Virus record (IMG/VR): IMGVR_UViG_3300030329_004128
Span: 2,796 to 40,908 of that record
From: a virus
Reading direction: 5' to 3' (one strand)
DNA: 38,113 nucleotides
Shown: one piece after another, positions 1-38,113 of the stretch
Position numbering within the stretch: the first letter of the stretch is position 1
How the letters are laid out: every line of letters starts with the position of its first letter
Translations under genes and position numbers: made by a program
Notes under the pieces: generated by a model
Told to the model about the DNA's origin: nothing
The model's input: only the letters and a program-made list of their open reading frames with translations
Database searches by the model: none

Positions 1-46
1 CCATAATGCATATATAACAGACCAATTGCTTGGTGCAATAGCGTAG
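1..46 (+). CDS. Possible 3' end of an upstream gene (partial)
   Basis: The frame beginning at base 2 is open from the window edge to a TAG at 44-46 and ends in the residues DQLLGAIA. It lies upstream of, and in the same direction as, the run of small plus-strand genes. Only about 14 codons are visible, so coding is a guess based on an open, protein-like frame; the stretch could equally be untranslated leader. Confidence 0.25.
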   Translation, partial: HNAYITDQLLGAIA

Positions 47-64
47 GAGGAACGCTAGGACAAG

Positions 65-99
65 ATAAGATAGGGGAGGTAACACTCCCCTTGTCTTAT
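65..99 (+). other. Strong hairpin just before the ribosome binding site of the first gene
   Basis: GGGGAG (73-78) pairs with CTCCCC (85-90) around a GTAACA loop. The stem continues beyond a small internal loop through ATAAGA (65-70) and TCTTAT (94-99). No T-run follows, so it is not a standard terminator. The AAAGGAG ribosome binding site starts two bases after the stem, so the hairpin could affect translation or mark RNA processing. Two shorter hairpins precede it (21-34 and 40-56). Confidence 0.45.
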
Positions 100-110
100 G
101 AAAGGAGAAT

Positions 111-287
111 ATGAACGAAGAAGATTTATATGAAAGTCTTAAGAATCTAAATCCAGCAAGAGATAAGCTAGGTAAGGATAGAGACTTTCAGCAAAATATA
201 ATGCAATGCATAAGATACTTAGATAATGAAATCAAAGAGATTAAAAGGAGGTTAGATGAAGAAACAAAACGACCCAAAGAAAACTAA
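111..287 (+). CDS. Small hypothetical protein (58 aa)
   Basis: The ATG at 111 follows an AAAGGAG ribosome binding site at 101-107. The product is 58 residues, highly charged and probably helical, beginning MNEEDLYESL and ending in a basic-acidic tail (KRPKEN). No domain is recognised. The last 32 bases overlap the next gene, whose own ribosome binding site (AAAAGGAGG) lies inside this frame; that is typical of compact phage early operons. Function is unknown. Coding is supported by the ribosome binding site, by the continuous same-strand overlapping arrangement and by a protein-like composition. Confidence 0.65.
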   Translation: MNEEDLYESLKNLNPARDKLGKDRDFQQNIMQCIRYLDNEIKEIKRRLDEETKRPKEN

Positions 288-420
288 GCATCATAAAATA
301 TATGAAGATACTAGACCTACTTATATAAGGCATAAAGAAGCTGTAGAATCTATACCCAAAAGATGTTGGTGGATAAGAGACTATTTAAAAGGAATCTATA
401 CTTATAGAGGTAAGAAATGA
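256..420 (+). CDS. Small basic hypothetical protein (54 aa)
   Basis: The ATG at 256 is preceded by a near-consensus AAAAGGAGG (242-250), one of the strongest ribosome binding sites on this strand. The product is 54 residues, lysine-rich at the N-terminus (MKKQNDPKKTKHHK), with a WW pair and several tyrosines in the second half. No family is recognised. It overlaps the preceding gene by 32 bases and ends in an ATGA overlap with the next gene at 417-420, so it sits within a translationally coupled chain. Confidence 0.65.
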   Translation: MKKQNDPKKTKHHKIYEDTRPTYIRHKEAVESIPKRCWWIRDYLKGIYTYRGKK

Positions 421-596
421 GTGTTAAAGAATATATAGGCAAGAATATATTCACTTGTGAAATGTGTAAAAATCAAGAAAAGGAAATGTTCTTGTGGGAA
501 GGTGTTATAACTAAAAAAGTATTGCATATATGTAAAAAATGTGCAAAGAGAGACTCAGGTAAAAAAACTTTAGATAAAATAATGGAGAAAAAATGA
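417..596 (+). CDS. Small zinc-ribbon-like protein (59 aa)
   Basis: This starts in an ATGA overlap with the previous stop and ends in another ATGA overlap at 593-596. The 59-residue product has two CxxC knuckles: CEMC at about residues 14-17 and CKKC at about 39-42. The spacing of roughly 21 residues suits a single zinc ribbon. The segment between them is beta-like and the tail is basic. Such mini zinc ribbons are common in phage early regions, where many act as nucleic-acid or protein-binding adaptors. The specific role here is unknown. Zinc binding is inferred only from the four cysteines. Confidence 0.7.
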   Translation: MSVKEYIGKNIFTCEMCKNQEKEMFLWEGVITKKVLHICKKCAKRDSGKKTLDKIMEKK

Positions 597-805
597 AGAA
601 TAAAAATCAAAAGCTTACGAACAAACAGATAGAATATAATCTATCTAGACTATATCAAGAAGTAGGACAGATAGCTCAAGTTTTAGATAGCATGGGTAGT
701 ATGATGGTAAAATACATAGAATATAAAGGAGATAAGGATGGATTTGCGAAGCATTGTGAGTCTGAAGGAACGAAGGGAAATGATGAGCGTGGAAAGCAAG
801 ATTAA
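593..805 (+). CDS. Small hypothetical protein (70 aa)
   Basis: The start ATG at 593 overlaps the previous stop (ATGA). The 70-residue product has a helical N-terminal half (LSRLYQEVGQIAQVLDSM, about residues 17-34) and a charged, glycine-rich tail. No domain is recognised. Its 3' third is shared with the next gene, which begins at 738 in another frame; the tail is low in complexity, as expected where two frames overlap. It belongs to the coupled cluster of small plus-strand genes. Confidence 0.65.
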   Translation: MKNKNQKLTNKQIEYNLSRLYQEVGQIAQVLDSMGSMMVKYIEYKGDKDGFAKHCESEGTKGNDERGKQD

Positions 806-911
806 AGAATATCAATTTAAGAAGTATAAAAAATGCATTCAATGTCAAGAACCTGTCCCTAGAGCAGTATGTACCATTAGTTGTAGTAATTGTGGATATA
901 CTGACAACTGA
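738..911 (+). CDS. Small zinc-ribbon-like protein (57 aa)
   Basis: The ORF opens at ATG 738, seven bases after AAAGGAG (725-731). It ends at TGA 909-911, giving 57 residues. The C-terminal half carries CIQC at about residues 33-36, then a cysteine at 45, and CSNC at about 49-52, so a zinc ribbon is likely. The overlap with the previous gene is large (68 bases). An alternative start at ATG 783 would reduce this to 23 bases and keep all the cysteines, but the better ribosome binding site favours 738. Function is unknown. Confidence 0.6.
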   Translation: MDLRSIVSLKERREMMSVESKIKEYQFKKYKKCIQCQEPVPRAVCTISCSNCGYTDN

Positions 912-924
912 GACGAAACATTAA

Positions 925-941
925 TTTATCTGGAAGATAAA
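925..941 (+). promoter_or_regulatory. Perfect 7-bp hairpin with GGA loop in the only gap of the plus-strand cluster
   Basis: TTTATCT (925-931) and AGATAAA (935-941) form a perfect stem around the three-base loop GGA. It lies in the 73-base gap before the gene at 985. A TATAAT-like box (963-968) follows, but no convincing -35 box is seen. The gap and hairpin suggest a transcription signal; which polymerase would use it is unknown. Confidence 0.3.
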
Positions 942-984
942 GACTAATATATTGTAAATTATTATAATAAATAAAGGAGCTATA

Positions 985-1224
985 ATGGCTGAAAAGAAAA
1001 AAACTACTAAAAAAAGAGATAAGTGTGTTGATTCTGAGAGAGTATTAACCAGACTTAAAGAGTCTGAAGAAAAGAATAGGATAAAATTTAAAGAATTAAC
1101 TGAAAAAGTACTTCCTATGTATGCACAAATGGAAGACTTAACTAAAAAAGTAATAGCTTTTGACGCTCAAGTTAAGTCAAATGAAAATATATTCACAAGA
1201 ATAAAACAAAGATTAGGGCTTTGA
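985..1224 (+). CDS. Small coiled-coil protein (79 aa)
   Basis: The ATG at 985 follows AAAGGAGC at 973-980. The 79-residue product has a strongly basic start (MAEKKKTTKKRDK) followed by a long amphipathic helical region from about residue 18 to 75, with heptad-like hydrophobic spacing. It is the first gene after the only real gap in this cluster, so it may head its own transcript. The next gene begins two bases after its stop codon. No family is recognised; a coiled-coil assembly or adaptor role is only an inference from composition. Confidence 0.7.
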   Translation: MAEKKKTTKKRDKCVDSERVLTRLKESEEKNRIKFKELTEKVLPMYAQMEDLTKKVIAFDAQVKSNENIFTRIKQRLGL

Positions 1225-1225
1225 T

Positions 1226-1423
1226 ATGTTACTCTCAAAGGCTTATATTAGAAAGCAATTCATAAAATTAGGCATACAAATGAATGATGAGGCCTTAGAA
1301 TTGCTCTGTGAGCAGGTTAAAGCTGACATTAAAAAGTATGCCTTGAATGCTAAAGACTTAGGCTATAAACGCCTAGTAAAAGATAAGGTACCCATAATAA
1401 TTGGAGACTATGAGAATGTCTAA
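1226..1423 (+). CDS. Small helical protein with possible histone fold (65 aa)
   Basis: The ATG at 1226 lies two bases after the previous stop, with AGGGCTT as a plausible ribosome binding site. The 65-residue product starts with a short helix (KAYIRKQFIKLG, about 5-16). A loop (IQMNDEA) follows, then a long helix running to about residue 50, and a short hydrophobic tail (VPIII). This helix-loop-long helix order, with the run EALELL entering the long helix, resembles the first two helices of archaeal-type histone folds. Helix 3 would be missing or very short. The match is by eye and weak; an unrelated helical protein is the alternative. Confidence 0.65.
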   Translation: MLLSKAYIRKQFIKLGIQMNDEALELLCEQVKADIKKYALNAKDLGYKRLVKDKVPIIIGDYENV

Positions 1424-1628
1424 TAATTTGAGTTTAAAAGAAAAGGTAGAAAACTTAGTTTTATTTGCCAATCGCTCAAAAAACCTTGATAATGTCATCG
1501 AAGAAGTGTTAAATTTTGTTAGGAACGAAAACAAAAATGCTATCTTAGAATTCCTAAAAAAGGACAAATATGAAGGCTTCTTCTGCAAAAGGGAAGGGGA
1601 GACGACTACAGAATTATCTGAAAGATAA
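1416..1628 (+). CDS. Small hypothetical protein (70 aa)
   Basis: The frame is open from a TTG at 1401. I prefer the ATG at 1416 because GGAG (1403-1406) is then nine bases upstream; ATG 1410 would leave only three. The product, beginning MSNNLSLKEK, is helical with the segment LDNVIEEVLNFV, and it becomes charged and poor in hydrophobic residues where it overlaps the next gene (1570-1628). No domain is recognised. The overlap of 59 bases with the nuclease gene makes its 3' end the least certain part. Confidence 0.55.
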   Translation: MSNNLSLKEKVENLVLFANRSKNLDNVIEEVLNFVRNENKNAILEFLKKDKYEGFFCKREGETTTELSER

Positions 1629-1929
1629 ACTGTACGAATGTTTTCCTTCTTTAAGAGATGGAGACATTAAAGGAGCAGTAATGGGAGAGTCTGGAGAAGA
1701 CATTAAGCTCTCACCTGCAGCTAAGGATTTAATTCCTTATAGCTTTGAATGTAAAAACCAAGAACGACTGAATATATGGGAGTCATTAAATCAGGCCGAG
1801 GGGAACTCTGACGACAGAACTCCTGTCTTAATATTTAAAAGAAACAGAACTAAAACTTACGCAACAATTGAATTAGATGCGTTTTTAAAACTTATAAGGG
1901 AAAATGATGCGACCAAAGAAAATAAATAA
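1570..1929 (+). CDS. PD-(D/E)XK-type nuclease, putative Holliday-junction resolvase-like
   Basis: The 119-residue product begins with a basic KGRRLQ segment (about 9-14). It carries the core pattern G42-E43-D44-I45, then E60-C61-K62 (an ExK motif), with a conserved-looking W70 and Q75 behind it. This D...ExK spacing is the signature of PD-(D/E)XK phosphodiesterases. Small phage members of this kind usually cut branched or recombining DNA. Metal binding by D44 and E60 and catalysis by K62 are inferred from the family. ATG 1570 is kept because the basic KGRRLQ segment is expected at the N-terminus. It overlaps the preceding gene by 59 bases and the next by about 23. Confidence 0.75.
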   Translation: MKASSAKGKGRRLQNYLKDKLYECFPSLRDGDIKGAVMGESGEDIKLSPAAKDLIPYSFECKNQERLNIWESLNQAEGNSDDRTPVLIFKRNRTKTYATIELDAFLKLIRENDATKENK

Positions 1930-2083
1930 AGCTATAGATGAAGCTAAAGTTAGTATCTGTGCTGAATATGTATCTCTAATATTTGGCAATGAATGCTATG
2001 AAGAGCTAAATCCTAGCGATAAATTCAAACTAGTCAATATGCTAGTAAGAACTAAAAGATTGGAATCAAGATACCAAGCTTAA
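1907..2083 (+). CDS. Small helical hypothetical protein (58 aa)
   Basis: Two adjacent ATGs (1904 and 1907) follow AAGGG at 1896-1900; the spacing favours 1907. The product, MRPKKINKAIDEAKV and onward, has 58 residues, is mostly helical and ends in a basic segment (RTKRLESRYQA). It overlaps the nuclease gene and is the last plus-strand gene before the terminator. No family is recognised. Its coupling to the nuclease suggests shared regulation, but a functional link is only a guess. Confidence 0.65.
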   Translation: MRPKKINKAIDEAKVSICAEYVSLIFGNECYEELNPSDKFKLVNMLVRTKRLESRYQA

Positions 2084-2098
2084 ATATCATATTAATGA

Positions 2099-2158
2099 TA
2101 ACTGTAACGGTGATAATCCCTCCTATTGGAGGGTTATTGCTTTTCAGTTATTTTTTTT
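2099..2158 (+). terminator. Rho-independent terminator closing the plus-strand gene cluster
   Basis: An outer stem TAACTG/CAGTTA (2099-2104 with 2145-2150) encloses an inner stem CCCTCC/GGAGGG (2118-2123 with 2128-2133). The inner stem is extended by ATAA/TTAT with one bulged T and has a TATT loop. Eight T (2151-2158) follow directly. It sits between the converging plus and minus modules. The minus direction lacks a T-run after the hairpin, so termination there is less likely. Confidence 0.8.
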
Positions 2159-2180
2159 ACAATATACTCTTAGGAGAGTT

Positions 2181-5100
2181 CTAGTAATCCTCTAAATCGC
2201 CTACTTCTTTTAAAATATCTTTTATTATTTGTTCGGCCTCAGGATATATAGGAACTGGAAATTTATCAACCATCTTCTTATATTGTTCGTTTAAACCATA
2301 TATCATAGATAATATAAAATCAAATCCCATCATAGGAAGATAACCTAAATGCCATTTTCTAATATAATGAGTTACCTGCCTCTGAATATCTTCATCTTCT
2401 ATAGGCTCATCTGACATAAAAGCACCTCTAGCTAGCATAGCTGGAAATAAGAATATCCAACTTAATAAATCAGAACCAAAGTTTCTAATCTGACCTCCGA
2501 AACCCATCTTTCCATATACAAAATTTGTTAAGAATGGAATTTTAAATGGTCCTCTAACAAACTGGTCCCATAAAGCAGTAGCCAAACCTTGACTCCAGAA
2601 CCAAACTCTAAATGCTTGAAGTTCTGGATGAGTAGCTCTCCTAGCTCTTCCCTTAGTCCTACTTATTCTAGGGTCGAATAAATGACCTAATAATTTTACA
2701 ACAGCTTTCATAGAGAAATTCTGATTTTCTACATCTTCTACATCCTTTAATGATTCGTAAGCCCAGCGAAATCTTCTAGAGTCTTTCCCCCATTTTTGTT
2801 GAGACCAGTATTTAAACTTACCCATAAGATTTCCAAAACCATTCCAATTATATCTTCCAACATCTTGAGTAGATAAACCAAAATTAACAAAATAATTATA
2901 TTCACTTCCTATAGTAATAACCTTTTGTATATCTTCTTCAGCAGTATATTCCCACCAGTGAACATGATTAGGGAGAGCTCCATGTAACCAAGCTCTATTA
3001 ACGCCAATAACAAAACTTATACTTCTAAGAGCAGCTTCAGTATCGCTCATAGTTAAACCAAATTGAAACTTAGTTATTTGTCCATATAATTGGCCTACTG
3101 TCAATGCTAAATCAGAAATAGGACCGCCAACATTCTTTCTAAATTTACTAATAGGGACATCTTTTAATGCAGTTTTAAATACATATTCTTTATTAATTGC
3201 ATATTGAATAAGCTTATTAATGGCAGCTTCTTTTTTCTCTCTTTTAATTCTCTTACGTCTAAAATTAACTCTATCTTCTTCTAGCAATACTAACTTCTCT
3301 ACATTGTCTATAAAAATACTAGATTGCTCTAAAAGAATAGTTACTCTTTCAACGAAATTATCATAAGCATCAAGCTCAGATTTTTTCTTGTTACCTCTTA
3401 CAGTCCTTTTAAAATCAGCCCAAATACTTTTCTTAGTAGCTTCATGAAATAACATCATTTCACCAAGTATTCTGTCGGCTATATCTTGCTCTAATTGTAT
3501 TCCTATTATACCATTAACCATAGCCCTACTAAAAAAGTCTGAAAACTCTGTTATACCAGACCTCTGTATTATAGATTTAATAGCTTCACCTACAGTAATA
3601 TTTCTACCTGGTATCTTAGTAGTACTATTATAATCCTGTAAAGCTTCTTGGAATACATCCTTTCCAAAGTCGTATATATTCTCCATCATAGCAGTCATAT
3701 TAGTTAAGGGACTACCTGCTCCAGATAAATAAACACCAGTGAGCCATCCAGCAAATCTTCTCATATTTTCTTGATGTTCTTTGGCACTTAATGTATATAA
3801 AAAATCAGGAGTAATCGAATTTATAAATCCTGCCTGACCCTCTACAGTCATTCCCATAAATCCTTCAGTTGTAGGGTCTCCAAAAGGAACCTTAAATAGA
3901 TTTATCATAGTTCTTATTACAGCTTCAGATTCAGCAATATCTAAATTATGTGCTAAAGTAGAAGACAAATGGTTTCTTTCTATTGCTGACATTATATGCT
4001 TTAAATAATCATAATAAACACCAACATCATTTCTTCCACTTCTAATATCAAAAGCTCCTGATATTCTTTTAAAGTATTTATTATCTTGAGAGAAAGGAAT
4101 TAAAGAATTAGACTGATAGTCTTTATGATACTTGTCAAAATTATTTCTTATTTCTGATGCATTAGATAACTTATCTTCATGTATTTCCTTTTCTCTAATA
4201 AGCTTCCTTTTAGCAGCGGCAGTTCCTGTATGTTTATCAATTTTATCCTGAAGTGTAGTTATTACATACTCCATATCTTGAATGTACATATCTACCAACA
4301 TCTTATATACATTGGTATCGTAAATAATAGGCCAGTGCCTAGATTTCTTCTCAACTTTTGCACCGTTAGCTATAACGAGTTCATCGCTAATATACATTCC
4401 AAAAGTATCTTTTAATAATTTTATCTTCCTTCTTGATTTATCATCTATAGCTGAAAATATTTTCTTAGCTTGATTACTATTAGGATGAAAGAATAATAAT
4501 TTAATCTGGTCTTCTGTTAAATTCTTAAACTGCTCAGATAACGTACCTATAAGCGTATCTACAGATTCTTGAAACTGCTCAGCCATATATTCAAACACTA
4601 CATTATCTACATTTCTAGCTTGTTCTGCTAAATGCATGAATCTTTTAAAGTCTTTTTTATTTAAAACAACATTCCATTTTCCGTCTTGATATTTAGATAA
4701 AGGGACAGGAGATGAAAAGCCTTTCATTATATCACCCTCTGGATAATCTGCTGGCAATCCTTTCTTCTTCTTCTCTTCATATTCAGCAATAGCTTCAGGT
4801 GTAGGAGGCCATCTTTTAGCATATCCTTCTTCGTTTAACTGCCTTCCCCAATCTTCATGTATCATAAATTGTTGAGTGTCAGGGTCTAAATACATCCACC
4901 CCATCATATACATATGAAACAATCTTTGCATATCTCTATCAGAAGCTCTCCCCTGCCTGACTGCTGTAAAGCTATTGAGATTTTCTAAAATATCATTCAT
5001 TGCCATTTCAGGTATAACTAACTTATCTTCTTTTTTCTTACCTTTATTATATTTTCTAACCCAAGCTTTCAGCTCATCAACATTATCCATAAACATATTT

Positions 5101-5714
5101 ATTCTAGAAGAAACAAATCTAGAGTAATCTCTAACATTTTTAGATAAATCATAAAATGCACCTGTAGGCTCTTCCCATTTCAATGAAGAAGGAGTCTTTA
5201 TAGAAGACCATATGCCTCCAAAATTAGCGTATGCTGCTCTATCAGGATTAACAGCAGTAACAACTCTTAAAGCTTGTGCTAAAAATAATTTTAAAGAACT
5301 CATAGGAAAAAGAGTTAAATCCAATCCTTCTCTAATCTCTAATCCAGTGTCAGGGTCTACTTTTCCAGTCTTCTTTCCAACTTTTAATCCGTGAGGTAAG
5401 TGTGTTAATATAAACTCGTACATCATATCTTCTGATATACTAGTCCCTTGTATGATAGCATATATCTTATGAGCCAAAAGAATTCTTTCAGATTTTTTAC
5501 CATATTTTCTTTCGATAATTTCCATTATCTTTTTGTCTAATAGCTTTTCATCATCAACCGTCTCTCCAATCTTCCACTCTTCTTGAAGGTCCATGCTTAA
5601 TGATTCATTTATATCTAAAAAATTAGACATAGCTTTATAAGCTTCATCAGAAACTCTATCATTATTTTCTAAAGCTAATATATTATCACGTGTTATCTTG
5701 CATTTACCACTCAT
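2181..5714 (-). CDS. Large protein (1177 aa), likely virion-associated partner of the giant protein
   Basis: The start overlaps the stop of the giant gene by one base (TAATG at 5712-5716), with AAGGG about ten bases upstream. An in-frame ATG at 5723 would sit only one base from that ribosome binding site, so 5714 is preferred. The product is largely helical and charged. It includes a KGKKKEDK basic patch (about 220-235), a glycine/serine-containing hydrophobic stretch around LSGAGSPLTNM near residue 665, and a C-terminal region with several hydrophobic helices (for example LLSWIFLFPAMLARG near 1080). No catalytic motif is recognised. Position and coupling suggest co-expression with the giant protein and perhaps co-packaging and ejection with it. 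A polyvalent-protein relationship is possible but not shown. Confidence 0.75.
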   Translation of the reverse strand: MSGKCKITRDNILALENNDRVSDEAYKAMSNFLDINESLSMDLQEEWKIGETVDDEKLLDKKIMEIIERKYGKKSERILLAHKIYAIIQGTSISEDMMYEFILTHLPHGLKVGKKTGKVDPDTGLEIREGLDLTLFPMSSLKLFLAQALRVVTAVNPDRAAYANFGGIWSSIKTPSSLKWEEPTGAFYDLSKNVRDYSRFVSSRINMFMDNVDELKAWVRKYNKGKKKEDKLVIPEMAMNDILENLNSFTAVRQGRASDRDMQRLFHMYMMGWMYLDPDTQQFMIHEDWGRQLNEEGYAKRWPPTPEAIAEYEEKKKKGLPADYPEGDIMKGFSSPVPLSKYQDGKWNVVLNKKDFKRFMHLAEQARNVDNVVFEYMAEQFQESVDTLIGTLSEQFKNLTEDQIKLLFFHPNSNQAKKIFSAIDDKSRRKIKLLKDTFGMYISDELVIANGAKVEKKSRHWPIIYDTNVYKMLVDMYIQDMEYVITTLQDKIDKHTGTAAAKRKLIREKEIHEDKLSNASEIRNNFDKYHKDYQSNSLIPFSQDNKYFKRISGAFDIRSGRNDVGVYYDYLKHIMSAIERNHLSSTLAHNLDIAESEAVIRTMINLFKVPFGDPTTEGFMGMTVEGQAGFINSITPDFLYTLSAKEHQENMRRFAGWLTGVYLSGAGSPLTNMTAMMENIYDFGKDVFQEALQDYNSTTKIPGRNITVGEAIKSIIQRSGITEFSDFFSRAMVNGIIGIQLEQDIADRILGEMMLFHEATKKSIWADFKRTVRGNKKKSELDAYDNFVERVTILLEQSSIFIDNVEKLVLLEEDRVNFRRKRIKREKKEAAINKLIQYAINKEYVFKTALKDVPISKFRKNVGGPISDLALTVGQLYGQITKFQFGLTMSDTEAALRSISFVIGVNRAWLHGALPNHVHWWEYTAEEDIQKVITIGSEYNYFVNFGLSTQDVGRYNWNGFGNLMGKFKYWSQQKWGKDSRRFRWAYESLKDVEDVENQNFSMKAVVKLLGHLFDPRISRTKGRARRATHPELQAFRVWFWSQGLATALWDQFVRGPFKIPFLTNFVYGKMGFGGQIRNFGSDLLSWIFLFPAMLARGAFMSDEPIEDEDIQRQVTHYIRKWHLGYLPMMGFDFILSMIYGLNEQYKKMVDKFPVPIYPEAEQIIKDILKEVGDLEDY

Positions 5715-8700
5715 TAATTGCATGCCCTTCTTTTTATTTCATTCCAAGCAGTAAGATTACCAAGCATACCAGCATTCTTACCTTTTAAATACTTATCTAT
5801 ATTTTTATTATACATTTCATAAAACACATTCAATAAATCAGCATCTAATAAACTGCTTTGTCTATAATCTGAACTAGCATGTGCAATATGTTTAGGGTTC
5901 TTAACATTTATATCTACAACTTGCTGACCTTGAATATTTAAAACTGAAAAGGTATCTATTTTATGCTGTCCCTGAAATCCTCTTAAAAATAACAATGTTG
6001 ATAGAGCCCTAGCTAAAGGAGTTGTTAATGATAAAGGCCTTCCTTTAGCCATTCCAGAATTAGTATAAAACTGCTCAAAAGTTATCACCATGCTTCTAAA
6101 CATATCGTCTAAATCAAAGCTATTATCATCTAGCTGTTTTCCTTGTTCATTTCTTAACTTTAATATACCGTACCATTCTTTAATCAATGACTCAGTATAA
6201 TTTTGAGCTTCCTCTAAAGCATTATCAAAATAGGCATCTCTTTGTTCTTCAGGAACTTTAGCTTTATCCATAATTTTTTTAAGATATCTAGATAAGAATC
6301 TTTGTGAATTTAGCTCTTCCATAGATTCTACAAAAGCTCCTTGATGTACGTTATCATGAATATCAAAAATACTATTTTTAAATCCTTCTATTTCATGTCT
6401 TGCAGCTATCTGGTCTTGTTTCATCTGAGGACTAATAGCTATGCTTTCTATCGGAAGTAATCTACTATTAGCTATGTTAATCTTAATATTGTGCATTTTT
6501 ATAAAAGCTGATAATGGGTCTCCATCTTTATCAATAACATTCATAATACCATTTATTCTATTTGAGCCATCTTTACCTACAAACGATAAGTATCCATTAC
6601 TTTGAATCATCGTATCATCTAAAGAGTAATTCTTTCCAAACTCAAATCCATTTCTAATTCTTCCAGGATTAATATGCTGTTGAAAAATTGGGAATACAAA
6701 ACTATCAAAGAATAATTTATCATTATGATTGCTTAAATCCAAATTTCTCCATTCTCCGTCTTTATTTTTAATTTCAAATAATTGAGAAGCTATTTTCTTT
6801 TGTCCGCTAGGCTGACCACCAACGCCTCTTAATAAAAATCCCCACTCTCCTAATAAATTAAATTCGGCATTATCTACAGATGCTTGTATCCATATTCTCA
6901 AAAAGTCTTCAACAGTACCTTCCCATCCCATACTACCATCATAATATACATTCCAACGTAATTTATCACTAGGCTTTTTAGGTCTTATGACAGCATCAAT
7001 TGCTCCAATTTCAAATGAATCATAAACATTATGCATTATACCATAAGATAAAGCTATATTAGCTATCATTCCTACAGCCTGAGCTCCAACAGTTGAATTA
7101 GCTATTTGATTAAATCTATCATTCTTATCAAGCAAATTAAGCTTAGAGATTCTTTTTTTAATAAATTTTTGAAGGCTAATAGGAGATATATCTTTATCTT
7201 TAGCTATATCAAGCCATACTTGCAATCTATCTCCGCCTAAATATTCTATGTGGACTTCATCACCATCAGCATCCATCTCTAAATAAGCCTTAGCATCTTG
7301 AGGATTAACTTCGATAATCTTAGAGTCTGAATGTACAGATTTAACTCTAACTATCATAGAGCTACCTCTTCCAGTAACAGGGAATCTCTCCATTTTTACA
7401 TAAACATCATTATCTTCTAACCATGCATTTATATCAGATTGAAGTCTGCTACTGCTTCTATCTCCTTTAGGACCAGGATATATACTTCTTATATGTTCAT
7501 CAAAAGGAAGATTAACTTCCCCAATATTATCTTCAAATTCTACTGACCTTTTAAGACCTGTAATATCAGGTCTATATTTATAACGGCCTCCTGTTTGCCC
7601 ATCTAATTGCAATACAGGCCCCATTCCCTTGCTTTGAAGTATATTGTTTAAAAATGGAAAACTTTGAGGGTATAATCCAGAGCCGTTCTTTACATGCTCT
7701 AAAATCATAGGTCCGTAACCGTCTTCATATTCGGACTTGTTAATACTCTTAAGGAGGTCGGCTATCTTTTCACCTGGATGAGATATTATTTTCCCACCTT
7801 CAGATACCTTTACAACAGCTGCATTTAATATTCGCTCTAATCTATTATGCAATTGCCTTAAATAGCCTTCATTAAAGACATCTATTAACTCTTCATTGTT
7901 TTGATAATTATATATCTGAACTCCAGACTTAACCGCTTTATTAGGCTTATCATCATATTTAATCATACCAACAGACGTACCATTTAATTTCAACTTAACA
8001 CCTCCAGGAACAGACTCTCCTCTAGAATGAAAAAGCTCTCTTACCTTAGCTTCATCTTCAGTTAATAACACATCTACCTGTGCTCCGTTAGATACATCTC
8101 TAATATTTCCATTTTTATCTACTCTCCATACGGTTTCCCCTGTATCTTTATCCTTTATCTCCATACCAGGTCTCACGGCAGTTTGAAGATGCTTTACCAT
8201 TACAATATCATCTCCTTCTTTCTGATACATAACTGTCTTAGCAAATTTCATACCTTTTTTTAGTCCAAAGCTCTTATTGTATTCGTTGAAAATATCTCTA
8301 CTGGTCATAGACATTCCATCACCTATATATGTATTTCCAAAAACAGGCATATTCTGAACTAAATCAGTTCTGACCCCGTCATATTCAACATAAAATTTGC
8401 TAGGGTCAAAAAGTGTAACCTCAAAATCCCGCATTGTTTCACTATAATTGACTGGCGTAAATGGTATTTTCAGTCTCTTTAAAACATTTGCAGCTCCATA
8501 CTTCATGAATTGAGGCCACACTTTCTGATAAGCATTATATACAGAAACTGCAGCTGCCATATCTAAATAATCTACAGTACCTTCTCTAATAACTTCTCCT
8601 GTGTCACCAGCTACTTCCATCATATTATCAACAGATTCTAATATAGCTTCTAATTGTTCTTGAGGAATATTCTTATACTGACTCGCCCAGAATTTCCTAA

Positions 8701-11700
8701 ACCAATTTCTATCTTTATTAATCCTGAATAATCTTCCATAGCTAGGAGCATCAGGGTCATAAAAAAATTGTCTTTCTATTTTTACTATAAATAGCTTGTC
8801 ACTATCTCCTCTTGAAGCCATAATTGTATAACGCTCAGCATCGTTATCTTCGCTTAACTCTTCACCAGGAGCGGAGAGACCATTATGCATTAAACTATAA
8901 TTAAGTTCCTCCAACTCTTGACTATTTAAAAAACCAAACTTTTTATTCCAATCTTCTGTAGTCTGATTAGTTAGCTTGTCTGTTTTTATATCTACCTCAA
9001 TAATATCCTTACCAGAAAGATGAAGAATCTGATTAAAGTTCTCTTCTTTGTTAGATAGCTCGAATAGATTAATCTTTTCAAATTGAGGATTGCTCTTACC
9101 TTCTCGATAGCTGAAAGCTTCCTTGTGAGATGTGAAATAATAAACCCCACCTTCATAATTCTTCACTTCCAATTCTAGATTCTGTCTATTATCAGAGCTA
9201 GGAGCAGGCACCTTTTTATCTCGTATAATTCTAAAGTTATTGTGATTAACTCTTATATTTGAAAATGACTGAACGTAAAATCTAACTAATGCAGTTTCTT
9301 CTCTGTCTGTAAAAGCTCTATTTAAACCAATAATTTTTTTAGCATGTGCCATCCAGACTGGCATTGTCTCATTCATAGAGGCAACCATTAAATCATTAAA
9401 TTGTGCTTGTGTCAATCCTTTGAATGGTCCTAATCTTTTAAAATCTTGATAGGTATAATACTCATCACTCTCTCCCTGCATAGATTGACGCTGAATTCCT
9501 TCTCTTGAGTCTTCAAATTCATCATATATAATATTCTCCATACTAGCTTCATTTAACCAATGATACCTATCTCCAAATTCTGCTTCTGAATATGCTACTC
9601 CATTTCTATCGGCTATAGCAATATTTGATTTTCTATTTTTAAATCTATCATATAACCAATCCTCATAAAAGCCTATATATTCAGCATAATGCTTTTCCAT
9701 TATATCATACATCTGATTCATAAATATATCTATATCAACTCTTCCATGTCTACCTACACCATCACCTTTAGATGCTTTATTTAATCTCTCAAATAGGTTA
9801 TCAAAAAAATTGAAAAAATATCTCTGTCTATCAGTCTTTCTCTCATGGCTTCCTGGAGCCAAAAATAGCCCTTCTTCGAAGATATCTTTAAACTGGTCAA
9901 ATGTTTCAGGCTGTCCTTTTTCAAGCTCGTTAGAAGACCTAATTCTTGAAAGTTTTAATGGATTTAAATTAGGGTCCGTATCTTCGGTTTTAACTATCAT
10001 ATATAATCCAGTGTTAGACCAAGAAGGATATACTTTTTTAACTTTAAATTTGTACTTCTTCTCCATGCTACGTAAAGCTTTAAGCCATGGCCCATCAAAT
10101 CCTTTATCTATAGAAAAATTAAAATTGCCCTTTAATGAATTAAGCAATATATAATCGTTTAGAGAATCTTTTCTAGGATAATCCTTATTAGTAGCTGGGA
10201 CAACTTCATTGCCACCCTCCTCCATTAAAAGAGTTTGAAGTTCCATATTAGCAATAAGACCTGAAGCAGAATTTAGTTCGCGACCAAAATTATTAGTCAT
10301 AAGTCTTGAAAGTTGCTCTTTATCTATATCTTGTAATTTATCTATATATTTCTCCCACACTTCTGACCAAACTTCTTTTAAAGGATTAAACCCAGTAAGC
10401 TCTTGCAGCACTTTAAAATCAGGAAAAATAAATAACTCTTTTACCTGCTGAACATTAGGCATCTTAACTCTTACAACAAGAACTTCAGGCTTTATATCTA
10501 TTTTCTCAGAACGCCTAAGCATATTGACAGTCTCTCCATCTGCTGTAGTAAAATTAAACGTATCAGATAAAACAGATATTACTTCAGTTATCTCGGTCCT
10601 ATCTCCAATAGTAGCAATACTTTCCATTATACTGCTTCTAATAACATTAATAGCAGAATCTGGAATTACTTCATCTACTAGCTTCAACCATGCAGGATTA
10701 TGTTGAAACTGTTTCACCCAAGGTGCTAATACTTGCTTAATTTCACCTGAATCAGTAACAACTTTCTGCCCTACTTCAGCTTTCATGTTAGTAATTTCTT
10801 CTTGGAACATTTGAATGACAGGATTCTCCTCCATCATACCGCCAAGACTTTCTATTGCCTGGTTCATTAAAGATGCCAAATCTCTAGCTACTCCAGGCGT
10901 TCTAACGGCATCAACAACTTGTTTTTCTAACTGAGATATATATCCACCTATAAACTGGTCGCTTTTCCATGTGCTTGAAAATTTATAATCATAAGGATAT
11001 TGTAATATAGCATCTATCCATGACATAGAATGAGCTCTTAAATAATTTGCACTTTGAGGCCATTGAGTATAATCAAAAAACATAGCTGTTTCATCTGTAA
11101 TTTTATTTTCACCTACAAGTTCTTGAATATTTTCAGCAAGGATTTGTAAGATATCAAGATGCACGCCTGAATATCTAAAATTCTCTGGTACAATTTCCCT
11201 TCCACGAACCCCTCTATTAAATATATCAAGAGCATTACGTAGTAAGACTGAAGCGTGAGCTCCTTGAGGTCTTGTATTTTGAATATACTTATAACCTGCA
11301 TAATGCTCATAATTATTTCTATGTCTTTGTCTAGCTGCAGAAGAGTTGTATTGGGTCTTGTAAAAAATATCCCTAACAATCTGCCATTTATTCTCTATCT
11401 TACTATTATATATATTGGCAGCATCATCATTTCTCTGCAAGAGCATAATTGCTGAACCAGTATTCATATATAAATTACCATCAGGTCCAAGCATGGCATC
11501 GCCATGAACAATCGAATGCATAATCTGTATTTGATGGAAGTTTTTCTGCCATTCCAATGCTTTCTTTACTTCGTCATATTTATAGGAACCTTGACCAGCT
11601 AGAAGACGACCTTCTAATAAATATGATAATTGTGCATCAAGTTCTGTCTGTCTTTCCAATTCTAAGCTACGGTCCCTTTCCCATTGATTGAAAGCATTTT

Positions 11701-14700
11701 CTAAATCTTGTATTCGAACTGTAAGTTCTCTATTTGGATTCTCTACATCTTCAACAAGCATCATTTCAAACATCTGGTGAGCTTGATTTACACTCATTAC
11801 TTCTGTTTCAGTGTGTCCGATAGCAATAGGGTCTCTCCATGTAACTACAATATCATCAGTCTCTTCGTAGATTTGATAATTCTTCATTTCTTCAGTTCTA
11901 TTTATAACTTCATCTATTACAAACCTATTAAGATAAATCCAATTTTCTAAATACACTCTAGAATAAATCTGATATTCACTTCTTAATAAATCTTGATAGT
12001 AATCTTCAAAAACATCAAGCCTTAATATTTCATCTGTTTCAAATTTTGCATGTTCAAGCTTCTTTTTCCATGGCTTATATTTAGATGAAGCATAAGAAGC
12101 CCTATACTCTGCATCATTTCTCATCCCAATTATATTATTGCTAAATAAAAATTGCTGAGCCCCTACCTTTTTCAATCTCCAGTCATGAAACTCAAAATGA
12201 CTAGCTTCTTCATCATCAGGGTCATGATGTTTAATCATGATTTCAATATTCTTTAATTCTCCATTTGGCTTCATTAATGTATCAATAAGATTATTCTTCT
12301 TGTGGAAATTCTTTAAGTTACCTGAAATAATGCCCTTCATATGAATACGCTTAGTGGGAAATAACCCTATATCATATTCTTCTCTTAAGCCACCATGAGT
12401 TTCCCAGTACATATCATGAATTTGGTAGTTAATTATTGATTTATGAAAATCATCAAGCTCTTCTTTAGTATGCTTTGTACCTTCCTTCAATCCTTTTATG
12501 CTATTAATCATACGAGGAGCAATTTTATTTTGGATTTGCTCAAGAGATACAATGAATCCCTCCATAACAATCCGAGATAATTCAGCTATTTCTAAATCTA
12601 TACCAGCACGTTTAGAACTATTATAAAGAGCATTTATCTTTTTAATATAAAAATTATTTTCATTAACTGAACCTCTATGTTTTTCTGGGTATCTCTTATA
12701 ATCTATATGTGCATTTAAATCATTATTTACTATATTCTTAAATGTTGATATTAAGATTCTTTCATCTAAGCTCTCTTTATATACAGATGCCGAATCCTGT
12801 ATATACTCTAAGAATTCATACAAATCTTTTCTTTGACTGTCATCTTTTAAAACAAATGCATTAAATACACTTTTTTGAATTGCACCTTGCATCATATCTT
12901 CATAATGAGGTTTAATTTTATTATTAATTACCATCTCTTCAATACGAGCATTTCTAACTTCAAAATCTTTCTGTTCGTTAGCAATATTCTCTGGTGATAT
13001 AGACACGTCTTGCATTATTGCATCCACTACCCTATGTAAATATGGGAGATAAAAAAGTGGTTCTTTATAAAACTTTTCTCTTTCTTTATCTTGGTCATAT
13101 TCTTCGCGAGTCATAAACTGCACATTGCCCTTAAGCCATTCAGACGCATTTTCATCTATCCTATCAAATATCCATTTACGCAAAGGTGCTACTTCTGGAT
13201 AGTCAAAGAAATCACCCTCATATAACATTTGTTCGGCTTCAGAATATTGCACCCCTCTATCAACATCATGAACGTAGCCCATATTTGAATAATCTTTTAA
13301 CGACAATCCGCTAAGAGCTTCATAAATTTTATCCATTACAATATCAGGAGTAGAGTTAGAAATAATTTCAATGGGCTTTGTCAATATTTCAACATCTACA
13401 CCATCTATATTTACCGTAGTAGGAATTGTAACAGTAATTAAATTATCTCTTGGTTTCCCTGTGGCTATCCATGGAGCTTTATATTTCATATTATCTCTTA
13501 CTGCAGCTTCTCCTTTATTCCTAGCCTTATCATGAATCTTCATACCGCTTTTTAATTCAGTTATAATCCTAGGAATATCATCAAAATTTATTTCACCAGC
13601 ACCTAACGCCTCCTTATATTCATCAAGGGCCAATGAAAATTCATCCCATACTTTTCTAGCCTCTGGAAAGAAATCACTTTGATATTCATAAAGAAGAACA
13701 TCTCCTGGTGAACCTAAAGTCCCATTTGGAATAGTCAATACTCCATACCAGCCAAACCCATTTCCAACCATGCCATCTTTTCCAACTGTAAGTCCATGAC
13801 CTCTTCGATAAATATTACCATTGTGAAGCAATACTCTATGCACTGAATTCTGTGCTAGCCCTGCTTTTGATAAATTAGTATCTGAATCCTCAAGCTGAGT
13901 TACGGTACTTTGCAACTTAGAATCGACACCTTCAATATTAATTAAGTTTTTATAAGAAAGAGCTGTCTGTGATAAAGTAGTCGCTGAAGAATATAAAGGA
14001 TATTTATTATCAGCCCAATGCTGAAATGAAGAAATAGCTTCTGAAGGGAGAAGAGATTTAATTTTTGGAAATTTCTTTTTAAAATCTTTAACCCACTCTG
14101 AAACCATTTTAGACATATCGCTAGGCATTCTGTACTTTTGCATACTTGCAACATCTTGAGTTCTAATTCTCTTTGTAGTTGAAGAACTTAATTTAATTAC
14201 GATATAATCTTTATCTTTAGATTGTAGAGTGCCTTCAATAGAGCGTCCATCCGTAGTCTCTACTACAACCATTTGCTGTCCTTGTTTCTGCATTCCTCCA
14301 AGATTAGGAAATTGGTCAATTCCAATTCTTCTATCAGGACTATCCTTCTCAAGCCTTGAAAGATGTTTATCTACAAAACTATATCTAAAAAATACTTGGC
14401 TCTCTATAATGTCTGTGACAATTCTAAGTTCGTTTAATATCCCTTCATCTAGCTCGAATAAATCTTTTTTCTTTTCTGCTAATCCAATAGTACCAACGCT
14501 ATCTACTATCCCAATTAATTTCAAATAATTACGCTGAAGGTCCTGAATTATCTCGCCATGAAACTCAAGTTTAGAAGGGTCTTGCTTTGCTATATATTTT
14601 TTTCCAGAATATCTCTTAGGGCTAACATGAAACTTTTTAGCAATACGCTCTGTATATTTCCTAACAAGAGCTTCGTATTCTTTTTTAATGCCTACTGAAA

Positions 14701-17700
14701 GTTTCTCAAGCACCTTATCTCTTTGTTTTTTATTTAACTTAGCCCAAGACTTACCTTTAGGTAAATACTTCCTTATAACAGAAGATGAAAAATGTAATTG
14801 ACCAGTAGCATTATCTACTTCAATGCTTAATATTTTTCCAATATAATCTGTAATCTCATTATCCATTCCTTCAACTATATCAGATATTATATCATGTGAG
14901 ATTATATCACTATTTGATAACCCATTAATTATTTCTGATTCTACGTCCCTACCATGAACATCTTCTGCTGAAGCTATATCCTCAGCCACTTCCAATATGC
15001 CAATAGAAGACTCATAATCTTCTAGAGTGATTGTATAAATATTTTCATTTTCAGCTATTATATCTGCTAAATCTACAAATGTTGTTGTAAGTACATCTAA
15101 TTTAGAAGCAAGAATATTAGTTCTAGCATTCTTTCTTCCTAAGATAAAATCTACAATTGCATTCCATATAGATTGAACTTTACCTATAAAGGTTTCAGAT
15201 TTTTTCTGCTTATCTTCATAGCTCATAGTAGCAAAGTCTTCTAGGATAAAAGCAAACATTTCTTCTTTAAAATCATCATCAGGGTCTTTACCTATAGCAA
15301 TAGCTCGTTCTCCAGTAGCTTCATTGTCCATCACAGATATACTTCCAGAATCAAACTCTGGGTAATCAACTGAAACTCTTTGATAATAATCTTCATAAAA
15401 TTCTAAATCATTAGCTACACTATCCCATAAGCTATTCCACAGCTCTGGATTAGTCTTTCTTATAGAAGCTAAAAATGGATGTGAGAATTCATGAAATGGT
15501 AGCTTGCCAGCATCAGGAGAATCAGCTATAACAACTATAGTATTAGTATTGGAGTCAAACCATCCACCAACTTTAATAATATTACCTTTACTATCTCTAG
15601 CTGGTCCAGGAGTTGTAATGCCTTGTGACTTTTTAAATAATGCATTAGCTCCTTCATTCCAAGTATCATAAATCTTATAGCTAAACTCTACATCGCTGCC
15701 TTCTATTTTAAATTTATTTACTAGAATCTCAAGCTTTTCTTTTAAATCTTCTTTAATTTCATCAAGGCTAAGTTCTTCATCAGAAATTTCTTTAGAGTCA
15801 TCAGTGAATGAGGTAACTCTTCTCTCTTTAACATCATCGGTATCTTCTCTAGGAGCAACCTCATCAGTAGGCTTAGCAGCCTCTCTTTCAATTCTTTGTT
15901 GTTCAATATCAAACTTTCGTTGCAATCCTTTTAAATCTTTTTTTCTCTCATCTAAACGCTTCTGCGTCTTTTGAACACGTGCTCTTCTTTCTGGAGAAAG
16001 CAGCATTAAAGGGACTCTACCTTTATCTTCTTTTATAAGGTCTTCAAGATACTTAATATCTTCTTCTGTATCTGTAATTTGCTTATCTAAAACTTCTATA
16101 GGAGATAATTCAGTGACTACGTCCTCTTTCTTTTCTTTAATAACAGACAATCTTTTACTAGCTGTATCTAATGCAACTTGAGCCATAATAGCTGGTGCTG
16201 ACTTTTTATCTTTAGCTTCGCTAATAATCTTTTCTTGTTTTGCAATATAAGTCTCTAGCTCAGTTTCATCCATAGCATCAATAGATTTTTCTTCTACTTC
16301 AGGACCAGGTATCTTATCGATATCTATCTTTGTATCATCTTTAGTATCAGGAGGAACAATCTTATCATCTGGAGTTATTTTAGTATCGTCTGGAGTTATT
16401 TTAGTATCATCTGGGACTACCTGAGTATCGTCTGGAGCCACTTGAGTATCATCAGGGTCTTGAGGTGGTGAAAATATTTCATCCATTCTATTAAGATGTT
16501 CTTCGCTAGTCTGCTCTCCATCTGGAGTAAAATACATATCAAAAGTATCTCTAAATTCTTGCTCTCCAATAGCTTGGAAATTCCAAAGATTATTATCAAC
16601 TAACTCTTCTACAATATTAAGAATAGTGTCGCCACCATCTGTATCCATATCAGGAAAGTATGTATCCATTACATCGTTCTGAACTTTTCTAGTTACACCG
16701 ACAATCCTTCTTCCCATAAACTTTTTAATAGCTATAGTTGAATGATTGACGAGTTCAGGAACGTCATAAATTCCAGACTCTACTATCTGCCTATTAACTT
16801 CTTCTTGATACTTAACAATAACAGGGTCGTCCTTTAAAACGCTTTCTCCACCAAACTCTTTAAAATTCTCAGTTATTTCTGATATTCTCTCATTAATCTG
16901 CAACACTCTATTAGCACCTGTTTCTTTTTTAGAATGTACTGACTCTCTAGTTTCTAATCTTCCTTTTGAATCATAAATATTTACTTCATACTTGCCAGTA
17001 TCTTTATTTAATTCTAATTTAGCCTCTCCATCTACAACATTCTTATGTTGCCAAGCGTCCTCTTTCTTCCAATTATTATGATATTCCTTAGCTATTATCT
17101 TAGCTGCATCATAAGCCTCTGCCCAAGTATCAAACTCAACTTGAACAGGATTTCCATCTTCATCCGTAATCGAAGTATTCGTTATAGCACTACGGTCAAC
17201 ATTCATATCGCTACGTATATCTTTTATATCTTTATTGTCTATAACTACTATTTCACCACCAACATTAATTCTAGTAACTTCATCTCCTTTCTTTTTCTTT
17301 ACTATAGCCCCTCTATATTCAGTTCCATCTTCAAGTAAAACTACATCTTCGCTTTCACTATGAGAAACTTCCATATAAAATTTATTATTTTCATTTCGTG
17401 TTTGAGGAGCATAAAAATACGTACCCTCATAAGTATCACCTGCTTGCGTATATTGTTTATTGATGTTTCTATCTGTACTTCTCCTGACTTGACCATACAA
17501 GTCTGTTATTCCAAAAGGAGTACCAGCCATAAATCCACCAGCAGCAGATTCTGTAGCCTCTTTATAATCCCATTCTTCAGAAAGCTTTGCTTTAAATTTC
17601 CAACCAGGGTCTCCACCAATAAAGCCTGGACCATATACTGTTGTACCTACTTCCATTGTATATTGAATTTCTTCTTCTAAAGCTTCTGTAAGATTTACCC

Positions 17701-19333
17701 CTATCGTTCTATACATAACTTCTGGAGATGAATACAAACCACGAGTAAAAGCGTTAGAACCTTTGGGAACGCTCTTACTTACTTCAGAGAGCCTATCACT
17801 TACTCTCGAAAATATGCCAAGTCCCATTTTATCTGATATGCTAGATTTCAAACTTTTAAAAGCCGCATCTCCCATACCCATTAAAAGCAAATCTCCACCT
17901 GACTCTACAAACCCAGAAAACGTAGCATAAGCCATAGCAGAAGCTTCAGCTACATCTACAGCTTGCATTGGAGGTAATCCTTCTTGTATTAAGTAATCTT
18001 TATTTACAGTACCATCAGCATTTGGAACTAAAGTAAAATAATTATATAATTGAAAAGCTCTATACTCATCATAATCCATTATCCTTTCGTGTAAAGGAAG
18101 ATTACCATCGTATATACCAGGACCTTCACTGCCATCTTCTTTCTTATGAGAAATGCTAGATATGGCTGCCATTTGACCTTCTGGGTCATTCTTAGAATCA
18201 TAATTAAACATGTTAATTTTTTGAGGGTCACTAAAAAATTCTTTCTTTAATTCTTCAGGAGCTTCCTGATATAATTTGTATCTATGTCTTATTAGTTCTT
18301 CAGCATGGTCCCAAGTAACTTCCTTATCTTGAACAAGCTCGTCATAAGCCATCCCTAAATAACTACCACCCTCCATAATATGCCCAGCCATTGTAGCTCC
18401 AACAAGATAGCCTCCTAGCATAACAACACCTTTACCTCTAGGGTCTGGAACCATAGCTGCAAGAGGAGTAGCAACAGCAGCTCCCAACTTACCAGAAGCA
18501 TAAGATGTAGTTAAAGATGGTAATGCTTGCACAAATAAATTTATTAAATGATGACTCTCAAAATTTCTAAGCTTTTGGTCATGCAACCATTCTGCAGTAG
18601 CTTGCAATCTAGGATTTTCCTTAAACGCTTTTTCAGTTGCCTTGTTTCCTTCTTCTAATAAATTAACTGCATAACTTTGAAGTTGTTTTTCATTATGTTT
18701 TATTCTTTGTAATTGCGACTCAACTTCTTCATCAGTCGCTTCAGGATTATCAGCAATATACTGACTTCTAAATGATTGTTCGAAAATATAATCTTTTAAT
18801 ACGGGAGATATACCCTGTCTATCTAAATTCTCTGCTTCGTCTTTAAATCGAAATGCATTTGCAACGTATGCAGGCATATTATAAAGATATTGTTGTGATT
18901 GAAAAACATAATTTAACTGCATTATATCAGCAAATTCAGGCTCTCCAGTCCATTCTTCTTCTTTTAGAACTGGATATTGTTCAACTATTTGATTGTAAAA
19001 TTCTTGGTCAGGCATAGCATTAACAGCTGCTTCAGACCAGCCATTTTGAAATGCTACTTGTTTTCCATATTCAATTATTTTTTCTCTAGTAATTAAACCA
19101 GATTCTTCTGTCTCAGGTTCAGCATCAGGGTCTGGAATAACCCTATTATTATCTATCTCATTTTGAAGCTCTTGCCTTCTAGCCGTATCTTCTTCTTCTA
19201 CTTGCTGGTCTAGAATTCTTTGCTCTTCTAAATCTTTAGCCTTTTGTAATAATGCTTCTTTTTCCTGTTGTTCTCGTAACTTCTTAGCCTCCTCATCTTC
19301 GATGAGTTGACCATTTTCATAATAAAATCCCAT
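5714..19333 (-). CDS. Giant multidomain virion protein (4539 aa) with candidate two-barrel RNA polymerase and metallopeptidase motifs
   Basis: One uninterrupted frame fills about 13.6 kb. ATG 19333 follows AAAGGGCG. In order: a charged coiled-coil start (about 15-60); a hydrophobic glycine/alanine region (about 275-335); an EALEEEIQ...AAGGFMAG segment (about 549-605); a PDDTxxx heptad linker (960-993); a charged coiled coil; HEFSH at 1281-1285 with E1357/E1358 as candidate third zinc ligand; and YEYQSD at 1882-1887, like the EIQSD motif of polyvalent phage proteins. Near the C-terminus come D3672-G3673 with K3699 and K3714 (candidate first barrel), R3983-x-P3985 and D4021-A-D-G-D4025 (second barrel). 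RxP plus DxDGD typifies beta-prime, QDE-1, YonO and crAss-like virion polymerases. A virion-packaged polymerase ejected with the DNA is inferred from gene order. Catalysis is unproven. Confidence 0.8.
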   Translation of the reverse strand: MGFYYENGQLIEDEEAKKLREQQEKEALLQKAKDLEEQRILDQQVEEEDTARRQELQNEIDNNRVIPDPDAEPETEESGLITREKIIEYGKQVAFQNGWSEAAVNAMPDQEFYNQIVEQYPVLKEEEWTGEPEFADIMQLNYVFQSQQYLYNMPAYVANAFRFKDEAENLDRQGISPVLKDYIFEQSFRSQYIADNPEATDEEVESQLQRIKHNEKQLQSYAVNLLEEGNKATEKAFKENPRLQATAEWLHDQKLRNFESHHLINLFVQALPSLTTSYASGKLGAAVATPLAAMVPDPRGKGVVMLGGYLVGATMAGHIMEGGSYLGMAYDELVQDKEVTWDHAEELIRHRYKLYQEAPEELKKEFFSDPQKINMFNYDSKNDPEGQMAAISSISHKKEDGSEGPGIYDGNLPLHERIMDYDEYRAFQLYNYFTLVPNADGTVNKDYLIQEGLPPMQAVDVAEASAMAYATFSGFVESGGDLLLMGMGDAAFKSLKSSISDKMGLGIFSRVSDRLSEVSKSVPKGSNAFTRGLYSSPEVMYRTIGVNLTEALEEEIQYTMEVGTTVYGPGFIGGDPGWKFKAKLSEEWDYKEATESAAGGFMAGTPFGITDLYGQVRRSTDRNINKQYTQAGDTYEGTYFYAPQTRNENNKFYMEVSHSESEDVVLLEDGTEYRGAIVKKKKGDEVTRINVGGEIVVIDNKDIKDIRSDMNVDRSAITNTSITDEDGNPVQVEFDTWAEAYDAAKIIAKEYHNNWKKEDAWQHKNVVDGEAKLELNKDTGKYEVNIYDSKGRLETRESVHSKKETGANRVLQINERISEITENFKEFGGESVLKDDPVIVKYQEEVNRQIVESGIYDVPELVNHSTIAIKKFMGRRIVGVTRKVQNDVMDTYFPDMDTDGGDTILNIVEELVDNNLWNFQAIGEQEFRDTFDMYFTPDGEQTSEEHLNRMDEIFSPPQDPDDTQVAPDDTQVVPDDTKITPDDTKITPDDKIVPPDTKDDTKIDIDKIPGPEVEEKSIDAMDETELETYIAKQEKIISEAKDKKSAPAIMAQVALDTASKRLSVIKEKKEDVVTELSPIEVLDKQITDTEEDIKYLEDLIKEDKGRVPLMLLSPERRARVQKTQKRLDERKKDLKGLQRKFDIEQQRIEREAAKPTDEVAPREDTDDVKERRVTSFTDDSKEISDEELSLDEIKEDLKEKLEILVNKFKIEGSDVEFSYKIYDTWNEGANALFKKSQGITTPGPARDSKGNIIKVGGWFDSNTNTIVVIADSPDAGKLPFHEFSHPFLASIRKTNPELWNSLWDSVANDLEFYEDYYQRVSVDYPEFDSGSISVMDNEATGERAIAIGKDPDDDFKEEMFAFILEDFATMSYEDKQKKSETFIGKVQSIWNAIVDFILGRKNARTNILASKLDVLTTTFVDLADIIAENENIYTITLEDYESSIGILEVAEDIASAEDVHGRDVESEIINGLSNSDIISHDIISDIVEGMDNEITDYIGKILSIEVDNATGQLHFSSSVIRKYLPKGKSWAKLNKKQRDKVLEKLSVGIKKEYEALVRKYTERIAKKFHVSPKRYSGKKYIAKQDPSKLEFHGEIIQDLQRNYLKLIGIVDSVGTIGLAEKKKDLFELDEGILNELRIVTDIIESQVFFRYSFVDKHLSRLEKDSPDRRIGIDQFPNLGGMQKQGQQMVVVETTDGRSIEGTLQSKDKDYIVIKLSSSTTKRIRTQDVASMQKYRMPSDMSKMVSEWVKDFKKKFPKIKSLLPSEAISSFQHWADNKYPLYSSATTLSQTALSYKNLINIEGVDSKLQSTVTQLEDSDTNLSKAGLAQNSVHRVLLHNGNIYRRGHGLTVGKDGMVGNGFGWYGVLTIPNGTLGSPGDVLLYEYQSDFFPEARKVWDEFSLALDEYKEALGAGEINFDDIPRIITELKSGMKIHDKARNKGEAAVRDNMKYKAPWIATGKPRDNLITVTIPTTVNIDGVDVEILTKPIEIISNSTPDIVMDKIYEALSGLSLKDYSNMGYVHDVDRGVQYSEAEQMLYEGDFFDYPEVAPLRKWIFDRIDENASEWLKGNVQFMTREEYDQDKEREKFYKEPLFYLPYLHRVVDAIMQDVSISPENIANEQKDFEVRNARIEEMVINNKIKPHYEDMMQGAIQKSVFNAFVLKDDSQRKDLYEFLEYIQDSASVYKESLDERILISTFKNIVNNDLNAHIDYKRYPEKHRGSVNENNFYIKKINALYNSSKRAGIDLEIAELSRIVMEGFIVSLEQIQNKIAPRMINSIKGLKEGTKHTKEELDDFHKSIINYQIHDMYWETHGGLREEYDIGLFPTKRIHMKGIISGNLKNFHKKNNLIDTLMKPNGELKNIEIMIKHHDPDDEEASHFEFHDWRLKKVGAQQFLFSNNIIGMRNDAEYRASYASSKYKPWKKKLEHAKFETDEILRLDVFEDYYQDLLRSEYQIYSRVYLENWIYLNRFVIDEVINRTEEMKNYQIYEETDDIVVTWRDPIAIGHTETEVMSVNQAHQMFEMMLVEDVENPNRELTVRIQDLENAFNQWERDRSLELERQTELDAQLSYLLEGRLLAGQGSYKYDEVKKALEWQKNFHQIQIMHSIVHGDAMLGPDGNLYMNTGSAIMLLQRNDDAANIYNSKIENKWQIVRDIFYKTQYNSSAARQRHRNNYEHYAGYKYIQNTRPQGAHASVLLRNALDIFNRGVRGREIVPENFRYSGVHLDILQILAENIQELVGENKITDETAMFFDYTQWPQSANYLRAHSMSWIDAILQYPYDYKFSSTWKSDQFIGGYISQLEKQVVDAVRTPGVARDLASLMNQAIESLGGMMEENPVIQMFQEEITNMKAEVGQKVVTDSGEIKQVLAPWVKQFQHNPAWLKLVDEVIPDSAINVIRSSIMESIATIGDRTEITEVISVLSDTFNFTTADGETVNMLRRSEKIDIKPEVLVVRVKMPNVQQVKELFIFPDFKVLQELTGFNPLKEVWSEVWEKYIDKLQDIDKEQLSRLMTNNFGRELNSASGLIANMELQTLLMEEGGNEVVPATNKDYPRKDSLNDYILLNSLKGNFNFSIDKGFDGPWLKALRSMEKKYKFKVKKVYPSWSNTGLYMIVKTEDTDPNLNPLKLSRIRSSNELEKGQPETFDQFKDIFEEGLFLAPGSHERKTDRQRYFFNFFDNLFERLNKASKGDGVGRHGRVDIDIFMNQMYDIMEKHYAEYIGFYEDWLYDRFKNRKSNIAIADRNGVAYSEAEFGDRYHWLNEASMENIIYDEFEDSREGIQRQSMQGESDEYYTYQDFKRLGPFKGLTQAQFNDLMVASMNETMPVWMAHAKKIIGLNRAFTDREETALVRFYVQSFSNIRVNHNNFRIIRDKKVPAPSSDNRQNLELEVKNYEGGVYYFTSHKEAFSYREGKSNPQFEKINLFELSNKEENFNQILHLSGKDIIEVDIKTDKLTNQTTEDWNKKFGFLNSQELEELNYSLMHNGLSAPGEELSEDNDAERYTIMASRGDSDKLFIVKIERQFFYDPDAPSYGRLFRINKDRNWFRKFWASQYKNIPQEQLEAILESVDNMMEVAGDTGEVIREGTVDYLDMAAAVSVYNAYQKVWPQFMKYGAANVLKRLKIPFTPVNYSETMRDFEVTLFDPSKFYVEYDGVRTDLVQNMPVFGNTYIGDGMSMTSRDIFNEYNKSFGLKKGMKFAKTVMYQKEGDDIVMVKHLQTAVRPGMEIKDKDTGETVWRVDKNGNIRDVSNGAQVDVLLTEDEAKVRELFHSRGESVPGGVKLKLNGTSVGMIKYDDKPNKAVKSGVQIYNYQNNEELIDVFNEGYLRQLHNRLERILNAAVVKVSEGGKIISHPGEKIADLLKSINKSEYEDGYGPMILEHVKNGSGLYPQSFPFLNNILQSKGMGPVLQLDGQTGGRYKYRPDITGLKRSVEFEDNIGEVNLPFDEHIRSIYPGPKGDRSSSRLQSDINAWLEDNDVYVKMERFPVTGRGSSMIVRVKSVHSDSKIIEVNPQDAKAYLEMDADGDEVHIEYLGGDRLQVWLDIAKDKDISPISLQKFIKKRISKLNLLDKNDRFNQIANSTVGAQAVGMIANIALSYGIMHNVYDSFEIGAIDAVIRPKKPSDKLRWNVYYDGSMGWEGTVEDFLRIWIQASVDNAEFNLLGEWGFLLRGVGGQPSGQKKIASQLFEIKNKDGEWRNLDLSNHNDKLFFDSFVFPIFQQHINPGRIRNGFEFGKNYSLDDTMIQSNGYLSFVGKDGSNRINGIMNVIDKDGDPLSAFIKMHNIKINIANSRLLPIESIAISPQMKQDQIAARHEIEGFKNSIFDIHDNVHQGAFVESMEELNSQRFLSRYLKKIMDKAKVPEEQRDAYFDNALEEAQNYTESLIKEWYGILKLRNEQGKQLDDNSFDLDDMFRSMVITFEQFYTNSGMAKGRPLSLTTPLARALSTLLFLRGFQGQHKIDTFSVLNIQGQQVVDINVKNPKHIAHASSDYRQSSLLDADLLNVFYEMYNKNIDKYLKGKNAGMLGNLTAWNEIKRRACN
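16355..16456 (-). repeat. 21-bp tandem repeat encoding PDDTxxx heptads
   Basis: Inside the giant gene, residues 960-993 read as four complete heptads (PDDTQVA, PDDTQVV, PDDTKIT, PDDTKIT) and a shortened fifth (PDDKIV). A degenerate P/D/T/K-rich tail follows. The DNA units are near-identical 21-mers. This is an acidic, proline-rich flexible linker separating the N-terminal hydrophobic region from the coiled-coil and metallopeptidase part. Confidence 0.85.
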
Positions 19334-19352
19334 TTACGCCCTTTACTACTAT

Positions 19353-21131
19353 TTACTTATTCATACCACCTATTATATTAAGTATGTCATCATCCTTATT
19401 CATCTTCGGAACACGAAGGTCTAATGTATCAAGAGCTGCATTTACCCCTTGAACATTTATATTGCCTGGAGCTTGTGCTCCAATGTCAAAAGTGAATTGA
19501 TTTGCCATATCATAATATTTATTAGATGCGTCCATTTCATTTCCTATCCCAACAATAAGACCGCTATGAACTTGAGCCATTCTTACAAATACAGAACGAA
19601 ACATATTTTTAGGATTAGAGTCCCATTCCTCGGTATTAACAGAAGGATATCCTACACCTGCAAAAGGATTCGTATAGCCTGTAGCCCATGACTGCAAATC
19701 AATACCCAGGTCTTCTAAAGATTTTAAATCTATTCCAAATTCCTTATCTATCCTATCGCTACTAGTATTCGCATCAGGCATTAATTCTTCATATACAACT
19801 CTTGTCAGTGCTACGCCTATATGGTCTCTTTTTATAGGGTCTTTTTCAGCCGCATATTTCTCAACTAAATTTCCAATCCTTTTAAAATTAACCTTACTTT
19901 CAGGCAAAGCATCTGCTCTTTTACCTATAACTGAGTTGCCTTCAGCATCAACTGCAAGAAACTCATCACCACCTTTACTGAAAAGATTGAATCCCTTTAA
20001 AGCCCTATTAGACTCTACAATTTTATGACTCTGTACTGAACTTGGAATTTTAGATTCATCAGCTGTAAAAGTTCTTACAAATGCGTCTCCACCTTGAGGA
20101 ATACCCATTGCCTCTTGCAATTCTGTATTTCCTTTTTCTCCCCAATCTCCCATTAACTTATCAGCATTAGAAATTACATTTTGTCCCATAGTCATTTTAG
20201 TAGAAATATCTTCCCAAGATGTAAAGCCTTTAGCTCGCATCCATTCTTCTTCTGTAGCAGCTCTTAAAGATTTTTTAAGTGCAAGTTCTTTCTTTTGAAT
20301 TTCAGATGGACCTTCATCACCAGGACCTCTACCATGTATAAAACTAGGGTCCATAAGATACTCTTTAGTCCAAGGTTTATCCGCAAAGAAGGTCTTGTCT
20401 ATAATATCTTCTTCACCAACAAAACCTCCTAATCTTGGAGCGTAAGGATTGTTTGGGTCATTCATAAAATCAGGCATTCCATCACCATCTTTATCCTCAA
20501 ACATACCAGACTCTATATCTTGAACTAGCTTCTGAACATCAGCTATATCATAAATGCCTTCTTTCATCATCTCAGTCCCCAGATATCTTCTGAATTGTTC
20601 AGCCTTATGAAGGTCTTCTATCATGCCATCTAAGTTATTTAATAAAATATTCTGCACATCGTATTTATTCTTATTAGCAACAATTGCATTGGAGGTACTA
20701 TCAAATGTATCTAAGCTAAACTTTAAATTGCTACCTATATTTTCTTTATGCTGTTCTAGCATATTCCATCCATCTTCAGTCATATCTTCGCCTTTTAGCT
20801 TAGCATAATTAGCTAAAGTAACTCCATAACCAAACCCCTCTTTTACTCTATTCTCTATATCAGTTTCTAAGCTCTTATTTAAAGCTTCGAAACTATCTAT
20901 ATTCTCTTTTATAGTCTGCTGATTTTCTCTAACTAAAAGCTCTCTTTCATACAATTTCTCTTTATGCTCTCTTGTTGCTTCGGCCTGTTCAAATTGAAGT
21001 TTGCTATTAGCCATACTATTACCAATTGAAGCTATACCTTCTATAAAATCTAATACATCTGAGATTTCAGTTTCCAACTTATTATTAGCATATGGACCTA
21101 TTAAAGCATATCTATTTAGCTTTTCAAACAT
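19353..21131 (-). CDS. Helical protein (592 aa), candidate internal or ejected virion protein
   Basis: The start ATG at 21131 lies a few bases after the upstream stop, with AGAGGT as ribosome binding site inside the previous gene. The N-terminal third is highly charged and coiled-coil-like (about 45-190, with runs such as EQAEATREHKEKLYERE). At about residue 213 there is a DKDGDGMPDFMNDP segment, which resembles calcium-binding loops of thrombospondin type 3 or dockerin kind. The C-terminal half is mixed and has no recognised domain. Its place directly before the giant gene and after the tail genes matches the internal core or ejection proteins of podoviruses. That role is inferred from context only. 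Confidence 0.7.
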   Translation of the reverse strand: MFEKLNRYALIGPYANNKLETEISDVLDFIEGIASIGNSMANSKLQFEQAEATREHKEKLYERELLVRENQQTIKENIDSFEALNKSLETDIENRVKEGFGYGVTLANYAKLKGEDMTEDGWNMLEQHKENIGSNLKFSLDTFDSTSNAIVANKNKYDVQNILLNNLDGMIEDLHKAEQFRRYLGTEMMKEGIYDIADVQKLVQDIESGMFEDKDGDGMPDFMNDPNNPYAPRLGGFVGEEDIIDKTFFADKPWTKEYLMDPSFIHGRGPGDEGPSEIQKKELALKKSLRAATEEEWMRAKGFTSWEDISTKMTMGQNVISNADKLMGDWGEKGNTELQEAMGIPQGGDAFVRTFTADESKIPSSVQSHKIVESNRALKGFNLFSKGGDEFLAVDAEGNSVIGKRADALPESKVNFKRIGNLVEKYAAEKDPIKRDHIGVALTRVVYEELMPDANTSSDRIDKEFGIDLKSLEDLGIDLQSWATGYTNPFAGVGYPSVNTEEWDSNPKNMFRSVFVRMAQVHSGLIVGIGNEMDASNKYYDMANQFTFDIGAQAPGNINVQGVNAALDTLDLRVPKMNKDDDILNIIGGMNK

Positions 21132-21133
21132 AA

Positions 21134-22366
21134 TTATACCTCTGGTGCAAATGTACTTGCCGCTGCTCCAGCGTCTTTTTCCATTTTCTCGGCAAATGTC
21201 TCAGCTGTTTTATGACGGTCTTTAAAGGTAGCAACATGTCCTGCAATATCACCTCTAGTAGTATCACCAAAGTATTGTGTAGTACCCCATCCTGTATCTC
21301 CAAGATTCTTCCAGTCAAGCGTTGCTCCTGGGTCTTTCCATGCATTTAAAACGTCATTCATAACAATCATAGATTCATCTAATGCAGTAGTAGCTTGCTT
21401 ATATAATTGTTCGACTCCCAAATGATAAGTTCTCTGTGCATCTCTCCATTTATCTTCTTCAGCAAGTTCTTTACTTTCAGTTTTTTTAATCTCACCAGCA
21501 TGGCCTTTTCTTAGAATATTTTCTTGACTTTTCAAATCTTGCATTGTCATTCCAGAACCTTCCATCTTATATCCTTCTTCTGCAGCTGCTGACTGAGCCA
21601 TTCCAGTAGCTCCATGTTGTATTTCAGCCTGTTCAAACTCTTCTTCAGCCCCCAATGCAACACGCCTTCTTTGGGTAGCTAATTCATCGGTACCTGCAGT
21701 AAAAGCTGTTCTAGCATCAGCCTTTTGCTCTTTAAGCATTGACATCTGGTCTTGAAATTCAACTTCGGCTGCAGTTCTTTCTTCCTCTAATAACTCTAAA
21801 TTACGAGCCAAATCACCTTCAGTAGGTAGCAATCTATCATAACCAGCAACTGCACCAGCAGTCGGAAATATATTAGGGTCTAAATTACCTTGAAATTCTG
21901 TAAACGCAGCAAGTTCTGGGTCATTCGGGTCTTGGTCCCCTCCTATAACTTGACCCATATCCCTAACAGGGTCTAGCAAAGCTTCAGTTCTAGCAGGATT
22001 ATAATAAGCCGTCTCAAAATTCGGAAGAGATTTTAAATTCTCAAATCTATCCTTAGCTGCTCCCAATGAAACATCAGACTTACTAACGGTTCCTATTCGC
22101 TGTCCAGCAACACGTTCTACAGGATGAGTTGCACCATAATGTAATGGAGCATAATGTCCATGACCTGATATGTTCTTTCGAACTTTGTGTATATTACTAC
22201 CTGGAGAAGTCCACCAACCCCATTGCCCTGTATGCTGATTAAATTTAGCAGACTGCCTACATAAATCTATATCTCCTTTATGTTCAAAACTATCTTCAGA
22301 TAAAGTGTCTCCATAAGAAGAAGATTCAGGATTCATATCAATTATTACTTCATTATATATCTTCAT
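21134..22366 (-). CDS. Helical, alanine- and glutamate-rich protein (410 aa), candidate internal virion protein
   Basis: The start at 22366 forms an ATGA overlap with the stop of the upstream gene. The first ~90 residues are rich in G, H, W and S (for example GQWGWWTSPGS and GHGHYAPLHYG). The middle, from about 185 to 320, is a long charged helical region (LELLEEERTAAEVEFQDQ and onward) and the C-terminus is alanine-rich. No enzymatic motif is visible. Two further structural-looking genes follow, the 592-residue protein and the giant protein. An internal virion or ejection-machine role fits the order but is not demonstrated. Confidence 0.65.
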   Translation of the reverse strand: MKIYNEVIIDMNPESSSYGDTLSEDSFEHKGDIDLCRQSAKFNQHTGQWGWWTSPGSNIHKVRKNISGHGHYAPLHYGATHPVERVAGQRIGTVSKSDVSLGAAKDRFENLKSLPNFETAYYNPARTEALLDPVRDMGQVIGGDQDPNDPELAAFTEFQGNLDPNIFPTAGAVAGYDRLLPTEGDLARNLELLEEERTAAEVEFQDQMSMLKEQKADARTAFTAGTDELATQRRRVALGAEEEFEQAEIQHGATGMAQSAAAEEGYKMEGSGMTMQDLKSQENILRKGHAGEIKKTESKELAEEDKWRDAQRTYHLGVEQLYKQATTALDESMIVMNDVLNAWKDPGATLDWKNLGDTGWGTTQYFGDTTRGDIAGHVATFKDRHKTAETFAEKMEKDAGAAASTFAPEV

Positions 22367-22725
22367 AACAAAACCTCCATTTTGTATTCATTATCTTCGG
22401 AGTCTTTTACCTTAGCTCCTATTAATTTATTAAAAGCTTTAGGATTACGACTAGTGGCAAATTGTATTCTATCGCATCCATTATTTTTAGCTAATTCTTT
22501 TAAATTATTCCATACTTTAAGCACTTCTTTATGCTTCCCTGGAATAGCATATGCTGTATATATCCATAATACATTATCATACTTACGATATTCTATCCAG
22601 CCTAAATCATCCCATTCTGAAATTTCACAATTTATAGGCTTTAAAAAAAGGTCATCTTCAGACTTTTTAATATATTCAGACATATATTTCTTTTGAAGCC
22701 TTGTAATGTTTCTAACCTTCTCCAT
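22363..22725 (-). CDS. GNAT-like small protein (120 aa)
   Basis: The start overlaps the upstream stop by one base (TAATG at 22723-22727). The 120-residue product has the order beta strands (LGWIEYRKYDNVLWIYTAYA), a loop PGKHKEV, a long helix (VLKVWNNLKELAKNNGC), a strand (RIQFATS) and a tail (AFNKLIGAKV). That layout resembles a compact GNAT acyltransferase core. A clear acetyl-CoA-binding Q/RxxGxG/A loop is not obvious, so it may not be an active enzyme. T7-like podoviruses also carry a small GNAT-like protein among their internal core protein genes (gp13), which fits this position. The alternative is an unrelated alpha/beta protein. Confidence 0.6.
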   Translation of the reverse strand: MEKVRNITRLQKKYMSEYIKKSEDDLFLKPINCEISEWDDLGWIEYRKYDNVLWIYTAYAIPGKHKEVLKVWNNLKELAKNNGCDRIQFATSRNPKAFNKLIGAKVKDSEDNEYKMEVLL

Positions 22726-24047
22726 TATATATTATAAAAGAGCATCTCTTTAGCTGCAACAGTTTGACCTCCCCCTTTTCCAAAAGTATCTTTAAGCCAA
22801 TCAGACACAGGGTCAAGAGCTTTTTCCATTAAAGGGTCCATCCAAGGGTCGATAAGTAAATCTTCTGCCATACTTGCTCCTACAACAACCCATCCAATCG
22901 GTCCAGATTTTAAAAGAAATGGACTAGCCACGTCTATAGCTCCTTGAACTGCTTCTTCACTATTTATCCATATCCCTGCTAAATCTACGTCTTTAATTGA
23001 TTCACCTGTTTTCTTTAGTCCTGAAGCACCTCTCTTGATTCCCGAAACTACACTTCCTACTGTAGCAGCAGTCCCAAGAATCTTTCCTCCTATTTTTAAT
23101 CCAGCCTTTGCAACATCAGCTGTTGCTCCAGCAACTTTCCCAGCTGCTTCTGCAGTTTTTCCAGTAGCTGATTCTATAAACTGTAAGCTTTTTTCAACAG
23201 CTTCAGGAACGTGCTCAGATACTTCTTCTACGATATCTTCTCCAAGTTTTCTTCCAGAAGAAGCAACAGCTTTCCCTAACTCTACTACATCTGCTCCAAA
23301 TTCAGATACTCCTGACAAAGCAGCATCTTTTAATAAATCTAAATCTTTAGCAAATTCACTACCTTTAAAACTAAGCTTATTAAGAACCTTAAACTTATCA
23401 ACAGTTCCAACACTATTTAAAGCCTCTTGTTTTTTTGTCCATTCTGCATACGTTAAACTTTCATCTACAATAACATTTGGCTGAAGCGTAACACCTGTTA
23501 CTGCACCTCCTGCTTGTATTCCAGGCATATCATGAGGAATTATCTCTATTCCTTTAGTATTCTGCATTACCTTTATTACATCAGCATTTGTATATCCTTG
23601 ACCGTATAGCTTTTCAGCAACATCAGTAGCTGTCCATAATTCTCCCGTTGCAGCATTTGTAGTATCAAAAAGGTCAGTATTGACAGCTATTCTATCTAAC
23701 GAACTTCTTGTAGAATCTTTTACAAAACGAACAGGATTTAAAATACCACCTTCGGCACCAGGAGCTCTTGTAAACATATCTACGTTACCATATTGAGGAA
23801 CACCTCCCACCATATCTTTTACATATGTTGAAGTCCATTTACTTTCACTTAATAAACCTGATTTGGCTAATTTTGCCTCATGCAATTTATCAATAGTATC
23901 CAAAGATTTATATGCACCTTTTACAACATCAGCACCTAACTTTCCTAAACTTTGTTGTCTATCTCTTCTTCTAACAGAAGCAGGACGGCTAGGACTGAGA
24001 GTAGCTAGTGGATTTCTTCCTGAAAATCTTGTAGTTAATTGAGCCAT
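22725..24047 (-). CDS. Protein with long amphipathic and hydrophobic C-terminal helices (440 aa), candidate internal or ejection protein
   Basis: ATG 24047 follows an AAGGG ribosome binding site. The N-terminus is basic (ASVRRRDRQQSLGK, about 23-36). Residues about 225-345 form glycine/alanine-rich amphipathic helices (such as EAAGKVAGATADVAKAGLKI). A hydrophobic segment around SGPIGWVVVGAS lies near 380-395. Such composition suits proteins that line or cross a membrane, like pore-forming ejection proteins of podoviruses. No enzymatic motif is present. The gene is the first after the 80-base gap that follows the tail fibre gene and opens the block of internal-protein candidates ending with the giant protein. 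Confidence 0.65.
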   Translation of the reverse strand: MAQLTTRFSGRNPLATLSPSRPASVRRRDRQQSLGKLGADVVKGAYKSLDTIDKLHEAKLAKSGLLSESKWTSTYVKDMVGGVPQYGNVDMFTRAPGAEGGILNPVRFVKDSTRSSLDRIAVNTDLFDTTNAATGELWTATDVAEKLYGQGYTNADVIKVMQNTKGIEIIPHDMPGIQAGGAVTGVTLQPNVIVDESLTYAEWTKKQEALNSVGTVDKFKVLNKLSFKGSEFAKDLDLLKDAALSGVSEFGADVVELGKAVASSGRKLGEDIVEEVSEHVPEAVEKSLQFIESATGKTAEAAGKVAGATADVAKAGLKIGGKILGTAATVGSVVSGIKRGASGLKKTGESIKDVDLAGIWINSEEAVQGAIDVASPFLLKSGPIGWVVVGASMAEDLLIDPWMDPLMEKALDPVSDWLKDTFGKGGGQTVAAKEMLFYNI

Positions 24048-24127
24048 TTAAATCCCTTATAATTAGATAAAATATATCATTTAAATATAGTAACTCTGTT
24101 TATATATATACAACAGTTATTATTCAT
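24048..24127 (-). promoter_or_regulatory. 80-base gap with AT palindrome between tail fibre and internal-protein genes
   Basis: This is one of only three appreciable gaps in the minus-strand module. It holds an inverted repeat CTGTT-TATATATATAC-AACAG at 24096-24116 and very AT-rich sequence before the AAGGG ribosome binding site of the 440-residue protein. There is no clear -35/-10 pair and no T-run terminator. A promoter or processing site is possible but unproven. Confidence 0.25.
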
Positions 24128-25900
24128 TTATCCATATACTGCATAATCAGTTACTGCTGTTGGTAATGCTGTTGCTTTCATAATGAAAGGAGGATATAGA
24201 TTAGTTGCAGTACCACCCCATCTTAATACACCCCCTGTACCCAAACTTGTCTTAGCTCCAATCCACCATTCATAAGCCGTCCCTGCTGTAAGACCTGTAA
24301 CAATCCAATGGGGATGAAGCATACTATCTCCAGAAGCACTTGGAGGTATTGCTAATACATGTTCATTAGTCGTATCATTACTATTTGGAAAATCTATTGC
24401 ACTATAACCAGTAGTCGCATTTGCGTCTGATAATCCCAATACTGGTGCTCTACGAGCTGCATCAAGATAAATTTGAGCAAATATCTCAACAGCCCCAGAT
24501 GGTGGAGCTACAAATTTCACTTTCATAGCATCATCTAAGCAAGTCATTGTTGCAGTAAGGGTATAAGAATCAGCAGTAGCATCTATTCCAACAGTAGTAT
24601 AACCTAATATCATTCCTGCATAAGCACTATTAGCTGGACTAAATTGTGTCCCGTTATTCTTTGCTATAAATCTACCAGTAGCTGAATCTAATGCTATTGA
24701 ACCTCCAGAGTCTATTGCTATATTTCCTACTGTAATAATTGTACCCCCACCTATATTTACATTCCCCGCAATAGTAGTTAATGAATCAGCACCAGCCCCT
24801 ATAGTTACATCTACTTCATCATTAGTATCGGAACCTGTAAGCACTAATCCTGCTTCAAGACCATTTCCACTAGTACCAGCATCTTTAGTTACAACAGAAA
24901 GCTCTAATTTGCCTGCTTCACTACTATTAGTAGCATCTATAATATCACACCGAATCCTTCCCCAATCAGTTAATTCAGGGACCATTGCGGCATTATATCC
25001 TTTAAATACAATACTCCCTATTGTATCATCGTCATCTCCAGCACTGCCAGGAAATCCCTCAATAGCAGTACCTTTTTTCTTTTCAAATATTAAATTTCCA
25101 GAATTTGAATCATCACTTCTTGATTTTATATATAAATCAGGGTCACCAGCAGTATCATCTTCAATAGTAAATTGACCACCTGCAACATTAAAAACAATGT
25201 CTCCTTCATTATCTACTGTTAACTCTCTAGACCTAATATTACCATCTAATGATAATGCATATTGATTAGTTATAGTAGTGTTTCCAATAGCAGAAGGGCT
25301 GCTTAATCTTAAGGCAGAAGCTTCAGTAATAGTAACTCCAGCATTTAAAGAGTCATAGTAAATAGTACCTATAGCTGCAACATTAGCCGAGTCTCTAGTT
25401 CCTCCAGTGCTAGTATAATTATCTTTTATAGTAGTAGAATTTTGTGGAGAAGAAATAGATGTGCCAATTCCAGAGGTAAATGAGTTATGGCGTCTTCCTA
25501 TATGAAGCAAGGAACCATCAGCCGAAATATTATCCATATGCCCTAATGATACTCTTTCAGATATAATGTTCTTAGGGTCTATAGTTAAAGACCTAATTCT
25601 TACATTATTATCATTATCATTAACTACTATCTTCTTAATTCCATTAGCAAGCCTGATAGATAAATTCCCTTGAAATATTGACATCTCTCCTTTGATAAAT
25701 GGTCGCTTATACTTTAAAACATTATCGTAAGGTATTTTACCAATATCATCAAATAACTTAGTATAATACCATCTACTTGGACCTTTATATCCGAGATAAA
25801 AAAAGGCTCCCTTAGTTATTATAGATAAAGAACCTTCTTTGCCAGCTTTAGAACCAAAAGCTTTACTACGATTTATTGCATTTTGACTTCTAGACGGCAT
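24128..25900 (-). CDS. Tail fibre or spike protein (590 aa)
   Basis: The start overlaps the stop of the nozzle gene by one base (TAATG). The N-terminus is basic and serine-rich, followed by a virion-attachment-like segment (GPSRWYYTKLFDDIGKIPYD, about 41-60). From about 75 onward the chain is almost purely beta: short alternating strands rich in G, S, T, N and D (such as GNVNIGGGTIITVGNIAIDS). This is typical of trimeric fibre shafts and of structural-marker style repeats. The C-terminal ~150 residues form a separate beta domain with a VTGLTAGTAYEWWIGAK segment (about 536-552), like a fibronectin type III or related host-binding module. Receptor binding is inferred. No chaperone or lyase motif is seen. 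Confidence 0.75.
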   Translation of the reverse strand: MPSRSQNAINRSKAFGSKAGKEGSLSIITKGAFFYLGYKGPSRWYYTKLFDDIGKIPYDNVLKYKRPFIKGEMSIFQGNLSIRLANGIKKIVVNDNDNNVRIRSLTIDPKNIISERVSLGHMDNISADGSLLHIGRRHNSFTSGIGTSISSPQNSTTIKDNYTSTGGTRDSANVAAIGTIYYDSLNAGVTITEASALRLSSPSAIGNTTITNQYALSLDGNIRSRELTVDNEGDIVFNVAGGQFTIEDDTAGDPDLYIKSRSDDSNSGNLIFEKKKGTAIEGFPGSAGDDDDTIGSIVFKGYNAAMVPELTDWGRIRCDIIDATNSSEAGKLELSVVTKDAGTSGNGLEAGLVLTGSDTNDEVDVTIGAGADSLTTIAGNVNIGGGTIITVGNIAIDSGGSIALDSATGRFIAKNNGTQFSPANSAYAGMILGYTTVGIDATADSYTLTATMTCLDDAMKVKFVAPPSGAVEIFAQIYLDAARRAPVLGLSDANATTGYSAIDFPNSNDTTNEHVLAIPPSASGDSMLHPHWIVTGLTAGTAYEWWIGAKTSLGTGGVLRWGGTATNLYPPFIMKATALPTAVTDYAVYG

Positions 25901-28900
25901 TACTCTTCAGTGGTTGCTTTAAAGGTACTTAAATCATCACTTCTATATTTTCTAAATATTAAAGCAATATCATTAATTGCAAAATCCCCATTTATCGTTC
26001 CGCTAATCTTCAGCTGAATAGATTTAATACCTTTAACGATAGGAGGTTTAAACATATGTCTATGAGTCAATCCTTCAATAGTATTGTTGCTATCAGAATT
26101 ACTTATATTGTCAAAAGCCATCCAGTCATCAACAACACTTTCTCTCCAGAAAACTGTTAGATTATATGTTGAATCAGCACTTGCTTGAGTAACGCTAGTA
26201 ATAAAACCTAAAATACTTTTTAACGACCTAGGGTCTCCTAAATTAGTTGATTTAGTAACTAATTGAAAATTATTGCTAGACCTTGCAAAATATTCCCATG
26301 TATTTAAAACACATCTTTGTTCATCAGGACTGTCTTGAGCCATAAATCCTATTTTATTATCCGCTCCAACATGAGCAAAGTTACTTAAATTTCTGACTCC
26401 AGTTGAATGACCAGTATGAAATCTTTCTTTTCCTGTACTCCATGCATCTACAGAAAGATTATATATATAGCAATCTCCATCAGATGCAGTGCTCGTTTGA
26501 TTTTTTTTCTTAATTACTATAACTTCTTTACTCAAAGGATTAAATTCACACATACATTCAATACTAACAAAATCTTTCCAGGTGGCAGGGTCTATCCGTT
26601 GTTGAGAATCTTCAGCATCAGAAGACATAATATTTTTTAATTCATCACCAGTATATATCCATGCACCTATTTCATTAAAGAAAAATATTCCATCTGTAGT
26701 CTCACAAAAATGCTCTCCATCCATAATACCTCTATGATGCAAAGTATCGGATATAGAAAACTCTGCAGGTACTCCTCCTGAAATATCTACGATATAAAGT
26801 ACAGTTCTTTTAAATTGTAATATTTTTTGCCCTACTGTAGCTAAGCCTGTAATCTCATCACCATCAGACGCATTTAAAACAAATACATTATCTGGATAAG
26901 GGAAGGTAGTTACCTTGCCAGCATTACTCATAACCATTGTATCATTATAAACTCTTTTTATGCCACGAGTACCTTTTATAATATTTGATTCAACTTCAAT
27001 ATTTCCTACAAACGCTCTATTGCCAGCCAAAACCGCATGCTTATATCTTATTACAGTTTCTTGTACATCTACAGGATTAAATCCATTAAAGAATTCATAA
27101 GTTGCACCTTTAGGTTTTTTATATAAGGTCATACCAGTCCAACCTATTGGTGCAAGCATACATCCCTGCCAATGCCAATCACCTAGAGGGTCTTGACCAT
27201 GCTCTAAAGGATTAACCCATCTTTGAAAAGATGCACTCCCCTCAACTTGAATTCCTTTTTCAAAATCAATAAGCATAACATTCCAATATATTTGATGAGC
27301 TTCTTGGTCATCAGTATAATATATTCTCAAACCTTTAACTCTAGGGTCTGGAAAACATATTTGATTCTCTAAATCTGCATTATTTATTGTAGCACCACTA
27401 ATTAAATGGTCCTGACAAGCCCCCGACATAGGTCTAAAAATAAATGAAATTTTAGGATATTGATTCCATTCAAATTTCATATTATCATCCATGTCATCTA
27501 TTTCATTATTCTGATTATTTCTAAACTTAAACTGATGAACTGGTAAGGTTTCTGAGCCATCATCATATACAGCGGCACAATACCATTTAGTCTCACTAAC
27601 TGTATATACATCATTATCTGGATTATCTTCATCAGGCTCTACTCCACCCCAATCAAGATATCCAGCCTCTCCCATTCCAGTATTAGAACTTTTATTTATA
27701 TTAAGCTGAAAAAAAGACCTCCACCATCCAGGTTGTGATTGGGGTCTTGTATAATCTTCGTCAAGAACTCCTTCTCCTGATTCTGGCCCAGCTACTCCCC
27801 CAGCACAAACTCTGACTCCATATCCAAAGACTCCACCTTCCCAGCAAACACTAGGATTTTTAGCTCCATAATAATATTCTTCAGTAAAGGACCATGTTTT
27901 TCTATCTGGCCATTTCACCCACTTTTTTAACTTTGAAAAGCCATAATGTCTTACCCAATTATTATTACCATGCACATCTTGATTTAGATATCTAAAGAAG
28001 TAGCTCCTGTCCTTATATCCAAAGAAAAAAGTATGATTAGGTAGATTGAAATTCCCATCACATGCTACTAGAGTATTCCCATCACCAAAAAAAACAGGCT
28101 CTGGATATTCATCATGCTCTGCAGCCCAAACCCAATCAAATATATTAGACCGACCTCCAACATCTGAACTTGGATGAAAAATAGACTGTCCATTATAAGT
28201 ATTCCAAGAATTATTAGAAGAACTATATATCTGAAATCTAGTTCCATATATATTCATAGATGTTCCATACTCTATACCAGAACCTAGACTAGGATACTCT
28301 CCAAAATTACCAGTAATAGCATCTCCAAAAATATCTTCTCCATGCACTATGCCAACATCATCATAATCTGTATCGTCAAGAGTAATTAAAGCATGCTGTT
28401 CAGATATTCCAACTGAAGCAAAAAATCCATCTTGAGTTTCAACTTGAGTTTCTACATGAAATCCATTAGAAAGTCCAGTGCCACTAGCAGTTAATACAAC
28501 ATATGTATAGTTAGCATTTGAAGTATCAACACTTGCAGTAATACCAATAATAGCATTACAAACAGTTTGAATCTCATTAGCTAAAACAACATGAGTAGAA
28601 TAAAATAAAAATGGATAATTCTGAACCTGTCCTTGAGGAGCTCCTCCATCATTCATCCATATAGATACAGTTATTAAATCATTATTAGCAACTGTGCCTT
28701 CAATCTTTATCTTCCATACATCTGCTACCGCTGCTGTCCCTCCTGCAAATGCAGTTTGTCCGCTAATATGCAGATGACCACCATTACTTTTAGTGTTATT
28801 AACTGCGATATCCGAAACTAAAATATCAGCACTTGAAGCATTTACTCCTGTACCTTCTCCCCCTAAAGCCATAGTTGGAGTTATCTCATAAGCGTTTAAA

Positions 28901-29859
28901 GTAGTACCTACGTTAGTAGCTTTAATCGATATTGCTCCAGTCCCAAAACCACCATATGTAGCAGTTACATTAGGAGTGCTTGTCCTAGCATTAATAAGAG
29001 CCACTAATTTCGTACAAAAAGAATCTCTCATTAACTCATAAGACATGTGCCAATACTCTTGACCTCCAAAATAAGCTTCAACAATAGGTAGCCTAATATC
29101 ATGAAAGCCAAAAGACGGGTCATCATACAATTGATGTCCCCTATATCTATAAAATCCAATAGCACGATTATTTACTCCTCCTAAAACTTGGAGGTTAGTG
29201 AGTCCAATATGTTGAGCAGTAATAACATCTATAGACCAAACCTTTTGAGCTAAAGGGTCAAGAGTAAATGTATTATTATTAATAGTGACACTACTATTAT
29301 CAAGCTCACTAGCTAAATCTCCTTGACCGTAATTACTAATAATATCCCATGTACCTGCAACATCAAAACCTGCAGTGCCTGATGGAATTAACGTAGAACC
29401 ACCCTTCTCTTTAGCTTGTATTCTCATTGACCAATTAAAATCGGCAGTAAGAGGCTGGTAATAAGAAAAGAGCATTAAACAACTTTCGACTACAAATTCG
29501 CATTCAGCTAAAGTCCCATTATGAGCAGCCGTAGTATGCTCTATATTAATTTGCGATGATGTCTCTGTACTTAAAGGGTCAAAGGTATGGTCATTAGGAG
29601 ACTTGAAAAACCCTTTACCTGGCAACATTCCTCCATGCTTATCAATACTCCCATCTCCAGTAGTATCTACTCCTGCAATTACATTTATAGATTCTATTGC
29701 AGAGTCAGATACAGGTTCTCCCAATCCTTTAATTTGACCAACCTTTCCAACATAAACATCTTGAGCTTCTACAAACTCACTATCCGATATATCTTTAGGG
29801 TCGGTATAGTCATTTAAACCACCTTCAAACTTTTGTATTTTCCAAGCTTCTTTAGCCAT
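25900..29859 (-). CDS. Large tail nozzle-like protein with beta-propeller region (1319 aa)
   Basis: The start overlaps the upstream stop by one base. The N-terminus reads WKIQKFEGGLNDYTDP, then DAQ-like spacing and GQIKGLGEP. That pattern recurs at the start of podoviral nozzle or stem proteins of the P22 gp10/T7 gp12 kind. A long beta-rich insertion (about 60-560) follows, then W/Y/G-rich segments. Around residues 985-1150 there are propeller-type blades, for example DGDEITGLATVGQKILQFKR and YIYNLSVDAWSTG. A final jelly-roll-like segment ends in INDIALIFRKYRS. It is longer than classical nozzle proteins, probably through the N-terminal insertion. A place in the tail is well supported by composition and by the fibre gene next to it; the exact ring position is inferred. 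Confidence 0.75.
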   Translation of the reverse strand: MAKEAWKIQKFEGGLNDYTDPKDISDSEFVEAQDVYVGKVGQIKGLGEPVSDSAIESINVIAGVDTTGDGSIDKHGGMLPGKGFFKSPNDHTFDPLSTETSSQINIEHTTAAHNGTLAECEFVVESCLMLFSYYQPLTADFNWSMRIQAKEKGGSTLIPSGTAGFDVAGTWDIISNYGQGDLASELDNSSVTINNNTFTLDPLAQKVWSIDVITAQHIGLTNLQVLGGVNNRAIGFYRYRGHQLYDDPSFGFHDIRLPIVEAYFGGQEYWHMSYELMRDSFCTKLVALINARTSTPNVTATYGGFGTGAISIKATNVGTTLNAYEITPTMALGGEGTGVNASSADILVSDIAVNNTKSNGGHLHISGQTAFAGGTAAVADVWKIKIEGTVANNDLITVSIWMNDGGAPQGQVQNYPFLFYSTHVVLANEIQTVCNAIIGITASVDTSNANYTYVVLTASGTGLSNGFHVETQVETQDGFFASVGISEQHALITLDDTDYDDVGIVHGEDIFGDAITGNFGEYPSLGSGIEYGTSMNIYGTRFQIYSSSNNSWNTYNGQSIFHPSSDVGGRSNIFDWVWAAEHDEYPEPVFFGDGNTLVACDGNFNLPNHTFFFGYKDRSYFFRYLNQDVHGNNNWVRHYGFSKLKKWVKWPDRKTWSFTEEYYYGAKNPSVCWEGGVFGYGVRVCAGGVAGPESGEGVLDEDYTRPQSQPGWWRSFFQLNINKSSNTGMGEAGYLDWGGVEPDEDNPDNDVYTVSETKWYCAAVYDDGSETLPVHQFKFRNNQNNEIDDMDDNMKFEWNQYPKISFIFRPMSGACQDHLISGATINNADLENQICFPDPRVKGLRIYYTDDQEAHQIYWNVMLIDFEKGIQVEGSASFQRWVNPLEHGQDPLGDWHWQGCMLAPIGWTGMTLYKKPKGATYEFFNGFNPVDVQETVIRYKHAVLAGNRAFVGNIEVESNIIKGTRGIKRVYNDTMVMSNAGKVTTFPYPDNVFVLNASDGDEITGLATVGQKILQFKRTVLYIVDISGGVPAEFSISDTLHHRGIMDGEHFCETTDGIFFFNEIGAWIYTGDELKNIMSSDAEDSQQRIDPATWKDFVSIECMCEFNPLSKEVIVIKKKNQTSTASDGDCYIYNLSVDAWSTGKERFHTGHSTGVRNLSNFAHVGADNKIGFMAQDSPDEQRCVLNTWEYFARSSNNFQLVTKSTNLGDPRSLKSILGFITSVTQASADSTYNLTVFWRESVVDDWMAFDNISNSDSNNTIEGLTHRHMFKPPIVKGIKSIQLKISGTINGDFAINDIALIFRKYRSDDLSTFKATTEE

Positions 29860-30017
29860 TACAAATCCATCATTTTTTTAATAAATAAAAGAACGACTAC
29901 GGCTATAAAAACTGAAAATATATCCAGATAATGATTTCCACTATCACTTTCTATAGGTCCTACTTTAAAGCTTTTAGGCTCTGGTTTCCTTTCTACTATT
30001 GACTTTGGTGAGCTCAC
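29859..30017 (-). CDS. Small single-span membrane protein with GTG start (52 aa)
   Basis: The frame uses a GTG (30017-30015) that overlaps the upstream TAG by one base (TAGTG) and has AGAGG upstream. It ends with a TAA overlapping the next ATG. The 52-residue product has a polar, proline-containing N-terminal half (VERKPEPKSFKVGPIE) and one C-terminal membrane span (LDIFSVFIAVVVLLFI, about 31-46) followed by KKMMDL. A role in lysis or as a membrane anchor is conceivable from size and topology, but no family is recognised. Coding is supported by exact stop/start coupling at both ends. Confidence 0.6.
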   Translation of the reverse strand: MSSPKSIVERKPEPKSFKVGPIESDSGNHYLDIFSVFIAVVVLLFIKKMMDL

Positions 30018-30298
30018 TATCTATCAATCCTTAATCCTCTAATAAAGCCCCTAACAGCACCACCTATAACATTATCTATTAAATCAATAAACCAAGGCTC
30101 AATAGTTCTGTTCCAAAAATCTTTAGTAAGCTTCCATTTACTTAAGCCTAAAGTCATTCCTTTTCCTAGTCCATAGAAAAAGCTTTCAACATAAGTACAT
30201 ATTTCTTTATTAGGAACCTTCTTTAATACCCATAGAATGATACCTGCAGTACCACCACCTATAAGCATAGTTGAGTTATTCATTAACGATTCTAACAT
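30017..30298 (-). CDS. Small membrane-associated protein (93 aa), possible holin-like
   Basis: The start is coupled to the upstream stop by a one-base overlap. The product has one N-terminal hydrophobic span (TMLIGGGTAGIILWVL, about 10-25). Amphipathic segments and aromatic residues follow (WNRTIEPWFIDLIDN, about 62-76), with a basic C-terminus (GFIRGLRIDR). I recall similar short proteins in marine phage contigs, but no function comes with them. A holin or other membrane role is an inference from the span and from an endolysin in the same operon. Confidence 0.6.
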   Translation of the reverse strand: MLESLMNNSTMLIGGGTAGIILWVLKKVPNKEICTYVESFFYGLGKGMTLGLSKWKLTKDFWNRTIEPWFIDLIDNVIGGAVRGFIRGLRIDR

Positions 30299-30537
30299 TA
30301 TTCATTCTCCTTTATTTGTTCTTTACATTTTTCGCATAAGACGAAATCTCTTTTAGGATGTGAATCCTTTAACAATCTTTCTATTAGCTTGCCTTGATGG
30401 AATACTGTCATCTCAAGCTCATTTATTCTTTTATCGGCATCATTTTCATTCTCAACATAATCTAAAACCTTGTCAAACTTAAATGTTTTCTTGATAATTT
30501 TAATTACCGCATCTACTATTAGCTTTTGACCTATCAT
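30298..30537 (-). CDS. Small coiled-coil protein with C-terminal CxxC (79 aa)
   Basis: This is coupled at both ends by one-base overlaps. The first ~25 residues are basic and helical (VIKIIKKTFKF). A charged coiled-coil region follows (ENENDADKRINELEMTVFHQ, about 29-48). The C-terminus carries CEKC at about residues 68-71, a single zinc-knuckle half that would need a dimer to bind metal. No membrane span is present. The family is unknown. Its place next to small membrane proteins may hint at a shared role. Confidence 0.6.
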   Translation of the reverse strand: MIGQKLIVDAVIKIIKKTFKFDKVLDYVENENDADKRINELEMTVFHQGKLIERLLKDSHPKRDFVLCEKCKEQIKENE

Positions 30538-31319
30538 TATATATTCCCATCTATAAGCTCACCCCAAAGAGAAGTTTGCCCGTTTATTATTTGTATAATA
30601 TGGACAGTAAAATGCCCACCTTGAAAAAAATCTACTATTGCAAATGCATGAGCCCAGTTAATCTTTCTATTACCAAGCCATTCATTCTTTTCTCCAGACA
30701 TATCTTTCAAACATCCTATACTCCATGCTGACTTAGGACCATCCATATGAGTAGCTGACATCTGTTGTAAATCATGCCAATGACCATACATTATATTGCA
30801 TCCAAGCTTTCTTAAATGATTAGATGTATGATATTGACCTCCATACTGATGACCATGATAAAAATATAGCTTTCCTATCTTAAGATGCTTACCAAAAGGA
30901 TAATAATTATAACCCCTCTCTTCCAATCTAACTGCATTAGCAAACTTATATTTAGGAATATAAGGATACTTTTCAACAGCCATATTACACCAGTCATCAT
31001 GATTCCCTTCTGTAATATACTTTTCTTTACAATTAGCTTTATCTAAAGATTCATCTATAGTATCCATGCCCTTATTAACATAATGCACATCTCTATCAAA
31101 GTCTTCAATTAAAAACTCTAGCGGAGGAGCTTTCTTTCTCTTCCACTTCCAATGTGAAAAAGCAGACCATTCACCTACATCGCCTAAGTCAATATAGATA
31201 TCTGGTTTAACTATTTCAATCGTTTGTTTTAAACAATTGATTGCAGGAATATCTGCTAATGGAAAGTGTTTATCAGGAGTTACTATTGCTCTCTTGACAA
31301 CACCCTTATCAGAATTCAT
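30537..31319 (-). CDS. Calcineurin-like metallophosphoesterase (260 aa)
   Basis: The standard motifs of the family appear in order: D16-K-H18 (DxH), D44-L-G-D47 (GD), G105-N-H-D108 (GNHD), H155-G-H157, and G179-H-W-H182 (GHxH). All expected ligands of the two-metal centre are present, so it should be an active phosphomonoesterase or phosphodiesterase. The substrate could be a nucleotide, RNA or DNA ends, or a phosphoprotein; this cannot be told. The gene sits inside the late operon next to small membrane proteins, an unusual setting for a nucleic-acid enzyme. The ATG lies one base after the upstream stop. Confidence 0.85.
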   Translation of the reverse strand: MNSDKGVVKRAIVTPDKHFPLADIPAINCLKQTIEIVKPDIYIDLGDVGEWSAFSHWKWKRKKAPPLEFLIEDFDRDVHYVNKGMDTIDESLDKANCKEKYITEGNHDDWCNMAVEKYPYIPKYKFANAVRLEERGYNYYPFGKHLKIGKLYFYHGHQYGGQYHTSNHLRKLGCNIMYGHWHDLQQMSATHMDGPKSAWSIGCLKDMSGEKNEWLGNRKINWAHAFAIVDFFQGGHFTVHIIQIINGQTSLWGELIDGNI

Positions 31320-31320
31320 C

Positions 31321-31473
31321 CTACTTTAAATCTTTTCTTATCTGTACTATTAAATATACTATTGTCACTATTCCAACCAAGACTCTTACGACTTCAGGTA
31401 TATATTCTATACACTGAATCAAAAAGCTTGTTCCTCCTATTCCTGTTGTTTTAAGTGTATCTATTAAATCCAT
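31321..31473 (-). CDS. Very small single-span membrane protein (50 aa), holin candidate
   Basis: The start overlaps the upstream stop by one base (TAATG at 31471-31475). The 50-residue product has a polar N-terminal half with a GIGGTS turn, one membrane span (VRVLVGIVTIVYLIVQI, about 29-45) and a basic tail (RKDLK). Size, single span and short basic tail fit small single-span phage holins or membrane accessory proteins. It lies two genes downstream of the endolysin in the same operon. Function is inferred from topology and context. Confidence 0.6.
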   Translation of the reverse strand: MDLIDTLKTTGIGGTSFLIQCIEYIPEVVRVLVGIVTIVYLIVQIRKDLK

Positions 31474-31982
31474 TATACGTCATCAATCAATGCTGCAACA
31501 ATACATTGTACATTGCCATCTCCAGCACTGCCAGCATCATTCATATTAGTATCTACAGTAACCGCGTGAAGATTTCCTACAGTAGTATTAGGGCACTTGC
31601 AAAAAAATGATTCTCCTGGACCTATTTCTATTCCATCTGCTAAATTATAAGCCGCAGTACCACCATCAAAGCATATTACTATAGCTTCGGTTGTACTCGT
31701 AGAACCATCAGTTGTTCCCGTATTTTTAATAAATAAAAATCTAACCTTATCGCCAGTAGCTATTGCCGCAGGGGAACTACCAGTAGCTGTACCTCCGCTT
31801 GCACCTATAAAATTACCAGCTATCAAATCAGTATCTGCAACATTGGTAACTAAAGTAGTCTTATAATACCACTTTTCATTAGCAGTAGCTGGCGTTACTG
31901 TAGCTTCACATCCAGTAAAATGTTTTTGTATTTCATCTGGCAATACCCTGACAGACATAATTACTTTAGCATCATCAGCCAT
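31473..31982 (-). CDS. Small beta-rich virion protein (169 aa), paralogue of the protein at 34264-34764
   Basis: The start overlaps the endolysin stop by one base. The product is rich in G, A, T and beta strands. It shares a clear colinear core with the 166-residue protein encoded at 34264-34764: TGDKVRFLFIKNTGTTDG here against TGDKVKWIAIKHTGTTDG there, with the same spacing to a G(E/D) turn and the same VAALIDDV/VAAIITDV end. The two are therefore duplicates, most likely decoration or other surface components of the capsid. It carries extra cysteines (FFCKCP) that the other copy lacks. Placed after the endolysin, it is far from its relative. Confidence 0.7.
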   Translation of the reverse strand: MADDAKVIMSVRVLPDEIQKHFTGCEATVTPATANEKWYYKTTLVTNVADTDLIAGNFIGASGGTATGSSPAAIATGDKVRFLFIKNTGTTDGSTSTTEAIVICFDGGTAAYNLADGIEIGPGESFFCKCPNTTVGNLHAVTVDTNMNDAGSAGDGNVQCIVAALIDDV

Positions 31983-32377
31983 TATTCATCCCTCAATTCA
32001 AAATGAGGAAAGTCATCGAACCGATTATCAGCTACTTCAAAGTCTTGGTCCCAGTCGCCACCCCAGCGTAGATTAATACCCATCCCACGAGCCAACCCAA
32101 GCACGAACCCAGCAAAAAGAGTTTGACGCTCTCGGTCTTCCCAATCCACGGGATAAGGTGTAACATCAACAGCACGACTAGGGAAGCTATTATGCCTACC
32201 TTTAGGGAAACGGACTTTTGTCTTTCCTTCGTCATATAACTTATTTTGTCTTTCCTCACTTCTATGCCCTTCAAGCACAGAACAGTCTGTATATTTAATT
32301 ACTTCGTTAAAAACCTTTTGCAGTTTATCATCGCAAGAAGAAAGGTTCTCTAACGACCTTTTTCCAAATTTTGGCAT
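31982..32377 (-). CDS. M15-family peptidoglycan peptidase (endolysin), 131 aa
   Basis: Start ATG 32377 is chosen because AGGAG (32382-32386) lies five bases upstream. The frame stays open 20 codons further (to 32437), but that part overlaps the next small gene and has no ribosome binding site. Recognisable parts are EGHRSEERQNKLYDEG (about 36-51), H62-N-S with S67 and D71 in a HNSFPSRAVDV block, and D/PHFEL with H125. These are the zinc ligands and active-site region of M15 (VanY / L-Ala-D-Glu peptidase) endolysins. The enzyme cleaves peptide bonds of peptidoglycan at lysis. The gene is far richer in G+C than its neighbours (66 of 120 bases at 32041-32160), hinting at transfer or dual coding. 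Confidence 0.85.
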   Translation of the reverse strand: MPKFGKRSLENLSSCDDKLQKVFNEVIKYTDCSVLEGHRSEERQNKLYDEGKTKVRFPKGRHNSFPSRAVDVTPYPVDWEDRERQTLFAGFVLGLARGMGINLRWGGDWDQDFEVADNRFDDFPHFELRDE

Positions 32378-32381
32378 GTTT

Positions 32382-32386
32382 CTCCT
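32382..32386 (-). promoter_or_regulatory. Ribosome binding site that fixes the endolysin start
   Basis: AGGAG on the minus strand lies five bases before ATG 32377. It includes the stop codon region of the upstream 28-residue gene, whose TAG is at 32385-32387. This makes 32377 the natural start rather than an upstream codon in the same frame. Confidence 0.7.
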
Positions 32387-32471
32387 ATTTCTTTTTACGT
32401 TTAGTCTTTTTCTTAGCCTTTTTAGGCGGTCTACCACGTTTACTTCCGTATGTTCCTTTTCCGTATGGCAT
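32385..32471 (-). CDS. Tiny basic protein with AT-hook-like motif (28 aa)
   Basis: ATG 32471 follows AAAGGAG nine bases upstream and overlaps the preceding stop by one base. The 28-residue product runs MPYGKGTYGSKRGRPPKKAK and then continues with nine more residues, almost all lysine or arginine. KRGRPPKK matches the core of an AT-hook, which binds the minor groove of AT-rich DNA. I recall near-identical tiny proteins in marine phage contigs. DNA binding is inferred; it could instead be a virion peptide. It is too short for usual ORF cut-offs but well supported by its ribosome binding site and by coupling on both sides. Confidence 0.7.
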   Translation of the reverse strand: MPYGKGTYGSKRGRPPKKAKKKTKRKKK

Positions 32472-32545
32472 TATTTCTTCTCCTTTTCTTTATTTTCTTT
32501 TTTCTTCTTAGGGCTTAAATCTTTTAACTTGATAATACTAGTCAT
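32471..32545 (-). CDS. Tiny lysine-rich protein (24 aa)
   Basis: ATG 32545 follows GGAGG nine bases upstream, within the end of the previous gene (8-base overlap), and the stop forms a TAATG overlap with the next tiny gene. The product begins MTSIIKLKDLSPKKKK and ends in alternating K and E. It is probably unfolded or a short helix. Evidence is the ribosome binding site and the coupling; function is unknown. It and the next gene form a pair of tiny basic proteins immediately before the endolysin. Confidence 0.55.
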   Translation of the reverse strand: MTSIIKLKDLSPKKKKENKEKEKK

Positions 32546-32705
32546 TGTTATCTTCCTCCATACTATCTAAAAGTTCTAAAGCTCCTTGACATTTATAAAC
32601 CAAAGCATGGTACTCATCTCTTTTCTGCATTGCATTTTCTAATTGCTTTTGAATAGCTACACGCTTATCTTCAGGCTTTATGTTTTCCTTAGACTCTTTC
32701 TCCAT
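32538..32705 (-). CDS. Small helical protein (55 aa)
   Basis: ATG 32705 follows TAGGAGAAACA, a good ribosome binding site lying between this gene and the upstream connector gene. The product is a charged helical protein: a basic first half (PEDKRVAIQKQLENAMQKR, about 11-29), then a hydrophobic helix (ALVYKCQGALELLDSM) and an acidic end. No domain is recognised. Its position after the connector genes and before the endolysin matches small accessory genes I recall from related marine phage contigs. Confidence 0.6.
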   Translation of the reverse strand: MEKESKENIKPEDKRVAIQKQLENAMQKRDEYHALVYKCQGALELLDSMEEDNND

Positions 32706-32713
32706 TGTTTCTC

Positions 32714-33118
32714 CTATCTTATTGCATGGCTACCAGTGCTTATAACTCTGATACCCTTTACTTTACTAGATTCATGTTTCTCAAGAATCCTTCTAAATTC
32801 TCTTAAAAAATACTCTTTAACTTCTATCTCCATAGCATCTTCTGCTAGTCTGGCCTTAATATAATATACTAAAGCTTTCGAAAGATAAGAAGGCAAATCT
32901 ATGTTGCTATCTTCATTCTCTATATCATCTCCTGGAGCATTAGTATATTTTAATTCAATTCCATCAGTTACATTAGATTGTGGAGATTTCCATTCTTGCC
33001 TTGCAACACCAGGACCAAATTCTTTGTTATCCACATTATCGCTAAAAGAAGTATCTCTTTCTACAATAGCAATCCTATTGCCTTCTAAATAATAAGCATA
33101 TTGTTTTTCATTAGCCAT
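32714..33118 (-). CDS. Small connector-like virion protein (134 aa)
   Basis: The start overlaps the upstream stop by one base. The N-terminal half is beta-like with YYLEGNRIAIVERD (about 9-22) and a DGIELKYTNAPGDDI segment near 52-66. The C-terminal half is helical: LPSYLSKALVYYIKARLAED (about 75-94), then EYFLREFRRILEKHESS and the end GSHAIR. This layout, and the coupling to the preceding 93-residue connector-like protein, point to a head-tail interface or tail completion protein. I recall close relatives in marine phage contigs annotated only as structural. Confidence 0.6.
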   Translation of the reverse strand: MANEKQYAYYLEGNRIAIVERDTSFSDNVDNKEFGPGVARQEWKSPQSNVTDGIELKYTNAPGDDIENEDSNIDLPSYLSKALVYYIKARLAEDAMEIEVKEYFLREFRRILEKHESSKVKGIRVISTGSHAIR

Positions 33119-33399
33119 TATACATTATCCGCATCTGTTATGTTTGGTGGTGTAATCATTCTTGGTATAGACCTGTATTCATCTTTAGAATTAAAATGAT
33201 TCTTAACTCTAACATCAATCATTCTAGTCATATTAGCTGGGATTTCATAGAATCTTTTACCCTCAACTATATTCATTCTTTCCATATCAACATGAGTCTC
33301 AGCTTCTATATTTATTTCTTCCAATCCGTCTTTAATATAAGCTATAATCTTACCAGTTTCGCTTGCACCACATCTTTCCATTAATTCTTGTACCGTCAT
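33118..33399 (-). CDS. Small connector-like virion protein (93 aa)
   Basis: The product starts with TVQELMERCGASETGKIIAY (about 2-21), continues in a helix (IKDGLEEINIEAETHV) and ends with a beta segment (RFYEIPANMTRMIDVRVKNH, about 49-68). Helix first, then a strand carrying the phrase YEIPANMTRMIDVRV, is typical of short head-tail adaptor subunits. The next gene is coupled by a TAATG overlap. Function is assigned from layout and context, not from a known catalytic motif. Confidence 0.6.
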   Translation of the reverse strand: MTVQELMERCGASETGKIIAYIKDGLEEINIEAETHVDMERMNIVEGKRFYEIPANMTRMIDVRVKNHFNSKDEYRSIPRMITPPNITDADNV

Positions 33400-33401
33400 A
33401 G

Positions 33402-33863
33402 TTATTTCCTTTTTAAACTAAAATTATCATAACGTGCCCATTTATTATCACCTACAGAACTTACGGTAATATATATCGTTGATTGAGTTGGTATAAAATG
33501 AGCTGTTTGAGTGCTTTCTGAAGTTAAGTTTCCACTACCATGATATGTAGTATCATTTACTGAATTACCTATATTTATCTGCCCTCTATTACCACTTTGA
33601 TAGCCAACAGCTCTTACTATACAAGTATATCTTGTTCCAGGAGATACTGTTGCCTGTATAGATGTATGCCCTGTACCTGTAAGTCTTAAATCCCCAGACT
33701 GAATAACTTGAGCTCCATTAGTACCTGATGTTTGAACTAACGTAAATCCAGTAATATCAGTAACAGTCCCTAGAGATGTACCTGCACTTCTTAATCTTTG
33801 TCTGAATCTCTCTGCAGGAGCATAACCCCTATTTGTATTAATAGCTGAACTTAACCCTAACAT
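33402..33863 (-). CDS. Beta-rich virion protein (153 aa), jelly-roll or carbohydrate-binding-like
   Basis: The N-terminus is basic (RFRQRLRSAG, about 19-28). The remainder is a single beta domain with G/T/S-rich strands, including FTLVQTSGTNGAQVIQSGDL (about 40-59) and an end reading KWARYDNFSLKRK. The final strand WxRYDNFSL is common in carbohydrate-binding, jelly-roll type modules. It probably decorates the capsid or tail. It follows the 115-residue protein by one base and is part of the small virion protein block. Confidence 0.6.
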   Translation of the reverse strand: MLGLSSAINTNRGYAPAERFRQRLRSAGTSLGTVTDITGFTLVQTSGTNGAQVIQSGDLRLTGTGHTSIQATVSPGTRYTCIVRAVGYQSGNRGQINIGNSVNDTTYHGSGNLTSESTQTAHFIPTQSTIYITVSSVGDNKWARYDNFSLKRK

Positions 33864-33864
33864 A

Positions 33865-34212
33865 TTAACCTACATAGGCAATAACGCCACCAGATGCTAA
33901 TTTAAAAGAGCTCCATCTTCCATATATAGTTAATCCAGCTGGGAATGTTTCTGTCCCAGTGGCAACGCCATTTGAGCTAATACTTGCACTTGTACCATCA
34001 GAATCTGGAAAGTATCCATCATCTTCTGCGACTAATCCAGTAGCGTCATTTTCAAAAGCTGTTTCTTCTAAAAAAGTAATTGCTACAAATACGCCATTAC
34101 TTGCTGTAACAGCACCTGTTCCTCTTACATGTATCGAACCTGATTGACCTAATCCTGCATTCTGTGCTTCCTGAACACTATATGCATGTAATCCTCTTCT
34201 ATTTCCTGCCAT
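33865..34212 (-). CDS. Small virion protein (115 aa), decoration-like
   Basis: ATG 34212 follows AGGAGGTAGAC, one of the best ribosome binding sites in the late module, just after a hairpin in a 51-base gap. The product is G/S/T/A-rich and beta-like. It has FVAITFLEETAFENDATGL (about 42-60) and a C-terminal PAGLTIYGRWSSFKLASGG segment (about 91-109) that I recall from small structural proteins of marine phages. No enzymatic motif is present. A decoration or head-fibre role is the likeliest. Confidence 0.65.
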   Translation of the reverse strand: MAGNRRGLHAYSVQEAQNAGLGQSGSIHVRGTGAVTASNGVFVAITFLEETAFENDATGLVAEDDGYFPDSDGTSASISSNGVATGTETFPAGLTIYGRWSSFKLASGGVIAYVG

Positions 34213-34223
34213 GTCTACCTCCT

Positions 34224-34253
34224 GCCCTAAGCACTGGCTGTGCGTGAATGGGC
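34224..34253 (-). other. Hairpin in the 51-base gap before the 115-residue virion gene
   Basis: GCCC (34224-34227) can pair with GGGC (34250-34253), and GCAC (34231-34234) with GTGC (34240-34243), giving a two-part stem. It stands between two virion genes just upstream of an AGGAGG ribosome binding site. No T-run follows in the minus direction. It may stabilise or process the late mRNA. Confidence 0.35.
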
Positions 34254-34263
34254 TTGTTTATTA

Positions 34264-34764
34264 TTATACGTCTGTTATTATTGCTGCTACTTGTACTAAA
34301 ACATCTCCTGTGCCTACTGCACTTGGAGAGCCATTAGTAACTACTACCGTACCAGCACCTATTGTATTTAGAGTAGTAGCTGGAAGCTTACCTACCCATA
34401 AATCTCCTGAATCTATAAATACTCCTTCTACCTCATTATAATCACCATCTGCTGCTGCAGCTAAAGAAACAACAATACCTTCTGAAGTTGCAGTAGTTCC
34501 ATCAGTTGTTCCTGTATGCTTAATAGCTATCCATTTTACTTTATCTCCAGTAGCTGTTACAAGCTCTGTCCCATCAGCTCTTATAGTTCCTTCATATTCT
34601 ATACCAGCTTGCAATAATGCAGCGGAAGAAGCATCTACTATAATTTCTTTATAAATCCAATAATCTCCAGTAGTAGGTTCATAATTTAAATTTCCACTCA
34701 TACTACCTTTATTAAGGTCGCTCAATATTAAAGCACTTAAACTTGCTGTAGCTTTATCAGCCAT
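34264..34764 (-). CDS. Small beta-rich virion protein (166 aa), paralogue of the protein at 31473-31982
   Basis: The start overlaps the adaptor stop by one base. The product is acidic, A/G/T-rich and beta-like. Its centre, TGDKVKWIAIKHTGTTDG (about 73-90), and its end (VLVQVAAIITDV) align with the 169-residue protein encoded at 31473-31982. It lacks the cysteines of that copy. Its place directly after the head-tail adaptor, inside the capsid gene block, suggests this is the ancestral position. A capsid decoration role is inferred. Confidence 0.7.
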   Translation of the reverse strand: MADKATASLSALILSDLNKGSMSGNLNYEPTTGDYWIYKEIIVDASSAALLQAGIEYEGTIRADGTELVTATGDKVKWIAIKHTGTTDGTTATSEGIVVSLAAAADGDYNEVEGVFIDSGDLWVGKLPATTLNTIGAGTVVVTNGSPSAVGTGDVLVQVAAIITDV

Positions 34765-35795
34765 TATTCATCTCCCTTTTCTTGTTTTTCTCGCCTTGCA
34801 GAAATACCTAAAGCACCATTATATTGACCCATTAAAGCCATATATTGTTCTATAAACCATTTATATTTAGCTAAAGATTCTTGTATCTCTTGCTGATATT
34901 GACCAACTTCTTGTGCATGTTTATATAATTCGCTTCTATATTCAGTTGCTTTTTGCTGAACATTTCTATCTGCATTCTTAACTCTATTGTCAAGATTTGA
35001 TTTAAACACTTCTAATTCATTAGTAAAACTTCTTACCTCTTCTTCTCCAAGAGATTTAAATTGCTCTATAGCCTTATCTAACTTAGCCATCTCCTTATCA
35101 GCTGCTTCAAAGTCTTCATTAAGTAAATGAGTTGTTACCTTGCTTAAAGTAAAATCTAAAGGTTTGCTAATATATGTTGGTGTAGATGGTAAATCTACAT
35201 CATCAATTGAAAAAACAGGAGAATTTAACTTCGTTACTTTAGTTGGCATATTATTTTGTATATCAGCAGCAGCAGCCAAGCAAGACATAGCTGTTGCATA
35301 TTGAATTATAAGATGTTCATATTCAGCTGGGAAAGCCACCCCAGAGATAGAATCATTATGAGTTGCCGATGGATATCCTACTTGACTTAGATGAACTTGA
35401 GTATTAGCATCTTCAGGTGCAGGTATCACAAATAACTTTTTATTTAAAATATAAAATCCTGGACTCAAAGCACTTCTATAATGAAGACTGCTTTTTTGAG
35501 TTGCTAAATATCTAACATTAGCATCAATTGGAGTTGCTGGACGTAAATCAGTACTACTTCCATTACGTCTTGCAACATTCAAAATAGCTCCAGTAATTGT
35601 AATCCCACTATTATTATCATCAGTATTATCTGCAGAGAACTTAACTGCTTCTGAAGGCCTAATAGCAATAACTTTATTAGTTATATCTTTAATAGCATCA
35701 GATAAGAATTGACTTAATTCATCCTCAGTTGGAGCACTACTTGCACCAATAGATATTTGAGATAAACCCTGTACTTGATTCTTAAATGTTGCCAT
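34764..35795 (-). CDS. Head-tail adaptor-like protein with C-terminal coiled coil (343 aa)
   Basis: The first ~200 residues resemble head-tail adaptor or connector proteins of podoviruses. There is an early helix DELSQFLSDAIKDITNKV (about 24-41), then a beta region, and AFPAEYEHLIIQYATAMSCL (about 155-174), where a FPxEYEHLII helix is typical. From about 215 to 330 the chain is a long charged coiled coil (EDFEAADKEMAKLDKAIEQF and onward). The tail extension is longer than in small adaptors. It is coupled by one-base overlaps on both sides. A role in joining the portal to the tail is inferred from layout and neighbours. Confidence 0.65.
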   Translation of the reverse strand: MATFKNQVQGLSQISIGASSAPTEDELSQFLSDAIKDITNKVIAIRPSEAVKFSADNTDDNNSGITITGAILNVARRNGSSTDLRPATPIDANVRYLATQKSSLHYRSALSPGFYILNKKLFVIPAPEDANTQVHLSQVGYPSATHNDSISGVAFPAEYEHLIIQYATAMSCLAAAADIQNNMPTKVTKLNSPVFSIDDVDLPSTPTYISKPLDFTLSKVTTHLLNEDFEAADKEMAKLDKAIEQFKSLGEEEVRSFTNELEVFKSNLDNRVKNADRNVQQKATEYRSELYKHAQEVGQYQQEIQESLAKYKWFIEQYMALMGQYNGALGISARREKQEKGDE

Positions 35796-36292
35796 TAAAC
35801 ACTCGCTACAAAAACTTCTACATCAACAGCATTAGCACTTGGGTCAATCAGTATACTTTCCAAATCATGTAATGTAGTTTGAACACTACCATCCGTATCA
35901 TATACTGCAATAGAATCGTGACCTGTGCCCATTATTAAACTCTGACCAGCAGCTAATAATATAGTAGCAGTCTCATTTACAGCACTAGCACCACTACCAC
36001 TTTCAGTAGTATCTACCTGCAGATTAACATTAACTGATTCAGCATTATCCAAATTAGTTACTCTAATATATTTTGTATCAGCAATATCTAAGCTTGCATC
36101 AGTTATATCTACCTGTGCTCCAAATCTTACAATTGTAGTATCTACATTAGCTATACACGTCACTATTCTTTTATACACTTCGTTAATAGATGATATACTA
36201 AAAGATTGAGTATTCCCTTGTTGTTGTCCATTCAAGGTTATGCTTTCAGTGAGAGTTACCGTTAATGTTGCAGGCGTTATTGTTGTCGCCAT
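35795..36292 (-). CDS. Beta-rich virion protein (165 aa)
   Basis: This is a T/S/V-rich, almost entirely beta protein beginning TITPATLTVTLTESITLNG (about 4-22). It has a DTKYIRVTNLDNAESVNVNL segment (about 72-91) and a glycine loop LAAGQSLIMGTG. The order, strand with RVTNLD and then a G(E/Q)S turn, recurs in small capsid-associated proteins of marine phages. It follows the 89-base gap that carries a strong hairpin, and its stop overlaps the adaptor start. It is probably a decoration or head-completion component. Confidence 0.65.
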   Translation of the reverse strand: MATTITPATLTVTLTESITLNGQQQGNTQSFSISSINEVYKRIVTCIANVDTTIVRFGAQVDITDASLDIADTKYIRVTNLDNAESVNVNLQVDTTESGSGASAVNETATILLAAGQSLIMGTGHDSIAVYDTDGSVQTTLHDLESILIDPSANAVDVEVFVASV

Positions 36293-36319
36293 ATTTCTTA
36301 TTCCTTATGTTTAAGCCAA

Positions 36320-36358
36320 CTCCCCCGCTCTTGGAGAAACACCTAGAGCAAGGGAGAG
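36320..36358 (-). other. Strong hairpin in the gap after the capsid decoration genes
   Basis: CTCCCCCGCTCT (36320-36331) pairs with AGAGCAAGGGAGAG (36345-36358): about twelve pairs including one G-T, with two bulged bases and a 13-base loop. In the minus direction the sequence after it (TTGGCTTAAAC) has no T-run. It could therefore be a partial attenuator or an RNA-processing site that keeps the capsid transcript more abundant than downstream genes. The plus direction is T-rich after the stem but has no gene to terminate. Confidence 0.45.
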
Positions 36359-36381
36359 ACTTATTTTGTTTATTAAGCTAC

Positions 36382-36666
36382 TTATGTGTTGCTGTTTCCT
36401 GAATAAAATGCAGACCCATCACACACAACAATTGACAATTCTCCTGCAGCATTAATAGTAATACTATTAACTGTAGAAGAGCCAGATTTGTGAACGAAAG
36501 TTGCATTCCACCCTGCTGAATCAGCAGCTGCTGGTAGAGTCACTGTTGCGGCATTAGTTAAGAAGATTTTACCACTATCACCTGCTGTTAAAGTAACAGC
36601 ACCTGATATTTCTTCTACATACGCTCCGCCCCAATGAGCTTTTGAACCTATTTTAGTTACAGCCAT
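36382..36666 (-). CDS. Small capsid decoration-like protein (94 aa)
   Basis: ATG 36666 follows AGGAGG. The 94-residue product is beta-rich, with a pattern found in small virion proteins: VTLTAGDSGKIFLTNAATVT (about 24-43), then LPAAADSAGWNATFVHKSG, and a final glycine/serine-rich strand. There is no catalytic motif. It sits two genes after the major capsid protein and before the hairpin gap, so it is likely expressed at high level with the capsid and binds its surface. That role is inferred. Confidence 0.65.
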   Translation of the reverse strand: MAVTKIGSKAHWGGAYVEEISGAVTLTAGDSGKIFLTNAATVTLPAAADSAGWNATFVHKSGSSTVNSITINAAGELSIVVCDGSAFYSGNSNT

Positions 36667-36676
36667 TATCTACCTC

Positions 36677-37456
36677 CTATTGTAATCCGACTTCAAGTCG
36701 AATGTGTTCAACATCAGCTCCTGCTCCTGCATCTTTCATAAAGGCACCGAATACAGTAACAACATCACCAGCATCAAAAGTAACCGAATGAGTATTTACT
36801 GTAGGGTCAGAACCATCTATTTTGAATGTAGCAAGGCCTGCTTTAGATACATAAACTGCAAGTTCATGAACTTCACCATCAGCCCAATTATCAGTTGTGT
36901 CTGTTGGAGTAGCAGTGCTATTATTTAAAGCAGTTTCAGCTTTAATATCACCATTGTCTACATTTAAACAGGCATAATCTGTATAAGTAGCTTTTGGGTC
37001 AGCAACATGAGTTTGTGATTTTAATCTAAAGCCAAACATACAATAGTCAAGACTGCCAACAGTTCCTATTTTGAACTTATGCTTTGCATAGAATGCTGGT
37101 CCGCCAATAGTAAAAGAATTAACACCTTCAATTCCTTTAAACGTTCTTTGGCATGTAGTCCACTGATATCCAAGATTATTAGTATCAGCTTGTTCCCAAG
37201 ACATTCCAAGGTCTGTTCCAAAAGGAGCATCTACAGTACAAGCACCCATATAAGCACAACTCAAGTTGAGCCCATCTGGGAATTGTAATTGCACATGTTC
37301 TTCTGTACTACCATCAACTGGTGCTTTAGCAGCACCACCAAAAGCAGTTCCATCTGCATATAAAGGGCATTCGTCAAAATTATAGACTCTTACCTTATCA
37401 TAATCTGCAGCAATTTGACTATCTATCTTATTTTGTCCATACATTGGATTTGCCAT
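36677..37456 (-). CDS. LamG/concanavalin-like virion protein (259 aa)
   Basis: ATG 37456 follows AAGGAGG. Residues about 70-259 look like a jelly-roll of the concanavalin/LamG kind: W and Y in strands, then DYACLNVDNGDIKAETALNN (about 160-179), then DNWADGEVHELAVYV and LATFKIDG, the typical last strands of such domains. The N-terminus (MANPMYGQNKID) is short and may anchor to the capsid. It directly follows the major capsid gene, as head fibres or decoration proteins often do. Sugar binding is possible but unproven. Confidence 0.65.
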   Translation of the reverse strand: MANPMYGQNKIDSQIAADYDKVRVYNFDECPLYADGTAFGGAAKAPVDGSTEEHVQLQFPDGLNLSCAYMGACTVDAPFGTDLGMSWEQADTNNLGYQWTTCQRTFKGIEGVNSFTIGGPAFYAKHKFKIGTVGSLDYCMFGFRLKSQTHVADPKATYTDYACLNVDNGDIKAETALNNSTATPTDTTDNWADGEVHELAVYVSKAGLATFKIDGSDPTVNTHSVTFDAGDVVTVFGAFMKDAGAGADVEHIRLEVGLQ

Positions 37457-37467
37457 AATATACCTCC

Positions 37468-38113
37468 TTATGTCCAGATAGCATGAGATTCAGGCATTGA
37501 CCATTCCATCCCAGCTTCTGTTAAGATTAAGTCTACTCTTCTATCAACTCCAGAATTTTCTAAAGTCTGAACCCCTACGTAGACGGATGTATCACGGTTC
37601 AATCCATTACCAACTAGTGGTCTATATGCACAGTTCTTCATATTAACACCTAACATTTTAATATTAGTACCGTCTAAGTGAATATTTCTAGCAACATTCA
37701 TATCACCATAAGGTGTTGAGAATGTAGTGATATCTACACCTAGAACTTTTTTCTTGCCAGTCATAGCAAAATCAGCTCTAAAGTTAGAAGATATTTCTAG
37801 ATTATTTTTGAAGTATCCACCTAGTTTGTGCATCCAGTTATATACTGCAGTATTGCAGAAATAAACTGTAGCTCCACCTGAATTATATCTTGGGTCTAAG
37901 AAGTTAGACATATCATCCAAGAAATCATCGGCAGTTTTAGTTGCAGTGTTTAAACTAAATTGGTTACCATAAGTAGTAATATAATCAACTGCACCTTGAG
38001 TTGTATTATATGTCTCATTTTGAGAACCAAATAGTAATGAAGCTTCCATATCCCACTTATGTTCAATCAGCTTTTCTTTCCAAATACGAGCCCACTCATT
38101 ACCTTCATATTTT
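37468..38113 (-). CDS. Major capsid protein, HK97-like fold (C-terminal part; 5' end outside window)
   Basis: The frame stays open to the window edge and encodes at least 214 residues; the internal ATG at 38049 is not the true start. The segment before it, WKEKLIEHKWDMEASLLFGS, has the EHxxDxExxLLFG phrase typical of the P-domain region in SU10-like major capsid proteins. After it come MSNFLDPRYNSGGATVYFCN (a beta segment), LGVDITTFSTPYGDMNVARN and a final strand region with RRVDLILTEAGMEW. The assignment rests on these motifs and on a run of decoration and adaptor genes downstream. Portal, terminase and scaffold are expected just beyond the right edge. Confidence 0.8.
   Translation of the reverse strand, partial: KYEGNEWARIWKEKLIEHKWDMEASLLFGSQNETYNTTQGAVDYITTYGNQFSLNTATKTADDFLDDMSNFLDPRYNSGGATVYFCNTAVYNWMHKLGGYFKNNLEISSNFRADFAMTGKKKVLGVDITTFSTPYGDMNVARNIHLDGTNIKMLGVNMKNCAYRPLVGNGLNRDTSVYVGVQTLENSGVDRRVDLILTEAGMEWSMPESHAIWT

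Follow-up and report, generated by a model that had tools for sequence, protein, structure and literature searches.

A giant protein of an uncultivated SU10-capsid phage carries a predicted single-chain two-barrel RNA polymerase at its C terminus

The C-terminal ~1,200 residues of a giant phage protein very probably form a single-chain two-barrel DNA-dependent RNA polymerase, which would be made late, packaged as cargo, ejected, and used to transcribe early genes. The protein is encoded in a DNA stretch of 38,113 nucleotides (the window), which covers positions 2796 to 40908 of a linear 40,908-bp IMG/VR virus record. The fold, the catalytic residues, and the selection on the polymerase region were established by computation. 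The open reading frame (ORF) of 4,539 aa is intact, without an internal stop, and the polymerase region is its best-conserved stretch. All residues named in the original prediction (D3672-G3673, K3699, K3714, R3983-F-P3985, and D4021-A-D-G-D4025) were found at their predicted positions, with R3983 lying 38 residues upstream of D4021. The main parts of the protein are as follows.

5714 to 19333, minus strand: giant ORF, with an N-terminal region carrying an HExxH peptidase motif, a long, poorly conserved middle, and a predicted C-terminal two-barrel RNA polymerase
5744 to 9322, minus strand: predicted RNA polymerase region, residues 3338 to 4530, defined by the AlphaFold2 model
15260 to 15493, minus strand: gluzincin-like peptidase motif, H1281-E-x-x-H1285...E1358

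For the N-terminal region, fusion to a metallopeptidase motif had been proposed. The motif itself stood: HEFSH occupies residues 1281 to 1285, and H1281, E1282, H1285, and E1358 were invariant in 20 of 20 sequences. A peptidase fold did not gain the same backing, as the model of the region (pLDDT 77) had no PDB match below an E value of 0.2. We suggest that this domain probably aids passage through the envelope or processing of the chain itself. Farther along the protein, residues 1681 to 1730 (14144 to 14293, minus strand) gave weak, subthreshold matches to DUF2642 (E 0.005) and LSM (E 0.17) and are possibly a small Sm-like barrel.

Relatives of the giant protein were not reached by direct searching. 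Comparison of the window protein with Pfam, PHROGs, PDB sequences, INPHARED phages (by tblastn), and prokaryote genomes yielded nothing useful, and single-sequence pattern scans of viral contigs and genomes recovered no relatives of the giant protein. The successful route led from relatives of the capsid protein through tblastn against whole records to a profile scan. The SU10-type capsid protein of the window had 276 relatives in viral contigs, of which the best 80 were kept. When the C-terminal 1,340 aa of the giant protein were compared by tblastn with 24 longer whole records of capsid relatives, 6 of the 24 matched (E 4e-53 to 2e-100, 28 to 33% identity), all within giant ORFs of 3,002 to 4,199 aa. 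A profile of the C-terminal third then located 35 loci in viral contigs, the first six records among them; the same profile found 0 loci in 84,980 prokaryote genomes. The alignment used for conservation comprised 29 sequences with 20 to 31% identity to the window protein over 1,193 positions. Separately, a scan with the DNA pattern for DADGDE returned 44 unrelated contigs, none of which matched the giant protein. Among the contigs fetched only by this pattern (L083 to L126), RxP-(25-60)-DxDGD occurred five times; these occurrences could be chance or other polymerases.

The giant gene is part of the late virion module and points the same way as the capsid and tail genes, and a primase-helicase is encoded on the opposite strand. 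Its neighborhood includes the following ORFs.

2181 to 5723, minus strand: 1,180-aa ORF overlapping the end of the giant ORF; a conserved partner in relatives, with 27 to 32% identity to the neighboring ORF in G001, G016, and G017
19353 to 21131, minus strand: 592-aa ORF immediately upstream of the giant gene, a candidate internal or cargo protein by position, with a weak match in G016
21134 to 22366, minus strand: 410-aa ORF, a candidate internal or cargo protein by position only, with no family match
22725 to 24047, minus strand: 440-aa ORF, a candidate internal protein with weak tape-measure profile similarity (phrog_1293, E 0.008)
37468 to 38112, minus strand: SU10-type major capsid protein, partial at the contig end (PF17236, E 1.9e-16; phrog_1328)

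The 1,180-aa ORF weakly matched LPD14, a domain of large polyvalent proteins, below the cut-off (E 0.0055). Among the candidate internal virion proteins, a 120-aa ORF (22363 to 22725, minus strand) has the look of a GNAT-type acetyltransferase by eye and shows 36% identity in G017, with no Pfam match. At the convergent junction of the early and late modules, a 119-aa ORF (1570 to 1929, plus strand) is unusually conserved, with 70 to 73% identity in three relatives, and resembles a small nuclease by eye.

From the location of the gene in the late virion module, together with virion proteomics of phage phi14:2 and reviews on injected polymerases, we infer packaging, ejection, and early transcription. 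Annotation of phi14:2 lists the polymerase ORF and the genes next to it as structural on the basis of virion MS/MS, and injected polymerases are described in reviews as drivers of early genes (PMC10136315). By analogy, the giant protein would be made late along with the virion proteins, packaged as cargo, and released from the virion together with the DNA or ahead of it; the ejected polymerase would then transcribe early genes before the host polymerase does so, or independently of it. A k-mer search for a promoter motif common to the early genes found only ribosome-binding sites. In two other records, an identical motif, TTGTTNNAGAAATCGTAAATTA, precedes an early ORF by ~30 bases (L211, 6508 to 6529, minus strand, where the ORF is Sak4-like; L212, 17246 to 17267, plus strand) and is a candidate early promoter.

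The two-barrel RNA polymerase might instead be left out of the virion and made in the infected cell for late or middle genes, like gp64 of phage P23-45. Nonvirion two-barrel polymerases do exist, as P23-45 gp64 and YonO demonstrate (PMC10770324, PMC5467207). This option is nevertheless unlikely, since the gene is surrounded by late structural genes and shares its strand with the capsid gene, opposite to the primase-helicase; the enzyme is part of a very long polypeptide that also bears a peptidase motif, as is seen in virion cargo proteins; and its best fold match is itself a virion polymerase.

The fold of the predicted polymerase was examined by modeling residues 3338 to 4530 with AlphaFold2 from the 29-sequence alignment, which gave a mean pLDDT of 81.1 and a pTM of 0.82. 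In a Foldseek search against the PDB, the best match was 6VR4, the virion RNA polymerase of the crAss-like phage phi14:2 (E 4.8e-16, probability 1.00). It was followed by QDE-1 (E 5.5e-10), with an aligned identity of ~10%, and then by P74-26 gp62 (6.9e-7), P23-45 gp64 (~1e-6), and cellular beta-prime subunits (~1e-5). Two-barrel RNA polymerases accounted for all 50 of the PDB matches listed. Against BFVD, the top matches were unnamed proteins (E ~1e-80), followed by crAss-like RNA polymerases and proteins of phi14:2 and P23-45 (A7XX94). In line with the original prediction, Foldseek identified the model as a two-barrel RNA polymerase, and the single-chain two-barrel reading is supported by this fold match together with the invariant catalytic candidates. 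The relevant features of the two barrels are listed below.

7943 to 8425, minus strand: beta-like first barrel (DPBB-B), residues ~3637 to 3797, placed by invariant residues and model strands; holds D3672-G3673, K3699, and K3714-H3715
8315 to 8320, minus strand: D3672-G3673 (YIGDG motif)
8237 to 8239, minus strand: K3699, candidate catalytic lysine 1
8192 to 8194, minus strand: K3714, candidate catalytic lysine 2 (KH motif)
7238 to 7600, minus strand: beta-prime-like second barrel (DPBB-A), residues ~3912 to 4032, placed by conservation, model, and fold match
7379 to 7387, minus strand: R3983-F-P3985 (RxP motif)
7259 to 7273, minus strand: D4021-A-D4023-G-D4025, predicted metal-binding loop
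6854 to 7087, minus strand: candidate bridge-helix/trigger region, residues 4083 to 4160, assigned from helices conserved past the second barrel (VGMIAN...YG; LRIWIQASVDN)

The model puts K3699 and K3714 on neighboring first-barrel strands (model strands 360 to 369 and 372 to 382). R3983 is at the end of a second-barrel strand, and DADGD forms a loop just ahead of another strand; in the predicted structure, both are placed as expected for a two-barrel fold. In the proposed active site, the first barrel would supply K3699 and K3714, and the second would supply R3983-x-P3985 and the Mg-binding D4021, D4023, and D4025.

Searches of Pfam and PHROGs, hmmsearch against the PDB, and hhalign to crAss polymerases found no significant match to any known polymerase; one family member weakly matched the Pfam RdRP family (PF05183, E 0.0079). 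The predicted enzyme would be catalytically active on a DNA template. A two-barrel polymerase acting on another substrate, by RNA-dependent RNA synthesis or by DNA synthesis in the manner of PolD, is a quite improbable alternative: it draws on the second rank of QDE-1 among the folds, on the RdRP match just mentioned, and on the presence of two barrels in PolD as well (PMC10770324). However, the phi14:2 enzyme, which heads the matches, is DNA dependent, PolD is absent from the 50 PDB matches listed, and a double-stranded DNA phage offers no evident RNA template.

Conservation of the catalytic candidates was assessed in the family. The pattern RxP...DxDxD was present in 35 of 35 related loci, as DxDGD in 30 and as DHDHD in 5. 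In the 29-sequence alignment, only 28 of the 1,193 positions were invariant, and these included all nine of the named residues (D3672, G3673, K3699, K3714, R3983, P3985, D4021, D4023, and D4025), an outcome with a chance of ~5e-16 if columns are drawn at random. E4019, H3715, and D3760-E3761-x-K3763 were also invariant. Past the second barrel, an LR...QA..DN stretch was nearly invariant, with L4145, R4146, Q4150, A4151, and D4154 conserved in the post-barrel helices. Homologues without these residues would have spoken against the original prediction; in fact, the homologues kept RxP, DxDxD, DG, and both lysines. The pattern RxP-(25-60 aa)-DxDGD arose in 12 of 2,000 shuffles of the giant protein (0.6%), so its lone occurrence is suggestive at most; judged from the sequences, the above-chance signal is the conservation rather than the motif pattern by itself. 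The barrels had dN/dS values of 0.05 to 0.20, compared with 0.24 to 0.84 upstream, and were lower in five of five pairs of relatives, which shows that the polymerase region is under strong purifying selection.

These data bear on the proposal that the polymerase is degenerate and catalytically inactive, retained only for a structural or ejection role. It would accommodate the replacement of DxDGD by DHDHD in five homologues and the distant giant proteins of G015 and G018, which have no clear RxP. It is very improbable given that the three aspartates, both lysines, DG, and RxP were invariant in the 29 sequences, the DHDHD ones included, and that purifying selection on the barrels is strong. That DADGD is a calcium-binding loop in a beta domain of unrelated type, with the remaining residues matching by coincidence, is a negligible prospect, even though DxDGD is common in calcium loops and the RxP-DxDGD spacing appears at the above rate by chance: it is refuted by the invariance of all nine residues and by the two-barrel fold match, and DADGD departs from the canonical calcium loop in having E4026, not glycine, after the third aspartate at loop position 6 (DADGDE). 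As a separate observation, the loci with the altered metal loop (L184, L185, L187, L188, and L194) read EGDHDHD in place of EGDxDGD and retain RxP and the lysines.

Its predicted fold and catalytic residues make the giant protein a member of the superfamily of two-barrel RNA polymerases. Its best fold match, the phi14:2 enzyme, shares with it an RxP and DxDxD second barrel and a first barrel with DG/DA and two lysines. An AxVDNAKDP sequence in phi14:2 gp77 resembles the post-barrel stretch of the window by eye, both genes lie in the structural module beside other very large ORFs, and phi14:2 is a podovirus. The two differ in the metal motif (DFDID in phi14:2, DxDGD in the window family) and in genome size, with relatives of the window phage on contigs of ~50 to 58 kb and crAss-like genomes of ~90 to 100 kb. 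The capsid protein falls in phrog_1328/SU10_MCP, whereas that of crAss001 falls in phrog_11589, and the best portal profile is phrog_156 rather than the crAss phrog_6547, with one weak shared profile. Comparison by hhalign with a 12-sequence crAss polymerase profile was not significant (probability 0.2%), although the best local alignment placed RxP and DxDxD exactly in register. Since there is no profile link to crAss polymerases and the capsid and portal fall outside Crassvirales, we regard the enzyme as being of the same kind but a family in its own right. Outside the DxDxD region, many two-barrel polymerase families lack significant similarity in sequence (PMC10770324); a missing crAss profile match is therefore normal for the superfamily.

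The idea that the giant gene is a fusion of counterparts of phi14:2 gp078 and gp077 was considered from the ORF lengths (1340-593-420-593-1797-2180-1421 in phi14:2 and 1319-590-440-410-592-4539-1180 in the window). As a proven fusion it was dropped and stays only suggestive, since the profile comparison with crAss polymerases was not significant and the neighbors had no profile similarity to those of phi14:2 or crAss001. In public records, giant crAss-like polymerase ORFs (L200, L206, L207, and similar records) are deposited under the misleading names exonuclease V, DNA helicase, and nuclear pore complex-like protein.

Other known polymerases are more distant in one respect or another. QDE-1, from the eukaryotic RNA-interference polymerases (PF05183), is like the window enzyme in fold rank and in the family member that touches PF05183; it is unlike it in being cellular, without a phage origin, and outside giant virion proteins. 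P23-45 gp64 and P74-26 gp62 are structural matches of the window model. Coliphage N4 gp50 has a T7-type single-subunit fold, not a two-barrel fold, and is not matched by the polymerase model; it shares the role proposed for the window protein. This giant (~3,500 aa) virion polymerase of Schitoviridae is ejected (PMC12633501). YonO of prophage SPbeta is a single-chain two-barrel DNA-dependent polymerase (PMC5467207); unlike the window protein, it is ~100 kDa, prophage encoded, and outside giant virion proteins. The nearest architectural precedent is P23-45 gp96, a giant virion protein of 5,002 aa that contains both a metallopeptidase and a two-barrel polymerase with a DFDGD motif (PMC10770324). 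There, the polymerase is at the N terminus of a tape-measure protein, in contrast to its location at approximately residues 3340 to 4530 of 4539 here, and P23-45 is a long-tailed phage, whereas a relative of the window phage has a P22-like portal. The earlier statement that the protein is larger than known virion polymerases was wrong: at 4,539 aa, it is shorter than gp96, than the cr118_1 polymerase ORF (~4,946 codons), and than crAss-like polymerases, which reach ~6,000 aa (PMC10136315).

The enzyme may extend beyond the 35 loci. Five distant giant proteins of capsid relatives were inspected: RxP followed by DxDxD was present in G003 (DADFD-LDK), G011, and G019 (EGDYDVDK/EGDFDVDK), and DxDGD without a clear RxP was present in G015 and G018. 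Because the profile links between these proteins and the window family are weak, they are regarded as putative polymerases. In G014 and G020, which have no single giant ORF, RxP...DxDxD occurred in ORFs of 1,027 aa (L149, 6169 to 9249) and 1,588 aa (L156, 10701 to 15464), which suggests a split polymerase arrangement. On balance, we favor the view that these enzymes form a separate family of virion-packaged two-barrel RNA polymerases found throughout a large uncultivated podovirus-like group with SU10 capsids, in fused (3,000 to 4,500 aa) and split forms, too diverged for profile libraries, and that they would free early transcription from the host polymerase.

The literature searched, with most subscription journals and preprints outside its scope, contained no earlier description of two-barrel polymerases for this lineage of phages. 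The kind of enzyme is known; what is new, within the tests made, is the family, the phage lineage, and the position of the polymerase at the C terminus. To our knowledge, virion-packaged single-chain two-barrel polymerases have been shown experimentally only in crAss-like and P23-45-type Thermus phages. With the present family, the lineages would number three. Capsid relatives of the new one are present in 276 metagenomic virus contigs, and every sequence library tried was blind to its enzyme. Polymerases with two barrels in a single chain are rare, and they are relevant to the origin of cellular RNA polymerase from simpler two-barrel enzymes. Here, a domain with defined boundaries (~residues 3340 to 4530) and nine predicted catalytic residues is directly testable.
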